DNA of 64,000 bases from contig NZ_CP060828.1 of assembly GCF_014489635.1 (NCBI RefSeq), positions 1,550,001-1,614,000 on the forward strand, given 5' to 3'. Origin of the DNA: Streptomyces roseirectus. Lineage in GTDB: Bacteria; Actinomycetota; Actinomycetes; Streptomycetales; Streptomycetaceae. This document shows, piece after piece, positions 1-64,000 of the stretch (its first letter is position 1; each line of letters starts with the position of its first letter). The notes beneath the pieces are model-generated. The model saw only the letters and a list, made by a program, of their open reading frames with translations, had not been told where the DNA came from and searched no databases. The position numbers and the translations under genes are program-made.

Positions 1-1
1 G

Positions 2-817
2 GTCGCGGGCGCGCTGTGGTGGCCGTACCACATCGAGCCTCAAGTCGCCGCGCGCGGCTGGGCGTTGGAGTCGTTCGCGGTGTACCGGGAGCTGGCGGCG
101 GACGTGCCGGAGGCCGGGGTGCGGATGGCCGAGGGGGTGCTCGGGGAGACGTCGCTCGACGAGGTCGGGTGGCTGGCCGGGACCGTGCCGGGGCTGCGGG
201 CCGCGACGCCGGACGAGTACGCGGCCGGGCCGGGGTTGTGGGCGCGGCTGCCGCTCGTCGACATGGCCGCGTATCTGCCGTGGCTGCGGGGGCGGTTGGA
301 GCGGGCGGGCGGGAGCGTGGAGCTGTGCACGGTGTCCGACCTCGCCGAGGCGGACTCGGCCGTGGTGGTGAACTGCGCCGGGCTCGGGGCGCGGGAGCTG
401 GCCGGTGACGACGGAGTGCGGCCGGTGCGCGGGCAGTTGGTCGTCGTCGAGAATCCCGGGGTCGAGCACTGGGTGGTGTCCGACGGGGCGGACGGGTCTC
501 TGACGTACTTCCTCCCTCAGCCCGGCCGGCTGCTGCTCGGCGGTACGGCCGAGGAGGGCGTCTGGTCCCGCACGCCGGATCCCGCCGTCGCGGAGGCGAT
601 CGTCCGCCGGTGCGCGGCGCTGCGGCCCGAGATCGCGGGGGCGCGGGTGCTGGGGCACCGGGTGGGGTTGCGGCCGGCCCGGGAGGCGGTGCGGCTGGAA
701 CGGGGGGTGCTGGGTGACGGTCGGGTGGTGGTGCATCACTACGGGCACGGGGGTGCGGGGGTGACGGTGGCCTGGGGGTGCGCCCGGGAGGCTGCGGGGA
801 TGGTGGAGGGGGGTTGA
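2..817 (+). CDS. FAD-dependent D-amino-acid oxidase (DAO) family protein, 3' part
   Basis: The gene enters from the left edge already in frame (first full codon at base 2) and 271 residues are visible before TGA. The first residues, VAGALWWPYHIEP, are the region of D-amino-acid oxidases that follows the N-terminal Rossmann FAD site, so about 40-50 residues are missing. The C-terminus carries the family motif HHYGHGGAGVTVAWGCA, which closes over FAD. The enzyme would oxidatively deaminate D-amino acids (or glycine/D-aspartate) to 2-oxo acids with H2O2. No signal peptide can be judged. It converges on the peptidase gene across a strong hairpin. Family assignment is firm, substrate is not. Confidence 0.85.
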   Translation, partial: VAGALWWPYHIEPQVAARGWALESFAVYRELAADVPEAGVRMAEGVLGETSLDEVGWLAGTVPGLRAATPDEYAAGPGLWARLPLVDMAAYLPWLRGRLERAGGSVELCTVSDLAEADSAVVVNCAGLGARELAGDDGVRPVRGQLVVVENPGVEHWVVSDGADGSLTYFLPQPGRLLLGGTAEEGVWSRTPDPAVAEAIVRRCAALRPEIAGARVLGHRVGLRPAREAVRLERGVLGDGRVVVHHYGHGGAGVTVAWGCAREAAGMVEGG

Positions 818-842
818 GGGGGTCGGGGGTGAGGGCTTGAGG

Positions 843-876
843 CACGGCGCCGCAGGGGTTGGCCTGCGGCGCCGTG
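843..876. terminator. Bidirectional hairpin terminator
   Basis: Perfect 14-bp inverted repeat (arms 843-856 and 863-876, loop of 6 nt) lying between the convergent oxidase and peptidase genes. There is no clear U tract, as is usual for Streptomyces terminators. Confidence 0.8.
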
Positions 877-895
877 TGGGGTGGGGCGTGATGGG

Positions 896-2842
896 TTACG
901 GCATGCGTCGGGCCTCGGGCAGCGGGCCCACGCCGTCCAGCGGGGCGTGGGTCCTCGGCGGGACGGGGAGTGTGCCGCCGGTCGCCCGGGTGAAGGCGGG
1001 GGCGCCGCCGACGAGGGGGAGGCTCGCCGAGGTGCGGGCGAGGTCGAGGGTCAGGGTCGGGGTGTCGGCAGGGGGTTCGACGAGGTTCTTGTCGGTGCCC
1101 GCGACGATCAGGGCGAGGCGGTGGCCCGCCGGGACGACGTGGTCGGTGGCGCCCAGGTCGATCGTGAGGGTGTAGGGCTTGCCCGGGGTGAGCGGGACGC
1201 CGTGGCCGGGGTCGGCGGAGGTGCCGAGGTCGGCCCAGCCCCGGCTGACGACGTTGTACTCGACGTCGGTCGTGCGGGCCGCCGTCTCCTTGAAGCAGGC
1301 GCTGTCGCCGGCCGTGCTCGCGCCCCAGCAGGTGCGGTTCGTGAGCGTCGAGATGCCCTCGCCCGCCGCCGCGTAGTCGCGGATGGTGTCGGGACCGAGG
1401 TCGACGAGGACGGCGGAGAGGTGGGCCGTCGGGGTCGTGGGCGTCGCGGTGACGGTGACCGTCGGGGAGCCGGCGAGGCGCAGGTCACGGGTGAGCGGGC
1501 CGGTGACGAAGCCGGCCTTCTCGGGCGTCGCGGTGTCGATGTGCGCGGCCCAGTCGGCCTCGTTCAGCGCGGGGTTGTCGGTGAACGTCTCCGTGCCGGT
1601 GCCCCGGCGCGGGCCGAGCGCGCCGACGCCCGGCCGGGTGCCGGTCGTGGGGTGGAGGGTCGTCGCCTTCGTGCCGGCCGGGGGCCAGGCGCGGGACGTC
1701 TCCCACTGGTCCGGGTGGCGTTCGACGTCGGCCGTGGGCTCGCGGTCGATGCCGTTGTCGTAGCCGAGGAGTTCGTGGTCGAACCAGCGGTGCAGGGTGT
1801 CGACCCAGGTGGCGCGGCGGAAGTCGAAGGGGTCGACGTGGCCCGTCTGGGAGAGCCAGATCTTGCGCTTGACGCCGTGCTGCGCGAGCGCGTCCCACCA
1901 CTGGCCGAGGTGCTTCGTACGGACGTTGAGGTCCTGCACGCCGTGCACGGCGAAGACGCTGGCCTTCACCTTGCCGGCGTCCTTGACGTAGTCGCTGCCG
2001 GTCCACATGGGCGTCCAGTCGCCGGTGCGCGGCGCGCCGTCCCTGAGGCGCTGCTGCGCGGCGGCGCACTTGGCGCGGGCGGCGGGGCTCTCGACGGCGT
2101 CGGCGAGTTCGTCGGGGCCGCCGTCGTACAGCGGGGCGCCCTGCTGGAAGTAGTAGTCGTACCAGGAGGAGATCGCGCTGATCGGGACGATCGTCTTCAG
2201 GCCCTGGACGCCGGTCGCGGCGACGCCGTTGGCGATCGTGCCGTCCCAGCTCTTGCCGATCATGCCGGTGCGGCCGTTGGTCCAGTCGGCCTTCGCGGTG
2301 GTGGTGCCGGTACGGGTCGTGTACGCGGTGGCGCGGCCGTTCAGCCAGTCGACGACGGCCTTGGCCGAGCCGATGTCGGAGGGGCCGCCGATGTCGATAC
2401 AGCCGTCGGAGCGGTTGGTGCCGGCGAGGTCGACGCCGATGAACGCGTAGCCGCGCGGCACGAAGTAGTTGTCGTAGAAGAGCGGCATCTGGACGACGCG
2501 CCCGTTCGCGTCGTACGTCTTGCGCTGGCCCTCGTTGCCCCGGCCGCAGCAGGAGTAGTAGGGGCTGGCGTCCATGATGACCGGCACCTTACGGCCCTGC
2601 TGGGCCGGTTCGCGCGGGCGGACGATGTCGACGGCCACGCGGTCCTTCTTGCCGTCGCCGTCCCCGTCCAGGCCCGTGTCGACCCAGACGGACTGGCGTA
2701 TCGCCTTGTCGTAGGAGTAGACCGGCAGGCTCTCGCGGGAGGCCGCCTGGGCTGTCGTGGGGGTGAGGAGGGAGGCCGCCAGCAAGGTGAGCGTGGCCGC
2801 TGTGAGGGGTCTCCAGGTCGTGGAGCGCTTGCGTACAGGCAT
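896..2842 (-). CDS. Secreted Xaa-Pro dipeptidyl-peptidase (S15/CocE-like)
   Basis: A 648-residue exported serine peptidase expected to remove X-Pro dipeptides from peptide N-termini outside the cell. A Sec signal is plain: MPVRKRS, a hydrophobic run to about residue 30, then a TAQAA-S cleavage region. The alpha/beta-hydrolase core follows, with GKSWDG (nucleophile Ser198), an acidic residue in VHGVQDLN (Asp304) and a His in TGHVDP (His335). The C-terminal 230 residues form the jelly-roll of the S15/CocE group. Cocaine-esterase-type acyl hydrolases share this fold, but the length and the GKSWDG context favour peptidase. The nearest ribosome-binding-like sequence (about 2866-2870) is 23 nt from this ATG, so initiation is less certain than the gene itself. 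Confidence 0.85.
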   Translation of the reverse strand: MPVRKRSTTWRPLTAATLTLLAASLLTPTTAQAASRESLPVYSYDKAIRQSVWVDTGLDGDGDGKKDRVAVDIVRPREPAQQGRKVPVIMDASPYYSCCGRGNEGQRKTYDANGRVVQMPLFYDNYFVPRGYAFIGVDLAGTNRSDGCIDIGGPSDIGSAKAVVDWLNGRATAYTTRTGTTTAKADWTNGRTGMIGKSWDGTIANGVAATGVQGLKTIVPISAISSWYDYYFQQGAPLYDGGPDELADAVESPAARAKCAAAQQRLRDGAPRTGDWTPMWTGSDYVKDAGKVKASVFAVHGVQDLNVRTKHLGQWWDALAQHGVKRKIWLSQTGHVDPFDFRRATWVDTLHRWFDHELLGYDNGIDREPTADVERHPDQWETSRAWPPAGTKATTLHPTTGTRPGVGALGPRRGTGTETFTDNPALNEADWAAHIDTATPEKAGFVTGPLTRDLRLAGSPTVTVTATPTTPTAHLSAVLVDLGPDTIRDYAAAGEGISTLTNRTCWGASTAGDSACFKETAARTTDVEYNVVSRGWADLGTSADPGHGVPLTPGKPYTLTIDLGATDHVVPAGHRLALIVAGTDKNLVEPPADTPTLTLDLARTSASLPLVGGAPAFTRATGGTLPVPPRTHAPLDGVGPLPEARRMP

Positions 2843-2902
2843 GCGCGGGACGGTACATCGGTCAACTCCTGTGCAGAAGACGGCGTTGGGGAGGCGGGGG
2901 TG

Positions 2903-3799
2903 TCAGGGGTGGGCCGTTCTGGGCAGGGCAGTTCTGGGCAGGGCCGATGTCTTGGTCGCCGGGACGGTGCACGCGTACGCGCCCGCGAGGGTGCCGTAGC
3001 GCGCGCACTCCTGCGGTGGCGCGCCGGTCACGGTGCCGTACAGGTAGCCGGCGGCGAAGGCGTCGCCCGCGCCGTTGGTGTCGACGACCTCGGCGGGCGG
3101 GGGTGCCGCCGGGACGTGGGTCAGGGTTTTGGCCGTCAGGACGTACGCGCCGTCGGCTCCCGCCGTCGCGACGACCGTGTGGGCCCTTCCGTTCGCCGCG
3201 ATGCGGCGCAGTGCCGGCTCGATGTCCGGCAGGGCCGTCGCGGACAGGAACACGATGTCCGCGTGGCGCGCGAACGGTTCGTGGTACGGGTTCTCGCCGT
3301 CCCAGTCGTGCAGGTCCGTCGACAGGGTGGTTCCGGTGTCCCGCAGCGTCGTCAGCGCCTCGGCGCAGGGGTGGGTGAGGGACACGTGCGCGTGCCTGCT
3401 GCGGGCGGCCAGGCGCCTCAGGGTGTCCTCGGGGAAGCGTTCCTCGAAGCGGGTGCGGCTCGTGTCGTACAGCGAGAGCCTGCGGCCGTCCGGCGCGACC
3501 AGGTTCGTCGCCCTCTTCGTCCCGGCGGCCTGCGGCAGCGCGGTCAATTCGATCCCGTGCTCCCGGTGGAACCCCCGCACCAGCTCCCCCTCCGGGTCGT
3601 CCCCGAGAAAGTCCAGGTGGTGCACCCTCAGCCCGAGCGCGGTGAGCCCCAACGCCACGAAGTCCCCGGTCTGCCCCGCGCGGGCGTGGATGCCGTCGAC
3701 CATGTGGCTGTCGGCGCACGGAAGGGGCAGTTCGGGCACCGGGACGATGGTGTCGACACCGGCACCGCCGAGGACGAGGACGTCGATGTCCTTGGTCAC
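2903..3799 (-). CDS. PfkB-family carbohydrate/ribokinase-like kinase
   Basis: A 298-residue cytoplasmic sugar or nucleoside kinase. The N-terminus (VLVLGGAGVD...HAGQTGDFV-type region) binds substrate. The C-terminal signature DTNGAGDAFAAGYLYG (about residues 240-255) holds the anion hole and catalytic Asp of the PfkB family. The GTG start at 3799 was chosen because it lies 2 nt after the stop of the macro-domain gene with a GGAGGG ribosome site inside that gene's last codons, implying translational coupling. The frame stays open further upstream but only as antisense of the macro gene's coding frame. Ribose, adenosine or fructose derivatives are all possible substrates. The coupling to a macro domain hints at ADP-ribose-related metabolism, which is inference. 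Confidence 0.85.
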   Translation of the reverse strand: MTKDIDVLVLGGAGVDTIVPVPELPLPCADSHMVDGIHARAGQTGDFVALGLTALGLRVHHLDFLGDDPEGELVRGFHREHGIELTALPQAAGTKRATNLVAPDGRRLSLYDTSRTRFEERFPEDTLRRLAARSRHAHVSLTHPCAEALTTLRDTGTTLSTDLHDWDGENPYHEPFARHADIVFLSATALPDIEPALRRIAANGRAHTVVATAGADGAYVLTAKTLTHVPAAPPPAEVVDTNGAGDAFAAGYLYGTVTGAPPQECARYGTLAGAYACTVPATKTSALPRTALPRTAHP

Positions 3800-3801
3800 C
3801 T

Positions 3802-4221
3802 TCAGCCCTCCCCGTGGTCGTACACCGTCACGGTGAGGCCGCAGCCTATGCGCGGCATGTGGAGCGACGCCCCCAGCTCCCGGGCGGGCGCGGCCAGGCG
3901 GTCCAGCGCCGTGTCGATCGCCTCGTAGCGGACCGGCACGCTCTTGCTGCCCGTCCGGATCCCCCGCCGGCCGACCATGTTCGCCACCCGGATGTGCCGC
4001 TCCACCTGGACGAGTTGGAGCGCGCCGAGGCCGAAGTCGTTCTTCGCGCGCTCGCGGTGCCGGGCCCGGTAGGCCACCTCGGGCTCCGGCCGGCGCCGCG
4101 ACAGCGCGAGCACGAAGCCCTTTCCCCATCCCCCGATGTCGTTGCGGACATGGGCGATCACCTTGACGCCCTTCACCGATGGTGTGGTGGCGTCACCCCT
4201 CGTGTATGTGATCTCCGACAT
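3802..4221 (-). CDS. Macro-domain (ADP-ribose-binding) protein
   Basis: A 139-residue single-domain protein of the macro fold. It starts MSEITYTRGDATTP, followed by VKVIAHVRNDIGGWGKGFV, matching the Appr-1''-p processing/TARG1-like region in which Asn/Asp residues and a Gly-rich loop contact ADP-ribose. The C-terminus has PRIGCGLTV, the second phosphate-binding loop. It would bind or hydrolyse ADP-ribose esters on proteins or nucleic acids. It is the first gene of a two-gene unit with the PfkB kinase. No toxin partner (DarT-like) is seen next to it, so a DarG role is not supported. Confidence 0.85.
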   Translation of the reverse strand: MSEITYTRGDATTPSVKGVKVIAHVRNDIGGWGKGFVLALSRRRPEPEVAYRARHRERAKNDFGLGALQLVQVERHIRVANMVGRRGIRTGSKSVPVRYEAIDTALDRLAAPARELGASLHMPRIGCGLTVTVYDHGEG

Positions 4222-4263
4222 GGGACCACGGTAGGCGACGCCACTGACAACGGGGCTGACCTG

Positions 4264-5709
4264 CTACTTCGTCAGGTTGGGGCGGTTTTCGGGGGTGGTG
4301 CGGCGCAGGGCGTACCAGCCGGCGACGAGGGCGGCGGCGATGACGGGGATCAGGAGGAGGGTCTTGCGGCCGACCTCCTCGTCGTTCCACATCATGCCGA
4401 GGCAGACGAGGAGGAAGGCGATCGTGGCGATCTCGGTGACGGGGGTGCCGGGGAGGCGGAAGTGGGGGCGTTCGAGCCGGCCCTCGCGCGCGCGGCGGAC
4501 GAAGACCAGGTGGCAGATCATGATGATGACCCAGGTGCTGATGATGCCGAGCGAGGCGATGTTGAGGACGATCTCGAACGCCTGGCTCGGGACGAGGAAG
4601 TTGAGGCCGACGCCGAGGACGCAGACGGCGCAGGTCAGCAGGATGCCACCGTAGGGGACCTGGCTGCGGTTCATGCGGGCGGTGAACTTCGGCGCGGAGC
4701 CGGCCATCGCCATGGAGCGCAGGATGCGGCCCGTCGAGTAGAGGCCGGAGTTCAGCGAGGACATGGCCGCCGTCAGGACGACGAGGTTCATCACGTCGCC
4801 CGCGCCGGAGACGCCGATCTTCGACAGGACCGTCACGAAGGGGCTCTCGCCGGCCGAGTACACGGACCCCGGCAGCAGGAGGGCCAGCAGGACGACCGAG
4901 CCGACGTAGAACAGGCCCACGCGCCACATGATCGAGTTCACCGCGCGCGGGACGACCTTCTCGGGCTCGGCGGTCTCGCCCGCCGCGACGCCGACGAGTT
5001 CGAGCGCCGCGTACGCGAAGATGACGCCCTGCATGACGAGGACGACGGGCATGAGGCCGTGCGGGAAGACACCGCCGTTGTCGGTGACCACGTGCAGTCC
5101 GGGCGTCTCGCCGCCGACCTTGTGCCGCGTGGCCAGCAGGAAGATCCCGACGCACATGAACGCGACGAGCGTGGCGACCTTGACGATCGCGAACCAGAAC
5201 TCCAGCTCGCCGAAGATCTTCACGGAGATGAGGTTGATCGCCAGGACGACCGCGAGGGCGATGAGGGCCAGCACCCACTGGGGGATGCTGGTGAACGCGC
5301 TCCAGTAGTGCGTGTAGAGGGCGATCGCGGTGATGTCCGCGATCCCGGTCGTCGACCAGTTGAGGAAGTACATCCAGCCGGCGACGTACGCGCCCTTCTC
5401 GCCGAGGAATTCGCGCGCGTACGACACGAAGGACCCGGAGGAGGGCCGGTACAGGACCAGTTCGCCCAGCGCGCGCACGACGAAGAACGCGAAGACGCCG
5501 CAGACCAGGTAGGCCAGCGCGAGCGCGGGGCCCGCGTTGTGCAGGCGCCCTCCCGCGCCCAGGAAGAGGCCGGTGCCGATGGCGCCGCCGATCGCGATCA
5601 TGTTGACGTGGCGGTGCTTGAGGCCCTTGCTGTAGCCGGCGTCGCCCGCGTCCACGGGTGCCGGGGTCGTCGCCTCGGTCTCGGCCGTCTGCACGGCGTC
5701 CTTGCTCAC
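4264..5709 (-). CDS. ansP: L-asparagine permease (APC superfamily)
   Basis: A 481-residue integral membrane permease with about 12 hydrophobic segments. It matches E. coli AnsP as I remember it, including the consensus around [35 protein letters not shown] and [16 protein letters not shown]. It should import L-asparagine with protons. GTG at 5709 gives a 30-residue cytoplasmic lead before the first helix; the frame is open to 5850 but the extra residues look non-coding. The preceding 130 bp hold repeated GTCACAAA elements and a GTG-N6-GTCAC palindrome that could bind Crp. It appears to be monocistronic. Confidence 0.88.
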
Positions 5710-5836
5710 GGGTGGTTCCACTCTCTGGTGCGCCCCTGCGGGTCCCGCCGGGGTGTCCGGACGTGCGTCAGCCTGCGCCTCCGGATGAAAGGCACAGGCC
5801 AGGGGCCCACCTTCCCCGAACTCCGCCCCACACGCG

Positions 5837-5870
5837 GTGACATACGTCACAAAGCGGGACTTGTCACAAA
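5837..5870. promoter_or_regulatory. Putative Crp-like palindrome and direct repeats upstream of ansP
   Basis: gtgacatacgtcac at 5837-5850 is a perfect 5-bp inverted repeat with 4-nt spacer and fits the GTG-N6-GNCAC pattern I recall for Streptomyces Crp. The octamer gtcacaaa occurs at 5846-5853 and again at 5863-5870, 17 bp apart. This is the promoter side of ansP. Binding is inferred only. Confidence 0.4.
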
Positions 5871-5926
5871 AGGGCGGAGGTCAGAGGGGGATGCGTCGTC
5901 CGTTCTTGGACCGAGGGGCGGGAGCG

Positions 5927-8098
5927 TCACCGGTCGGTGAAGGTCTCGCCCTGTTCGGCCTTGTGTACGAGCAGGGCGGGCGGGGTGAAGCGGTCGCCGT
6001 AGGTTTCGGCGAGTTCGCGGGCGCGGGCGGTGAAGCCGGGGAGGCCGCCGTCGTAGCCGTTGATGTACTGGAGGACGCCGCCGGTCCAGCCGGGGAAGCC
6101 GATGCCGAAGAGGGAGCCGATGTTGGCGTCGGCGACGGATGTCAGGACGCCTTCCTCGACGAGGCGGACGGTGTCCAGGGCCTCGGCGAACAGCATGCGT
6201 TCCTGCATGTCGCGGAAGGGGATCTCGGCGCCCGCGCGCGTGAAGTGCTCGCGCAGGCCGGGCCACAGGCGCGTGCGCCTGCCGGTCTCGTCGTACTCGT
6301 AGAACCCGGCGCCGGCGCCGCGTCCCTCGCGCCCGAACTCGTCGACCATGCGGTCGATGACGGCCTCGGCGGGGTGCGCGCTCCAGGTGCCGCCCGTCTC
6401 CTCGACGGCCCGCCGGGACTCGGCGCGGATCTTGCGCGGGAGGGTGAGGGTCAGCTCGTCCATCAGGGAGAGCACCTTGGCGGGGTAGCCGGCCTGGGCG
6501 GCGGCCTGCTCGACGGAGGCGGGTTCGATGCCCTCGCCGACCATGGCGACGCCCTCGTTGAGGAACTGGCCGATCACGCGGGAGGTGAAGAAGCCGCGCG
6601 AGTCGCCGACGACGATGGGGGTCTTCCTGATCTGCCGGACCAGGTCGAAGGCGCGCGCCAGCGCCTCCGCGCCGGTGCGTTCGCCCTTGATGATCTCGAC
6701 GAGGGGCATCTTGTCGACGGGCGAGAAGAAGTGCAGGCCGATGAAGTCGCCCTGGCGCTCGACACCTTCGGCGAGGGCGGTGATGGGCAGGGTCGAGGTG
6801 TTGGAGCACAACAGCGCGTCGGGCGCGACGACGTGCTGGATCTCCTGGAACACCTTGTGCTTGAGGGCGGCGTCCTCGAAGACGGCCTCGATGACCGCGT
6901 CGCAGCCCGCGAGGTCGGCCGCCTCGGCGGTGGGGGTGATGCGGGCGAGCAGGGCGTCGGCCTTCTCCTGGGTCGTGCGGCCCTTGGCGACGGCCTTGGC
7001 GCACAGCTTCTCGGAGTACGCCTTGCCCTTGGCGGCCGCCTCGGGGGTGACGTCCTTGAGGACGACGTCGATCCCGGCGCGCGCGCACGCGTAGGCGATG
7101 CCGGCGCCCATCATCCCGGCGCCCAGGACGGCCGCCCGGCGGACCTGGCGGGGCTCGACGCCCCCGGGGCGGCTGGCGCCGGAGTTGACGGCCTGGAGGT
7201 CGAAGAAGAACGCCTGGATCATGTTCTTCGAGATCTGCCCGGCGGCGAGTTCGGCGAAGTAGCGGGCCTCGATGACCTGCGCGGTCTCGAAGTCGACCTG
7301 GGCGCCCTCGACGGCGGCGGCGAGGATGCGGCGCGGCGCCGGGTAGGGGGCACCTGCGGTCTGTTTGCGCAGGGTGGCCGGGAAGGCGGGCAGGTTGGCG
7401 GCGAACTTGGGGCTGGCCGGGGTGCCGCCGGGGATGCGGTAGCCGGGCCGGTCCCAGGGCTGCTGCGAGTGCGGGTGGGCGTCGATGAACGCGCGCGCCT
7501 TCGCGAGGAGTTCGTCGCGGGTGCCGGCGACGTCGTCGATCAGGCCGTTCCGGAGGGCTCTGGCGGGGTTGTACTGGGTGCCCTGGAGGAGGACCTTCAG
7601 GAGGGCGTCGGCGATGCCCAGGAGGCGCACGGTGCGCACGACGCCGCCGCCTCCGGGGAGCAGGCCGAGGGTGACCTCGGGGCAGCCGATCCTGGTGCCG
7701 GGGGTGTCCAGGGCGATGCGGTGGTGGCAGGCGAGGGCGAGTTCATAACCGCCGCCCAGGGCCGCGCCGTTGATCGCGGCGACGACCGGTTTGCCCAGGG
7801 TCTCGATGCGCCGCAGGTTGCGCTTGATCTCCAGGCCGCCCTCGAACAGTTCGCGCGCGGTGTCGGGGGTGACCCGGATGAGGTCGCGCAGGTCACCGCC
7901 CGCGAAGAACGTCTTCTTCGCGGAGGTGACGATGACGCCCTTGACGGTGTCCTTCTCGGCCTCCAGGCGGTCGGTGACGGCCGCGAGGGAGGCGCGGAAG
8001 GCGGCGTTCATGGTGTTGGCGGACTGGGCGGGGTCGTCGAGGACGAGGGTGACGACGCCTTCGCGGTCCTGTTCCCAGCGGATGGTGGTGGAGTTCAT
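5927..8098 (-). CDS. fadB: Multifunctional beta-oxidation protein: enoyl-CoA hydratase / 3-hydroxyacyl-CoA dehydrogenase
   Basis: A 723-residue fusion enzyme for the middle steps of fatty acid beta-oxidation. Residues 1-250 are a crotonase domain with catalytic glutamates in GGGYELAL (Glu119) and PEVTLGLLPGGGG (Glu141). Residues 320-500 are the NAD-binding Rossmann domain (GAGMMGAG, 327-334) with the catalytic His in HFFSP. The rest is the C-terminal 3-hydroxyacyl-CoA dehydrogenase domain. The ATG at 8098 has a GAGAAGG ribosome site; the extra 27 upstream residues lie in the thiolase spacer and are not chosen. It lies 32 nt behind the thiolase gene, giving an FadA/FadB-like pair. Confidence 0.93.
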   Translation of the reverse strand: MNSTTIRWEQDREGVVTLVLDDPAQSANTMNAAFRASLAAVTDRLEAEKDTVKGVIVTSAKKTFFAGGDLRDLIRVTPDTARELFEGGLEIKRNLRRIETLGKPVVAAINGAALGGGYELALACHHRIALDTPGTRIGCPEVTLGLLPGGGGVVRTVRLLGIADALLKVLLQGTQYNPARALRNGLIDDVAGTRDELLAKARAFIDAHPHSQQPWDRPGYRIPGGTPASPKFAANLPAFPATLRKQTAGAPYPAPRRILAAAVEGAQVDFETAQVIEARYFAELAAGQISKNMIQAFFFDLQAVNSGASRPGGVEPRQVRRAAVLGAGMMGAGIAYACARAGIDVVLKDVTPEAAAKGKAYSEKLCAKAVAKGRTTQEKADALLARITPTAEAADLAGCDAVIEAVFEDAALKHKVFQEIQHVVAPDALLCSNTSTLPITALAEGVERQGDFIGLHFFSPVDKMPLVEIIKGERTGAEALARAFDLVRQIRKTPIVVGDSRGFFTSRVIGQFLNEGVAMVGEGIEPASVEQAAAQAGYPAKVLSLMDELTLTLPRKIRAESRRAVEETGGTWSAHPAEAVIDRMVDEFGREGRGAGAGFYEYDETGRRTRLWPGLREHFTRAGAEIPFRDMQERMLFAEALDTVRLVEEGVLTSVADANIGSLFGIGFPGWTGGVLQYINGYDGGLPGFTARARELAETYGDRFTPPALLVHKAEQGETFTDR

Positions 8099-8130
8099 GG
8101 GTGCCTTCTCGGGGATCCGTCGGGAGGGGG

Positions 8131-9345
<1,215 letters not shown>

Positions 9346-9400
9346 AGGGGTTGGCCTTTCGGGGAAAAGTCGGTCCGGGCTGTGCGGGGCGGGGCGGGGG

Positions 9401-10522
9401 TCAGTCGCTCGCGAGCCCGGGTATGCCCCAGTCCCGGGCCACGTCCGCCGCGTCGGCGCCGGGCTGTGCGGGGGCGGTGCGGATCGTCGTGGGCGTCGCC
9501 GAGAAGCGGGGCGCCGGGGCGGGCTGGGTGATGCCGCCGTGGTCGGTGAAGGTGCCGCGCGCGGCGAGGTGCGGGTGATGCGGGGCCTCGCGCAAGGACA
9601 GCACGGGGGCCACGCACGCGTCGGAGCCCTCGAAGACGGCCGTCCACTCGTCCCGCGTGCGGGTCTTGAAGCGGGCGGCGGTCGCCTCGCGCAGAGCGGG
9701 CCAGCGGGTGGGGTCCTTGCGGGCGTCCGCGAAGCCGTCGAGGCCGAGGAGGGCCGTGAACTCGTCGTAGAACTGAGGCTCCAGGGCGCCGACGGCCATG
9801 TGTCCGCCGTCGGCGGTCTCGTAGGTGCCGTAGTACGGGCAGCCGCCGTCCAGGAGGTTGGCGGCGCGCCGGTCCTGCCAGCCGCCGGCCGCGAGCATGC
9901 CGTGGAGCATCGCCGTCAGGTGGGCGGTGCCGTCGACGATCGCGGCGTCGACGACCTGCCCGGTGCCCGTCGCGCGCGCGTGGTGCAGGGCGGCGAGGAC
10001 GCCGACGACGAGGTAGAGCGAGCCGCCCGCGTAGTCGCCCAGGAGGTTCGCCGGGGCGGGCGGGGGCCGGTCCGGGGTGCCGGTGATGCCGAGGGCGCCG
10101 GTGACGGCGATGTACGCGATGTCGTGGCCCGCGCGGTGCGCGAGGGGGCCTTCCTGGCCCCAGCCGGTCATCCGGCCGTAGACGAGCGCCGCGTTGCGGG
10201 CGTGGCAGTCCCGCGGGCCGACGCCGAGGCGTTCGGCGACACCGGGGCGCAGGCCCTCGATCAGGACGTCCGCCCGCGCGGCCAGGTCGAGGACGCGGGC
10301 CGTGCCCCGCGGGGACTTGAGGTCGGCGATCACCGAGCGTTTGCCCCGGTTGGTGACGTCGAAGGCGGGGTCGATCGCGAGGACGGGACGGCCGGGGCGG
10401 TCCACCCGGACGACGTCGGCGCCGAGGTCGGCCAGGAGCATCCCGGCGAACGGGCCGGGGCCGATGCCGGCCAGCTCGACCACGCGCACTCCGGCGAGCG
10501 GTCCGTGCCCTGCCGTTGCCAT
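9401..10522 (-). CDS. mcr: CaiB/BaiF CoA-transferase family protein, alpha-methylacyl-CoA racemase-like
   Basis: A 373-residue family III CoA-transferase-fold protein. It follows mycobacterial alpha-methylacyl-CoA racemase (MCR) closely in [20 protein letters not shown] (catalytic His region), [10 protein letters not shown] (catalytic Asp), [12 protein letters not shown] and [11 protein letters not shown] (Glu). It would epimerise 2-methyl-branched acyl-CoAs so that (S)-forms can enter beta-oxidation, which suits the thiolase and fadB genes transcribed after it. Branched-chain fatty acids are abundant in Streptomyces membranes. The start has a GAGGGGG ribosome site. A palindromic operator region lies 40-70 bp upstream. 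Confidence 0.85.
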
Positions 10523-10560
10523 CCAGCCCCCTCGCTGTCGTCACCGCCGATGCTAGGAAC

Positions 10561-10592
10561 GTGTTCCCGCCGAACACAAGAGCAAGCGCTTG
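10561..10592. promoter_or_regulatory. Two adjacent palindromes in the mcr operon promoter region
   Basis: gtgttcccgccgaacac (10561-10577) is a 6-bp perfect inverted repeat with 5-nt spacer. Six bases later caagcgcttg (10583-10592) is a perfect 10-bp palindrome. The CAAGCGCTTG core is common upstream of actinobacterial acyl-CoA genes and is bound by TetR-type fatty-acid regulators (recalled, not checked). The sites sit between the divergent mcr and 10696 genes, closer to mcr. Confidence 0.55.
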
Positions 10593-10695
10593 GAAACGGG
10601 CCCGGTCAGGTGGCCGGGGGCTTGATCGTGTCCCGCACCTCCCACGCTAGCCTCGGCCACTGACAACGGCGCACCGCACGACCCCAAGAGGTGTC

Positions 10696-11874
10696 ATGAG
10701 CAGGCTGAAGAAGACGGATCGTCCGTACGACGTCGTGCTGTTCGGGGCCACCGGCTTCGTCGGCACCCTCACCGCGGAATACCTCGCCGCGCACGCCCCC
10801 GAGGGGCTGCGGTGGGCGATCGCCGGGCGGAACACGAAGAAGCTGGAGCGGTTGCGGGAACGGCTGCCCGGCGCCGAGTCCGTCGGGGTGCTGAGCGCGG
10901 ACGTGGCCGACGCGGCGTCGATGCGGGCGCTCGCGCAACAGGCGCGCGTGGTCGCCACGACCGTCGGCCCGTACGTGACCCACGGCGACGACCTCGTGGG
11001 GGCCTGCGCCGACCACGGCACGGACTATCTGGACCTCTCCGGGGAGCCCGAGTTCGTCGACCTGACCTATGTGCGGCACGACGCACGCGCGCGGGAGACC
11101 GGGGCGCGGCTGCTGCACGCGTGCGGGTTCGACTCGATCCCGCACGACCTGGGGGCGTACTTCACGGTGCGTCAGCTGCCCGAGGGGGTGCCGCTGACCG
11201 TCGACGGGTTCGTGACCGCCGACGCGATGATCTCCGGCGGGACCTTCTCCTCCGCGCTGAACCAGTTCTCGCGCGGGCGCCAGGTGTTCGCCGCCGCCCG
11301 CGACCGGGCCCGGCACGAGCCCCGGCTGGTCGGCCGCCGGGCCACCGCGCCCGCGAGCGCGCCCCGGTTCGCCTCCGAGGTGGGCGCCTGGGCGCTGCCG
11401 CTGCCCACCCTCGACCCCCAGGTCGTCGTGCGGTCCGCGCGGGCGCTGCCCCGGTACGGGCCCGACTTCCGCTACCGGCACTACGCCGCCGTCCGCCGGC
11501 TTCCGATCGCCCTCGGGGGTGTCGCCGGGGTCGGTGCGCTCGTCGCCGCCGCGCAGGTGCCGCCCGTGCGCCGGTGGCTGTCCTCGCGCCTGGCGCCCGG
11601 GGAGGGGCCCGGCGAGGAGAAGCGGGCGCGCAGCTGGTTCTCCGTGCGGTTCGTCGGCGAGGGCGGCGGGCGGCGGGTGTTCACCGAGGTGTCCGGCGGG
11701 GACCCCGGGTACGGGGAGACGGCGAAGATGTTCGCGGAGAGCGCCATGGCGCTCGCGCTGGACGAGCTTCCGCCGGTGGCCGGTCAGGTGACGACCGCCG
11801 TCGCCATGGGCGACGCGCTGACGGAGCGGTTGCTGAAGGCTGGGATCAGGTTCCGGGTGGCGGCCCGGGTCTGA
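10696..11874 (+). CDS. Saccharopine dehydrogenase NADP-binding family protein (trans-acting enoyl reductase-like)
   Basis: A 392-residue protein with an N-terminal Rossmann motif (DVVLFGATGFVGTLTAEYL, residues 13-31) and IAGRN as the NADP ribose-binding turn. A hydrophobic patch near residues 265-285 (IALGGVAGVGALVAAAQV) could be a membrane contact. This group includes mycobacterial Rv2449c/Rv2953-type trans-acting enoyl reductases of complex lipid synthesis, and many members of unknown role. The ATG has an AAGAGGTG ribosome site. It is transcribed away from the mcr-fadA-fadB operon and may share its operator region. Confidence 0.8.
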   Translation: MSRLKKTDRPYDVVLFGATGFVGTLTAEYLAAHAPEGLRWAIAGRNTKKLERLRERLPGAESVGVLSADVADAASMRALAQQARVVATTVGPYVTHGDDLVGACADHGTDYLDLSGEPEFVDLTYVRHDARARETGARLLHACGFDSIPHDLGAYFTVRQLPEGVPLTVDGFVTADAMISGGTFSSALNQFSRGRQVFAAARDRARHEPRLVGRRATAPASAPRFASEVGAWALPLPTLDPQVVVRSARALPRYGPDFRYRHYAAVRRLPIALGGVAGVGALVAAAQVPPVRRWLSSRLAPGEGPGEEKRARSWFSVRFVGEGGGRRVFTEVSGGDPGYGETAKMFAESAMALALDELPPVAGQVTTAVAMGDALTERLLKAGIRFRVAARV

Positions 11875-11899
11875 GGGCGCCGGGTCGGGTTCGGTCAGG

Positions 11900-12046
11900 T
11901 CAGAGCGGCCACTGCACGAGCGTGTAGATCATGCCGACGATCCAGCCGAACCCGGCCAGCACGGCGAGGATCAGGGCGGCGTTGACCGCGCGCTCGACGG
12001 GGCGGTCGGGGTCGGTGAGGGGCTTGGGGGCGCGGTGGCTCGTCAT
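11900..12046 (-). CDS. Small membrane protein, 48 aa
   Basis: A 48-residue reading frame starting ATG at 12046: MTSHRAPKPLTDPDRPVERA, then one transmembrane helix (AALILAVLAGFGWIVGMIYTLV) and a short WPL tail. The charged N-terminus and single helix resemble small conserved actinobacterial membrane proteins of unknown function. It is downstream of endonuclease V (65 nt) on the same strand. I do not recognise a named family. Confidence 0.6.
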   Translation of the reverse strand: MTSHRAPKPLTDPDRPVERAVNAALILAVLAGFGWIVGMIYTLVQWPL

Positions 12047-12111
12047 GCGTGCCAGCCTGCCGGGGGCGGGCGGGGCGTCACATCCGTACAGATACTCAGA
12101 TCGCCCGATGG

Positions 12112-12819
12112 TCAGACCGGTTGCGCTGAGGTGCCCGTGGCCTCCTGGAGCGCCCGCCGGCACAGGGCGTCCGCTCGGCGCGTCGTCTCCGGGAGGCGGA
12201 AACGCGGGGTGAGCGCGAGGGTGTGGGCGCACGCGTCGTCCAGGGTGACGCGGTGGCCCACCGAGACGAACACCGGCTTCACGCCCGCGCGGGTGCGCAG
12301 TGCCCGGCCGACCTCCTCCTCGCCCGCCCTCAGGGGCGTCGACGATCCGCGCGGGGGCGCCGGTTCGTCGTGGGTGAAGGTGAACGGGTTCTTGGCGACG
12401 CCGATCGTCCGCAGGCCGGTGAGCACGCCCAGGTGGCTCGCCAGGCCGAAGCGGCGCGGGTGCGCCAGCCCGTACCCGTCGCACACCACGAGGCCCGGCT
12501 CGCACGGCAGGGCGTCCAGGGCCGCCATGACCGTCGGCAGCTCCCTGAACGCCAGCAGGCCCGGCACGTACGGGAACGAGATCCGCCCCACCGCCGTGAT
12601 CTCCGCGACGACCTCCAGGCTCGCCGCGTCCAGCACGACGGCCGCCGCCGCTACGACGTCCCGCTCGTCGTCGTAGGCGACGTCCACCCCGGTGACGTGG
12701 CCGGTCCCGGGCGGTGGGCCCGGTTCGTCGAGCACGACGCGTGCGCGCAGGGCGTCCTGGATCGCGCGGGCCTCTTCTTCGGTGGCGGGCCAGTCGGCGG
12801 GGGTCTGTGCGGTCGTCAT
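12112..12819 (-). CDS. nfi: Endonuclease V (deoxyinosine 3' endonuclease)
   Basis: A 235-residue DNA repair nuclease that nicks one base 3' of deoxyinosine, initiating alternative excision repair of deaminated adenine. The metal-binding acidic residues are visible in GVDVAYDDE (first Asp), LAFRELP (Glu) and VCDGYGLAHPRRFGLASHLG (Asp), in the order and spacing of E. coli Nfi. The ATG at 12819 follows about 140 bp of spacer after the Asp-box gene. Cytoplasmic. Length and motifs are normal. Confidence 0.92.
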   Translation of the reverse strand: MTTAQTPADWPATEEEARAIQDALRARVVLDEPGPPPGTGHVTGVDVAYDDERDVVAAAAVVLDAASLEVVAEITAVGRISFPYVPGLLAFRELPTVMAALDALPCEPGLVVCDGYGLAHPRRFGLASHLGVLTGLRTIGVAKNPFTFTHDEPAPPRGSSTPLRAGEEEVGRALRTRAGVKPVFVSVGHRVTLDDACAHTLALTPRFRLPETTRRADALCRRALQEATGTSAQPV

Positions 12820-12959
12820 GGTGCGTCGAGGGTACGGGGGTCGGGCGGGAGCGGGAGCAGCCAGGGCTGCGGAGAGGGAGGCGCGGGGGCACGCGTGCGG
12901 GCTGTGCCGGCCGTCGTGATCACGCGCGCGTGCCGGGAGTGGTGGCGCCGGGTGTGCGG

Positions 12960-14066
12960 TCAGCGTTCCAGGCGGGCCGCTCTGCCCTGTTCGCCCGCCG
13001 CCCAGCAGGAGAGGTCGGGGGTGCAGTCCACGGTGTCGAAGGAGCCGGTGTCGAAGGGGCGCCAGGTGCGGCCCGCGTCGGTGGTGAGGTCGGTGCCCGT
13101 GGGGCCCACGGCGAGGGCCGTGGTGCGGCTGTGGGGCAGCCAGGCGGCGCCGGAGCGGTAGGCGGGCGGGGGTGTGGCGGCGGGGCGCCAGGTGCGGCCT
13201 CCGTCGGCGGTCGTGGCGACGGCCTGCGGGGAGGGCTGGTCCGCGCGGTAGTCGCCGCCGACGGCGATGCCGTGACGGGGGTCGCGGAAGGCCAGGGCGA
13301 AGACGCCGCGCGCGGGGTCGGCGGCCGGTATCGGGGTGTCGGCGGCGGTCCAGGTGCGGCCCCGGTCGCCGGAGTGCAGCACGCGTGCGCGGGCGCCGCC
13401 TCCCGTGGCCAGCCAGACGTCGCGCGGGCCCGAGGTGACCAGGCACTGGCCGCTCGCCGCGAAGCCCGCCTCGCCGTCCAGGGCGGCGGGCATGCCGGTG
13501 TCCGGGAGGACGGTCCAGGTGCGTCCGCCGTCGGCGGTGGACAGGATGCGGAACCTGCCGTCCACCGGGTCGCTCATGGCGAGGCCGTGGCGGCGGTCGA
13601 AGAAGGCCATGCAGTCGTAGAAGGCGCGCGCGTCGGTGTTGCGGAAGGACTCCGTCCAGGTCTGCCCGCCGTCGTCCGTCCGGTAGATCCGCGACGCCTC
13701 GCCCTCCCCGATCGCCAGCACCACCGCGCGGCGCGCGTCGAACGCCTCCACGTCCCGGAACTGCAGCTCCCCCGCGCCGGGCGGCGACACGTTCCGCCAG
13801 CTCGCCCCGCCGTCCGTCGTCCGCAGCACGGTCCCCTGGGTGCCCGCCAGCCACGCCGTGTCCCGGCTGACGGCCGCGAGCCCCCGGAACCGCACGGAGG
13901 GCGTCCCGGTGTCCTTCAACGCCCACCGGGCCCCACCGCGCCCGTCCGGGGCCGCCGCACCGGCCTGCGCGGGCGCGACCGCCAACGCGGCGAGCGCCAC
14001 CCCGCAGGCCACTCCGAGCACGGCACCCTTACGCCCCGTGCCCGCCCTGCCACTCTCGCGTCGCAT
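12960..14066 (-). CDS. Secreted YCF48/Asp-box beta-propeller protein
   Basis: About 368 residues. A Sec signal (MRRESGRAGTGRKG, hydrophobic GVACGVALAALAVA, AQAGA cleavage) precedes a propeller built from at least six Asp-box repeats such as TTDGGASW, TDDGGQTW, TADGGRTW (twice), SGDRGRTW and TTDAGRTW. Such proteins (annotated as oxidoreductase, sialidase-like or PSII-stability/Ycf48-like) act as extracellular binding scaffolds; no catalytic residues are evident. The ATG at 14066 follows TTGGGGAT, a plausible ribosome site; in-frame ATGs at 14084 and 14150 are possible alternatives. Confidence 0.8.
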   Translation of the reverse strand: MRRESGRAGTGRKGAVLGVACGVALAALAVAPAQAGAAAPDGRGGARWALKDTGTPSVRFRGLAAVSRDTAWLAGTQGTVLRTTDGGASWRNVSPPGAGELQFRDVEAFDARRAVVLAIGEGEASRIYRTDDGGQTWTESFRNTDARAFYDCMAFFDRRHGLAMSDPVDGRFRILSTADGGRTWTVLPDTGMPAALDGEAGFAASGQCLVTSGPRDVWLATGGGARARVLHSGDRGRTWTAADTPIPAADPARGVFALAFRDPRHGIAVGGDYRADQPSPQAVATTADGGRTWRPAATPPPAYRSGAAWLPHSRTTALAVGPTGTDLTTDAGRTWRPFDTGSFDTVDCTPDLSCWAAGEQGRAARLER

Positions 14067-14898
14067 GATCCCCAAGCGCCTCATGGCGGGCGAAGCTAGC
14101 CCACGCTCCCGACGACGTCCAGAGGGGGCCGGGCCCTCCGCGCGCGGCACGCCGGGGCCGGGGCGGTCACCGGACGGCGGGGCGGCCCGAGTCCACGCGC
14201 GCGGCGCCGAAGAAAGGGCTGGTCATGGCGGGGCGGACAGGAAGCCGAGCCCCGCGCGCACGGGGAGAGACGGGCGGCAGAGCATGCCGATGCCGACCGT
14301 GTCGTGGACCCTGCGCGCGCGAGGCCCGTCGCCCAAGGACGCGCCGAGTGCGGCACAAGGGGAGCCTCCGCGCACGAGCGATCCGCAGTTGCCGGGGCTG
14401 CGGATGAGGCGGATGAGTCCGGAGCCTCAGCCTCCGCGCGCGCAAGCGCGAGAGAGGCCGGCGCACCCCGCTCACCGAGGACCTGCCTGCCGATCCCACG
14501 CGCGCGAAGAGTGAGTGCTTGCGTCAAGCCGCCGCGCGGCTCGGCCTTGCCCGAGCCCTGTGCAGGCCGGGCGCCGGGGGTGGTCGGCTTCGCCCTCGCC
14601 GCGCGTGCTCCCCCAGACGCCCGCGCGGCAACCGGCGCGCCGCCTCTCCCTCTCCAGCGCGTCCCCTCCGACCCGCCCCACCCTGCATGTCTCCCCCGCG
14701 CGTGGGTACCCCACCAATCCCTGTCGCTTCCGTCACCGGTGTGGTCGTTGTCCGCAGACGTCCCTCTGGTCCCGGCTCGTACGGTGACCGATGTCACTCG
14801 GAATTCATGTGCACGGATCGGCGGGTTCCGGCGTCTTTTCAAGTAGTCGAGCGTCGTCCGACCGGAAGTTCGTCCAGCAGTCACAAGGGAGCAAGGCG
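14067..14898. other. Long intergenic region without a convincing gene
   Basis: About 830 bp between the divergent Asp-box and ssgD-like genes. Several reading frames stay open on both strands, but their translations are Arg/Pro/Ala-rich strings with no recognisable domain, and none has a good ribosome site. The stretch is rich in cgcgcg. The last 120 bp, lower in GC, probably hold the ssgD promoter, including a GTG-N6-GTCAC palindrome at 14784-14797. Confidence 0.6.
14784..14797. promoter_or_regulatory. Putative Crp-like palindrome upstream of ssgD
   Basis: gtgaccgatgtcac: 5-bp perfect inverted repeat with 4-nt spacer, the same GTGAC-N4-GTCAC form as the site upstream of ansP. It lies about 100 bp before the ssgD-like start. 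Inference from motif only. Confidence 0.35.
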
Positions 14899-15315
14899 AT
14901 GTCCACCGTCATCGAGCAGCCCGTAGAGGCCCGTCTGGTCGCCGCCGCGCCTCGGATGCAGAGCATCCCCGCCACCCTGCACTACGACCGGACCGATCCG
15001 TTCGCGGTGCACATGGCGTTCCCGGCGCCGGCCACGCTGGAGGGCGTCGAAGTGTGCTGGACGTTCGCGAGGGACCTGCTCGCGGCGGGTCTGGAGGGCC
15101 CGGAGGGTTCGGGTGACGTGCGGGTGCGCCCGTACGGCTACGACCGCACGGTGCTGGAGTTCCACGCCCCGGAGGGCATGGCCGTCGTGCACGTGCACTC
15201 GCAGGACGTACGGCGGTTCCTGAAGGCGACGGACGAGCTGGTGCCGGTCGGCCTGGAGCACCTGCAGCTCGACCTGGACCACGACCTGGCGGAGCTGATG
15301 CGGGACGCCATCTGA
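14899..15315 (+). CDS. ssgD: SsgA-like sporulation/cell-division protein
   Basis: A 138-residue SALP family protein, found only in sporulating actinomycetes, where members steer septum placement and peptidoglycan maturation. The family core is clear: LHYDRTDPFAVHMAF, VCWTFARDLLAAGL, GDVRVRPYG and the C-terminal LDLDHDLAELM. The sequence matches my memory of SsgD, which influences lateral cell-wall integrity in S. coelicolor, more than SsgB. The ATG at 14899 has an AAGGGAG ribosome site 8 nt upstream. It stands alone, followed 40 bp later by the ABC-F promoter. Confidence 0.85.
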   Translation: MSTVIEQPVEARLVAAAPRMQSIPATLHYDRTDPFAVHMAFPAPATLEGVEVCWTFARDLLAAGLEGPEGSGDVRVRPYGYDRTVLEFHAPEGMAVVHVHSQDVRRFLKATDELVPVGLEHLQLDLDHDLAELMRDAI

Positions 15316-15352
15316 GCCCGGCGCCGCCCGAAACCCGCGCCCGCTAAATCCT

Positions 15353-15382
15353 TTGACACCCCTCGACCGCCCTCCCTACCGT
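15353..15382 (+). promoter_or_regulatory. Vegetative-type promoter of the ABC-F leader
   Basis: TTGACA at 15353-15358 and TACCGT at 15377-15382, separated by 18 nt, fit an HrdB-type promoter. Transcription would start near 15388-15392, about 30 nt before the short upstream reading frame. Confidence 0.6.
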
Positions 15383-15388
15383 GGCACA

Positions 15389-15596
15389 CGCTTCTGTTGC
15401 CGCCGATTGGAGAAGGACGTTGCTCGTCTGAGGTCCCGAGACACCGCGTCGCACAGCCACCCGTCCGATGGTGCTGTGTGCGTTGCGTCCGACCTCGGCG
15501 TACGAGCCGTCCCGTAGCGGAATGGTGCCCCGAGCCGACCTCCGGTGTCTCGACACGCGTCTGCCCCTGACCGCATGCGCACACCGCGAGGCTTTC
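15389..15596 (+). promoter_or_regulatory. Structured leader of the ABC-F gene: probable ribosome-mediated attenuator
   Basis: About 205 nt of leader separate the promoter from the TTG start. It contains a strong ribosome site followed by a three-codon ORF, then competing pairings. 15437-15446 (cgagacaccg) is perfectly complementary to 15543-15552 (cggtgtctcg). 15543-15548 can instead pair with acaccg at 15581-15586 just before a CTTTCTT run. gaggtc (15430-15435) can pair with gacctc at 15491-15496 or 15537-15542. A bulged hairpin covers 15450-15481. A ribosome stalled on the short ORF would cover 15437-15446 and change the fold. Ribosome-targeting antibiotics are the expected signal. Which fold is permissive cannot be told from sequence. 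Confidence 0.6.
15420..15431 (+). CDS. Three-residue leader peptide (fMet-Leu-Val)
   Basis: TTG CTC GTC TGA preceded by GGAGAAGG at 15409-15416, the best ribosome site in the leader. It would encode fMLV and terminate at once. I recall that a Streptomyces ABC-F gene (SCO6720/TiaA) is reported to be controlled through a three-codon upstream ORF of this kind; that should be checked. Its position just ahead of the long-range stem supports a sensing role. Confidence 0.55.
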   Translation: MLV

Positions 15597-17198
15597 TTGA
15601 GTCGTTCCATCACCCTTTCCGCCCTCTCCTTCGTCTGGCCCGACGGCACGTCCGTCTTCGAGGACCTGGACGCCGCCTTCGCCCCCGGCAGAACGGGGCT
15701 CGTCGGGGTCAACGGATCCGGTAAATCAACCCTGTTGAAGCTGATCGCCGGCGAACTGACCCCGGCCGACGGCACCGTCCGGATCGCCGGCGAGGTCGGC
15801 TACCTGCCGCAGAACGTCACGCTGGGCACGGCCCTGAGGGTCGACGAGGCCCTGGGGATCGACCGGCAGCGGGCCGCCCTGCACGCCATCGAGGCCGGGG
15901 ACGCCTCAGAGGCGCACTTCGAGGCCGTCGGCGACGACTGGGACGTCGAGGAGCGCGCGCTGGCCACCCTGAGCGAGCTGGGGCTCGGGCACATCGGCCT
16001 GGACCGCACGATCGGCGAGGTGTCCGGCGGCGAGTCGGTGCTGCTGCGGCTGGCCGCGCTGCTGCTGCGCCGTCCCGACGTCCTGCTGCTCGACGAGCCG
16101 ACCAACAACCTCGACCTCCACGCGCGCGCACGCCTGTACGCCGCCGTGAGCGCCTTCCCGGGCGTCCTGGTCGTCGTCAGTCACGACCGTGAACTCCTCG
16201 ATCTGGTCGACCAGATCGCCGACCTGCGCGCGGGCGAGATCACCTGGTACGGCGGCAACTTCAGCGCGTACGAGGAGTCGCTGGCCGTGGAGCAGGAGGC
16301 GGCCGAGCGGATGGTGCGCGTCGCGGAGGCGGACGTGCGCCGGCAGAAGCGCGAACTGAGCGACGCGCAGGTGAAGTTGGCCAAGCGCAAGAAGTTCGGC
16401 CAGAAGATGCAGGAGCAGAAGCGCGAGCCGAAGATCGTCATGGGGCTGCGCAAGCGGTCCGCCCAGGAGGCGGCGGGCAAGCACCGGATCCTGCACCAGG
16501 AGCGCCTGGCGGAGGCCAGGGAGCGGCTGGACGAGGCGGTGGAGGCGGTCCGGGACGACGACGAGATCCGCGTCGACCTGCCGTTCACGGCCGTGCCGCC
16601 GGGCCGGGGCGTGCTGACGCTGCTGGACCTGGAGACCGTGTACGGCGCGCGCGTGGGGAGCCTCGATCTGCGCGGGCCCGAGCGGGTGGCGCTGGTCGGG
16701 CGCAACGGGGCGGGCAAGACGACGCTGCTGCGGACGATCGCCGGGGAACTGGCGCCGGTCGCGGGCGAGGCCACCGTCCATGTCCCCGTGCGGTTCCTGC
16801 CGCAGCGGCTCGACGTGCTGGACGACGAGCTGACGGTGGCCGAGAACGTGGCCAGGTTCGCGCCTGACGCGACGAACAACCGGGTCCGGGCCCGGCTGGC
16901 CCGGTTCCTGTTCCGGGGCGGCAGGGCGGACCAGAGGGCCGGGACGCTGTCGGGCGGCGAGCGGTTCCGGGCGGCGCTGGCCGCGCTGATGCTCGCCGAG
17001 CCCGCGCCGCAGCTCCTGCTGCTGGACGAGCCGACGAACAACCTGGACCTGGCGAGCGTGCGCCAGTTGACGACGGCCCTGGAGTCGTACGAGGGCGCGC
17101 TGGTCGTCGCGAGCCACGACCTGCCGTTCCTCAGGTCGATCGGGGTGACGCGGTGGCTGGAGCTGGACGGCGGGCTGCGCGAGGGCGTCCCGGGGTGA
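15597..17198 (+). CDS. ABC-F ATPase, probable antibiotic-resistance (ribosome protection) type
   Basis: A 533-residue soluble twin-ATPase with no membrane segments. Domain 1 has Walker A GVNGSGKST, signature VSGGES and LLLDEPTNNLDLH. A long basic, charged linker (residues about 225-320, rich in K/R/E/Q) is the P-site tRNA interaction motif that reaches toward the ribosomal exit/PTC region. Domain 2 has GRNGAGKTT, LSGGE and LLLDEPTNNLDL. ABC-F proteins of this kind dislodge pleuromutilin, lincosamide or streptogramin drugs from the ribosome. The TTG start at 15597 has a weak GAGG site, consistent with leader control; the open frame upstream belongs to the leader. Possible S. coelicolor equivalent is SCO6720 (from memory). 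Confidence 0.88.
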   Translation: MSRSITLSALSFVWPDGTSVFEDLDAAFAPGRTGLVGVNGSGKSTLLKLIAGELTPADGTVRIAGEVGYLPQNVTLGTALRVDEALGIDRQRAALHAIEAGDASEAHFEAVGDDWDVEERALATLSELGLGHIGLDRTIGEVSGGESVLLRLAALLLRRPDVLLLDEPTNNLDLHARARLYAAVSAFPGVLVVVSHDRELLDLVDQIADLRAGEITWYGGNFSAYEESLAVEQEAAERMVRVAEADVRRQKRELSDAQVKLAKRKKFGQKMQEQKREPKIVMGLRKRSAQEAAGKHRILHQERLAEARERLDEAVEAVRDDDEIRVDLPFTAVPPGRGVLTLLDLETVYGARVGSLDLRGPERVALVGRNGAGKTTLLRTIAGELAPVAGEATVHVPVRFLPQRLDVLDDELTVAENVARFAPDATNNRVRARLARFLFRGGRADQRAGTLSGGERFRAALAALMLAEPAPQLLLLDEPTNNLDLASVRQLTTALESYEGALVVASHDLPFLRSIGVTRWLELDGGLREGVPG

Positions 17199-17328
17199 CT
17201 CACCGGTATCTCAGCTGGGCCACAGCCTCACGGCAGGGCTTTTGCCCCACGCGCGCGGGGTTGCATGATGGCGGACCGGCGCCGTTTCCAGGGCGCCGGG
17301 AAGCCGTCGCCGATTCGGAGAACTGGAC

Positions 17329-18105
17329 GTGCCCAGCAAGAAGGCCCTCATCCGCCGCCCCGGCCCGCGCCTCGCCGAAGGACTGGTCACGCACATCGAA
17401 CGCCGGAAGGTCGACCACGCGCTCGCCCTGGAGCAGTGGGAGGCGTACGTCGAGGCGCTGTCCGCGCACGGCTGGGAGACGGTCGAGGTGGAGCCGGCCG
17501 ACGACTGTCCGGACGCGGTGTTCGTCGAGGACACCGTCGTCGTGTTCCGCAACGTCGCCCTGATCACCCGTCCCGGCGCGCGCTCGCGCCGGGGCGAGAC
17601 GGCCGGGGTGGAGGAGGCGGTGGCCCGGCTGGGCTGCTCGGTGAACTGGATCTGGGAGCCGGGCACCCTGGAGGGCGGCGACGTCCTCAAGGTCGGCGAC
17701 ACGGTCTACGTCGGCCGGGGCGGGCGCACCAACGCGGTCGGCATCCAGCAGCTGCGGGCGGCCTTCGAGCCGCTGGGCGCGCGCGTGGTGGCCGTTCCGG
17801 TCAGCCGGGTGCTGCACCTGAAGTCGGCGGTCACCGCACTGCCCGACGGGACGGTGCTCGGGCACATCCCGCAGGTCGACCGGCCGTCCCTGTTCCCGCG
17901 CTTCCTGTCGGTGCCGGAGGAGTCCGGCGCTCACGCGGTGCTGCTCGGCGGGCACACGCTGCTGATGGCGGCGAGCGCGCCGAAGTCGGCGGAGCTGCTG
18001 ACCGACCTCGGGTACGAGGTGGTGACCGTCGACATCAGCGAGTTCGAGAAGCTGGAGGGGTGTGTGACGTGTCTCTCGGTGCGGCTGCGCGAGCTGTACG
18101 ACTGA
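17329..18105 (+). CDS. ddaH: Dimethylarginine dimethylaminohydrolase (dimethylargininase)
   Basis: A 258-residue pentein-fold hydrolase converting N-omega-methylated arginines (or arginine analogues) to citrulline and methylamines. Key features are EDTVVVF (substrate Asp/Glu), the EGGDVL loop, the catalytic His in VLHLKSAV and the nucleophile in EGCVTCLS (Cys248) near the C-terminus, as in Pseudomonas DDAH. The GTG at 17329 gives the MPSKKALIRRPGP start typical of the family. It is 130 bp downstream of the ABC-F gene and followed by a strong hairpin, so it is probably expressed alone. Confidence 0.9.
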   Translation: MPSKKALIRRPGPRLAEGLVTHIERRKVDHALALEQWEAYVEALSAHGWETVEVEPADDCPDAVFVEDTVVVFRNVALITRPGARSRRGETAGVEEAVARLGCSVNWIWEPGTLEGGDVLKVGDTVYVGRGGRTNAVGIQQLRAAFEPLGARVVAVPVSRVLHLKSAVTALPDGTVLGHIPQVDRPSLFPRFLSVPEESGAHAVLLGGHTLLMAASAPKSAELLTDLGYEVVTVDISEFEKLEGCVTCLSVRLRELYD

Positions 18106-18127
18106 GCGGCTGATCCCGTCACTCGGA

Positions 18128-18157
18128 CGGCCCCGGGACCTGCGGGTTCCGGGGCCG
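18128..18157 (+). terminator. Hairpin terminator after ddaH
   Basis: Arms 18128-18140 and 18145-18157, 13 bp with one G-U position, and a TGCG loop, 23 nt after the ddaH stop. Very stable by eye. Confidence 0.8.
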
Positions 18158-18218
18158 CCGGGATCTTCGGGCGATCGAGTGCGGCCCAGCTGATCAGGGC
18201 CCTTTACAACGCCCTTAA

Positions 18219-18262
18219 CCTACGGTCTCGTAACCTACGGCTTCGTAGCCTACGATCCCGTA
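18219..18262. promoter_or_regulatory. Triple tandem operator upstream of the desaturase gene
   Basis: Three 12-bp palindromes of form TACG-N4-CGTA follow one another exactly every 15 bp: tacggtctcgta (18221), tacggcttcgta (18236) and tacgatcccgta (18251), each preceded by CC. The block ends 59 bp before the start codon. The spacing and symmetry suggest cooperative binding by a dimeric repressor, perhaps a TetR-type lipid regulator; none is adjacent. Confidence 0.7.
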
Positions 18263-18321
18263 GGTTCCGGCACCGCTCGCCGGAGTGTCCCGCTCCGTTT
18301 TCGCGTCCCCCTGGAGTACTC

Positions 18322-19296
18322 GTGACGATCACCTCTCCCCACCTGGGCAGCTCCGCCGGCTGGACCGACGCCCGGCTGCTGTACGCGCTGGAGGAAGTGG
18401 TCGAGAAGGAACTCGACCGGCACCTGAAGGTCACCAAGGACTGGATGCCGCACGAGTACGTCCCCTGGAGCGACGCCCGCAACTTCCCCGGCTTCTTCGA
18501 GGACGGCGAGGCGTGGGGCAAGGAGCAGTCGAAGGTCACCGAGATCGGCCGGATCGCCCTGGTCGTCAACCTGCTGACCGAGGACAACCTGCCGAGCTAC
18601 CACCACGAGATCGCCACCCTCTTCGGGCGCGACGGCGCCTGGGGCACGTGGGTGCACCGCTGGACGGCCGAGGAGGGCCGGCACGGCATCGTCATGCGCG
18701 ACTACCTGCTCGCCTCGCGCGCGGTGGACCCCGACAAGCTGGAGCAGTTCCGCATGGCCCACATGAGCGAGGGCTTCGAGTCGGACAACAGCCACTCCAT
18801 GCTGCACTCCGTGGCCTACGTCTCCTTCCAGGAGCTGGCCACCCGCATCTCGCACCGCAACACCGGCCACCAGTCCGGCGACCCGGTCTGCGACCGCATG
18901 CTGGCCCGGATCGCGGCCGACGAGAACCTGCACATGATCTTCTACCGCAACCTCCTGAAGGCCGCGTTCGAGATCGCCCCCGACCTCACGATGCAGGCCG
19001 TCCGGGACGTCGTCGTCAACTTCCGGATGCCCGGTCACGGCATCCCCGGGTTCGAGCGGGCCGCCGCGCAGATGGCCATCGGCGAGGTCTACAACATGCG
19101 CATCCACCACGACGACGTGCTCGCGCCCGTGCTGCGCTTCCTCAAGGTCATGGAGATCGACGGACTCGGCCCCGAGGGGCGCCGGGCGCAGGAGGAGCTG
19201 GGCATGTTCATGGGCGGGCTCGACGCGGAGGCGCGGAAGTTCGACGAGAAGCTGGCGGCGCGCAAGGCGCGGATGGCGGCGCGCGCGAGCGCGTGA
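18322..19296 (+). CDS. desA: Acyl-ACP desaturase (soluble di-iron, stearoyl-ACP type)
   Basis: A 324-residue soluble ferritin-like di-iron enzyme introducing a cis double bond into acyl chains carried on ACP, a ferredoxin-dependent O2 reaction. Iron ligands are visible in the helices: TEDNLPSYHHEI (Glu plus His of the first E-x2-H type motif), TAEEGRHGIVMRDY (Glu/His) and ADENLHMIFYRN (second E-x2-H). No membrane helices are present, separating it from DesA-type membrane desaturases of Gram-negatives. The GTG start has a CTGGAG ribosome site. A triple operator sits upstream and a hairpin terminator downstream. Confidence 0.9.
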   Translation: MTITSPHLGSSAGWTDARLLYALEEVVEKELDRHLKVTKDWMPHEYVPWSDARNFPGFFEDGEAWGKEQSKVTEIGRIALVVNLLTEDNLPSYHHEIATLFGRDGAWGTWVHRWTAEEGRHGIVMRDYLLASRAVDPDKLEQFRMAHMSEGFESDNSHSMLHSVAYVSFQELATRISHRNTGHQSGDPVCDRMLARIAADENLHMIFYRNLLKAAFEIAPDLTMQAVRDVVVNFRMPGHGIPGFERAAAQMAIGEVYNMRIHHDDVLAPVLRFLKVMEIDGLGPEGRRAQEELGMFMGGLDAEARKFDEKLAARKARMAARASA

Positions 19297-19328
19297 GCGC
19301 CGGCTGAGCGAGCCGGGGGACGGACACG

Positions 19329-19356
19329 GGGCGGGCCTGCCGACGCGGGCCCGCCC
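19329..19356. terminator. Hairpin terminator between desaturase and wbl genes
   Basis: Perfect 9-bp stem (gggcgggcc at 19329-19337 with ggcccgccc at 19348-19356) in the short convergent spacer. Confidence 0.7.
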
Positions 19357-19359
19357 TGC

Positions 19360-19416
19360 CGTCGTCGGTGGCGTACGGCGTCATCCGTGGCGTCCGGCGT
19401 CGTCAGTGGCGTCTGA
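19360..19416. repeat. 19-bp imperfect direct repeat, three copies
   Basis: Units begin at 19360, 19379 and 19398 with consensus cgtcRtcNgtggcgtNYgg. The last copy runs into the stop codon region of the wbl gene, so the array borders and partly forms its 3' end. Confidence 0.6.
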
Positions 19417-19642
19417 GGTGGTGGCGTTCCTTCTCCGAGAGGCCGCCCCAGACGCCGAACTGCTCGTCGTGCCTGAGGGCGTGGTCGAGGCAGGCCGGGC
19501 GGATCGGGCACAGGCCGCAGATCCGCTTGGCCTCGCGGACCGAGCTGCCCGGTTCCGGGAAGAAGAACTCCGACCCGGTCTGTGCGCACAGGGCCTCCTG
19601 CTGCCAGGAGAGGTCGGGGACGTACCTCGTGTCGGTGGACAT
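19403..19642 (-). CDS. WhiB-like (Wbl) iron-sulfur regulator
   Basis: A 79-residue actinobacterial protein with the four cluster-binding cysteines in Wbl arrangement: ALCAQ, then ICGLCPIRPACLDHAL (C-x2-C-x5-C), followed by the GVWGG turn that contacts sigma region 4 and a basic RHHLRRH tail for DNA contact. Such proteins bind a [4Fe-4S] cluster sensitive to NO/O2 and tune sigma-HrdB promoters. Which Wbl this is cannot be fixed from sequence; I associate this chromosomal position with WblH in S. coelicolor, without certainty. Confidence 0.92.
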   Translation of the reverse strand: MSTDTRYVPDLSWQQEALCAQTGSEFFFPEPGSSVREAKRICGLCPIRPACLDHALRHDEQFGVWGGLSEKERHHLRRH

Positions 19643-19785
19643 GGCGGGATCGTGCCGGGCGGGGGAAAACGTTTGATCAACGAGGGATCAACGGCCCGGT
19701 GCGCGGGGCTTCGGGGGCGGTTGTCAGTGGGCGGTGCGAGACTCGGCGACAGGTAGGGACGGGACTCTCGCCGAGGAGGCTGACG

Positions 19786-20574
19786 ATGCTCACCACACGG
19801 TTCGTGAAGGGCGCTGTGAACTGGATCGACCTCGGGACACCCGACGTCGGGGGCGCGAGCGAGTTCTACGGCGCGCTGTTCGGCTGGCGGTTCGTGTCGG
19901 CGGGGCCGCAGGCGGGCGGGTACGGGTTCTTCCAGCTCGACGGCAGCGCCGTCGCGGGCGGGATGGAGACGACGCCGGAGCAGGGGCCGCCGTCCTGGAC
20001 GCTGTACTTCCAGACGCCGGACGCGCGTGCGACGGCGCAGGCGGCCGAGCGGGCGCACGGGCGCGTGGTGGTCAAGCCGATGGAGGTCATGGACCAGGGC
20101 ACGATGGCGATCCTCGCGGACGAGGCCGACGTGGTGTTCGGCCTCTGGCAGCCCGCGCTGAACCCCGGCCTCGGCCTCGTGAACGTGCCGGGGTCCCTGT
20201 GCTGGACCGAGCTCTACACGGCCGACGTCGCCGCTGCCGCCGCCTTCTACCACGCCGCCCTCGGGCACGAGACCTCCGCGATGCCCTACCCCGGCGGCAC
20301 CTACACCTGCGTCAACCCCGAGGGCCAGGGCGAGGACGCGATGTTCGCCGGCTACGTCCCCCTCGCCGACGCGCCCGACGAGGACAGCGCGTACTGGCTC
20401 CCGTACTTCGAGGTGCCCGACACGGACGCGGCGGTCGCGACGGCGGTGGAGCGGGGCGCCAGCGTACGCTCACCGGCCGTCGACCTGCCGGGCGTCGGCC
20501 GGTTCGCGAAGCTGGCGGATCCCTACGGGGCACGGTTCGCGGTGATCACGAGCGCGACGGAGGGGGAGAGCTGA
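19786..20574 (+). CDS. Two-domain VOC (glyoxalase/bleomycin-resistance fold) protein
   Basis: A 262-residue cytoplasmic protein with two tandem vicinal-oxygen-chelate modules. The first (residues 8-120) begins VNWIDLGTPDVGGASEFYGALFGW. The second (residues 130-255) begins LCWTELYTADVAAAAAFYHAALG. Both end in the usual DP-x-G-A-x-F type strand. Many Streptomyces paralogues are annotated as hydroxylase or glyoxalase-like; substrate is unknown. The ATG at 19786 has a GAGGAGG ribosome site. Confidence 0.85.
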   Translation: MLTTRFVKGAVNWIDLGTPDVGGASEFYGALFGWRFVSAGPQAGGYGFFQLDGSAVAGGMETTPEQGPPSWTLYFQTPDARATAQAAERAHGRVVVKPMEVMDQGTMAILADEADVVFGLWQPALNPGLGLVNVPGSLCWTELYTADVAAAAAFYHAALGHETSAMPYPGGTYTCVNPEGQGEDAMFAGYVPLADAPDEDSAYWLPYFEVPDTDAAVATAVERGASVRSPAVDLPGVGRFAKLADPYGARFAVITSATEGES

Positions 20575-20610
20575 GGGGGCAGGGCGGGCCGGGGTGAGCT
20601 GAGCGAGAAG

Positions 20611-20758
20611 GCTGAGGGGGCGGAGTGGGGCCGGGGCGGGTTCAGCAGGCAGGCCGAGGGGGCGGAGTGGGGCCGGGGCGAGCTGAGCGGGCGGGCCGAG
20701 AAGGCGGGGCGGGGCCAGGGCGGGCTAGTCGACCAGGCGAGGCGGGGCCAGGGTCCAC
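20611..20758. repeat. 42-bp imperfect tandem repeat, about 3.5 copies
   Basis: Units start at 20611, 20653 and 20695 with exactly 42-bp spacing, each with a core resembling gccgagggggcggagtgggg; a partial fourth begins near 20737. The array fills the short gap between the VOC gene and the convergent lacI-type gene. No coding potential is seen. Confidence 0.7.
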
Positions 20759-20765
20759 GCCCGCC

Positions 20766-22292
20766 TCACGCCGACGTTCTCCGTACCAGCACCGTCGGCA
20801 GCACCACGCTCCTCAGGGGGAGCGTCGGCTCCGGGGGTGTGCGGGAGAGGCGGCCCAGGAGGAGGCGGGCCATGAGGCGGCCAGCCTCCTCGATGTCCTG
20901 GCGGACGGTCGTGAGGGGCGGGTCCGTCTGCTCGGGGACGGGGAGCATGTCGTCGAAGCCGATGACGGCGACGTCCTCGGGCACCCGGCGGCCCTGTTCG
21001 CGCAGGACGCGCAGGGCGCCCGAGGCGGAGAGGTCGTTCGCGGCGAAGACGGCGTCCAGGTCGGGGCGGCGGGCCAGCAGTTCACGCATCGCGTGTTCGC
21101 CGCCGGCCGGGGTGAAGTCGCCCTCGGCGAGCAGCGCGGGGTCGGTGTCGCCCACGACGTCGAGGTAGCCGTCCAGCCGGTCGACCGCCGAGGTCTGGTC
21201 GAGGGGGCCGGTGATGTGGGCGACGCGGGTACGGCCGAGGGCGACGAGATGCCGCACGGCGTCCTGGGCGCCGCCCCGGTTGTCGCTGTCGACGTACAGC
21301 GTCCCGCCCTCGGCCCACCGCCCGGCCCCGTACGCGCTGCCGCCCGCTGGTCCGGCGCCCGCGTCACCGAAGCGCCCCGCCGCCCCCTCGTGCCTCGCCG
21401 GCTCTCCGTACCCCGTCGGCTCCCCCGCGGCCCCAGCGTCCGCCCGCTCCTCGACACCCCGGCGCCGCCCCGGCAGCCCACCGCCGGACCACTCGCCGCC
21501 ATTCCCGTCCCCGCCCCCGTCCACACCCGGGCGCCGCTCCACCGACCCGCCACCGGACCACGCCCCGTCGCCCACCCCCGCCCGCGCGCCATCCGCCCGA
21601 CCTTGATCGCCACCCGCCCCGGCGCCGACCACCCGCCCCCGACTGCCACCCTCCCCGTCCCGATCGCCGCCCGCCCCGCCACGACCGCCACCCTCTCCGC
21701 CCCGATCGCCACCCGCCCCGTCCCGGTCACCCCGCGCCCCCGGCCACTCCCCCGCGCCCGCGTCACCCCGCCGGTCCGTGCCCCCCGGTCTCTCGCTCCG
21801 GGGCTCCGCCATGTCCCACCCGGGTCTGCCGCCGATCACCATGGGGACCCCGGCGCGCCGGATCAGGCCCGGCAGGGGGTCGTCGAGGTGGAGGGAGAAG
21901 ACCAGGGCGCCATCGACGTGGCCGCCCGCCAGATAGCGGGCCACGCGGGCGTGGTCGCCGCGGCCTTCTGTGAGGAGGAGGACGAGTTGGTTGTCGTGGG
22001 CGGTCAACTCTTTGCTGATGCCGCGTAGTTGGCGGCCGAAGAAGGGGTCGGCGAAGACGCGGGACTCGGGTTCGGCGATGACGACGGCGACGGCGTCGTG
22101 GCGGCGGGTCACCAGGCTGCGGGCGGCCTGGTTGGGGACGTACCCGAGTTCGTCGACGGCGCGCCGCACGCGTTCGACGAGCGGTTCCCGTACGCCGTCC
22201 CCGCCGTTGACCACGCGGGAGACGGTCGCGCGGGACACCCCCGCCCGCGCGGCCACGGCCTCCAGGGTGGGACGCGGGGCGGTGTCGGTCAC
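20766..22292 (-). CDS. LacI-family transcriptional regulator with a large low-complexity insertion
   Basis: 508 residues against the usual 330-350. Residues 1-60 form the LacI helix-turn-helix and hinge (TLEAVAARAGVSRATVSRVV, LGYVPNQAARSL). The ligand-binding fold starts normally to MVIGGRPGW (about 158) and resumes at TLYVDSDNRGGAQDAV (about 331), continuing to the C-terminus without defect. Between them lie about 170 Gly/Arg/Asp/Glu/Ala-rich residues at a surface loop position. Frame is kept throughout. It lies 52 nt downstream of the laccase gene on the same strand and may be co-transcribed with it. Ligand is unknown; sugars are typical for the family. GTG start with GGAGGAG site. Confidence 0.88.
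   Translation of the reverse strand: MTDTAPRPTLEAVAARAGVSRATVSRVVNGGDGVREPLVERVRRAVDELGYVPNQAARSLVTRRHDAVAVVIAEPESRVFADPFFGRQLRGISKELTAHDNQLVLLLTEGRGDHARVARYLAGGHVDGALVFSLHLDDPLPGLIRRAGVPMVIGGRPGWDMAEPRSERPGGTDRRGDAGAGEWPGARGDRDGAGGDRGGEGGGRGGAGGDRDGEGGSRGRVVGAGAGGDQGRADGARAGVGDGAWSGGGSVERRPGVDGGGDGNGGEWSGGGLPGRRRGVEERADAGAAGEPTGYGEPARHEGAAGRFGDAGAGPAGGSAYGAGRWAEGGTLYVDSDNRGGAQDAVRHLVALGRTRVAHITGPLDQTSAVDRLDGYLDVVGDTDPALLAEGDFTPAGGEHAMRELLARRPDLDAVFAANDLSASGALRVLREQGRRVPEDVAVIGFDDMLPVPEQTDPPLTTVRQDIEEAGRLMARLLLGRLSRTPPEPTLPLRSVVLPTVLVRRTSA
21305..21815 (-). repeat. Low-complexity, repeat-derived insertion inside the LacI-type gene
   Basis: This segment encodes residues about 160-330. On the plus strand near-identical 18-24 bp units built on cgatcgccacccgccccg recur (around 21604, 21661 and 21703), with further diverged copies on each side, consistent with in-frame expansion of a short repeat. 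Base composition is more C-rich on the plus strand than in the flanking gene. Confidence 0.65.
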
Positions 22293-22344
22293 GTCGTCTC
22301 CTCCGCAGAGCCGGTCTGTGGAAAAGAATAGTCAAGCCGAACTC

Positions 22345-23280
22345 TCAGTGTTCGTGCGGCGGTTCGTACCCGGGGATGGTGCCGTCGGGCTTCTTCACGA
22401 GGAACAGGCCGACCATGCCCATGTCGGAATGGCTCTGGACGTGGCAGTGGTACATCCAGGCGCCCGCGCCGACGCCTTCGCCCGCGACGACCTGGAAGCC
22501 GAAGGAGTCGGCGGGGCCGACGATCTTGTTGTCGATCACACGGGTCGGGTCGTCGGGCCCGGTGAGCAGGCCCGTGCGGTTGTCGGCCCAGCGGTGACCG
22601 TGCATGTGGAACGTGTGGTAGTACTCGCCGTGGGTGATCATGATGAACTCGACGCGATCCCCCACCGTCGCCTCGAAGTCCGGCCCCGAGTGGGCAGGTT
22701 TGTTGTTGATGAGCATGTCGTTGAAGACGATGGTGTGGGTCGCGTCCGGCAGGACGTCGCCCTTGCGGCGCACGATCACCGGCCCGTACAGGCCCTTGCG
22801 GATACCGCCGGTGCCGTGTTCGGTGCCGACGACGTGGTCGTGGTAGTGCCAGTAGCCCGCGCTGCCCGCGCGCCAGGTGCCGTCGGCGCGGCGGCCGGGG
22901 AGATGGGTGCGCCAGGTGTAGGTGCGGGTGGCGCCGGGCTCGACGTGGCTGCGGTTCATCTTCGTGCCGTCGCTGGTGATCTCGTAGTCGAGGCCGTGGA
23001 CGTGGAGGCTGACGGGTACGTCGAGGGTGTTCTCGAACGCGATGTGGACGGTGTCGCCCTCGTACAGTTCGATGAGGGGGCCGGGGACCGTCGCCCTGCC
23101 CTTCTCGAAGCCGTAGCCGAGTTGCCCGTCGGGAAGGCGCTCGGCGTACATCGTGAGGTGTCTGACCTGGCCGCCGGAGGGCGCCGCGACGGCTGTCCGG
23201 GCGGCGGGGGTGAGGCCGATCGAGGCGGCGACGGCCGCGCCGCCGAGCAGGGTCCGCCGGTCGAGTCCGGTTCCGTCCAT
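22345..23280 (-). CDS. Small two-domain laccase (multicopper oxidase), Tat-exported
   Basis: A 311-residue homologue of the S. coelicolor small laccase SLAC (SCO6712), to which it aligns almost residue for residue from memory. A twin-arginine signal ([17 protein letters not shown]) exports the folded enzyme. Copper ligands are in [30 protein letters not shown] and [14 protein letters not shown], giving the type 1 site and an interface trinuclear site in the trimer. It oxidises phenolics with O2 reduced to water. The ATG at 23280 has a GGGGAG site; a TTG two codons upstream is less likely. Its His-rich C-terminal tail is shorter than that of SLAC. Confidence 0.95.
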
Positions 23281-23470
23281 GGCCAACTCCCCGTCCTGAG
23301 AAGGATTGTGCGGAGGCGTACCTGTGATGAACCTGTGAGACGGTACCGGTCCCGGGGCTGTTTCTCCACACTGAGGACAAAGTTGGGGGAATCACGGCCA
23401 TAGGTGTTGGCGAACGGCACAAAGCCGTCTAGCTTCCTTGGCGCTGACCGCCGTGACCGAGGAGGTGCCC

Positions 23471-25930
23471 GTGCACTTACGAGGATCGAGCAGGAGAAGA
23501 CGGATCTGGCCGGCCGTCGGGGTGGTGGTCGCGGGGCTGTTGTCGGCGCCCGCCGCCGCGCAGGCCCTGCCGCCCCAGGCGAGGCCGGTGGTCAAGTCGC
23601 CGCCGGGCGGCGCGGATGTGCGGGTGCTGGTCTTCTACGGATCGGCGGCGGCCGGCGAGGAGTCGCCGGTCGTGAACGCGGGGATCGCCGCGATCGAGCG
23701 GATCGGCCTGTCGGGTCCGGCCGGCCAGCGGTTCGCGGTGGAGGCGACGGACGACGCCCGGGTCTTCACCGACGGTGCGGCGCTGGGCAGTTACAACGCG
23801 ATCGCGTTCCTCACGGGCGGCGGTGACGTCCTCGACCCCGACCAGGAGGCGGGTCTTGAGGCGTACATGGAGGCGGGCGGCGGTTTCCTCGGCATCCATG
23901 ACGCGGCCCGCGCAGAGCCGTACTCCGACTGGTTCACCGGCCTGATCGGCGCCCGCCCCGCCGCGACGAGCCCAACAGCCGTACAGCGCGCGGTAGTCGA
24001 GGTGGGCGACCGTCAGCACCCGGCGACGAAGGACCTGCCGGTGCAGTGGAAGCGCGCCGACCGTTGGTTCAACTGGGCGACGAACCCGTCCGGCGACGTC
24101 CACACGGTCGCCCGGGTCCGCGAACGCAGCTACCAGCCCGGGACCGGCGCCAACGGCTGGGACCATCCGGTGAGTTGGTGCCGTGACTACGACGGCGGGC
24201 GGTCCTTCTACACCGGCATGGGCGGGACGGTGTCGTCGTACGACGAGACGGACTTCCGCGCCCATCTGCGCGGCGCCGTGCTGTGGACGACCCGGCTCGC
24301 GCAGGGCGACTGCACGGCCACGATCACCGCCAACTACCGTGCGGAGCGCCTGACTCAGCCCAACCAGCCGGGCCTCAGCGACCAGATCGGCGAGCCGCAC
24401 GGCCTAGTCGCCGCGCCCGACGGACGGGTGCTCCACATCGGCCGGGGCGGCGGGGACTCCTCGCAGCCGGTGGTCACCGACTGGAACAACCCGGACATCG
24501 GCAAGGGCAAGGGGCAGGTCCACGTCTGGGACCCGAGGACCAAAAAGGTCACGCTGGCCGGGGAGTTGAGCGTCTTCGGCAACAAGGGCGGCGGCGACGA
24601 GCTGGTCAAGGTCGAGGAGGGCCTGCTCGGCATCGAGCTGGACCCGCGCTTCGAGGACAACGGCTGGGTGTACCTGCACTACACGCCCCACGCGCGGCTG
24701 AACCGGGACACGCGGATCGCCGAACGCCGGGTCTCCCGCTTCACGTTGGACCTCGCGACGAACAAGTTGGACCTCGGCAGCGAGAAGACGCTCCTCACGT
24801 GGCCGGTGCAGGTGCACAGTTGCTGCCACGCGGGCGGCGGGATGGCCTGGGACTCGAAGGGCAACCTGTACATCGCGACGGGTGACAACAACTCCAGCCG
24901 GTTCAGCGACGGTTACTCCGGCAACAACCCGGAGCCGAACTACAAGGGCGTCTCCTTCGCGGACGCGCGCCGCACCGCCGGGAACACCAACAACCTCAAC
25001 GGCAAGATCCTGCGCATCCACCCGGAGCCGGACGGCACGTACACGCTGCCCGCCGGGAACCTGTTCACCGGGCAGGAGACCGCCGAGGGCGGCGGCAAGA
25101 CGCGCGGCGAGATCTACGTGATGGGCGTCAGGAACCCGGCGCGCATCTTCGTCGACCGGCGGACCGACGTCCTGTACGCCGGCTGGGTCGGGCCCGACGC
25201 GAGCGCCCCGTCGACGACGTGGGGTCCGGCGAAGTACGACACGTTCGCCGTCATCACCCAGGCGGGCAACCGGGGTTGGCCGTACTGCATGGGCAACAAG
25301 CAGCCCTACCGCGACCGGAACCTGCCGGATCCGTCGAAGCCGCTCGGCTGGTACGACTGCGACCGCCCGAAGAACGAGTCGCCGAACAACGACGGCCTCG
25401 TCAACCTGCCGCCGGTCACCGGCAACAACATCTGGTACTCCCCGCAGGGCGGCGCGCCGGACTATCCGCGTGACGCCAGCGGCGTCCCCTCCTACCAGCA
25501 GGCGCAGGCGACGTATCTGCTGCCGTGGCTCAAGGGCGGCGGGCAGGCCGCGATGAACGGGCCCGTCTACCGCTACGACCCGGCGAGCGCGAGCGGCGTC
25601 AGGTGGCCGGCCTACTGGGACGGCAAGTGGTTCGTCGGCGACTTCTACGACGGCGACCAGCCGCGCCACGCCGTCATCATGGACCCGGCGAACCAGGGAT
25701 CGGGCGGACTGCCCGTGCACGCCGAGTCGTTGAAGAAGATCGTGCCGGTCGGCAACGACCGGATCAGGAACCTGATGGACTGGAAGTTCGGTCCCGACGG
25801 CGCGCTGTATCTCCTCGACTACGGGCGGGGTTTCTTCACCTCGGACGCCAAGTCGGCGCTGTGGCGGGTCACTTACACGGGCGGCGGGCCGACCCCGGCC
25901 GTCGGACAGCTCGCGCGGGGAGGCCAGTGA
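23471..25930 (+). CDS. Secreted ThuA-domain + PQQ-type sugar dehydrogenase fusion
   Basis: About 819 residues with an N-terminal Sec signal (RRRRIWPAVGVVVAGLLSAPAAAQA). Residues about 46-280 are a ThuA-like glutamine-amidotransferase-fold domain (RVLVFYGSAAAGEE, LTGGGDVLD, GGGFLGIHDAA, YTGMGG). Residues about 300-805 are a six-bladed beta-propeller of the glucose/sorbosone dehydrogenase family (EPHGLVAAPDGRVLHIGR, CCHAGGGMAWD, GVRNPARIFVDRR, YLLDYGRG). It probably acts on extracellular carbohydrates. The GTG at 23471 was chosen for its GAGGAGG site. The stop overlaps the next ATG by one base, so the two products are coupled. It is divergent from the laccase. Confidence 0.85.
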   Translation: MHLRGSSRRRRIWPAVGVVVAGLLSAPAAAQALPPQARPVVKSPPGGADVRVLVFYGSAAAGEESPVVNAGIAAIERIGLSGPAGQRFAVEATDDARVFTDGAALGSYNAIAFLTGGGDVLDPDQEAGLEAYMEAGGGFLGIHDAARAEPYSDWFTGLIGARPAATSPTAVQRAVVEVGDRQHPATKDLPVQWKRADRWFNWATNPSGDVHTVARVRERSYQPGTGANGWDHPVSWCRDYDGGRSFYTGMGGTVSSYDETDFRAHLRGAVLWTTRLAQGDCTATITANYRAERLTQPNQPGLSDQIGEPHGLVAAPDGRVLHIGRGGGDSSQPVVTDWNNPDIGKGKGQVHVWDPRTKKVTLAGELSVFGNKGGGDELVKVEEGLLGIELDPRFEDNGWVYLHYTPHARLNRDTRIAERRVSRFTLDLATNKLDLGSEKTLLTWPVQVHSCCHAGGGMAWDSKGNLYIATGDNNSSRFSDGYSGNNPEPNYKGVSFADARRTAGNTNNLNGKILRIHPEPDGTYTLPAGNLFTGQETAEGGGKTRGEIYVMGVRNPARIFVDRRTDVLYAGWVGPDASAPSTTWGPAKYDTFAVITQAGNRGWPYCMGNKQPYRDRNLPDPSKPLGWYDCDRPKNESPNNDGLVNLPPVTGNNIWYSPQGGAPDYPRDASGVPSYQQAQATYLLPWLKGGGQAAMNGPVYRYDPASASGVRWPAYWDGKWFVGDFYDGDQPRHAVIMDPANQGSGGLPVHAESLKKIVPVGNDRIRNLMDWKFGPDGALYLLDYGRGFFTSDAKSALWRVTYTGGGPTPAVGQLARGGQ

Positions 25931-28113
25931 TGGGGCAACGGAGAGTCCTGACCGCCCTGTTGGCGGCCGCCCTGATGCTGCTGGGTTTGCAGGCCGCCCC
26001 CAGCAGTGCCCGACAGGCCGTCCAGGACCAGGTCCTGACCTGGACGTCCGGTGACGACATCACCAAGTACACTTCGGCACCGGCGACCGCCGTGGCCGGC
26101 AAGGCGACGATCGTCTTCGAGAACAGCGCCGCCACCGGCAACACGACGGGCATGCCCCACACGCTGACGTTCGTGACGAGCGACCCCGAGTTCAACAGCG
26201 ACGTCCAACTCAACATCCTGGCCAACCCGTTCGACGACCAGGCCGGACGCCACACCGCCGAGGTGACCCTCACCCCGGGCCGCTACCTCTACCACTGCAC
26301 GATCCCCGGCCACGGCCAGATGCGGGGCGTCCTCGTCGTCACCGAGGGCACCGGCGAGGACACCACGCCGCCCGAGGCGGACGCCCGGATCACCGGGGTC
26401 CAGAACTCCGAGGGCGCGTACGTCGGTTCGGCGACCGTCGCGCTCACCGCGACCGACGCGGGCTCGGGCGTCGACCGGATCGAGTACGCGATCGGCGACG
26501 AGGACGTCTGGCAGCCGTACACCACGCCGGTCGTCGTCGACCAGGTCGGCCAGTACTCCGCCCGCTACCGGGCGTTCGACAAGGCGGGCAACGTGTCCGC
26601 CGAGAAGACCCTTCAGTTCACGGTCGTCGCGCCGCAGAGCGACGACACGACCGCGCCGGAGACCTCGGCGACGGTCAGCGGTGAACAGCGGGATGACGGC
26701 GCCTACGTGGACATGGCGACCGTCACCGTCACCGCGTCCGACACCGGTTCGGGCGTCAACACCATCGAGTACGCGCTGGGCGAGGGGAGTTGGCAGCCGT
26801 ACACCGCGCCCGTGATGGTGCATCAGGTCGGTACGCACACGGTCCGCTACCGGGCCACCGACAAGGCGGGCAACGTGTCGGCGGTCAAGGAGGTGCGGTT
26901 CACGGTGGTCGCGACGCCCGCGCCCGACACCGTGCCGCCGGTGACCGGGGTGAGCGTCACCGGGACGCGCAACTCGGACGGTGCGTACGTCGGCAGCGCG
27001 CGGGTGACGGTGAACGCGACGGACGCGGGCGGTTCGGGGGTCGACCGGATCGAGTACTCGATCGACGCCGGGCCGTATCTGGCGTACGGGGCGCCCGTGG
27101 TCGTCGACCGGGCGGGCACGCACACGCTCGCCTACCGGGCGACGGACCGCTCCGGCAACACGTCGGCGGCGCGGACCGTCACCTTCACCGTCGTCGGCAG
27201 CTCGGTCCCGGCCCCCAACTGCCCCGAGTTCGACGAGCGGTTGACGGTCATCGTCGGGACGGTCGACTCGGGGGTGCCCAACCGGCTCACCGACTCCCGG
27301 TGCCGGATCAACGAGTTGATCGAGGACGAGAAGGAGTGGACGTCCCACGCGCTGTTCCTCAAGCACGTGAAGACCGTCCTGGACGGCCTGTTCGGGGACG
27401 GGGCGCTCGACGGGCGCGAGTACGACGCGATCAGCGCGGCGGCCCGCGCGTCCGGGATCGGCACCCCGGGACAGACCGAGGGCTACCGCACGATCATGGA
27501 CGGGACGGCGGCGTCGTTCGCCAAGTGGCAGCAGGTGGGCGGCGGTTCGTTCGCGCTGAACGCGGACGGCTCGATCACCAGCGGCACCACACGGGCGGGC
27601 CTCGGCATGCTGTGGTTCCCGCAGCGCGCGTACGGCGACTTCTCGCTGCGTCTGCAGTGGCGTGACGACGCGCCGGGCACCGGGAACGCCAACTCCGGTG
27701 TGTTCGTGCGGTTCCCGTGGGTCCACGACCACCCCGAGGAGCCGCGCCCGGAGTGGGCCGCCATCAAGTACGGGCACGAGGTGCAGGCGTTCGACTCGCC
27801 GTCCGGCGACATGTACAAGTCCGGGTCGGTGTACGGCTTCGACCGGGTCGGGCTGGCCGGGGCGCAGGTGACGCAGAAGGGCACCTGGAACGACTACGAG
27901 ATCCGTGTGGTGGACCAGCACTACTCGGTGTTCCGCAACGGTGTGCTGATCAACGAGTTCGACAACACCGGCGGCCAGGCGTTCACCCCGCCCCGCGCGG
28001 ACGATCCGGGGACCGACGGGCGGCGGTACGCGTCCGGGTACATCGGGCTCCAGGTCCACGGGACGACGGACGTCGTGTCCTTCCGGGACGTCAGGATCAA
28101 GGACCTCTCCTAG
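25930..28113 (+). CDS. Secreted cupredoxin / Ig-like repeat / DUF1080 (3-keto-disaccharide hydrolase) multidomain protein
   Basis: 727 residues. A Sec signal (MGQRRVLTALLAAALMLLGLQAAPSSA) is followed by a cupredoxin domain (28-140) whose MPHTLTFV and YHCTIPGHGQM supply His, Cys, His and Met type 1 copper ligands. Three OmpL47-like Ig modules follow (about 149-233, 240-327, 333-422), each with DTTxPET/VxG, GSGVDRIEY-type and YRATDKAGN motifs. After a linker (430-515) a DUF1080 domain (517-727; NANSGVFVRFPW, EVQAFDS, YASGYIGLQVHG) resembles 3-keto-disaccharide hydrolases. It is translationally coupled to the ThuA/dehydrogenase gene and its stop overlaps the end of the convergent LigD gene by 4 nt. 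Confidence 0.85.
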   Translation: MGQRRVLTALLAAALMLLGLQAAPSSARQAVQDQVLTWTSGDDITKYTSAPATAVAGKATIVFENSAATGNTTGMPHTLTFVTSDPEFNSDVQLNILANPFDDQAGRHTAEVTLTPGRYLYHCTIPGHGQMRGVLVVTEGTGEDTTPPEADARITGVQNSEGAYVGSATVALTATDAGSGVDRIEYAIGDEDVWQPYTTPVVVDQVGQYSARYRAFDKAGNVSAEKTLQFTVVAPQSDDTTAPETSATVSGEQRDDGAYVDMATVTVTASDTGSGVNTIEYALGEGSWQPYTAPVMVHQVGTHTVRYRATDKAGNVSAVKEVRFTVVATPAPDTVPPVTGVSVTGTRNSDGAYVGSARVTVNATDAGGSGVDRIEYSIDAGPYLAYGAPVVVDRAGTHTLAYRATDRSGNTSAARTVTFTVVGSSVPAPNCPEFDERLTVIVGTVDSGVPNRLTDSRCRINELIEDEKEWTSHALFLKHVKTVLDGLFGDGALDGREYDAISAAARASGIGTPGQTEGYRTIMDGTAASFAKWQQVGGGSFALNADGSITSGTTRAGLGMLWFPQRAYGDFSLRLQWRDDAPGTGNANSGVFVRFPWVHDHPEEPRPEWAAIKYGHEVQAFDSPSGDMYKSGSVYGFDRVGLAGAQVTQKGTWNDYEIRVVDQHYSVFRNGVLINEFDNTGGQAFTPPRADDPGTDGRRYASGYIGLQVHGTTDVVSFRDVRIKDLS

Positions 28114-29123
28114 TCGCTGTCACGGGCTCGGCTCGGCTGGACCCGCTTGGGCTCCCCCGGCATCTTGGGGTACTCGGGCGGGTACGGCAGGTCGCCGAGT
28201 CCGTGGTCGTGTTCGTCGCGGTGGGCGAGGTCGAGCAGGGCGTCCAGCGAGAACGCGTGGTCGTCCATGTCCGCGTGCACGTCGCCGAGTTCGGCGAAGC
28301 GCGCGGGCATGGTCGCGAGGTCGAAGTCGCGGGGGCGGGCGTCGTCCAGCTCGTCCCAGCGCAGGGGTGCGGAGACCGGGGCGTGCGGGTGGGGGCGGAC
28401 GGAGTAGGCGGAGGCGATCGTGCGGTCGCGGGCGGTCTGGTTGTAGTCCAGAAAGACCCGTTCACCCCTTTCCTCCTTCCACCACTTGATGGTCACCTGG
28501 TCCGGCATCCGGCGTTCCATCTCCCGGCCGACGGCGATGGCCGCGCGGCGGACCTCGGTGAAGGTCCAGCGGGGTTCGATCGGGACGAAGACGTGCAGGC
28601 CGCGTCCGCCGGAGGTCTTGGGCCAGCCGCGCAGGCCGCCGAACTCGTCGAGCACGGACCGCAGTTCACGGGCGGCGCGGACGGCGTCGGCGTAGTCGGT
28701 GCCGGGCTGGGGGTCGAGGTCGATGCGGAGTTCGTCGGGGTGGTCGACGTCGGCGCGGCGGACGGGCCAGGGGTGGAAGGTGAGGGTGCCGTACTGGGCG
28801 GCCCACAGGGCGGCGGCTTCTTCGGTGGGGCACATCTCGTCGGCGCTACGTCCGCTGGGGAAGGTGATGTGGGCGGTGGGGATCCAGTCGGGCATGGTCC
28901 TCGGGGCGCGCTTCTGGAAGAAGTGCTCGCCGTCCACGCCGTCGGGGTAGCGCTCCAAGGTGGTGGGGCGGTCGCGCAGGGCGCGCAGGATACCGGGGGC
29001 GACGGCCTGGTAGTAGCGGGCGAGGTCCAGCTTGGTGAAACCGCGCTCCGGGAAGAACACCTTGTCCGGGCTGGACAGGCGCACCGTCCGCCCGCCCGCC
29101 TCCAGTTCGACCGCATCGCCCAT
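28110..29123 (-). CDS. LigD-type primase-polymerase domain protein (NHEJ)
   Basis: A 337-residue stand-alone version of the LigD polymerase domain, an archaeo-eukaryotic primase fold that adds ribonucleotides at double-strand breaks. Visible are TTLERYPDGVDGEHFFQKRAP (5'-phosphate recognition), the metal-binding LRIDLDPQPG (Asp135, Asp137), KTSGGRGLHVFVPI (nucleotide binding) and VFLDYNQTARDRT (third acidic residue and Arg). Neither ligase nor phosphoesterase domain is fused. An ATP-dependent ligase is transcribed divergently 64 bp away; no ku gene is in the window. Confidence 0.92.
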   Translation of the reverse strand: MGDAVELEAGGRTVRLSSPDKVFFPERGFTKLDLARYYQAVAPGILRALRDRPTTLERYPDGVDGEHFFQKRAPRTMPDWIPTAHITFPSGRSADEMCPTEEAAALWAAQYGTLTFHPWPVRRADVDHPDELRIDLDPQPGTDYADAVRAARELRSVLDEFGGLRGWPKTSGGRGLHVFVPIEPRWTFTEVRRAAIAVGREMERRMPDQVTIKWWKEERGERVFLDYNQTARDRTIASAYSVRPHPHAPVSAPLRWDELDDARPRDFDLATMPARFAELGDVHADMDDHAFSLDALLDLAHRDEHDHGLGDLPYPPEYPKMPGEPKRVQPSRARDSD

Positions 29124-29187
29124 GGGGCCACCGTAGGCGAACCTCGCATATCAGGCATTTCAGAACATCACGGGTCAGACTTCTGCC

Positions 29188-30264
29188 ATGGATCTGCCGG
29201 TGATGCCGCCCGTGAAGCCCATGCTCGCCAAGTCGGCGGCGAGGATCCCGCCGGGCATGCAGTACGAGGCGAAGTGGGACGGGTTCCGGGCGATCGTGTT
29301 CCGCGACGGGGACCAGGTGGAGCTGGGCAGCCGGACGACGAAGCCGCTGACCAGGTACTTTCCCGAACTGGTGGCGGCGCTGAGGGAGCGGCTGCCGAAG
29401 CGGTGCGTGCTGGACGGGGAGATCGTGATCGCACGGGGCGGGCGCCTGGACTTCGACGCGCTGACCGAGCGGATCCACCCGGCGGACTCCCGGGTGCGCA
29501 CCCTCGCCGAGCGCACCCCGGCGTCGTTCGTCGCGTTCGACCTGCTCGCCCTCGCCGACACGGCCCTCCTGGACGTCCCGCTCGGCGACCGGCGCGCCCT
29601 GCTGGAGCGCGCGCTGGACGGGGTGGCCGCGCCGGTCCATCTGGCGCCGGCGACGCGGGACACGGCCGTCGCCGCGCGCTGGTTCGAGCAGTACGAGGGC
29701 GCGGGGCTGGACGGTGTGATCGCCAAGCCGCTCACGCTGCCCTATCTCCAGGACGAGCGCGCGATGGTCAAGGTCAAGCACGAGCGGACGGCCGACGCGG
29801 TCGTCGCCGGGTACCGGTTCCACAAGAGCGGTCCGGTGGTGGGTTCGCTGCTGCTGGGGCTGTACGACGACGCGGGCACGCTCCAGCACGTGGGGGTGTC
29901 GGCGTCGTTCACGATGGCGCGGCGCGCGGAGCTGGTGGCGGAGCTGGAGCCGCTGCGGATGGCCGAGGTCTCGGGGCATCCGTGGGCGGCCTGGGGGGAC
30001 GCCGCCGCGCACGAGTCGGCGCGGCTGCCGGGGGCGCCGAGCCGCTGGTCGGGCAAGAAGGACCTCTCGTGGGTGCCGGTGCGGCCCGAGCGGGTCGCGG
30101 AGGTGGCGTACGACCACATGGAGAACGGCGTCCGCTTCCGCCACACGGCCCGCTTCCGGCGCTGGCGCCCGGACCGGACACCGGAGAGCTGCACGTACGC
30201 GCAGCTGGAGGAGCCGGTGGGGTACGACCTCGGGGAGATCCTGGGGACGACCCGGACGGAGTAA
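29188..30264 (+). CDS. ligC: ATP-dependent DNA ligase (LigC-like)
   Basis: A 358-residue ATP-dependent ligase. Motif I EAKWDGFR carries the adenylated Lys29; also seen are motif Ia (GSRTTKPL), motif III (FVAFDLLAL), motif IV (DGVIAKPL) and motif V (MVKVKHERT). An OB-fold follows to the end. Size and architecture fit actinobacterial LigC, a backup or repair ligase. Together with the adjacent LigD-like polymerase it suggests an end-joining or ribonucleotide-tolerant excision repair unit. Symbol is given on architecture, not on experiment. Confidence 0.88.
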   Translation: MDLPVMPPVKPMLAKSAARIPPGMQYEAKWDGFRAIVFRDGDQVELGSRTTKPLTRYFPELVAALRERLPKRCVLDGEIVIARGGRLDFDALTERIHPADSRVRTLAERTPASFVAFDLLALADTALLDVPLGDRRALLERALDGVAAPVHLAPATRDTAVAARWFEQYEGAGLDGVIAKPLTLPYLQDERAMVKVKHERTADAVVAGYRFHKSGPVVGSLLLGLYDDAGTLQHVGVSASFTMARRAELVAELEPLRMAEVSGHPWAAWGDAAAHESARLPGAPSRWSGKKDLSWVPVRPERVAEVAYDHMENGVRFRHTARFRRWRPDRTPESCTYAQLEEPVGYDLGEILGTTRTE

Positions 30265-30341
30265 CAGAGCGAGCGCGATCGCTTTTGATCGGGTATGGCA
30301 CCAAGCGACCGATTCAGCGCCCCTATGAGGGAGACGAACTG

Positions 30342-31340
30342 GTGGCATCCGTGAACATCACCCGATCGAACCCGAAACGAACGAGCCCCGCGACAGGTAC
30401 ACCCCCGACCCGTACACGCACCGCCGCCGCCCTGCTCGCGACGGCCCTCACGGCGGCCCTGGTCGCGGGCTGCGCGACCACCCCGCGCGCGGGCGGCGAC
30501 GATTCCGTCAACGGCTCCCTGAAGCCCCGCGCGCGTACCGGCCCGGTCCTCGCCGTGAAGATCGACAACGCGCGTGCGGCCCGCCCCCACACGGGCCTGG
30601 GCGCGGCGGACGTCGTGTACGTCGAGCCGGTGGAGGGCGGGATGAGCCGGCTGATGGCGGTGTACGCGACGAAGCTGCCCCCGGCGGTCGGACCGGTGCG
30701 CAGCGCGCGCCAGTCGGATCTGGAGCTGCTGCGCCAGTTCGACCGCCCGGTGCTCGCGTTCTCGGGCGCCCAGCGCAAGCTGCACCCGCTGATCGACCGG
30801 GCGCCGCTGCGGGCGGTCGAGCCCGGCGAGGTGTCCGGGGCGTACTACCGGGGCCGTTCGAAGCGGGCGCCGCACAACCTCTACCTGCGGCCCCGGCGGC
30901 TGGTGCGCGCGGCGCCGGGGGCCGGCGCGCTGGAGGCGACCGGGTTCCGGTTCGGGCCTGCGCCCTCGGGCGGGCGGGCGACGGTCTCGCGGACGGTGCG
31001 CTATCCGGCGGCCCGGTTCACGTTCACCTGGTCGGCGGCGCGGGGGCGCTGGCTGGTCGCGATGGACGGCAGGGCGGCGCGGACGGTGGCTCCGGCGACG
31101 GTCGTCGTGCAGTACGTGAAGGTCCGCAAGAGCCGGTTCCGTGACGTGCTCGGCAATCACACGCCGTATCCACAGACGGTCGGTTCGGGGCGGGCGAGCG
31201 TGTTGCGGGGCGGCCGGGCGTACGACGTGGTGTGGGAGCGGGCGCGGGCGGCGGACGGGACGCGGTTTCGCACGCGCGACGGGCGGCGGGTGGACTTCGC
31301 GCCGGGGCAGGTGTGGGTGGTGCTCGCGCGGGCGTCGTGA
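30342..31340 (+). CDS. DUF3048 family lipoprotein
   Basis: A 332-residue exported lipoprotein: basic N-terminus, hydrophobic LLATALTAALVAGC ending in a lipobox, then the DUF3048 fold (VLAVKIDNARAARPHTGL, ADVVYVEPVEGGMSRLMAVY, VGPVRSARQSDLELL) and a C-terminal half with VGSGRASVLRGG and FAPGQVWVVL. YerB-type proteins of Firmicutes share this domain; function is unknown. GTG at 30342 has GAGGGAGA 7 nt upstream and keeps the charged lead short; another GTG 9 nt later is possible. It converges on pcaV with only 4 nt between stops. Confidence 0.82.
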   Translation: MASVNITRSNPKRTSPATGTPPTRTRTAAALLATALTAALVAGCATTPRAGGDDSVNGSLKPRARTGPVLAVKIDNARAARPHTGLGAADVVYVEPVEGGMSRLMAVYATKLPPAVGPVRSARQSDLELLRQFDRPVLAFSGAQRKLHPLIDRAPLRAVEPGEVSGAYYRGRSKRAPHNLYLRPRRLVRAAPGAGALEATGFRFGPAPSGGRATVSRTVRYPAARFTFTWSAARGRWLVAMDGRAARTVAPATVVVQYVKVRKSRFRDVLGNHTPYPQTVGSGRASVLRGGRAYDVVWERARAADGTRFRTRDGRRVDFAPGQVWVVLARAS

Positions 31341-31344
31341 GGGG

Positions 31345-31815
31345 TCAGTGGACCTCGGGCGCGTAGGCGGGCTCGCCGGGGTTGCGCAGTTCCTCCGCCG
31401 CGTCGGCGAGCTTCTGGACGAGGGCGAAGAACACGGCCTGTTCGGCGACCGTCAGGGGCGCGAGGAAGACCTGGTTCATGCGCGCGGTGCGCACGGTCAG
31501 CTTGCGGTGGACGCGGACGCCGTCCTCGGTGAGCCGCAGCAGCCAGCGGCGGCCGTCCTGCGGATCACGGACCTTGTCGATCAGGCCGCGTTTGCCGAGG
31601 CGGCTGATCACCTCGGCGATCGTGGACCGGTCGAGGCCCACCCGCTCCCCCACGGTGCGCTGGTCGAGTCCCGGTTCGGCGACGAGCGCGTTGAGGACGG
31701 CGAACTGCGGGGAGGTGGTCTCCTCCGAGACCATCGTGTTCCACAGCAGGTAGTGCGCCTGCTGGAGCCGCCGGGCCAGGTGCCCGGGGTGGGTGGTGAG
31801 GTCCACGGCGCCCAT
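31345..31815 (-). CDS. pcaV: MarR-family repressor of the pca operon
   Basis: A 156-residue winged-helix repressor, adjacent and divergent to pcaIJFHGBL. It matches S. coelicolor PcaV (SCO6704) in LTTHPGHLARRLQQAHYLLW, QRTVGERVGLDRSTIAEVI and the wing KVRDPQDGRRWLLRL. PcaV binds protocatechuate through an arginine and then releases DNA, inducing the catabolic genes. ATG at 31815 has a GGGGAG site 5 nt upstream. Two inverted repeats in the 194-bp spacer are its likely operators. Confidence 0.92.
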   Translation of the reverse strand: MGAVDLTTHPGHLARRLQQAHYLLWNTMVSEETTSPQFAVLNALVAEPGLDQRTVGERVGLDRSTIAEVISRLGKRGLIDKVRDPQDGRRWLLRLTEDGVRVHRKLTVRTARMNQVFLAPLTVAEQAVFFALVQKLADAAEELRNPGEPAYAPEVH

Positions 31816-31837
31816 GGTCACTCCCCTCGTCGAATTC

Positions 31838-31852
31838 GTTGGTGCACTGAAC
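31838..31852. promoter_or_regulatory. Imperfect palindrome near the pcaV start
   Basis: gttggtgcactgaac with central GTGCAC and flanking gtt/aac symmetry, 23 bp upstream of the pcaV start codon; candidate autoregulatory PcaV site. Confidence 0.45.
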
Positions 31853-31968
31853 GATACCCGCAGGGCCCGCACCCTGTCTTTACTCTGCGCACACACGTGA
31901 CCTGCTTCAATGCAAGGGTCTTGACGGTCGGCCGTCACGGTGGGAGCGTGAGGACATCCTCGCTGAAA

Positions 31969-31986
31969 TGCTCAGTGTGCTGAGCA
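31969..31986. promoter_or_regulatory. Palindrome upstream of pcaI, candidate PcaV operator
   Basis: tgctcagtgtgctgagca has perfect 7-bp arms with a 4-nt spacer and ends 23 bp before the pcaI ATG. Position suits repression by blocking RNA polymerase at the pcaI promoter. Confidence 0.55.
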
Positions 31987-32009
31987 ATTGGAGAGATGGG
32001 GCTCGACGG

Positions 32010-32765
32010 ATGGACAAGGTGGTCGCCACGGCCCGGGAGGCGGTGGCCGATGTGCCGGACGGCGCGTCGCTCGCGGTGGGCGGGTTCGGACTGAGCGGTG
32101 TGCCGACCGTGCTGATCGAGGCGCTGTTCGCGCGCGGATCGGGCGGGCTCTCGGTGGTCTCCAACAACTGCGGGGCGATGGAGAGCGGGCTCGCGGTCCT
32201 CCTCGCGGCCGGGCGCATCGCCCGCGTGACCGGCTCCTACATCGGCGCCAACAAGGAGTTCGCCCGCCAGTACCTGGCCGGTGAGCTGGAGGTCGAGCTG
32301 ATCCCGCAGGGCACGCTGGCCGAGCGGCTGCGCGCGGGCGGCGCCGGTATCCCCGCCTTCTACACGCCCGCCGGAGTGGGCACCCAGGTCGCCGAGGGCG
32401 GCCTGCCCTGGCGGTACGACGGCCAGGGCGGTGTCGCGCTCGCCTCCCCGCCGAAGGAGGTGCGCGAGTTCGACGGCACCGAGTACGTCCTGGAGCGCGG
32501 CATCCGCACCGACTTCGCGCTGGTGCGCGCCGCGAAGGGCGACCGGCACGGCAACCTCATCTTCAACAAGTCGGCCCGCAACTTCAACCCCCTCGCGGCG
32601 ATGGCCGGCCGGGTGACGATCGCCGAGGTCGAACAGCTCGTGGAACCCGGCGAGATCGAGCCCGACGCGGTCCACCTGCCGGGGATCTTCGTGCAGCGCG
32701 TGGTCGCGCTGACGCCCGAGCAGGCCGCCGACAAGAAGATCGAGCAGCGGACGGTGAGCAGCTGA
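32010..32765 (+). CDS. pcaI: 3-oxoadipate CoA-transferase subunit A
   Basis: 251 residues; alpha subunit that binds CoA in the transfer of CoA from succinyl-CoA to 3-oxoadipate. The family motif [16 protein letters not shown] and [10 protein letters not shown] are present. ATG at 32010 ([12 protein letters not shown]) is chosen by homology; an ATG 14 codons earlier lies within the operator palindrome. First gene of the pca operon, overlapping pcaJ by one base. Confidence 0.93.
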
Positions 32766-33409
32766 TGGCCTGGACACGCGAGGAGATGGCCGCCCGTGCC
32801 GCGCGCGAGCTGCGCGACGGCCAGTACGTCAACCTCGGCATCGGCCTGCCGACGCTCATCCCCAACCACCTCCCGCCGGGCGTCGAGGTGGTCCTGGAGA
32901 GCGAGAACGGCATCCTGGGCACCGGCCCCTACCCGGCGGAGGACGCCGTCGACCCCGATCTGATCAACGCGGGCAAGGAGACCGTCACGGTCCTGCCGGG
33001 GGCGAGTTTCTTCGACTCCGCGCTGTCCTTCGGGATGATCCGGGGCGGGCACATCGACGTCGCCGTCCTCGGCGCGATGCAGGTCTCCGAGCGCGGTGAC
33101 CTCGCCAACTGGGCCATCCCCGGGAAGCTGGTCACCGGGATCGGCGGGGCCATGGACCTGGTCCACGGCGCGCGGACCGTCATCGTCGTGATGGCGCACA
33201 CCGCGAAGGACGGCTCGCCGAAGATCCTCACCGAGTGCGCGCTGCCGCTGACCGGCAAGGGGTGCGTGGACCGGATCGTCACGGACCTGGGCGTGCTGGA
33301 CGTCACCGGGGACGGGCTGGTGCTCGTCGAGACGGCTCCCGGGGTGAGCGCGGAGGAGATCGTGGCGAAGACCGAGGCGAAAGTGACTGTGCTGGAGGGG
33401 CTGGCATGA
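32765..33409 (+). CDS. pcaJ: 3-oxoadipate CoA-transferase subunit B
   Basis: 214 residues; beta subunit with the catalytic glutamate in [14 protein letters not shown] (Glu47), where the glutamyl-CoA intermediate forms. [12 protein letters not shown] and [10 protein letters not shown] follow the family. TGATG and ATGA overlaps with pcaI and pcaF indicate coupled translation and stoichiometric subunits. Confidence 0.93.
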
Positions 33410-34608
33410 AGGACGTCTACATCGTCGACGCGGTCCGTACGCCGTTCGGGCGCTACAACGGCGCTCTCGCGGGCGTGCGGCCCGACGACCTCGCCGCGCA
33501 CGCGATCCGCGCGCTCCTCGCGCGCAGCCCTGAGCTGGATCCGGCGCTCGTGGACGACGTGTACCTCGGCAACGCCAACGGCGCGGGCGAGGACAACCGC
33601 AACGTCGGGCGGATGGCCGCGCTGCTGGCCGGGCTGCCCCCGTCCGTGCCCGGGGTGAGCGTCAACCGGCTGTGCGGGTCCGGGCTGGAGGCGGTGATCC
33701 AGGGGGCGCGCGCCATCGCCGTCGGGGACGCGTCCGTCGTTGTCGCGGGCGGCGTCGAGTCCATGACGCGGGCGCCGTACGTGCTGCCGAAGAGCGACAA
33801 GGCGTTCCCGGCCGGGCACGCCGAGCTGTACTCGACCACCCTGGGATGGCGGATGGTCAACCCGAGGATGGATCCGCAGTGGACGATCCCGCTCGGGGAG
33901 TCCGCCGAACTCATCGCCGACAAGCACAAGATCGGGCGCGAGCAGCAGGACGAGTTCGCGCTGGCCTCACACCGCAAGGCGACCGCCGCCCGGGAACAGG
34001 GCCTGTTCGACGCCGAGCTGGCGCCGGTGCCGATCCCGCAGCGCAAGGGTGAGGCGGTCGACTTCGACGCGGACGAGTGCGTGCGCCCCGACACCTCCCT
34101 CGCCGCCATGGGCAGGCTGAAGCCGTCGTTCCGGACGGAGGGCGGGACGGTCACGGCGGGCAACGCGTCGCCGCTGAACGACGGGGCGGCGGCGCTGCTG
34201 CTGGTCGACGAGGAGGGGCTGCGGCGCAGCGGGCGGGAACCCCTCGCGCGGGTCTCGGCCGTGGGGGTCGCCGGGATCGAGCCCCAGTACTTCGGGCTGG
34301 CGCCCGTGGAGGCGGTCCAGCGGGCGCTGGGCAAGGCCGGCAAGGGGTTCGGGGACCTCGACGTCCTGGAGCTGAACGAGGCGTTCGCCGCGCAGGTGCT
34401 CGGATGCGTCGCGGAATGGCCCGAGTTCGATCCTACGGTGCTCAACCCGCAGGGCGGGGCCATCGCGCTCGGGCATCCGCTGGGCGCGTCCGGGGCGCGG
34501 CTCGCGGGGACGGTGGCGCATCAACTGGCCCGCAGGGGCGCCGGGGTGGGGGTCGCCACGCTCTGCATCGGCGTCGGACAGGGGCTGGCGCTGGTGCTCG
34601 AACGGTAG
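33406..34608 (+). CDS. pcaF: 3-oxoadipyl-CoA thiolase
   Basis: A 400-residue thiolase that splits 3-oxoadipyl-CoA into succinyl-CoA and acetyl-CoA, the last step of the beta-ketoadipate pathway. Nucleophile in [11 protein letters not shown] (Cys90), [25 protein letters not shown] (His) and TLCIGVGQG (second Cys) are intact. ATG at 33406 overlaps the pcaJ stop (ATGA) with GGAGGGG upstream. A 48-nt gap to pcaH is the only sizeable spacer in the operon. Confidence 0.93.
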
Positions 34609-34656
34609 GCCGGCCATACGCCCTTCAGCGTCCGGTCCCCGAGGAGGAAAGGAACC

Positions 34657-35430
34657 ATGACTCTCACCCAGCACGACATCGACCTCGAAATAGCCGCCGA
34701 GCGCGACGCCTACGAGAAGCGGCTCGCCGGCGGAGCGCCCGTCGAGCACCACCCGCGCCGCGACTACGCGCCCTACCGCTCCTCCGTCCTGCGCCACCCC
34801 AAGCAGCCCCTCGTCGCCATCGACACCGGCAAGGACCCCGAGCTGGTGGAGCTGTGCTCCCCCGCGTTCGGCGAGCGGGACATCACCGAGATCGACAACG
34901 ACCTGACCCGGCAGCACCACGGGGAGCCGGTCGGCGAGCGGATCACGGTCTCCGGGCGGGTCCTGGACCGCGCCGGGAAACCCCTGCGGGGGCAGCTCGT
35001 CGAGATCTGGCAGGCCAACTCCGCCGGCCGGTACGCGCACCAGCGCGAGCAGCACGACGCCCCGCTGGACCCGAACTTCACGGGCGTCGGCCGGACCCTC
35101 ACCGACAGGGACGGCCACTACACGTTCACGACGATCCAGCCGGGCCCCTACCCGTGGCGCCAGCACGTGAACGCGTGGCGGCCCGCGCACATCCACTTCT
35201 CGCTGTTCGGGAGCGCGTTCACGCAGCGGCTCGTGACGCAGATGTACTTCCCGGCCGACCCGCTGTTCCCGTACGACCCGATCATCCAGTCGGTCACGGA
35301 CGACGCGGCGCGCCAGCGCCTGGTGGCGACGTACGACCACGACCTGTCGGTGCCCGAGTTCTCGATGGGCTACCGCTGGGACATCGTGCTGGACGGCCCG
35401 CGGGCCACCTGGATGGAGGAGGGGCGCTGA
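34657..35430 (+). CDS. pcaH: Protocatechuate 3,4-dioxygenase beta subunit
   Basis: A 257-residue intradiol dioxygenase subunit carrying the non-haem Fe(III). Ligands can be read as Tyr126 (GRYAHQ), Tyr165 (GPYPWRQ) and the two His of WRPAHIHFSLFG (178, 180). It opens protocatechuate to 3-carboxy-cis,cis-muconate with O2, forming a heteromultimer with PcaG. ATG at 34657 has a strong GAGGAGGAAAGG site; the stop overlaps pcaG by one base. Confidence 0.94.
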   Translation: MTLTQHDIDLEIAAERDAYEKRLAGGAPVEHHPRRDYAPYRSSVLRHPKQPLVAIDTGKDPELVELCSPAFGERDITEIDNDLTRQHHGEPVGERITVSGRVLDRAGKPLRGQLVEIWQANSAGRYAHQREQHDAPLDPNFTGVGRTLTDRDGHYTFTTIQPGPYPWRQHVNAWRPAHIHFSLFGSAFTQRLVTQMYFPADPLFPYDPIIQSVTDDAARQRLVATYDHDLSVPEFSMGYRWDIVLDGPRATWMEEGR

Positions 35431-36035
35431 TGACCAGGATCGACACGAGCCGCCCGGAGACCGTGCTGCCGACGCCGTCGCACACGGTGGGCCCGTTCTA
35501 CGGGCACGCGCTGCCGTTCCCCGGCGGCGGGGACATCGCGCCCGTGGGCCACCCGCAGGCGATCACCATCCAGGGGTACGTGTACGACGGCGAGGGCCGT
35601 CCGCTGCCGGACGCCCTGCTCGAAGTGTGGGGCGCGGGCCCCGACGGCGAGGTGGCGCGGACCGACGGATCGATGCGCAGGGACCCGGCGACCGGCGGGT
35701 TCCTCGGGCGCAACGGCGTCGAGTTCACCGGCTGGGGCCGGATCCAGACCGACACCAACGGGCACTGGTCGGCGCGGACCCTCAGGCCCGCCGCGCGCGG
35801 GGCGAGCGCCCCCTACCTGAGCGTGTGCGTGTTCGCGCGCGGACTGCTGGTGCACCTCTACACGCGGATCTACCTGCCGGACGACGCGCCCGCGCACGCC
35901 ACCGACCCGCTGCTGACGCGCCTTTCGCCCGACCGGCGCGCCACGCTGGTCGCCGCCGAGGACGGGCCGGGCGCCTACCGGTTCGACGTCCGCCTCCAGG
36001 GCGAGGGCGAGACGGTCTTCCTGGAGTTCCGGTGA
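35430..36035 (+). CDS. pcaG: Protocatechuate 3,4-dioxygenase alpha subunit
   Basis: A 201-residue partner of PcaH with the same beta-sandwich (PTPSHTVGPFYGHALPF, ALLEVWGAGPDGE, GWGRIQTDTNGHW) but without the iron ligands; it completes the substrate pocket. TGATG overlap with pcaH and GTGA overlap with pcaB. Confidence 0.93.
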   Translation: MTRIDTSRPETVLPTPSHTVGPFYGHALPFPGGGDIAPVGHPQAITIQGYVYDGEGRPLPDALLEVWGAGPDGEVARTDGSMRRDPATGGFLGRNGVEFTGWGRIQTDTNGHWSARTLRPAARGASAPYLSVCVFARGLLVHLYTRIYLPDDAPAHATDPLLTRLSPDRRATLVAAEDGPGAYRFDVRLQGEGETVFLEFR

Positions 36036-37351
36036 GCGACGGCGGCCTCCTCGCCCCCGGCTGGACCGGCTCCCCCGCCGCCGGTGCGACGGACGACGCC
36101 GCGTACCTGCGGGCGATGCTCGACGCGGAGGCCGCGCTGACCCGGGCGCAGGCCGCGCTGGGCCTCGCCCCGGCCGAGGCCGCGCGGGCGGTCACCGAGG
36201 CCGCCGACCCCGCCCGGTTCGACGTCCACGCGCTCGCGGAGCGCGCCCGCGCGGGCGGCAACCCGGTGATCCCGCTGGTCGCCGACCTCACCGAGGCCGT
36301 CGGCCCCGTGCACGGGCCGTACGTGCACCGGGGCGCCACCAGCCAGGACATCCTGGACACGGCCGCGATGCTGGTCGCGGCCCGCGCCCTCGACCTGGTC
36401 CTCGACGACCTCGACCGCGTCCAGCACGCGCTCGCCGGCCTCGCCGCCGCCCACCGCGACACCGCGCTGCCGGGGCGCACGCTCACCCAGCACGCCGTCC
36501 CGACGACGTTCGGCCTGAAGGCCGCCGGCTGGCGCTCTCTGGTCCTGGACGCCCGCGACCGGCTGAGCGCCGTCCGCCGCTCGCTGCCCGCCCAGCTCGG
36601 CGGCGCCGCCGGGACGCTGGCCGCCTTCACCGTGTACGGCGCCGGTGACGCGGGCGCGCTGCCGGGGGTGTTCGCCGCCGAACTGGGGCTGCGGGAGCCG
36701 GAGTTGCCGTGGCATGTGCTGCGGACGCCGGTCGCGGACCTCTCCGGCGGGCTGGCGTTCGCGGCGGGGGCGCTCGGGAAGGTCGCCGTCGATGTGCTGG
36801 CGCTGGCGCGGACCGAGGTCGGGGAGGTCGCCGAGGGCAGCGGGGGCGGGTCGTCCGCGATGCCGCACAAGGCGAACCCCGTGCGCGCCACGCTCGTCCT
36901 CGCCGCCGCCCGGCGCGCCCCGCAGCTCGCGGCGACGCTGTACGGGGCGCTGGTCGCCGAGGACGAGCGGCCCGCCGGGGCCTGGCACGCCGAGTGGGAG
37001 CCGCTGCGGGACCTGCTGCGGCTGGTCGGCGGGGCCGCCCGGGACGCCGTCGAACTCACCGGGAACCTGCGGGTGTTCCCCGAGGCGATGCGCGAACACC
37101 TCGGTCTCACGCACGGGTTGATCGTGTCGGAGCGGCTGGCCGCCGAGCTGTCGGACGCCGTGGGGCGGGCGCGGGCCAAGGAGCTGCTGACCTCGCTCGC
37201 GCGGCGGACCTACGCCGAGGGCCGCCCGCTCGCCGAACTCCTCGCCGGTGAACCCGAGTCGAAGGGCCTCGACCTCGCCGAGCTGACCGACCCCGCCCGC
37301 TACACCGGCCTCGCCGGTGTCCTCACCGACCGTGCTCTGGAGCGACGTTGA
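36032..37351 (+). CDS. pcaB: 3-carboxy-cis,cis-muconate cycloisomerase
   Basis: A 439-residue fumarase/aspartase superfamily enzyme producing 4-carboxymuconolactone. The signature loop GGGSSAMPHKANPVR (catalytic Ser region) and the conserved RGATSQDILDTA and GRTLTQHAVPTTFG segments are present. GTG at 36032 overlaps the pcaG stop. Length is typical for Streptomyces PcaB, with a C-terminal lyase tail. Confidence 0.93.
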   Translation: MSDGGLLAPGWTGSPAAGATDDAAYLRAMLDAEAALTRAQAALGLAPAEAARAVTEAADPARFDVHALAERARAGGNPVIPLVADLTEAVGPVHGPYVHRGATSQDILDTAAMLVAARALDLVLDDLDRVQHALAGLAAAHRDTALPGRTLTQHAVPTTFGLKAAGWRSLVLDARDRLSAVRRSLPAQLGGAAGTLAAFTVYGAGDAGALPGVFAAELGLREPELPWHVLRTPVADLSGGLAFAAGALGKVAVDVLALARTEVGEVAEGSGGGSSAMPHKANPVRATLVLAAARRAPQLAATLYGALVAEDERPAGAWHAEWEPLRDLLRLVGGAARDAVELTGNLRVFPEAMREHLGLTHGLIVSERLAAELSDAVGRARAKELLTSLARRTYAEGRPLAELLAGEPESKGLDLAELTDPARYTGLAGVLTDRALERR

Positions 37352-38466
37352 CCGAGAAGCTGATCGACCACCGTGCCGAGGGCCCGACGTCCGCGCCGCC
37401 GCTGCTGCTGGGGCCGTCGGTGGGGACGTCGTCCGCGCTGTGGGACAAGGTCGCGCCCGAGCTGTCGGTGACGCGCCGGGTGGTGCGGTGGGAGCTGCCG
37501 GGGCACGGCGGGTCGGCGGCGGAGCTGATCCGGGCCGGGGCGACGATGGCCGACCTCGCCGAGCTGGTCGTGCGGCTCGCGGACTCGCTGGGCATCGAGC
37601 GGTTCGCGTACGCCGGGGTGTCGATCGGCGGGGCCGTCGGGATGGAGCTGGCGCTGCGGTGGCCCGAGCGGGTCGAGTCGCTGGCCGTGATCTGCTCCTC
37701 GGCGCACTTCGGCGGGGCCGGGCCGTGGGAGGAACGGGCCGCGCGGGTGCGGCGGGAGGGGATGGGGTGGCTGCTGGAGCCCACCGCCGGGCGGTGGTTC
37801 GCCGGGGAGTTCCGGGAGCCGGGGCTGCTGGCCGACCTCGCCGCCACCGATCCCGGCGCGTACGCGGCCTGTTGTGACGCGCTCGCCTCGTTCGACGTGC
37901 GCGGCCGGCTCGGGGAGATCCGCGCGCGGACGCTGGCGATCGCCGGGCGCGAGGACCCGGCGACGCCTCCCGCGCACCTGCGGGAGATCGCCGACGCCGT
38001 GCCCAGGGCCGCGCTCGTCGAACTGCCGGGGGCCGCGCATCTCGCGCCCGCGCAGTGTCCCGAGGCCGTGCTGGGTGCGCTGCGCGCGCACCTCGGGGGC
38101 GGGGCCTCGCTCGGGATGGCGGTGCGGCGTCAGGTGCTGGGGGACGCGCACGTCGACCGGGCGCAGGCGCGGCAGTCGGCGTTCACCGCGCGGTTCCAGG
38201 ACTTCATCTCCCGGTACGCGTGGGGGGAGATCTGGACCGACCCCACGCTCACGCGGCGCGAGCGCAGTCTCGTCACGCTGACCGCGCTCGTCGCGCACGG
38301 GCACCTCGACGAGCTGGCGATGCATGTGCGTGCCGCGCGCGGGAACGGGCTCTCGGCCGAGGAGATCGGGGCGGTGCTGTTGCAGACGGCCGTGTACTGC
38401 GGGGTGCCGGCGGCGAATGCGGCGTTCGCCGTGGCGCAGAGGGTACTGGAAGAGGAAACGGGGTGA
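37348..38466 (+). CDS. pcaL: Bifunctional 3-oxoadipate enol-lactonase / 4-carboxymuconolactone decarboxylase
   Basis: A 372-residue fusion of PcaD and PcaC as found in actinobacteria. Residues 1-245 are an alpha/beta hydrolase with the nucleophile elbow AGVSIGGAVG. Residues about 250-372 are an AhpD-like decarboxylase (RQVLGDAHVDRA, RYAWGEIW, RERSLVTLTALVAHG). TTG at 37348 overlaps the pcaB stop. Last gene of the operon, it converts 4-carboxymuconolactone to 3-oxoadipate, which PcaIJ and PcaF then process. Confidence 0.93.
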   Translation: MTEKLIDHRAEGPTSAPPLLLGPSVGTSSALWDKVAPELSVTRRVVRWELPGHGGSAAELIRAGATMADLAELVVRLADSLGIERFAYAGVSIGGAVGMELALRWPERVESLAVICSSAHFGGAGPWEERAARVRREGMGWLLEPTAGRWFAGEFREPGLLADLAATDPGAYAACCDALASFDVRGRLGEIRARTLAIAGREDPATPPAHLREIADAVPRAALVELPGAAHLAPAQCPEAVLGALRAHLGGGASLGMAVRRQVLGDAHVDRAQARQSAFTARFQDFISRYAWGEIWTDPTLTRRERSLVTLTALVAHGHLDELAMHVRAARGNGLSAEEIGAVLLQTAVYCGVPAANAAFAVAQRVLEEETG

Positions 38467-38495
38467 TTCTGCCGGTGAGCATGCGCGGCGCCGTC

Positions 38496-38531
38496 GTGGC
38501 TTGTCGCGCAGTTCCCCGCGCCCCTAAAAGA
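38496..38531. repeat. Short dispersed Streptomyces repeat
   Basis: The string around tcgcgcagttccccgcgccc, flanked by a short A run, matches a small intergenic repeat I have seen many times in Streptomyces genomes near gene ends. It lies in the 96-bp convergent gap between pcaL and the LAL-like gene. Whether it is a mobile or structural element is not known to me; only one copy is in this window. Confidence 0.5.
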
Positions 38532-38562
38532 TTCGGTTCCGGCCGGTTTAGAGGGTGCCGTC

Positions 38563-41226
38563 TCACTCCATCCCCGCCAAGGCCCCTTCCGCCTGCTGCA
38601 CCAAACCGTCCGCCCCGCACGACCTCGCCAGGTCCAAACCCCGCCTGAGTTCCGACGTCGAGCGGGACAGGATGCCGTACTCGATGCGGGCGGCGGCGTG
38701 TTCGTACTGGCAGGGGGAGGATTCGAGGTAGGTGACCGCCTGGGCGGCGAGGCGGACGGCGCGTTGGCCCGTTTCGAGGGCCGCCGCGCAGCGCAGGGCC
38801 TCGCCGATCGCCGTGTCCGTGCCGAGGCGCTCCGCGCGGGCGCGGGTCTCGGCGGCGAGCTGGGCGGCCCGTGCGGGGTCCTGGCCGGCCAGGGCGCGGG
38901 CGAGATCGACGGCCCAGGGGACCATGACGGGGTTGAGGTGCCCCCGGGCGGCCGCCGCCTTCTGCGCCTCCTCCAGCTCGTTGACCCCTTCCGCCGTGCG
39001 GCCCACGGCCAGCAGGAGGCGGCCCCGGACCGAGCGGGGGTCGGGCAGGACGATCGTCGACGGGTAGGGCGGCGCGAAGTCGTACTGCTCGGCGACGCGC
39101 CAGGCCTCGTCCACGTGCCCGCGCGCGAGGAGGACGTCGACGAGGTTGCAGATCGCCGACCAGTACAACGGCAGTCCACGGCCCACGCGTTCGGCGAGGC
39201 GCAACGATTCACGCAGGGATTCCTCCGCCTCCTTGAGCCGCCCCCGGCGGCGCAGCCCGAGGCCCAGATAGGCGTGGGCGAGGGAGAGGTGGCCGCCGCT
39301 CCAGCCGGCGGAGGTGTAGGCGCGCAGGGCCTCGTTGAAGAGGGTGGTGGCCCGGTCGAGGCGGTCGGTGTAGGCGTACGCGGACGCCAGCATCATCGGC
39401 AGCTCTATGCCCCACGTGGTGTCGGTCCAGCCGAGGCCGGGCGCGAGGCCGCCGTTGACGAGGGCCCGGTCGCACAGTTCGGTGATCTCCTCGGCGTTCT
39501 CGCCCCGGCACGTCGCGTCGAAGCCGCGCAGGATGAGCAGCGCGCGCTCGCTGTTGTCGCGGCCCGTGCAGGTCCCGGCGAGTTCGGCGAGCCGCTGGGA
39601 GCTGCCGGGGGCGGACGCCTCGCCCAGCAGGAGCCGTTCCCACATGAACTGGACGGCCGTCAGCCGCATCCGCGCGGGCCCCGGCTCGTGGAGCGCGGCC
39701 TCCGTCTGGACCGTGCGGACGGCCTCCTCCAGCTCGTTGTTGTGCAGCAGCGCCTGCGAGAGCCGGCACACGGCGTCCACGCGGACGTCGCCGTCGAGGC
39801 CCGGGAGTTCGAGGGCGCCGCGCAGGTGGCCGATCGTCTGGGACGGCGAGGTCAGCAGGCTCGCGCAGCCGAGTTCGTACAGGACCTGCGCGCGGACCCC
39901 GGCGAGCGGCGGTTCGGCGAGGGCGCGTTCCAGGCAGCGGCGGGCCGCGTCGGGCGCGCCGACGGCGAGGTGCGCGCGGGCCGCCTCGCGGAGGTGTTCG
40001 ACGAGGTCGGCGTCGCCCTCGGGGCGTACCTCCATGAGGTGACGGGACGCGGCGGCGATGCCCCGGCCCGCGTCGAGGACGACCTTGGCGGCGACGCCGT
40101 GCATCGCGCCGCGCAGGTACTCGGGGATGTTGCTGTAGACGGCCGTCGCGATCAGCGGGTGGACGAAGACGAGGTCGCCGTCGTCCGCGGGGCCGGGCGC
40201 GGTGAGGATGCGGGCGGTGCGCAGGACCTCGACGCAGCGCAGGGCCTTGTCGCGGCCGAGGCCCGCCAGGCCGGCCGCGTGGTCGACGAAGATGCCGGTG
40301 CCGAGGATCGCGGCGGCCCACGCGAAGCGGGTCGCCTCGATGCCGAGCCCTTCGAGGTGGGCGACGAAACCGCCGTCGTGCGCGGCCTTGTTGATGGCGC
40401 GCAGCTCCTCCGCCGTGGACTCCGTGGGTTCCAGGTCGCGGTCGGCGACCTTCGCGAGGAGTTCGACCGTGTAGTACGGGTTTCCGGCGGCGACGGCCCA
40501 CACCTCGCGGCAGAACGGGTCGTCCGCGCGCTCGCCCAGGGTCGCGCGGGTCAGGTCCGCGACGGCCGCCGGGGAGAGGGCGGTCAGGCCGCGCACGCCG
40601 TCGCCCGCGAGCGCGTCGACGGCGTCCAGGTGGGCGGCGCTCTCCGGGTCGGCCTCGCCGGGGCGGTGCGCGACGACGACCAGGACGGGGAGGGCGGCCA
40701 GGCGTTCCGTGAACGCGGCGAGCCAGCGCAGGGTCTCCTGGTCCGCCCAGTGCGCGTCGTCGATCAGCAGGACCAGGGGGTAGTAGCGACTCGCGAGGCG
40801 CCGACCCGCCGCGACCAGGCCGTCGTACACGCCCTGCGGGTCGGCGGGCGGCGGCCCTGGTTCCGTGATGCCGAGGGCCGGGCCCGCGATGTCGTACCAG
40901 TCGCCCAGGTAGTCGCGGCCCTCCTCCGGGAGGAGGGCCAGCAGGGCGGGCTGCAGGAGCTGGCGCACGACGTGGAAGGGGACCGACCTCAGGGTCTCGC
41001 CGGCGCGGGCGGACCACACGGTGCAGCCGGCGGCCTCCGCCGCGCGGCGGGTCTCCGCGAGCAGCGCCGTCTTGCCGAGGCCCGCCTCGCCCCGGAAGAC
41101 CAGGAGTTGGCCCGTGGGACACGTCTCGTCGCGCAGGCGGTCCACCGCTCGGGCGATGACGCCGACTTCCGCCTCGCGCTCCCACAGGGCGGCCGAGGTG
41201 GCCGCCGGCGGCCGTACCTCCGTCAT
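38563..41226 (-). CDS. LAL-type AAA/STAND ATPase lacking the LuxR DNA-binding domain
   Basis: An 887-residue protein with an N-terminal ATPase (Walker A FRGEAGLGKTALL, about residues 45-58; Walker B VLLIDDAHWADQE), a winged-helix/ARC-like middle and TPR-like helical repeats to the C-terminus. LAL regulators normally end in a LuxR helix-turn-helix; here the chain stops after the helical repeats (GLVQQAEGALAGME) and the 96 bp beyond hold no such domain in any frame. It may be a truncated regulator or a signal-sensing ATPase without direct DNA contact. ATG at 41226 is chosen because GGGGAGGT precedes it by 7 nt. Confidence 0.82.
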   Translation of the reverse strand: MTEVRPPAATSAALWEREAEVGVIARAVDRLRDETCPTGQLLVFRGEAGLGKTALLAETRRAAEAAGCTVWSARAGETLRSVPFHVVRQLLQPALLALLPEEGRDYLGDWYDIAGPALGITEPGPPPADPQGVYDGLVAAGRRLASRYYPLVLLIDDAHWADQETLRWLAAFTERLAALPVLVVVAHRPGEADPESAAHLDAVDALAGDGVRGLTALSPAAVADLTRATLGERADDPFCREVWAVAAGNPYYTVELLAKVADRDLEPTESTAEELRAINKAAHDGGFVAHLEGLGIEATRFAWAAAILGTGIFVDHAAGLAGLGRDKALRCVEVLRTARILTAPGPADDGDLVFVHPLIATAVYSNIPEYLRGAMHGVAAKVVLDAGRGIAAASRHLMEVRPEGDADLVEHLREAARAHLAVGAPDAARRCLERALAEPPLAGVRAQVLYELGCASLLTSPSQTIGHLRGALELPGLDGDVRVDAVCRLSQALLHNNELEEAVRTVQTEAALHEPGPARMRLTAVQFMWERLLLGEASAPGSSQRLAELAGTCTGRDNSERALLILRGFDATCRGENAEEITELCDRALVNGGLAPGLGWTDTTWGIELPMMLASAYAYTDRLDRATTLFNEALRAYTSAGWSGGHLSLAHAYLGLGLRRRGRLKEAEESLRESLRLAERVGRGLPLYWSAICNLVDVLLARGHVDEAWRVAEQYDFAPPYPSTIVLPDPRSVRGRLLLAVGRTAEGVNELEEAQKAAAARGHLNPVMVPWAVDLARALAGQDPARAAQLAAETRARAERLGTDTAIGEALRCAAALETGQRAVRLAAQAVTYLESSPCQYEHAAARIEYGILSRSTSELRRGLDLARSCGADGLVQQAEGALAGME

Positions 41227-41524
41227 CCCGTTACCTCCCCAAGTCGCCCGAACGACGTACAAACCTTGAGCGTAGCCGTACCGGTGGGGTCTTCGGGGGT
41301 GGTCCGGGCAGGCGTTCCCCTCCCGGGTGACGGCGGGCGGGGGCGCGGAGGGTGTGCGGCCTGCGCGGGGTGGGGTCCCGGGTCAACGTCCGTGCACGGG
41401 GCGTCGGGTTGACGATGTGACGGGCGTCGAAATCACGCCATGTTCTGGCCATGGCTGGGGGTTCGCGGGGGATCCTCCGGTTCCCTCTCATACGGCTTTC
41501 ACCGACGCCTCATACGGTGGGGGC
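41227..41524. promoter_or_regulatory. Divergent promoter region with repeated CTCATACGG
   Basis: The 298 bp between the LAL-like gene and the DUF2510 gene hold ctcatacgg at 41487-41495 and again at 41510-41518, 23 bp apart, just before the DUF2510 start; one copy may be a -10 element. No gene is seen. Confidence 0.35.
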
Positions 41525-42679
41525 ATGACGCAGGCGATTCCTCCGGGGTGGTACCCGGATCCGGGGCAGACGAGTGACGGTCCTACCTCCGAGCGGTGGT
41601 GGGACGGCGGGGCGTGGACGGAACGGACCCGGGTCGCGGGGACGGAGACGGAGACAGAGACGGAGGGGAGTGGGGCGCAGGAAGCGCCGGAGGCTCCGGG
41701 CAACACGGGGGCTGCGGGTACTACGGGTACTACGGGAGCTCCCGGGTACTACGGGGCGTCTCAGGGTGAGGTGCTGTCCGGTGGGTATCCGACGGCTCCT
41801 CAGGGGTACCCCGTGTACCCCGCTGGGCAGGCCGGCTATCCCGAGCAGCCGCCGTATCCCGCCGGGCCGGCGGGCGGGTCCAGGAACCGTGTGCGGACGG
41901 GGATAGCCGTGGCCGCCGCCGTCGCCGTGCTCGCGAGCATCGGGGCCGGGGTGTACGCGCTGACCAAGGACGACGGGGGCGGCGGCACGCCGGGGACGGC
42001 TCAGGGGCCGGGCGGGCAGGGCGGGCCCGGTGGACAGGGCGGACCCTTCGGCGGGAACGGCGGCGGCTCGGGTGGGTCCGGGGGTTCCGGCGGGTCCGGG
42101 GGTTCCGGGGGCGGTACGCCGTCGCCGGGGCAGTCGGAGGCGCCGGAGGTCAAGAGCGGGGCCGTCACCGATCCGATCAACGGGATCAGCATCCCCATTC
42201 CGGCCGGGTGGACAGGGCAGCAGATACAGGTCGGGGCGCAGGTGAACTCCGACTCGACGTATCCGTGCCCCGGGGACACATCCCAGAGCTGCACCAAGGG
42301 CGGGGTGTACTCGGCGCCCGCGATCGCGCTGGGGAGTCGCGGGTCGACCGCCGAGGAGGTCGCCAAGGCCGACATCTCCGCCAACGCCGAGCAGTCCTAC
42401 GGCGGTACGACCTACGGCGCGATCACCTCCCACGAGGTCCTCGCCTCCCAGGCCGTGACCGTCGCCGGTCAGAAGGGGTACCTGGTCCGCTGGAAAGCGG
42501 TCACCAGCAAGGGCGCCGACGGCATCGTCGAGTCCGTCGCCTTCCCCTCCCCCGCCGACGCCACCCGCTTCGTCGTCCTGCGCTTCGGCATCGACGCCGA
42601 CCAGAAGATCTCCGTCATCGACCAGATCACCACGGGCATCAAGGCGGCTTCCACGGACGGGAGCGGCCGCGACGTCTGA
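41525..42679 (+). CDS. DUF2510-domain membrane protein
   Basis: 384 residues. The N-terminal DUF2510 module (GWYPDPGQ...RWWDGGAWTER) is followed by a Gly/Tyr/Pro-rich cytoplasmic stretch, one transmembrane helix (IAVAAAVAVLASIGAGVYAL, about 125-144), a Gly/Ser-rich linker (GGSGGSGGSGG) and an extracellular domain of about 190 residues (INGISIPIPAGWTGQQ, a Cys pair in YPCPGDTSQSCTKGG). Such actinobacterial proteins are of unknown function. The low-complexity part contains tandem tactacggg units that recur, antisense, in the GAP1-like gene. Confidence 0.78.
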   Translation: MTQAIPPGWYPDPGQTSDGPTSERWWDGGAWTERTRVAGTETETETEGSGAQEAPEAPGNTGAAGTTGTTGAPGYYGASQGEVLSGGYPTAPQGYPVYPAGQAGYPEQPPYPAGPAGGSRNRVRTGIAVAAAVAVLASIGAGVYALTKDDGGGGTPGTAQGPGGQGGPGGQGGPFGGNGGGSGGSGGSGGSGGSGGGTPSPGQSEAPEVKSGAVTDPINGISIPIPAGWTGQQIQVGAQVNSDSTYPCPGDTSQSCTKGGVYSAPAIALGSRGSTAEEVAKADISANAEQSYGGTTYGAITSHEVLASQAVTVAGQKGYLVRWKAVTSKGADGIVESVAFPSPADATRFVVLRFGIDADQKISVIDQITTGIKAASTDGSGRDV

Positions 42680-43597
42680 CCACCACCGGGCGGGTGGACG
42701 CGGGGCGCCGTGGCAGCGGCGGCGTCCCGCCGGACGGTGTGACCGTGCGGGCCGCCGGCCTTCGCCCGGAGCCGACGAGGCTGCTGCCACCGGCTCCGCG
42801 CCGGTGCACCACCCAGCGGGACATCACCGTGCCGGCCACGCCGGACACGGTCCCCGCGCCGCAGCGAACCCACGTCCGCGAGCCTCGAACGAGCGGGGCA
42901 GGCCCGCCCGCACGAGCCGAAGCCGACGCACGCGGACCGGGACACAGGCGGCTCCGCACGGTGCGTCCTCCGGCCACGCAGGACTGACCCGCACCCCAGA
43001 ACCCCGGCCCACGAGCCTCGGCCCCCTGGCCGACGGAGCGGAACCGGCAGGGCACGCAGGGTCAGGCCGGCTCGTACAGCGCGGAGCCGGGGAATCGGGG
43101 GAGCGAGGGCCGGCGCCGGACGGCGCGGGCGTGAAGCACGCGGATCGGGGGCGGCTTCGTGCAAGGCGGGCTTGGGGTGCACGAGGCGCGGGCGGGTGTG
43201 CGACATCTCGGGGTGCTCCAGCGGGCGCGACCCGCGGGGGCGTTCCCGGCAGGTTCAAGGGGCGGGGACGCGCGTCCCGGCGCGCACAGCCTGACCAGTC
43301 CACCCCGCGCCCGCCTGCCCAGTCCACCCCGCACCCGGATGCGCCCCCCTGCGGCCGCCGTCTCGCCTCCGGCACGCCATCGGACGGTCACCGCCCCCGC
43401 GCATCCCGGCGTCGCCTCCGTGCGGCCGTCCCTCCTCGCCCCCGCGAGTCCGCGCCGTCACGAAAAATCCCGCCCGGGTGGGGCCCTCCTCCGCTCAAGG
43501 TGGGCTCCACCCGGGCGGGGTGGTGCGCCGCGCCCGTCCCCACGGTGCGGCGCGGCAGGCCGGTGTCCAGTCATCCCGTGGACGGCCGGCCTGGGTT
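42680..43597. other. Gene-poor region
   Basis: About 920 bp between the DUF2510 gene and the convergent TetR gene. Frames open on both strands give only Pro/Arg/Ala/Gly-rich strings without domains or ribosome sites. It holds a short 22-bp direct repeat around cagtccaccccgc (about 43296-43340) and, at its right end, the tetR terminator. I see no other feature. Confidence 0.55.
43469..43519 (-). terminator. Rho-independent-like terminator of the tetR gene
   Basis: Perfect 13-bp arms (43469-43481 and 43507-43519), extendable inward by further pairs. A five-A run on the plus strand just left of the hairpin becomes a U tract in the minus-strand transcript. It lies about 80 bp after the tetR stop. 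Confidence 0.8.
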
Positions 43598-44209
43598 CTA
43601 GGGGAGGCCGAGGGCGGGGAGGACGGCGGCCTCGACGAAGCGCAGGAGGTAGGCGGGGTCGGCTTCCTGACCGTCGAGGACGGGGCGGACGCGCAGGACG
43701 CCGTAGAGCTGGACGGGGACGAACTCCAGGGCGGGGTGGTCGGCCGGGATCTCGCCGCGGTCGACGCCTCGGCGGAGGATCTGGCGGACGGCGTCCACCT
43801 CGGGCTCGATCAGCGTCTCGCGGAGCGCCTGGCGGAGTTCGGGGTCCTGGATCGCGGCGTGGCCGAGGGCCTGCATGAGGGCGGTGTCCTTGCCGGCCGC
43901 GTCGGCGCCGGCGAGGGCCGCGGCGCGCAGGTCGCCCGCGAGGGACCCGGTGTCGATCCCGGCGAAGCGGACCTCGCGGCAGGAGCGCAGGGCCGCCGCG
44001 ACGAACTGGGGTTTCGTCTTCCACTGCCGGTACAGCGTGGACTTGCTGCACCGCGTGCTCGTGGCGACCCCGTCCATGGTGACGGCGTCGTACCCGCACG
44101 TGCGGAGTTGTTCGAGGACGGCGTCGAAGAACTCCTGCTCGCGTTCGGGCGTGAGCTTGGAGCGGCGCGATGTGGCCGTCTCCGGCACCTCCGCGGCCTG
44201 CGACGTCAT
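43598..44209 (-). CDS. TetR-family repressor
   Basis: A 203-residue regulator with an N-terminal TetR helix-turn-helix (YDAVTMDGVATSTRCSKSTLYRQWKTKPQFVAAAL, given here as a 30-65 region) and a C-terminal TetR_C-type ligand/dimer domain (QDPELRQALRETLIEPE, VPVQLYGVLRVRP). The start has a GGGAGAGGAAG site. Four identical-spaced palindromes lie between it and the PAP2 gene; autoregulation and control of the PAP2-DMT pair is the simplest reading. Ligand unknown. Confidence 0.88.
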   Translation of the reverse strand: MTSQAAEVPETATSRRSKLTPEREQEFFDAVLEQLRTCGYDAVTMDGVATSTRCSKSTLYRQWKTKPQFVAAALRSCREVRFAGIDTGSLAGDLRAAALAGADAAGKDTALMQALGHAAIQDPELRQALRETLIEPEVDAVRQILRRGVDRGEIPADHPALEFVPVQLYGVLRVRPVLDGQEADPAYLLRFVEAAVLPALGLP

Positions 44210-44296
44210 CGTTCTTCCTCTCCCTTTCGGGCCCCGCCGGGTTCATTCCCGCTGGGCGGTGTGATCAATGTGGCGAACGTCAATCGAAACTCAAGT

Positions 44297-44354
44297 GTAC
44301 CGGTACGCGGTCGTATCGGTACACTGGCGTATCGATACGCTTTCGTATCGACAC
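44297..44354. promoter_or_regulatory. Four tandem palindromic operators at 16-bp spacing
   Basis: Decamers of form GTAYCGRYAC start at 44297 (gtaccggtac), 44313 (gtatcggtac), 44329 (gtatcgatac) and 44345 (gtatcgacac), exactly 16 bp apart. The third is the centre of a perfect 14-bp palindrome (44327-44340), and agtgtaccg/cggtacact form a wider inverted repeat (44294-44325). They occupy the tetR/PAP2 divergent promoter. Confidence 0.8.
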
Positions 44355-44400
44355 TGCGGCCACCGTCGCAGCGCACCACCCTGAACGAAAAGGTCTGGGG

Positions 44401-45195
44401 ATGAATGCCCGCACCGAGCCTGGAGAAGAGGCGGGGCCCGCAGCGGCCCGGCCGCCGATAGTCCGCGAGCTGCTGCTTGTCGCAGGGCTCTTCCTCGTCT
44501 ACAAGTTCGGTCGCCAGCTGGCGACCGGGCACACCGGGGAAGCGTTCCGCAACGCGCACCACGTGTGGGACTTCGAACGCTGGGCCCGTCTCCCCTCCGA
44601 ACTCGACGTGCAGGACCTGCTGCTGCACGGCGACACCCTGGTGAAGGCCGCGAACACCTACTACGCGACCGTCCACTTCCCCGCCACCCTGGCCTTCCTG
44701 GTCTGGCTCTACCTGCGCCGCCCCGCCCACTACGTGTGGACCCGCCGGGTGCTGGCCGCCGTCACCGGCGCCGCGCTGGTCGGCCACCTCTTCTTCCCGC
44801 TGGCCCCGCCCCGGATGCTGGCCGGCACCGGCCTGATCGACACCGCGCGGGTCTACGGCCCCTCGGTGTACGGCCCGCCGCAGACGGACCACCTCTCCAA
44901 CCAGTTCGCGGCGATGCCGTCGCTGCACTTCGGCTGGGCCCTGATGCTGGCGATCGGCATGATCGTCGCCACCCGCTCGCGCTGGCGCTGGCTGTGGCTG
45001 CTGCACCCGGCGCTGACGCTGCTGGTGATCGTCGGCACGGCCAACCACTACTGGCTGGACGCGATCGTCGCGGGCGCGCTGCTCGGCCTGGCGCTGACGT
45101 TCATCAGGCCCCCTGGGACCCGTACCTCTCAGGTCGTACCGGCGCCTCAGGAGCAGGCCGAGCCGGTCAAGGAACTCGTGGGAGCGGGCCGATGA
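44401..45195 (+). CDS. PAP2-family phosphatase/phosphotransferase, membrane
   Basis: A 264-residue polytopic protein (about six helices) of the bacterial PAP2/AUR1-like group that acts on lipid phosphates or phosphoinositol transfer. The active-site motifs are AAMPSLHFGWAL (His in C2) and NHYWLDAIVAG (His in C3); C1 is the less conserved Arg-containing loop PLAPPRMLAG. ATG at 44401 has AAGG 8 nt upstream. It overlaps the DMT gene by 4 nt (ATGA), so both are translated together. Confidence 0.85.
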   Translation: MNARTEPGEEAGPAAARPPIVRELLLVAGLFLVYKFGRQLATGHTGEAFRNAHHVWDFERWARLPSELDVQDLLLHGDTLVKAANTYYATVHFPATLAFLVWLYLRRPAHYVWTRRVLAAVTGAALVGHLFFPLAPPRMLAGTGLIDTARVYGPSVYGPPQTDHLSNQFAAMPSLHFGWALMLAIGMIVATRSRWRWLWLLHPALTLLVIVGTANHYWLDAIVAGALLGLALTFIRPPGTRTSQVVPAPQEQAEPVKELVGAGR

Positions 45196-46316
45196 GCGCC
45201 ACCCTCGTAGCCGTCGTCCTGTCGCTGTTCTCGGCGGTGGCGTACGCCGCCGCGGCCGTCGCGCAGGAGCGCCTGGCGTCCCGGTCGTCCGGGGCGGGGC
45301 TGCTGCGGATGGTCCGGCGCGGCGCCTGGTGGGGGTCGGTGCTGCTGAACGGCGGGGGCGCGCTGCTGCACGTCGTGGCTCTCAAGTACGGTCCGCTGAC
45401 CGTGGTGCAGCCGCTGGGCGCGCTGACGCTGGTGGCCGCGGTGCCGCTGGGCGCGCGGATCGCCGGGCGCCGGGTGAGCCGGGCCGAGTGGCGCGGGACC
45501 GCGTTCACGCTCGCCGGGCTCGCCGCGATCCTGGTCGTCGCGTCGGGGCCCGCGCCCAAGGCGGTGCTGGACGGGTCGCAGTCGGTGGCCGTCGCCGCCG
45601 CGACGGTCGCGGTGATCGCGTTCCTCGCCCGGCCCGGCGCCAAGCCCGGCCTGCGGCACGCCACCGCGTCCGGGTTCGCCTCGGGCGTCGCCTCCGCGCT
45701 GACCCAGACGGTGACCGTCGCCCTGACCGACGGCTCGCTGCCGCTCTACCAGGTGCTGGGCATCGGGCTGCTGGTCGCCGCGTTCGCCACGGCCGGCCTG
45801 CTGCTGTCGCAGACCGCCTACCAGGACGGCCTCGGCGCCCCGCTCGCCATGGTCACCCTCTCCAACCCGGTCGCCGCCGCCGTCGTGGGCCTCACCCTCC
45901 TCGGTGAACGCCTCCAGGGCGGGCCCGCCGGCATCCTCCTCGCCCTCGCGGGCGCGGGCCTCGCGGGCTGGGGCGTGGTCCTGCTGTCCCGGGCGACCCC
46001 GCAGCCGGCTCCGGTCGTAGTACCGGAGGACGACGCCGTGGCCCTCGTACCGGAGTCGTACGGGTATGACGACGACGGCGCCCGCGCCGGGGACAGGGCC
46101 GACGTCCCCGACGTCCCCGACGCCCCCGGCGTCCCTGGCGCCCCCGGCGACATCGTCGTCCCCGACCACATCGTGCTCCCGGAGCCCGCCGGTGTCCCCC
46201 ACGCCGAGGAGCACCCCGTCGCGGCGGTCCTCGCGCTGCACCCGGACTCGGCCTCCCAGGAACCGGCCCTGCTGCCCCGCCCGACGACGGGCCCCGGACA
46301 GCTCACGGCGCTGTAG
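45192..46316 (+). CDS. DMT/NIPA-like membrane transporter
   Basis: A 374-residue protein with nine or ten hydrophobic helices in two EamA-like halves (SLFSAVAYAAAAVAQ, GGALLHVVALKYGPLTVVQP, VTLSNPVAAAVVGLTLLGERL), as in DMT and NIPA Mg2+-transporter-like proteins. The last 90 residues are a hydrophilic, Asp/Pro/Val-rich cytoplasmic tail with VPDVPDAPGVPGAPG-type repeats. Substrate unknown; with the PAP2 enzyme it may handle a lipid-linked or phosphorylated metabolite. Confidence 0.8.
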   Translation: MSATLVAVVLSLFSAVAYAAAAVAQERLASRSSGAGLLRMVRRGAWWGSVLLNGGGALLHVVALKYGPLTVVQPLGALTLVAAVPLGARIAGRRVSRAEWRGTAFTLAGLAAILVVASGPAPKAVLDGSQSVAVAAATVAVIAFLARPGAKPGLRHATASGFASGVASALTQTVTVALTDGSLPLYQVLGIGLLVAAFATAGLLLSQTAYQDGLGAPLAMVTLSNPVAAAVVGLTLLGERLQGGPAGILLALAGAGLAGWGVVLLSRATPQPAPVVVPEDDAVALVPESYGYDDDGARAGDRADVPDVPDAPGVPGAPGDIVVPDHIVLPEPAGVPHAEEHPVAAVLALHPDSASQEPALLPRPTTGPGQLTAL

Positions 46317-46485
46317 CCGGCACGGCGCCGTAGCCGACGCCTCGCCCGCCCCCGCGCCGCACTCCGACCGGACCGCCGGACAGTCGGCCGTGCCTCGGGA
46401 CTGCCCCTTCGGACCTTCACGGGCGACGGGCTCTCCCGTACCAAGGTGAGGCAGCGAAGGCGGTCAGATCTGAGGTGGGGGCAGC

Positions 46486-48183
46486 GTGCGTGCGAAGAAG
46501 GAGCGGCCGGAGGAGTTCGCCGAGGGCCGGCGCGCGGCGGGCGCGGCCCGGGAGCCCGGCGTGGGCGCGCCCCTCGTGCCCGGGGCGCTCTCCCCGCGGG
46601 CGCTCGCGCCGATGCAGCGGGCCGTCGGCAACGCGGCCGTCGCGCGGATGATCCAGCGGCAGCGCGACGAGGGCGGACAGGACGAGCGGCCCGTGCAGCG
46701 GTCGTCGGTGCCCGACGTGCTGCGCTCGCCCGGCCGGCCGCTGGCGGAGCCGGTGCGGGCGGACATGGAGCGGCGGCTCGGGGCGGACTTCTCCGAGGTG
46801 CGGGTGCACGACGGCGCGGCCGCGCAGCGGTCGGCCACGGAGGTCGGGGCGCGGGCGTACACGTCCGGGAACCATGTGGTGATCGGGGCGGGCGGCGGGG
46901 ACCGGCACACGCTCGCGCACGAGCTGGTGCACGTGGTGCAGCAGCGTTCGGGCCCTGTGTCGGGGACGGACAACGGGGCGGGGCTGAGCGTGTCCGACCC
47001 GTCGGACCGGTTCGAGCGGGAGGCGGAGTCGACCGCGCGCCGCGTGATGTCCGGGTCCGCCCCGGCACCGGCTCGGCCGGGCACGGTTCAGCGGGCGGCG
47101 GGAACGGCCGTCCAGCGCATGGTGAACGAGGAGGACGCCGCGCCCGCGCAGGCCGTCGACCCGCTGACGGACTTCGCCGCCGCCCGGTACGACCCCGGCG
47201 CCGAACAACCCATCACGCCCGGCGCCCGCGCGGACGTGCTCCGGCAGATCGCGTGGGAGGACCACTGGGCGCCCATCTCGGCGGTGTGCGCGAAGTACCA
47301 CTACACGATCGCCGTGCGCGAGACCGGCGAGTACTCGATCAAGCGCATCGCGGAGGGCGCCAAGCCCAAGCCGCACACCATCCTGGAGAAGTCGATCAAG
47401 CCCGGCTCGGTGAAGAAGGAGTACGGCCCGGGGAGCAAGCGGCCGGACCAGGACCTCGGCCAGGTGCTGGCCTGGCTCGACCGGGAGGACCTGTCCGGAT
47501 TCGTCGGGCACTGGGGAGCGGAAGGGCTGATGGGGGTGCGTATCGACCACCCGTCCCAGGAGGTCCTGGACCTGGGGATCGTGCGGACGGGGGCCCGTGG
47601 CGAGCAGTACGTGCCGATGACGGTGCTGGAGCCGGGCGGCGGCCAGGCGCTGACCGCCCTGAAGTCCCTCGGCAACTGGAAGACGTACCTCTACACCGGC
47701 GACTACGACCTGCACGAGGCGTACTCCACGATGGGTGCCATGGCCGGCGGCGGCCAGATCGCCGAGGCGTCGACCGAGAAGGTCAACCTGCTCAACCGGC
47801 TCAACGCCGGGGTCGCCGCCCACTCCGACACCCCGGTGCGGCGCGAGGGCACGGCCGTCATGGGCGAGCACGGGCTGCACATGGAGAACTCCGCGTACGC
47901 CATGTTCCAGCACGGCGACCAGGCCACGTACCGGATGAACCAGTACCTGGAGGCGCAGGCCGCCGAGCTGAAGCCGCTGGTCGCGCCGCTGGTGAAGGCG
48001 GTGGCCACGGAGAGCGACGAGCCCATGGGGTGGTGCCGGTGGGGTCAGTGGTACGTCACCCGCAACAAGGCCGAGCACAAGGCGCTACGGGAGAAGTGGG
48101 GACTGACCCCACCCAACACATGGAGCGACGACGCGGTGCGGCGCACGGAGCAGGGCGACTACCGGACGGCCAAGTACATCTGA
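46486..48183 (+). CDS. eCIS-core (DUF4157) protein with C-terminal edema-factor/ExoY-like cyclase domain
   Basis: 565 residues, no signal peptide. Residues 40-60 (MQRAVGNAAVARMIQRQ) and 85-153 form the DUF4157 module (PLAEPVRADMERRLGADF, VRVHDG, HTLAHELVHVVQQR with HExxH at 145-149) found in contractile-injection-system cargo and polymorphic toxins. After a VQR-rich linker, residues about 245-540 resemble calmodulin/actin-activated toxin cyclases. Visible are a Lys-rich segment (EKSIKPGSVKK, 301-311), GHWGAEGLMG (341-350), TGDYDLH (404-410, paired Asp406/Asp408 like TADYDLF in edema factor), LLNRLNAGV (435-443) and MGEHGLHMEN (459-468, like NHGTEQDN). It would make cAMP or another cyclic nucleotide in a target cell. 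Similarity is by eye; GTG start with GAGGTGGGGG upstream. It stands alone. Confidence 0.75.
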   Translation: MRAKKERPEEFAEGRRAAGAAREPGVGAPLVPGALSPRALAPMQRAVGNAAVARMIQRQRDEGGQDERPVQRSSVPDVLRSPGRPLAEPVRADMERRLGADFSEVRVHDGAAAQRSATEVGARAYTSGNHVVIGAGGGDRHTLAHELVHVVQQRSGPVSGTDNGAGLSVSDPSDRFEREAESTARRVMSGSAPAPARPGTVQRAAGTAVQRMVNEEDAAPAQAVDPLTDFAAARYDPGAEQPITPGARADVLRQIAWEDHWAPISAVCAKYHYTIAVRETGEYSIKRIAEGAKPKPHTILEKSIKPGSVKKEYGPGSKRPDQDLGQVLAWLDREDLSGFVGHWGAEGLMGVRIDHPSQEVLDLGIVRTGARGEQYVPMTVLEPGGGQALTALKSLGNWKTYLYTGDYDLHEAYSTMGAMAGGGQIAEASTEKVNLLNRLNAGVAAHSDTPVRREGTAVMGEHGLHMENSAYAMFQHGDQATYRMNQYLEAQAAELKPLVAPLVKAVATESDEPMGWCRWGQWYVTRNKAEHKALREKWGLTPPNTWSDDAVRRTEQGDYRTAKYI

Positions 48184-48213
48184 CCCGGCCGCCCCGTACC
48201 CGTCATACCCGTA

Positions 48214-50235
48214 CTACTCCGTGACGATCGCCGGGTCGCTCACGCCCGGCCGCCCGTTCTCCACGTGTCCGGCGAACCGGCGCAGGAACGTGGACGAGGC
48301 GTGCGAGGTGACCGTCAGGTCGTACCAGCGGTGCCCCTTGCCGGTTCCGACCGTGCGCTTGAGGACGGCGTGCGGGCGGAGCTTCACCGTGGTCGTCCGG
48401 GAGCGGTAGGCGTCGGTGACGCGGAGTTCGACCGTCTGCCCGGACGTGTTGGTGAAGGTCAGTTCGACGTGGTCGCCGACGTGGCGGGCGACGACCTCAG
48501 GGCCGGCGTGCGCGGTCTCCCCCTTGAAGGCGCGCAGGAAACCGGCCGGTCCGTGGACCGTGAGGTCGTAGGAGGCGCCCGTGAAGGTGTCGGAGATCTT
48601 CTTGCCGGCCTCGGTCGTGTAGCTCCGGGGAGTGACGCCGGCCGTGGTGACGAGGAACGCGCCCCCGGCGTGCGCCCCTGAGGCGAACGTCAGGGCCAGC
48701 GCGCCAGAAGAGACCTTCGCGTCGACGCTGGGCGCGTACCTGAGCGGCCTGGTCGGACGGTGGCCGCGCTCCTGCCGGGGCAGCGCGGGATGGGCCGGCG
48801 GGACCGGGACGTAGTCGGGGTGCCGTTCGCGGTCGGCGGGCTCGTACGCGGCCGTCGGCGGCAGCTCGACCGCGCGGACGTCCTTGCGGGAGAAGTCGAA
48901 CGCGGCCGTCAGGTCGCCGCAGACCGCGCGGCGCCACGGCGAGATGTTCGGCTCGTGGACGCCGAACCGGCGCTCCATGAAGCGGATCACCGAGGTGTGG
49001 TCGAAGGTCTCGGAGCAGACGTAACCGCCCTTGCTCCAGGGCGAGACGACGATCATCGGGACGCGCTGGCCGAGCCCGTAGGGGCCGGCGACGTGGCCCG
49101 CCGCGTCGCCGGTGAACAGGTCGGGGCCGGTCGGGGCCGTGGAGCGGCCCTGCTCGGGGAAGGGCGGCACGACGTGGTCGAAGAAGCCGTCGTTCTCGTC
49201 GTAGGTGATGAACAGGGCCGTCTTCGCCCACACCTCGGGGTTCGCGGTGAGCGCGTCGATGACCTGGGAGATGTACCAGGCGCCGTAGTTCGCGGGCCAG
49301 TTGGGGTGCTCGGTGAACGCCTCGGGGGCGGCGATCCAGGAGATCTGCGGCAGCTTGCCCGCCTTGACGTCGGCCTTGAGCTGCGCGAAGTAGCTCTCGC
49401 CGGCCTTCGCGTTCGTACCCGTACGGGCCTTCTCGTACAGGGCGTCGCCGGGCTTGGCGTTCTGGTACTGGGTGAAGTACAGGAGGGAGTTGTCGCCGTA
49501 GTTGCCCCGGTAGGCGTCCTGGATCCAGCCCCAGCCGCCCGCCTTGTCGAGGCCGTCGCCGGTGTCCTGGTAGATCTTCCAGGAGACGCCCGCCTTCTCC
49601 AGGCGCTCCGGGTACGTCGTCCAAGAGTAGCCCGCCTCGTCGTTGCCGAGGACCGGGCCGCCGCCCTTGCCGTCGTTTCCGGTGTAACCCGTCCACAGGT
49701 AGTACCGGTTGGGGTCGGTCGAGCCGATGAACGAGCAGTGGTAGGCGTCGCAGATGGTGAACGAGTCGGCGAGCGCGTAGTGGAACGGTATGTCGCCGCG
49801 CTCCAGGTACGCCATCGTCGTCGAGCCCTTCGAGGGCACCCACTTGTCGTACTTGCCGCCGTCGAACGCGGCGTGGCCGTCGTTCCAGCCGTGCGGGAGG
49901 TCCTGGACGAAGGCGAGGCCCAGGTCGTCGTGGTCGGGGCGGAAGGGCAGGACGTCCTTCTTGCCGTCCGACTGGTACCACACCGGCTTGCCGTCCTGGC
50001 GGGTGACGACCGGACGCGGGTCGCCGAAGCCGCGCACGCCGCGCATCCGCCCGAAGTAGTGGTCGAAGGAGCGGTTCTCCTGCATCAGGACGACGATGTG
50101 CTCGACGTCCTCGATCGACCCCGTCCGATGGTTCGCGGGCAGCGCCGCCGCCCGCTCGATGCTCCCGGACAGCGCGGTGAACGCCGTGGTGGCACCCGCG
50201 AGTTGGAGAAAGCGGCGCCGGTTGACCTCTGACAT
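48214..50235 (-). CDS. plcC: Tat-exported phosphocholine-specific phospholipase C
   Basis: 673 residues. The twin-arginine signal NRRRFLQLAGATTAFTAL is followed by the alkaline-phosphatase-superfamily catalytic domain of AcpA/PlcC enzymes (DVEHIVVLMQENRSFDHYFG with metal and nucleophile residues, DSFTICDAYHCSFIGSTDPN, FITYDENDGFFDHVVPP, FDHTSVIRFMERRFG). Two C-terminal DUF756 beta domains follow (about 490-575 and 585-665). It releases phosphocholine from phosphatidylcholine or sphingomyelin outside the cell, for phosphate gain or membrane attack. It corresponds in my memory to SCO6691. It converges on the DUF4157 gene. Confidence 0.92.
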   Translation of the reverse strand: MSEVNRRRFLQLAGATTAFTALSGSIERAAALPANHRTGSIEDVEHIVVLMQENRSFDHYFGRMRGVRGFGDPRPVVTRQDGKPVWYQSDGKKDVLPFRPDHDDLGLAFVQDLPHGWNDGHAAFDGGKYDKWVPSKGSTTMAYLERGDIPFHYALADSFTICDAYHCSFIGSTDPNRYYLWTGYTGNDGKGGGPVLGNDEAGYSWTTYPERLEKAGVSWKIYQDTGDGLDKAGGWGWIQDAYRGNYGDNSLLYFTQYQNAKPGDALYEKARTGTNAKAGESYFAQLKADVKAGKLPQISWIAAPEAFTEHPNWPANYGAWYISQVIDALTANPEVWAKTALFITYDENDGFFDHVVPPFPEQGRSTAPTGPDLFTGDAAGHVAGPYGLGQRVPMIVVSPWSKGGYVCSETFDHTSVIRFMERRFGVHEPNISPWRRAVCGDLTAAFDFSRKDVRAVELPPTAAYEPADRERHPDYVPVPPAHPALPRQERGHRPTRPLRYAPSVDAKVSSGALALTFASGAHAGGAFLVTTAGVTPRSYTTEAGKKISDTFTGASYDLTVHGPAGFLRAFKGETAHAGPEVVARHVGDHVELTFTNTSGQTVELRVTDAYRSRTTTVKLRPHAVLKRTVGTGKGHRWYDLTVTSHASSTFLRRFAGHVENGRPGVSDPAIVTE

Positions 50236-50432
50236 GGGTGACCTCTCGACCTCGGCTGTTTTCGTTCCGGCCGGTTCGTGTCGGAATGCGTGCGCCTGGA
50301 GTGTCGCGAGGGGCGTCGAACGGGCGGGGTGGGGCGGGTGGCGGTGGCGTGAAGGGGGCGGGTACGGGCGGGGACGGGGAGGTCAGGGGGAGGTAAGGGG
50401 CTTACTCCGCCAGGAGGCGGCCGGCCGGAGGG

Positions 50433-52526
50433 TCACCGGCCCAGGAGGAGGATCAGGACGACGAAGAGGGCGAGCAGGCCCAGGCCGAACGTGACGATCT
50501 TCGCGGTGTCGTCCGGCGGCGAGGGGGTGTGGCGGGCGGGGTCCGGGAGGGGCGGGCCGGGGTGCGGGAGCGGTGGGCCGGGGTGCGGGGGTGCGGTCGG
50601 GACGGCGGGCGGGGGCGCGAACTCGCCCACGGGGCAGGCCGGTTCGCCGTCCGCCTCGGGGAGGATCCCCTCCCACGGCCGGTGCCTCGCCAGGTCACGC
50701 CACAGTGGGGCGGGGAGGTCGGGCGCGGGGTCCTGTTCGAACAGGGCGCGGCGCCAGAACTCGCGGACGTCCGGGTGCTGCGGCCGTTCCAGCGTGTCGA
50801 GGATCCGGCCCACCGCTCCCGCCAGTTCGGGGCGGCGCAGGTAGGGCAGTACCGCCCAGCGGAACATCCGTACCGCGCCGGCGGCTCCCCCGTGCCGGTC
50901 GTTCTTCTCGGCGAGGGCCGTGCGCCAGGCGTGGCGCAGGTACACGCCGTGGCCGATCACCGTCGCCGCGAGGGTGAGGGCCTCGCCGAACGTCCGCCAC
51001 CGCGTCCGCCGCTCCAGCGCCCACAGGATCGCGCGCGCGGCCTCGGGGGGCAGATCGGTGCGGGCGAGTTCGGCGCAGAGGGTGTGGTCGGGGAGGCGGT
51101 CGAGGTGCGTCAGGGCGGCGAGGAGGGGTTTCGGGTCCTGCCGGGTGACGTGCTGCCGCCACCACTCCGGGGAGGAGTACTTGGTGACACGGCCCAGCCT
51201 GCGGGTGCGGTAGGGGAGCTGGCGTTCGGGGAGGGAGGGGGGTGCGGAGGGCGCGGGCGGCGGGGCGCCGGTGTCCTCGGCGGGGGTACCGGAGTCGTAC
51301 GGGTCGTAGGGGTCGTACGGGTCGTAGGACCTGGGGAGGGGAGGGAGGGGCGGCAGGAGAGGGAGGGGGGCGACGGGGTCGTACGCGGCGACGGGGGGCA
51401 GGGGGTCGGGCGGGGGTGACAGGGGTTGCACGGGGGCTACGGGTACTACGGGCTCGGCCTCGGGCAAGGACACCGGCTCAGGCACGGACACAGGCACCGG
51501 CTCAGGCACCACCGGCGCTACGGGTACTACGGGTACTACGGGTACTACGGGTACTACGGGATCGTCCTCCCCCACAGACACCCGCTCCGACGCCACCACC
51601 CCCGCACCCCCACCACCCCCCAACCCCAAAATCAACGCATCCAACCGCTCCCCCACCCCCACCCCCACCCCCGGCTCCCCCGGCCCCGGACACCCCCGCA
51701 GCACCTCACCCACCACCCCACCCCGCCCCGGCTCCGCGAGGAACAGCTCCACCAGCCGCGCGGCGACTTCGCGGGCCTCGTCACGGGGCGCGTCGCCGAA
51801 GGTGATCCGCTCCACGTCGGACCCTCCGACGGCCGACCGGGGCCACTCGGGCACGCACACGAGCCGCAGCCGCGCGTCGTCCTGGGTGTCGAAGGTGGCG
51901 TACGTGAGGAAGGCGTCCCCCAGCCACTCCCCCAACATCGCGCACACCCCCCAGATCAGCAGGGGCGCGTAGTTGACGTTCTCCAGGTCGTGGATGTCGC
52001 GCCGCAGGAACGTCAGCCGGCGCTGCGGCGTGCGGATGAGCTGGGCGACGGCCGCTTCGAGCGGCGTCCGGATCGCGGCCACGCCCTCCAGATAGACGGG
52101 CAGCGCCTCGTCGAACCGGCGCCGCACGGCGTCCGCGGGGAACGGGTCGAGCGTCCCGGACGCCGTGTCGGGCACGCCCAGCCACTCCCAGTGCCGCATG
52201 GCCAGCGTGACGGAGTCGCGCGCGCTGAGCAGCGCGGGGTCGCCGACGAGGGCGCGCGAGACGGTCGACTCCCGCCCGCGCGCGTCCAGCGAGGGCCTGC
52301 GGTGGACGACGACGGCGTCCCCGGTCGCGGGGTCGAAGCACCGCACGACGCTGGGCCGGCGGCTCTTCGCGCCCTCGACGCGCAGCAACGGCGCGAGCAG
52401 GGCCCGCAGTTCCTCGGCGCGCGCCTCGCCGCAGGAGTGCGCGGCGGCGGCGATGCCGGTGACGTACCGGTCGCGGTTGCCCTCCCAGCGGAACAGCAGC
52501 CGGTGGACCTCAGCGGAGTCCGCCAC
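50433..52526 (-). CDS. GAP1-like (GTPase-associated protein 1) protein, C-terminal membrane anchor
   Basis: 697 residues. The N-terminal 270 residues (VHRLLFRWEGNRDRYVTG, MRHWEWLGVPDTAS, PQRRLTFLRRDIHDLENVNY) match my recollection of the GAP1-N2 and GAP1-M domains named in NTP-dependent conflict systems. A long Val-Pro/Pro/Tyr-Asp low-complexity linker (about 280-455, with VVP and YDP repeats) leads to a helical domain (YSSPEWWRQHVTRQDPK, ILWALERRTRWRTFGEA) and one C-terminal helix (IVTFGLGLLALFVVLILLLG, 677-696). No enzyme motif is seen. The GTG start lies 17 nt inside the end of the GTPase gene, so it is translated after the GTPase and probably partners it at the membrane. Last gene of the operon. 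Confidence 0.7.
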   Translation of the reverse strand: MADSAEVHRLLFRWEGNRDRYVTGIAAAAHSCGEARAEELRALLAPLLRVEGAKSRRPSVVRCFDPATGDAVVVHRRPSLDARGRESTVSRALVGDPALLSARDSVTLAMRHWEWLGVPDTASGTLDPFPADAVRRRFDEALPVYLEGVAAIRTPLEAAVAQLIRTPQRRLTFLRRDIHDLENVNYAPLLIWGVCAMLGEWLGDAFLTYATFDTQDDARLRLVCVPEWPRSAVGGSDVERITFGDAPRDEAREVAARLVELFLAEPGRGGVVGEVLRGCPGPGEPGVGVGVGERLDALILGLGGGGGAGVVASERVSVGEDDPVVPVVPVVPVVPVAPVVPEPVPVSVPEPVSLPEAEPVVPVAPVQPLSPPPDPLPPVAAYDPVAPLPLLPPLPPLPRSYDPYDPYDPYDSGTPAEDTGAPPPAPSAPPSLPERQLPYRTRRLGRVTKYSSPEWWRQHVTRQDPKPLLAALTHLDRLPDHTLCAELARTDLPPEAARAILWALERRTRWRTFGEALTLAATVIGHGVYLRHAWRTALAEKNDRHGGAAGAVRMFRWAVLPYLRRPELAGAVGRILDTLERPQHPDVREFWRRALFEQDPAPDLPAPLWRDLARHRPWEGILPEADGEPACPVGEFAPPPAVPTAPPHPGPPLPHPGPPLPDPARHTPSPPDDTAKIVTFGLGLLALFVVLILLLGR
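51519..51560. repeat. 9-bp tandem repeat (tactacggg), about 4.7 copies
   Basis: A microsatellite in the GAP1-like gene encoding consecutive VVP units on the minus strand; a further copy lies near 51428-51446. The same nonamer occurs as coding sequence on the plus strand of the DUF2510 gene (about 41718-41755). Length may vary by slippage without frameshift. Confidence 0.65.
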
Positions 52527-53598
52527 CGCTCACCCCTCCCGCGCCGCTCTCCTTGGTGAACATCCCGCACATGGCGAGGATCGAGACGAGCGGCCCCAGC
52601 ACCCGCCGGGAGCGCACCCCTTGGGGGAAGTGGCTGTCGCGGGCGCTGCCCCCGGTCGCGGACGCGAAGTGCAGGGTGCAGCGCAGGGCGCTGTCGAAGG
52701 GCCGCAGCCAGCCGGGGTCGGCGTGGCGGCGCAGGAAGGCGTAGGCGTCGCGGCTCTCCTCGCGCAGCGCGCGCGGGTCGTGGGCGGAGTCCTGGGCGAG
52801 CCAGCGGTCGACGGGCGGTTCGAAGCGCAGCAGGTCGGCCTTGCCGACGACGAGGGCGCAGGGGATGTCGAGGTAGCCGTCGCGCAGCGGGAGCCGGTCG
52901 AGGACGGTCTCGAACGCCGGGTCGCTGCCGGTGAGTTCGAGTCCGGCGTCCTTGCGGGGTTCGTCGAGGTGGGGCAGGCGCAGGGCGAGCAGCGGGTCGA
53001 CGACGAAGACGAGGGCGTCGACGCCGAGGAGGAAGCGCAGCAGGCTGTCGGTGCGGATCAGGTCCTCGCCGCCGAGGTCGAAGAAGGCGACGGGCCGTAC
53101 CTGCCGGTCGGCGCCGGTGAGCAGCAGCGCTTCGACGAACTCGGCGAACGACGTCTGTCCGGTGCCCTCCAACTGCCGTCCCTGGCGCAGCCGGACGACG
53201 CGTTCACGGACGAACGCGGCGTGGTCGGCGGGGTTCACGGACTGCCAGCGCACGTCGTAGGGGTCGAGGCCGCCGCCGATGACCTCGGCGACCATCTGGG
53301 TGAGGAGGTGGCTCTTGCCGCTGCCGGAGGCGCCGATCATGGCGATGGTCAGGGGGCGGCCGTGGGTGAGGTAGGGGACGGGGATGAAGTGGGGTGCGCC
53401 CGACTCGCCGCCGGCGCACGCCTGGAACGCGGAGCGCAGGATGTCGGCGCGGCGCAGGGGGCTGACGAGGTCGGCGGGGTCGAGGCGTTCGTACTGCTGG
53501 GTCTCGGTGCGGCGGTGCAGGCGTGCCTCGTCGTAGTGGACGTGTTCGAGGCAGTAGGGGCACAGGATCCGTTCGTGGGTGCCGGCGGGCGCGGTCAT
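52510..53598 (-). CDS. P-loop GTPase with N-terminal Cys-pair (double-GTPase-2-like)
   Basis: 362 residues. It begins with CPYCLEH (Cys13, Cys16), a reduced zinc-ribbon head, then a P-loop domain: Walker A IGASGSGKSHLLT (89-100), Walker B-like VAFFDLGGEDL, hydrophobic ALVFVVDPL, and VVGKADLL in the position of the base-specificity NKxD motif. These traits fit the TRAFAC-type GTPases linked to GAP1 proteins and the distinct GTPase that accompanies FtsZ-like/vWA clusters. It would act as a GTP switch for the tubulin-like and GAP1-like partners. Its ATG overlaps the kinase-like stop by one base. Confidence 0.78.
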   Translation of the reverse strand: MTAPAGTHERILCPYCLEHVHYDEARLHRRTETQQYERLDPADLVSPLRRADILRSAFQACAGGESGAPHFIPVPYLTHGRPLTIAMIGASGSGKSHLLTQMVAEVIGGGLDPYDVRWQSVNPADHAAFVRERVVRLRQGRQLEGTGQTSFAEFVEALLLTGADRQVRPVAFFDLGGEDLIRTDSLLRFLLGVDALVFVVDPLLALRLPHLDEPRKDAGLELTGSDPAFETVLDRLPLRDGYLDIPCALVVGKADLLRFEPPVDRWLAQDSAHDPRALREESRDAYAFLRRHADPGWLRPFDSALRCTLHFASATGGSARDSHFPQGVRSRRVLGPLVSILAMCGMFTKESGAGGVSGGGLR

Positions 53599-54578
53599 CA
53601 GTACGCCCTCCCGCCGAACCAGCCCCGGCGGCGGGGCTGTTGGTCACCGGTCACCGACCCGGCGCCAGAGCCGGAGCCGTGGCCGTGGCCGCTGCCGGGG
53701 TCCTGGGGGACGACGCCGGCCGCCCTGCGTTTGCGTTCCATCGCGCGGTCGTACTCCTGCCGGTGGGGTTCGAGGGGGTCGGGGCGGGCCTCGGCGAGCG
53801 CGGCCGGGTCGGGTCCGGGCATCAACCGGGCGAGGACGCGGGCGGGTTCGGGGCGGGCCTCGGCGAACGGGGCGAAGGCGTCGCCGAGTTCGAGGGAGCG
53901 GTAGGCGGCGAGGTCGGCGGGCGGTCCGTCGGGGTCACCGGGGTGTCCGGCGGCGAGCTGGTAGACGATCTGGGCGGCGCTCCACAGCGCGTCGCGCGCG
54001 TCGGTGCGGCCGGTGCCGCGCCGCTGTTCGGGGGCGGCGTAGGGGGGTGTCCCGGTGGGCAGCCGGGGCCGGCCGAGGGGGACGGCGGAGGCGAGGTCCC
54101 ACACCTGGACGTGTTTGCCGTCCCAGCGCACGGCCGCCGGCACGAGCCCCTGGTGGACGAGGCCGACGCTCTCCAGCAGCCGGACGGCGAGGACGAGGTC
54201 GCGTTCCACGGTGCGCTGTTCGGTGGTGGGGATGCCGTAGGAGAGGCGGGCGGCGCCTTCGCCGCGCGGGGCCTCGTAGAGGAGGAACGGCTCGTCGGCG
54301 TCCAGGTCGTGGCCGACGATCGCCGGGAACAGGCTGCGGTAGGGGGTGTCGCCGTAGGCGCGGTGGACGGCGAGGGCGGCGCGGGCCTCGGCTTCGAGGC
54401 GGGGCGGGCCGGTCTCGGGGTCGGCTGCGGTGAGGCGGACGGCGGGGCGGCCGTCGAGGGCGACGTCGTGGGCGGTGAGCGGGGGCGGGACGGTGCGGCG
54501 GCGGGGTCCGCCGAGGGTGGCGGCCTCGGTGCGGCGGGCGCCCTGCGGGGTGAGGAAGGACAGGCGGGTCTCGGTCAC
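53598..54578 (-). CDS. Degenerate protein kinase-like protein
   Basis: 326 residues with the overall order of a Ser/Thr kinase but altered catalysis. LLESVGLVHQGLVPAAVRWD stands where HRDLKPxN should be (no Asp), VWDLASAV stands for DFG, and GTPPYAAPEQRRG is a good activation-segment APE motif followed by DALWSAAQIVYQLAAG. No clear glycine loop is visible. It is therefore probably a pseudokinase or atypical kinase serving as scaffold. The C-terminus is a Gly/Ser/His and basic tail. The GTG at 54578 overlaps the upstream stop by 4 nt (GTGA); open frame further upstream is antisense or off-frame to the membrane protein gene and not part of it. Confidence 0.75.
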   Translation of the reverse strand: MTETRLSFLTPQGARRTEAATLGGPRRRTVPPPLTAHDVALDGRPAVRLTAADPETGPPRLEAEARAALAVHRAYGDTPYRSLFPAIVGHDLDADEPFLLYEAPRGEGAARLSYGIPTTEQRTVERDLVLAVRLLESVGLVHQGLVPAAVRWDGKHVQVWDLASAVPLGRPRLPTGTPPYAAPEQRRGTGRTDARDALWSAAQIVYQLAAGHPGDPDGPPADLAAYRSLELGDAFAPFAEARPEPARVLARLMPGPDPAALAEARPDPLEPHRQEYDRAMERKRRAAGVVPQDPGSGHGHGSGSGAGSVTGDQQPRRRGWFGGRAY

Positions 54579-56806
54579 CAGGCGTCCTCGGGGTCGGCGG
54601 CGGTGCGGCGGACGGTGTGGACGACGCCGCGGCGCAGGGGCAGCAGGCGCAGGGTGCCGCTGTAGCGGCCGGGGAAGAGGACGGGCTGGTCGGCGGCCCA
54701 GGCGGGGCGGCGCGCGGTGTGCGGGGCGAAGGAGATCCGGGCGGTGTGGCCGGGGTCCTTGCTGAGGAGCGCGGACTGTTCGGGGGTGACGAGTTCGACG
54801 GGGACGGCGCCGTCGTCGTCGAGGTCGTGGGCGGGGATGCCGAGCAGGGCCTCGGTGGCGGGCCGGGGACTGCCCGGGCGGTGCGGGGAGGGGGCGACGA
54901 TGCCGTGCCGGTTCAGGTGGCGGCGGGCGGCGTCGAAGAGGGCGCGGACGTCGGCGCGGCCGCGTCCGGGGGTCCAGCGCAGGGCGGTGCGGACGGCGGC
55001 GTCGAGGTCGTCGCGCAGGGTGTCGACCAGCTCCGGCCCGCCTTCGCCGGCTTCGCGGCCGAGCCAGCGGGGGACGTCCGTGTCGGCGGAGGCGTCGGCG
55101 GGTTCCGGGGGGACGAGGCGCAGGCCCTCGCCGAGGCTGTCGTAGGCGCCCTGGCGGGGGCGGGGGATGCCGGCGCACTCGCGGGCGGTGTCGGCGGCGG
55201 CGCGCAGGGTCCCGGCGGTGGCGCGGGCGAGGTCGGCGAGGTCGCGGCGCAGTCCGGCGGCCCACCAGCGGCGGTGGGCGCCCTCGGCGAGGAGCGTGTC
55301 GAGGGCGGTGAGGATGCGCGCGGCGTCGTCGGCGCCCGAGTCCCGCCACCACGCGTCCCGGGCCGCGCGCCGCGCCCTGCGCGCCAGGTGCCAGGCGGCG
55401 AGCAGGCCGCAGGCCAGGGCGGGGACGGGCGTCCAGGCGGGCGGGGTGAGCGCGCGGGCGGCGAGGAGGCCGGCGGCGGCGCCGGGCAGGAACGCGGCGC
55501 TCGCGAGGAGGCCGGCCCTGAGGTGGCGCAGGCCCGCCCAGAGCGCGGCGAGCACCAGCGCCGCCGCGAGCGGGACGAGTCCGGCGAAGGCGCCCGCGAG
55601 GACGGCGAGCGGGAGGTTCGGGCGGACGGTGAAGGGGTGGTGCGGGCCGAGCCGGTGGACGCGGTCGGGCGGGCACAGCCGGTCGGCGTCGGCGGCGACC
55701 TCGGTGCCCGTGGCGGGGACGACCTCCTCGCCGAGGACGACGAGGCGGGCGGCGACCGCGCGCAACGGGGCGCCCTGGTCGAGGAGTTGTTCGGTCGAGT
55801 CGCGCAGGGCGCGGCCGAGTTCGTCGAGGGTGACGGTGGCGGGCGCGACCTCCACCTCCCCGGCCGGCGGCTCCTCGTGCCGCAGCGTCTCGACGATCAG
55901 GGCCCGGTGGCGTTCCAGCGCCTCGGCGGCCTCGCCCAGCGCGCCGGCCGCCGCCCCGCCCCGGCGGGCCCGGTCGAGGGCGGCGAGGGCGCGGGCGCAG
56001 CTCGCGCGGGAGCCCTCCAGCCGGCCGCCGGGGACCATCCGGACGTCGGCCGCGCCCGCCGCGAGGAGGTCGCCGACGTCCAGCCTGCCGCCGGGGAAGG
56101 GGTGTTCGGCGTCCCCGGCGAGGCGGTGCAGGGCGTCGGTCCAGGCCCGGTCGCGGGCGGCCGGGGACAGGTCGTGCTCCAGGAAGCGGACGGCGGGGAC
56201 GGCGGCGGAGTCGGCGAGTCCGGCGAGCTTGCCGAGGACGTCGTCGAAGAGGCCGCACAGGACGTCGACGAGGACGGACAGGGCGCGGGGGTCGTCCGGG
56301 GTGACGTCGGGGTCGCCCGCCGTGCGCGCCGCCCTGAGGTCGCCGGCCCACAGCAGGCCGCAGGACTCGCCCCGGAGGGCGGCGGGGCGGGTGAGGCGGG
56401 GTCCCTGGTGGGTGGGCCGGGACGGGGCATGGCCCTCGTCGGCGGGGGTTCCCCACGCGTCACCGTCCCCGGCGCCGGTCCCCCAGGTGTCCCACGTCTC
56501 CACCGGCCCGGCGAGCGGGTCCCACGTCTCTGCGCGGGCGGCGCGTTCCGCCGGCGGGGTCAGTTCCCCGACGGCCAGGGCGAGGACGGAGGTCCGCTTG
56601 CCGTAGGCGATGACGCGTTCGTAGACGGCGTGCCGCAGGTCGAGCCCGGCGGGGGTGTCGACGAGGAGGAACCGGTAGTGGCCGTCGGCGGGTTCGGGCC
56701 GGCCTGCCTCGCGCAGGCGTTCCTGGACGGCGGCCCGCAGTCCGTCGCGGCCGGCGAGTTCGGCGGTGCCCCGGCGCAGGTCCAGGACGATGACGGGGCT
56801 CGTCAT
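54575..56806 (-). CDS. Membrane protein of unknown function in the tubulin-like operon
   Basis: 743 residues, no recognised family. The N-terminus (VIVLDLRRGTAELAGRDGLRAAV) looks like a soluble alpha/beta domain; residues about 310-375 are helical and charged; a cluster of three to four hydrophobic helices spans about 397-475 (LAVLAGAFAGLVPLAAALVL and following). A C-terminal soluble part of about 260 residues ends PGRYSGTLRLLPLRRGVVHT. It likely anchors the complex in the membrane. It overlaps the tubulin-like gene by 4 nt (ATGA) and the kinase-like gene by 4 nt. Confidence 0.7.
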   Translation of the reverse strand: MTSPVIVLDLRRGTAELAGRDGLRAAVQERLREAGRPEPADGHYRFLLVDTPAGLDLRHAVYERVIAYGKRTSVLALAVGELTPPAERAARAETWDPLAGPVETWDTWGTGAGDGDAWGTPADEGHAPSRPTHQGPRLTRPAALRGESCGLLWAGDLRAARTAGDPDVTPDDPRALSVLVDVLCGLFDDVLGKLAGLADSAAVPAVRFLEHDLSPAARDRAWTDALHRLAGDAEHPFPGGRLDVGDLLAAGAADVRMVPGGRLEGSRASCARALAALDRARRGGAAAGALGEAAEALERHRALIVETLRHEEPPAGEVEVAPATVTLDELGRALRDSTEQLLDQGAPLRAVAARLVVLGEEVVPATGTEVAADADRLCPPDRVHRLGPHHPFTVRPNLPLAVLAGAFAGLVPLAAALVLAALWAGLRHLRAGLLASAAFLPGAAAGLLAARALTPPAWTPVPALACGLLAAWHLARRARRAARDAWWRDSGADDAARILTALDTLLAEGAHRRWWAAGLRRDLADLARATAGTLRAAADTARECAGIPRPRQGAYDSLGEGLRLVPPEPADASADTDVPRWLGREAGEGGPELVDTLRDDLDAAVRTALRWTPGRGRADVRALFDAARRHLNRHGIVAPSPHRPGSPRPATEALLGIPAHDLDDDGAVPVELVTPEQSALLSKDPGHTARISFAPHTARRPAWAADQPVLFPGRYSGTLRLLPLRRGVVHTVRRTAADPEDAW

Positions 56807-59800
56807 TCGACGTCCTTCCAGGGGTCGCCGGCCTCGCCCGCGCCGGCCCTGCGGGCGGGGTGCTCGGCGCGGGCCGGGGTGGGGGCGGGGGCGGCGGGGG
56901 TGTCGGGTTCGTCGCCGGGCCAGCCGTCGGATCCGGCGGCGGGGCCGGCGAAGGGCGGCAGGGGGCGTTCGCGGGGACGCTCGCCGTCAGCCCGTTCGAC
57001 CCAGGGAAACTCGCCCTGTGCGCGCGGTTCCTGACGGGGTGTCACATCGAGTTCGAGGAGGGCGGCGCGCAGGGAGCGCAGGGTGGGGGCCACGGCGTTC
57101 TTGTCGGAGAAGGGGGTGTCGAGGGCGGCGGGCAGGAGCTGGGTCCAGAACTCCAGGAGGGAGTGCGCCCATTCGGTGGAGGTGTGCACGGAGCGCGCCA
57201 ACCGGTCCTGGATCAGGGCGATCTGACGGGGCGCCAGTTCCTCGACGAGGTGGACGTAGAGCGGGTGCGGGCCCTTGCCGGCGGCGGCGAGGCCGTTCGC
57301 GCTGTGTTCCATGAGGGCCTGGCAGTACGTCTCGACGACGGGGTCCTCGGTGAGCAGGGCGATCTGTTCGTAGGCGTGCAGGAGGCGGGCCCAGCCGGAG
57401 ACGCCGCCCCGGCGGTGGTCGCCGAGGCGCAGTTCGATGCCGGGGAGGTCGGTGGTGACGTCGTCGGGAAGGGTGCTGTGCAGGCGGACGAGGACCTTGC
57501 CGGGTTCGTCGTCGGTGCCCTCGACGACCTCGACCTGACCCTTCCACAGGGCGCACAGCAGCCGGTGCAGGATCTCGCGGCGGTCCTCGGCGGTCGCGGC
57601 GAGCCATTCGCCGCCGCGGCCCAGGCGCTGGCGCCAGTCGAGGTAGTCGGCGTCGACCTCGGTCTCGCGGGCCGCCGCCCAGCGCTTGAGGACCTTGCGG
57701 ACCTCGGGCACCTCGGTGAGGCTCATCTCGCGGCGGAACAGCACGACGGTGATCGAGTCCGTCTCGACGCCGTTGAACTCGGTGGAGCCGCGCGGCAGCG
57801 ACAGGTGCTTGCGCAGGTAGTCCTCGACGGTGTCCTTGGCCGACGAACGCGGGTACACCACCAGGACCTTGAGCGGCCCGCCGCCCTCGGGCACGAAGCC
57901 GTGCGGGATCAGCCCGGCGATCTTGAACCGGAACTGGTCGAGGGCGGCCTTGCCGACGGTGTCGGCGGCGGTGGAGACCCCGGCCGCCGCCTCCAGCAGG
58001 ACGGCCATGGACGGCAGGAGCGGCTTCTCGTCGTGCAACGTGCCGCTCTGCGCGAAGAGTTGCTTGATCCGCTGCTCGATCGCCGCCTTCACGGGCGCGA
58101 TCGCCGCGTCCAGGTTGCGGCGGGCGATCGTGCGGGCCGCCTGCCACTGGTCGGCGCCGACCAGCGCGCGCACCAGCGCCGCCTCGTCGTCGCTGTCCCG
58201 CAGGTTCTCGCGTTTGGTGAGGCGTTCGCACAGGTCGGCGTAGAAATCGGTGAGGTTGTGCTGCGGGGGCAGCAGGTAGGAGACGCCGGTGCGGTCGTCG
58301 TACAGCTCCATCACCTGCGCCTTGTAGGCGCGCGGCTCCTCCTCGCGGTGCTTGTGGAACGCCTCGACGAGGGCGGCGATCTCGGCGGTGAGGGCGGTGG
58401 CCTTGGGGCGCCAGCGCTGCTCCTCCCTGCGCCACGCCTCGTGCCAGATCGCCTTGGTGCGGGCCACGTACCAGGTGTCCTGCTCGGCCTCGGTCCGCCG
58501 CCTCAGCTCCTCGTGCCGGGAGCGGGAGAGGCGGGCGGCGATGCCGTCCTTGAACTTCGGCACGGCCGGCGCCAGCAGGACCCGGTGCTCGCCGCCGCCG
58601 GGTTCGCGGCCCCGGTTCTCCAGCATGCCGAGCACACCCTGCCGGGTGACCGGGTCGGGGTCGCCGGGGACGCCCTTGACGACGCGTTCGACCTGGAAGG
58701 GGTCCATGGTGCGCAGGGCGCGCTCCAGGGCCGTCTGCGGCGAGAACTGCTCGGCGAGCACGGGGACGCGGCGCGCGACCCGGCGGCGCAGGTCCTCCAG
58801 CGTCGCCTGCATCTCCTTGAGCCGGGTGGCGAGGGCGTCCTCGATGCCGGCGCCGCCGCGCTGGGTGGGGCGCGCCTCGGGCGGCGGGAGGGGGTCGCGG
58901 TTCCACAGCTCTTCGAGCCCGGCGTCGGCGAACATGCGGCGCACCGTGCCGGCGTACTCGTGGCTGTGCTGCGCGGAGGCGTCCGCGAGCCGGCCCACGC
59001 CGTGCGCGAGCAGGCGCGCCGACACCAGGTCGGCGAGGGGTTCCAGGGGGACGGTCATGGCGGCGACGAGACTCGTGGAGACGCCCCGGTGCCCGATGCC
59101 GGACTTGGCGCGGATACGACGCTTGGCGTCGGAGTTGATGAAACTGGAGGCGAACGTCTGGTGCTCGTCGTCCCGTTGGGGTGCGTCACCCAGCTCCGCG
59201 CCGATCAGCGACATGATGAGCGACACCATCGAGCGGCGCAGGTCGTCCGGGCGGATCCCGGCGGTGCGGCTGAACAGGAACGCCGTCGGCATGACCCCGG
59301 TGTCCAGGCGCACCACACGGCCGTGCGGGTAGCGGATCGCGGTGCCGGAGGCGTGGTCGACGTCGCCGATGACGTCGTCCGCGACGGGCGCGTTCTGCTC
59401 GTCGACCAGCCGGAACAGGTCCACGACGGCCCGCGCGGCGTTGAGTTCGGCGTCCCGGCCGCCGCCCTTGGCGAGCGGGAACGCGGACGGCATGACGACG
59501 AGCGGGTAGATGCGGGCGCCGCTGAAGTTCTTCTCCTTGAACGCCTGCCCGATGAAGTGCAGGTAGTCGAGGAAGATCCCGGTGCCGGTGCCGCCCGCGA
59601 CGGAGAACGCGACGAACACGTCGCACCCGGAGATCGGGCCGCCGTCGAGCCGGCTCAGCTCGCCACCGGAGCGGCCGATGATGTCGATGGCCTGCTGCAA
59701 CGGGCCCATCACGGGCGTCAGGTCGTCGCGCAGGAGCGTCCCGAAGAGGGCGGCGCGGCCGACCGTCGGGAGCTGGCCCGCGCCGTTGCGCAGCGGGGTG

Positions 59801-60180
59801 ATCCGGGGTTCGGTGGCCTGCGGGGGCAGCCAGTCGCGGACCTCGCGCGGGATCGCGGCGCGCAGTTCGCGCGTCACGCTCGGGGAGCTGTCGTAGCCCG
59901 GCAGCAGGTCGTGGGTGGCGCGGGCGGTGCGCGCGTACGCCGCCTGGAGCGCGGGCTCCACGCTCAGGTGCGGCAGCCGGCCGAGTTCGGCCTCGCTGTA
60001 GTCGGCGTACACGAACTGGAGGCATTCGGGCAGCTGGTAGCGCTGGGTGATGCCCACGGAGGCGAGGGCGGTGCCGTCGGGGCCGCACAGCGCGGCCCGC
60101 AGGCGGCGCTCCAGCTCGGCGCCGACGAGCCCTCCGGTGCCGCCGAGGCCGACGAAGAGCATCGGCTGGTTGATCTGCAT
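56803..60180 (-). CDS. Giant tubulin/FtsZ-like GTPase (Tubulin_2 family)
   Basis: 1125 residues, about three times FtsZ. The N-terminal 300 residues form a tubulin-like nucleotide fold: VGLGGTGGLVG (10-20) is the first glycine loop, VAFSVAGGTGTGIFLD (190-205) is the tubulin signature G-box, and GGRDAELNAARAVVDL lies where FtsZ/tubulin have the N-x2 nucleotide contact region. The remaining 800 residues are largely helical and charged, with no known domain. The family (FtsZl-2/Tubulin_2) was proposed by Makarova and Koonin (2010, from memory) to drive membrane remodelling together with a vWA protein and a distinct GTPase, both present here. ATG with GGAAGG site; 63 nt after the vWA gene. Confidence 0.85.
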   Translation of the reverse strand: MQINQPMLFVGLGGTGGLVGAELERRLRAALCGPDGTALASVGITQRYQLPECLQFVYADYSEAELGRLPHLSVEPALQAAYARTARATHDLLPGYDSSPSVTRELRAAIPREVRDWLPPQATEPRITPLRNGAGQLPTVGRAALFGTLLRDDLTPVMGPLQQAIDIIGRSGGELSRLDGGPISGCDVFVAFSVAGGTGTGIFLDYLHFIGQAFKEKNFSGARIYPLVVMPSAFPLAKGGGRDAELNAARAVVDLFRLVDEQNAPVADDVIGDVDHASGTAIRYPHGRVVRLDTGVMPTAFLFSRTAGIRPDDLRRSMVSLIMSLIGAELGDAPQRDDEHQTFASSFINSDAKRRIRAKSGIGHRGVSTSLVAAMTVPLEPLADLVSARLLAHGVGRLADASAQHSHEYAGTVRRMFADAGLEELWNRDPLPPPEARPTQRGGAGIEDALATRLKEMQATLEDLRRRVARRVPVLAEQFSPQTALERALRTMDPFQVERVVKGVPGDPDPVTRQGVLGMLENRGREPGGGEHRVLLAPAVPKFKDGIAARLSRSRHEELRRRTEAEQDTWYVARTKAIWHEAWRREEQRWRPKATALTAEIAALVEAFHKHREEEPRAYKAQVMELYDDRTGVSYLLPPQHNLTDFYADLCERLTKRENLRDSDDEAALVRALVGADQWQAARTIARRNLDAAIAPVKAAIEQRIKQLFAQSGTLHDEKPLLPSMAVLLEAAAGVSTAADTVGKAALDQFRFKIAGLIPHGFVPEGGGPLKVLVVYPRSSAKDTVEDYLRKHLSLPRGSTEFNGVETDSITVVLFRREMSLTEVPEVRKVLKRWAAARETEVDADYLDWRQRLGRGGEWLAATAEDRREILHRLLCALWKGQVEVVEGTDDEPGKVLVRLHSTLPDDVTTDLPGIELRLGDHRRGGVSGWARLLHAYEQIALLTEDPVVETYCQALMEHSANGLAAAGKGPHPLYVHLVEELAPRQIALIQDRLARSVHTSTEWAHSLLEFWTQLLPAALDTPFSDKNAVAPTLRSLRAALLELDVTPRQEPRAQGEFPWVERADGERPRERPLPPFAGPAAGSDGWPGDEPDTPAAPAPTPARAEHPARRAGAGEAGDPWKDVE

Positions 60181-60243
60181 GGGGTGCCTTCCAGCGGTCG
60201 GTTCACGGATCGGGGCGGCAAGTGCGCAGGCCGGGCGGCGGGT

Positions 60244-62463
60244 TCACAGGTCGGGGTGGCCGGCCTCGGACGCGTACGGCGACCAGGTGTCCGGCGGGGG
60301 CGTCGCGGCGACGGCGTCGACGACCTTCAGGACCAGGTCGTCGCCCGCGCTCAGCCCCTCGCCGGGCCGTACGGTCACCGGTTCGGCGGTGCCACGCCGC
60401 AGTTCGGCGTCCCCGGCGGGCGTGCGGCGCATGGCCCACTCCCCCTGGTCGGCGCGGCGCACGCGCGGACTGTCGCCCTCCTCCACGATGTCGAACCGGT
60501 ACCAGCGGCCCCGCCCGTCGAGCACCGGGTGCACGGCCAGTTCACGGCCCCACGGGTCCTCCAGGACCAGCGTCCCGCGCGGCCTGACCGCCGCCCTGCG
60601 GCGCAGGAAGAGAAGGACGAGAACACCGCCGGCGGCGAGTACGAACACGGCGACTCCCGCGACGATCCAGGGCAGTCGGCTCTTCTCGACGCTGACGGCG
60701 ACCGGGTCGAGGAGCTGGTCGACGAGGACCGCGCCGCTCTCGTCGGTGACGACGATCTTGCCGCCGAGGGAGGTGGGTTCAGCGCGGACGGGGAAGCCTA
60801 GGCGGTCGCCGACGCCGAGGGTGACGGTGAACTCCCGCGCCCCGGCTCCGGGTTGGACGGTGATGTGGCGCGGGGTGAGGGTCAGGCCGGTCGCCTCGGT
60901 GCCGGCGAACGCGAGGGTCAGGGTGTGGGGTCTGGTGTCCTTGTTGGAGACGGTCAGCTTCGCGTCGTGCGCCTGCCCCGGGTGCAGGCTCGCGCCGCCG
61001 AGCGCGAGGGCCGCCTCCAGGGACTTGCCGGGGGTGAAGACGGCGGCGGGCTGGCTGCGGACGTCCGGCCGCAGCCCGACGGCGGACACGCGGGACGTGA
61101 ACATGAGGGCGCCGGACGCTTGTTGAGGGACCGTCACCTTGCCGGTGAACCGGCCTCGTCCGTCGCCGGTGAGGCGGATCGGCACCGGCGTGCCGATGCC
61201 CTTGCCGGTGAGGGTGCCCGTGACGGTGATGCCGCGCAGGTCGCGCGGGGCCGGCCGGGTCTCCTCGCGGGTCAGGATCGGCACCCGCATCTCGACCTCG
61301 CTGCCGGGGGCGGGCGCGTACTCGCTGAGCGAGATCGTGGAGCGCACCGCGCCGTGCCACAGGACGCTCACCGTGGCCGTCCGGTCCCGGTGCCCCTCGG
61401 GAGCGGCCAGCTCGACCCGCCAACTCCCGGGCAGCGGGCGGGTGATGCGCAGCGACTCGGTGGCCCGGCCCTGCCCGGTGAACGTGTACGTCGAGTCGTC
61501 GTCCCGCGCGCCGGGCTCGATCCGGCGCCCGCGCGGGTCGTAGTAGGCGGCGGTGACCGCCGGGTCGCCCTTCTCGACGACGATGGTGCCCTCGGTGGCC
61601 AGCGGCGAGATCCGGACGGCGAGTTCGCCCGGCGGACGCCGCGAGCCGCCCTCGTCGCGGTAGAGGCAGCGGGACGTGGCGAACGCGTCCTGGAGGGCGC
61701 CGCCGATCTTCTCGGGGCTGTCCGCCATGTGCGGCCTGGGGCGGGCGTCCGGCAGGTGCGCGTCGCAGCCCGCCTGGTAGCCGGCGCCCGCCATCCGCCC
61801 GAGCGCCTTCTCGTCGGCCTCGCCGAAGCCGAGCGGCCAGATCTGCACCTTCGCGGCGGCGGCGTCGGCGAGCACGTCCGCGAGGTCCTTGCGCGCCGCC
61901 TCCCGGGCCGAACGCTCGTCCAGGTTCCGGTACTTGAGGCTGCCCCGCACGTCCAGGACGCCGTCCGTCATCAGGAACAGGACGCGCGGGTCGGTGTCGG
62001 GGGCGGTGCTCAGGTCGGTGACCGCCTGCCGGATCACCTCGATGAAGTCCGTCCCGGCGCCCTCGTGCTGCTCGCGCCGGCGCAGGCGCTGCGCGCAGTC
62101 CGGGGTCTTCTCCCGGCCCAGCGCGTCGAGGGAGCGGGGCGGGCAGACCTTGTCGACGGCCGTCTGGCCCGGCTCGTCGGCGCTCGCGAAGCCCAGCACC
62201 TCCAGCGTGGAGCGGCTGGACGGCTCGCTCACCGCGATCGTGCCGACGGCTTCCCGCTCGCGCTCCACGTCACCGGCGCCGAGGCTGGCGGACTGGTCGA
62301 CGGCGACGACGTAGTGGACGGGCCGGTCGGTGCTCTCGTCCGCTGCGGCCGTCGGTGTGAGGGCGGCCGTGCTCATCACCGCCGCCGTGGCGAACAGGGC
62401 CCCCAGCCGGGTGTACCGGCCCCTGGAACTGGTCAAGTCTCGGTGCTCCCCTGAACTCGTCAC
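60244..62463 (-). CDS. Exported von Willebrand A domain protein with membrane anchor
   Basis: 739 residues: a signal peptide (LGALFATAAVMSTAALTPTAAA), a vWA domain at about 48-260 with an intact MIDAS (DQSAS at 56-60, a Thr in GAGTDF, LMTDGVLD), several Ig/beta-sandwich segments, one transmembrane helix (about 592-614, LPWIVAGVAVFVLAAGGVLVLL) and a cytoplasmic tail of about 120 residues. The fold faces outward and could sense or bind surface ligands and pass the signal to the cytoplasmic tubulin/GTPase partners. First gene of the six-gene unit. The start is GTG at 62463; TTG at 62436 with a GGGGAG upstream is an alternative. Confidence 0.8.
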   Translation of the reverse strand: MTSSGEHRDLTSSRGRYTRLGALFATAAVMSTAALTPTAAADESTDRPVHYVVAVDQSASLGAGDVEREREAVGTIAVSEPSSRSTLEVLGFASADEPGQTAVDKVCPPRSLDALGREKTPDCAQRLRRREQHEGAGTDFIEVIRQAVTDLSTAPDTDPRVLFLMTDGVLDVRGSLKYRNLDERSAREAARKDLADVLADAAAAKVQIWPLGFGEADEKALGRMAGAGYQAGCDAHLPDARPRPHMADSPEKIGGALQDAFATSRCLYRDEGGSRRPPGELAVRISPLATEGTIVVEKGDPAVTAAYYDPRGRRIEPGARDDDSTYTFTGQGRATESLRITRPLPGSWRVELAAPEGHRDRTATVSVLWHGAVRSTISLSEYAPAPGSEVEMRVPILTREETRPAPRDLRGITVTGTLTGKGIGTPVPIRLTGDGRGRFTGKVTVPQQASGALMFTSRVSAVGLRPDVRSQPAAVFTPGKSLEAALALGGASLHPGQAHDAKLTVSNKDTRPHTLTLAFAGTEATGLTLTPRHITVQPGAGAREFTVTLGVGDRLGFPVRAEPTSLGGKIVVTDESGAVLVDQLLDPVAVSVEKSRLPWIVAGVAVFVLAAGGVLVLLFLRRRAAVRPRGTLVLEDPWGRELAVHPVLDGRGRWYRFDIVEEGDSPRVRRADQGEWAMRRTPAGDAELRRGTAEPVTVRPGEGLSAGDDLVLKVVDAVAATPPPDTWSPYASEAGHPDL

Positions 62464-62644
62464 CTGAAATCGTCACCTCATGAGTCGCCCCTCTCCCCAG
62501 GGGCAACTCCGTGTGGTCGTTCACGCTATTCCCGTAGGACAGTCGGCGTGTCTGATTTCCATAAGAGCGTGGCGAATTAGTTGCGGGGGGTTCGATTCGA
62601 AATCGAGCAGCGATTAGTTGTGTTCTTTTCTCGATTTCCGGTGA
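62464..62644. promoter_or_regulatory. AT-richer intergenic region with inverted repeats
   Basis: These 181 bp are clearly lower in GC than the rest and separate the vWA-led operon from the upstream gene. gaaatcgag (62599-62607) pairs perfectly with ctcgatttc (62630-62638). gcccct (62487-62492) pairs with aggggc (62499-62504) close to the vWA start. The first may be a terminator or operator, and the region probably contains the operon promoter. Confidence 0.55.
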
Positions 62645-63742
62645 CTATTTCTGACCGGGTCGGACGTCCAGGAGCGAGGCGAGCCGGGATTCCTGCGCGC
62701 TCAGTGCCTCGGGGGTGCGGGGGCGGGCCGCGCGGAAGGCGTCCATGCGGCGCTCCAGTTCGCGGCGGCGGGCGCCGGGGTCCGCGCACCAGAGCTGGAA
62801 GAAGCCGCCGGAGCGCAGGACGACGACGGAGCCGAGGGCGGGGAGGTCGCCGGTGAGGCCGTCCCCGGCGGGGCCGGCGCCCGTGAAGTCGTCCTCCGCG
62901 AGGCGCACGCGGTGCATGCCGTCGGGGTCGCGGTGGGGCGGGTGGGCGGCGAGGCCGCGGCGGCTCAGCCAGCGCCCTGCCTCCTCCTCGAACGCCTTGC
63001 GGGCCCGGCGGCCCGCGTCGGCGAGGGCGCTCAGGCAGGCGGGCGAGCGGTCCAGGGCCCGGCTGAGGACGGGGTCGGGTTCGCCCCGGCGGGGGCGGGT
63101 GCAGACGAGGTGGCGGGCGTCCCCGGTGCGCACGACGTGGGCGAGCAGGTACTCGACGTCCCAGGTCAGGGCCTTCGGGTCGGCGACGCCGGGTTCCGCG
63201 AGGGCGTGCGCGGCCTCCGGGCGGAACGGGTCGGGGGCCAGCAGGGGCGGGGGCGACGTCCAGGTGTCGAGGGGCGCGGGTCCCGCCGGGCCCTTCTCGG
63301 CGTGGCCCTCGGCCAGCGGGGTGCCGGTCCAGGCGTCGAAGTACACGACGCGGCGGTCGCCGAGCTTCACCGTGTACATCTCGCCGTCCGCCAGGGAGCG
63401 CCGGCCCAGGTCGGTGAGGGTCAGCCGGCCCCGGTCCTCGGTGAGATGGCCGACGGCCCTGAGGTAGGCGAGGGCCTGGCGGGTCAGCGCCGGGTCCAGG
63501 GCGAGGAACGTGGCCAGCTCGTCGGGCGTGGTGAGGCCGGCCTCCTCGACGCCGCGGCTCAGGTAGCGGTCGACGAGCTGGTAGGGCTCGGCCGTGGTGA
63601 CCCTCGCCTCGACCTCCACCCGCCATACGGGCAGCAGGAGTTGGTGCACCGACTCGGGGGCGGCGCGCAGCTGGAACGCCGCGTGCTCGACCGCGCGGGC
63701 GGGCGGGAAGCCGAGGGGGTTGCTGCGGGGACGGGGGATCAT
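62645..63742 (-). CDS. Unknown protein with winged-helix-like segment, coupled to helicase
   Basis: 365 residues, no family recognised. Residues about 70-125 (LATFLALDPALTRQALAYLRAVGHL, then LTLTDLGRRSLADG) look like a winged helix in which ...LTDLG is the wing. The rest is soluble, Arg- and Asp-rich, with FFQLWCADPGARRRELERRMDAF near the end. No transmembrane segment. Its start overlaps the stop of the preceding helicase gene by 4 nt (ATGA), implying joint function with the helicase, perhaps in DNA processing. Confidence 0.65.
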   Translation of the reverse strand: MIPRPRSNPLGFPPARAVEHAAFQLRAAPESVHQLLLPVWRVEVEARVTTAEPYQLVDRYLSRGVEEAGLTTPDELATFLALDPALTRQALAYLRAVGHLTEDRGRLTLTDLGRRSLADGEMYTVKLGDRRVVYFDAWTGTPLAEGHAEKGPAGPAPLDTWTSPPPLLAPDPFRPEAAHALAEPGVADPKALTWDVEYLLAHVVRTGDARHLVCTRPRRGEPDPVLSRALDRSPACLSALADAGRRARKAFEEEAGRWLSRRGLAAHPPHRDPDGMHRVRLAEDDFTGAGPAGDGLTGDLPALGSVVVLRSGGFFQLWCADPGARRRELERRMDAFRAARPRTPEALSAQESRLASLLDVRPGQK

Positions 63743-64000
63743 GCCGTGCGGGCTCCCAGACGTGCTTGCAGGTCGCGCGACGGCAGTGACTCGCCGACCG
63801 TCGCGGTGTGGTCGCGCAGGGCGCGGGCCAAGGCGCGGAACCCGTCGTCCGTGGCCCGGGTGAGGGTGTCGAAGTCCCCGACGAGGACCAGGCGGCGCCG
63901 GGCGCGGGTGAACGCGACGTTGGCGCGCCGCAGTTCGTCCAGGAAGCCGACCGTGCCGGCCGGGTTGCTGCGGGTGAACCCGTAGAGGACCACGTCGCGT
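63739..64000 (-). CDS. Superfamily 1 helicase (AAA_12/UPF1-like), 3' end only
   Basis: Eighty-six C-terminal residues are visible; the gene continues past the right edge. RDVVLYGFTRSN and RRANVAFTRARRRLVLVGD are motifs V-VI of UvrD/UPF1-type SF1 helicases, including the arginine finger region. The tail is an alpha-helical stretch ending in ARLGART. It overlaps the downstream unknown gene by 4 nt. Confidence 0.85.
   Translation of the reverse strand, partial: RDVVLYGFTRSNPAGTVGFLDELRRANVAFTRARRRLVLVGDFDTLTRATDDGFRALARALRDHTATVGESLPSRDLQARLGARTA

Follow-up and report, generated by a model that had tools for sequence, protein, structure and literature searches.

Partner systems of this kind had been predicted earlier, as the first-pass annotation of the locus noted (Makarova and Koonin, 2010, PMC2875224; Kaur et al., 2020, PMC7159879). 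The first of these papers predicted FtsZl1 operons and favoured a role in membrane remodelling. FtsZl1 is Tubulin_2, and the operons share with the present locus a vWA protein, a GTPase, a protein kinase and unnamed membrane proteins. A c-di-GMP phosphodiesterase neighbor is mentioned there for one planctomycete case, and the words "cyclase" and "Streptomyces" are absent from the main text. The second paper described a tubulin theme of the GAP1-N2/DO-GTPase2 conflict systems, which in its actinobacterial form includes FNIII-HRDC and FNIII-vWA partner genes. Searches of an open-access library returned no experimental role for such systems.

The locus was examined in a 64,000-nt stretch of the Streptomyces roseirectus genome, referred to below as the window (positions 1550001-1614000 of a single-contig genome of 9.95 Mb). 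The six contiguous minus-strand genes annotated at 50433-62463 were confirmed from the sequence, with all six frames intact and their motifs conserved (Table 1). The junctions, taken in order from the vWA gene to the GAP-like gene, measured +63, -4, -4, -1 and -17 nt, in agreement with the 63-nt vWA-tubulin gap and the overlaps of 1-17 nt reported initially. The kinase-like gene begins with a GTG codon at 54578 that overlaps the upstream stop, and is nested in a spurious listed ORF of 952 aa. On balance, the cassette is best read as a membrane-tied GTPase-tubulin conflict system, probably anti-phage, and as a variant of the tubulin-containing DO-GTPase/GAP1 systems. Tubulin-type DO-GTPase/GAP1 systems are an already known, predicted kind. 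The features that appear to be new are a divergent GAP family with a longin/DENN-like model, the tubulin-like model of an unnamed membrane protein and, as read from the sequences, a pseudokinase-GTPase fusion and variation among the anti-phage-type modules upstream.

Table 1. Genes of the cassette and of its upstream module within the window.
Product	Position	Strand	Length and features
MkoA-like SF1 helicase gene, 3' end	63739-64000	(-)	950 aa; MkoA 1.3e-107; continues past the window (L114:1740-4592)
MkoB-N-like protein	62645-63742	(-)	365 aa; 6.3e-15; 181 nt upstream of the vWA gene
vWA protein	60244-62463	(-)	739 aa; VWA Pfam match 8.8e-4, below cut-off
Tubulin_2/FtsZ-like protein	56803-60180	(-)	1125 aa; PF13809 2.7e-62; G-box FSVAGGTGTG at 192
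Membrane protein, no named family	54575-56806	(-)	743 aa; modelled as tubulin/FtsZ-like with an inserted helical membrane region
Pseudokinase (predicted)	53598-54578	(-)	326 aa; Pkinase 0.0037, below cut-off
P-loop GTPase, probably of DO-GTPase2 type	52510-53598	(-)	362 aa; G1, Walker B, G4 and CPxC motifs
Divergent GAP1-like protein, membrane-anchored	50433-52526	(-)	697 aa; residues 1-300 modelled as longin/DENN-like

The proposed tubulin belongs to the tubulin superfamily, with a PF13809 score of 211.5 bits against a cut-off of 27. Its GGTGxG loop is present, and the SVAGGTGTG box seen earlier starts at residue 193; a PDB sequence search returned no match for this protein. The vWA protein carries a MIDAS DxSxS motif at residue 56 and one TM helix (596-624) followed by a C-terminal part, and neither HRDC nor FNIII gave a Pfam match in the core, the vWA partner being present. 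The 743-aa membrane protein was rightly described as unnamed: Pfam, NCBIfam and PADLOC returned no family for it, and a further 20 proteins recovered from databases are all labelled hypothetical. Four helices had been assigned to it; hydropathy revealed two adjoining segments (397-429 and 431-450) and the structural model contained helices between 398 and 490. The number four is plausible, though unproved. The best match of the model was tubulin/FtsZ, suggesting a possible second tubulin fold with a helical membrane insert in a protein without a GTP-binding loop of its own. Sequence homology between this protein and the tubulin of the cassette was not found, and Foldseek gave no match below 1e-3 for its model or for that of the GAP-like protein.

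The absence of HRD and DFG from the kinase-like protein was confirmed, the window reading HQG and WDL. When the tubulin-linked relatives were compared, HRD was present in 0 of 45 readable rows (PRD in L049) and DFG likewise in 0 of 45, with four rows keeping DFx; some genomes are represented twice, and one further row was unreadable. Judged from these motifs the protein is a pseudokinase, a state common across the family. In 24 of 29 further loci the kinase-like part and the GTPase were contained in one ORF. The G1 (GASGSGKS), Walker B (FFDLGGE) and G4 (GKAD) motifs of the GTPase are conserved, and all 12 family members contain both the Walker B glutamate, in the form FFD[LV]xGE, and CPxC within a zinc-ribbon-like N-terminus. 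The cysteine pair noted at the outset is this CPxC, accompanied by an invariant C61. The window GTPase was left unnamed by direct Pfam, NCBIfam and PADLOC scans and gave no PF19993 (DO-GTPase2) match at E<=1. Nine of the 12 family members did match at E<=1 (best 8e-8), and its probable assignment to the DO-GTPase2 type comes through relatives outside the window, those of L105 and L026 scoring above the cut-off of 27 bits and P0045 giving 26.9 bits. The PDB sequence search with the GTPase matched nothing beyond the P-loop stretches of NTPases, the Arl13 type among them. In L026:2088-4037 and P0045, the GTPase and a GAP-like domain are joined in one protein. Contact between the kinase-like, GTPase and GAP-like parts is supported by these gene fusions, and the products may assemble into one GTP-driven complex.

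The GAP-like gene follows the GTPase gene in the loci that extend that far, and the membrane anchor described for its product corresponds to a C-terminal hydrophobic segment (673-697); it is one of three core proteins in which the hydropathy scan gave anchor segments. The protein was not named by direct Pfam, NCBIfam or PADLOC scans, 0 of 11 family members matched a Pfam GAP1 model (PF20013/PF20014), and the PDB sequence search gave nothing meaningful. Profile-profile alignment with canonical GAP1-N2, represented by 30 fetched proteins from the order-level search, was collinear, at 30% with the first set and 70% once three divergent GAP-like members were added; against full-length canonical GAP1-N2 proteins the probability was 47.5%. 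After the sets had grown to nine divergent members and by one further canonical protein, hhalign gave 79%, with a score of 45 compared to 21 or less for decoys. A plain profile of the family recovered no canonical GAP1, and the link is therefore remote. The GAP1-like partner first annotated is supported at the profile-profile level only, no Pfam model agreeing; the tubulin, a GTPase with relatives above the DO-GTPase2 cut-off and the co-conservation were upheld. The model of residues 1-300 resembled the folds of longin/DENN GTPase regulators. A separate canonical GAP1-N2 system in the same genome was also considered and rejected, none being found: among 119 genomes of the order, 32 carry a canonical GAP1-N2 protein, and this genome contains no PF20013 match anywhere.

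The cassette therefore differs from the published actinobacterial tubulin theme. As that theme is described (Kaur et al., 2020, PMC7159879), both have one actinobacterial tubulin that extends into an additional C-terminal part, a membrane vWA protein, TM segments, a GTPase with a zinc-ribbon-like N-terminus and a GAP1 after the GTPase. Unlike the theme, the cassette has a GAP without PF20013/PF20014, contains an extra pseudokinase (mostly GTPase-fused) and the 743-aa protein, and is preceded by Pycsar-like or Mokosh-like modules. The published kind is probably represented by L108, which has a canonical PF20013/PF20014 GAP1 and a tubulin of another type that did not match our tubulin profile; the tubulins of L109 and L110 are of the same other kind.

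Core products were compared by tblastn with 13 relative loci (L014-L026), comprising three named relatives and ten other genomes above the Tubulin_2 cut-off among 61 searched. The closest named relatives by tubulin were Streptomyces niveiscabiei and S. acidiscabies, at 90-91% identity. Two loci, L014 and L025, are interrupted by contig ends and lie outside the order count; gene order was kept in all 11 others, nine of them by plain tblastn (L015-L022 and L024). The GAP gene of L023 was recovered with another query and a profile, and in L026 the membrane gene (78.8 bits, best domain) and the GAP-like gene are in position, diverged. Within the genus, Tubulin_2 was found in 66 of 392 genomes and the GTPase in 72, or 67 after removal of five weak-match genomes (G066, G109, G162, G312 and G389; E above 1e-30). 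The two occurred together in 64 genomes, on one contig and strand and 5.4-8.5 kb apart in 59, and on different contigs in five. Conserved gene order together with co-occurrence in 64 of the 66 places the association far beyond chance, bearing out the expected co-conservation. Across the class Tubulin_2 occurred in 20 of 296 genomes, including this genome and three of the same genus; 11 of the other 16 were retrieved, and six of these 11 loci (L103-L107 and L113) contained this cassette within the limits of the contig. L111 and L112, for which gene calling yielded nothing usable, stand outside these assignments. Second tubulins, encoded by Tubulin_2 genes outside the six-gene cassette, were seen in other multigene neighborhoods (L066-L069, in G250, G244, G090 and G153), where hydrolase-like, trypsin-like and PPWRSF-motif proteins, identified by eye, recall the MoxR-type systems as presented by Kaur et al. 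(2020).

The first-pass annotation overlooked the genes upstream of the cassette, as well as the pseudokinase-GTPase fusion and the second tubulin fold that the 743-aa protein may provide. In this genome the vWA gene is preceded on the same strand by genes for the MkoB-N-like protein (365 aa), the MkoA-like helicase (950 aa) and a 525-aa protein with PNP_UDP_1 and kinase-like parts. The same three-gene set is present in S. acidiscabies (L015), Streptomyces sp. YS415 (L016) and G242. Comparison with Mokosh, as given by the PADLOC models and PMC11291487, revealed an MkoA-like SF1 helicase in common and an MkoB N-terminal match, which covers only positions 7-123 of the 610-position model; the module in this genome differs in that its kinase-like part is separate and fused to the PNP_UDP_1 domain. 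Strong MkoB-like genes were found in five of 295 genomes, two of them beside the cassette.

Elsewhere in the genus the usual upstream set is a cyclase-associated module encoding a CRP-like HTH protein, a class III cyclase-like protein, UpX (which looks ATPase-like by eye), UpY and PycTM. Among the 61 assessable cassettes of the 64 (G209, G290 and G391 end too close to the tubulin gene), UpX and UpY were found in 55, PycTM in 52 and the Mokosh-like module in two, and none of the modelled upstream genes in four (G018, G245, G291 and G406). Both PycTM members scanned with Pfam were above the cut-off, the rest being assigned by our own profile in cassette genomes only. Among proteins of known structure the cyclase profile matched class III cyclases (best 5.9e-7), and the one cyclase scanned with PADLOC (L021) gave no PycC match. 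Exclusivity of the cyclase family to the cassette was considered and rejected, some match being present in 108 of 199 genomes. Matches in L015-L025, L114, L116, L117 and L119 follow by construction because the upstream profiles were built on their members, while those in L120-L177 are independent of profile building. Genes missed by the gene caller (Cyc in L117; UpX/UpY in L117 and L119) were recovered by six-frame profile search. Outside the genus, L024 contains Cyc, UpX and UpY, and seven further loci (L171-L177) gave only one partial PNPkin-like match. In terms of Pycsar as described in PMC11224242, the PycTM-type gene is shared and in most cases is accompanied by the class III cyclase-like gene and a CNBD protein; the cassettes differ in that the CNBD sits on the CRP-like HTH protein and in the extra UpX, UpY and six-gene core, and the window's own cassette lacks the Pycsar-like module. 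UpX and UpY are themselves unnamed; by eye, UpX (L017:3061-5559) has a degenerate, GTGR-like P-loop and UpY (L021:5910-7022) may resemble an SPFH/band-7 domain.

Three genomes with the GTPase only (G319, G326 and G350; loci L070-L072) contained a kinase-GTPase-GAP trio in divergent orientation next to JAB, E1 (ThiF), EAD1-YukD-E2 and AAA genes. These neighbors match the Pfam FtsH-ternary (fvm) families, by Pfam scan for L070 and L072 and by resemblance to L070 for L071. A profile made without any trio members scored the trio GAPs at 92-116 bits; the trio kinases of L070 and L071 retain HRD and DFG, and that of L072 has lost both. Divergent trios adjoin genes of the FtsH/Ubl ternary systems as outlined by Kaur et al. 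(2020, PMC7159879); unlike the cassette, the three loci have no tubulin, and trio and conflict genes are transcribed divergently rather than as one operon.

On sequence evidence, the cassette is a conserved six-gene core, and the modules in front of it, which vary, resemble parts of anti-phage systems. The upstream module, lying beyond the coordinates first annotated, shifts the original reading of membrane remodelling or conflict towards conflict. A housekeeping or developmental machine shaping hyphal membranes or septa, as in the 2010 FtsZl1 proposal, with the CRP-like protein and cyclase as ordinary cAMP-type regulators, is considered fairly unlikely. It would account for the three proteins with anchor segments and the CRP-like HTH gene of most cassettes, and remodelling is what Makarova and Koonin favoured (PMC2875224), but such a role fits poorly with the patchy spread through the genus, an upstream partner that varies and is Mokosh-like in one clade, a PycTM gene of known effector type, and trio homologues that adjoin Ubl/FtsH conflict genes.

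It is unlikely, too, that two independent systems are merely co-located in a defence island, the core doing one job and the cyclase/PycTM or Mokosh-like module another. The upstream module is on the same strand as the core in 55 of 61 cassettes, the order Crp-Cyc-UpX-UpY-PycTM-vWA is consistent in 55 of the 56 loci with UpX and UpY (L024 included), 8 nt separate PycTM and vWA in L017 and L018 if the selected start codons are right, and cassette genomes account for every one of the 24 strongest cyclase matches. In favour of independent systems are the four cassettes with neither module, the MkoB-like genes of the cassette-free G141, G299 and G146, and the wide spread of cyclase relatives. That the cassette has decayed or lost its function in this genome is very improbable: the upstream module is unlike the majority form and the kinase-like protein appears catalytically dead, but the six frames are intact, the motifs are conserved and the pseudokinase state recurs across the family.

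For the preferred reading, a conflict system, the function and mechanism that we infer run as follows. The upstream module would detect infection, either through a cyclic nucleotide or through nucleic acid sensed by the helicase, and would pass the signal to a switch formed by the pseudokinase and the GTPase. At the membrane, this switch would be under the control of the longin/DENN-like GAP1 protein with its tail anchor. The GTP-bound switch could then release or recruit the Tubulin_2 protein, which may polymerise together with, or upon, the vWA anchor and the 743-aa protein, the latter taken as tubulin-like and inserted in the membrane. The polymer would remodel the membrane or seal a hyphal compartment, stopping the spread of infection. 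The cassette becomes a candidate immune cytoskeleton because in related bacteria the operon lies directly behind genes resembling anti-virus alarms. In its full form, comprising a two-tubulin membrane polymer (one tubulin GTP-binding, the other membrane-inserted without a GTP-binding loop), a pseudokinase-coupled GTPase trigger, a DENN-like regulator and interchangeable cyclic-nucleotide or Mokosh-like helicase alarms, this proposal is speculative and put forward tentatively. The link of FtsZl1/Tubulin_2 proteins, described in 2010, to upstream modules that vary and are of anti-phage type makes their role directly testable by phage challenge. If true, the pairing of a DENN/longin-like regulator with a bacterial GTPase and the existence of a cryptic membrane tubulin would inform both how eukaryote-like GTPase regulation arose and the subject of cytoskeletal immunity.

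Several other genes were observed downstream of the cassettes. A CHAT and STAND-type NTPase gene (L033:3689-5437, in G041) lies downstream of the GAP-like gene on the same strand, and a TIR-like protein (L115:11509-13814, in G242; PADLOC 5e-5) is encoded a few kb downstream of the cassette, adjoining an AAA/MoxR-like gene identified by eye. In the window, a phosphocholine-specific phospholipase C gene (48214-50235, minus strand; TIGR03396, 816 bits) is located 197 nt downstream of the GAP gene, and adjoins the cassette in L015 too. The plus-strand gene at 46486-48183 encodes a 565-aa protein containing the stretch PMQRAVGNAAVARM, which may be reminiscent of eCIS/polymorphic-toxin associated domains.
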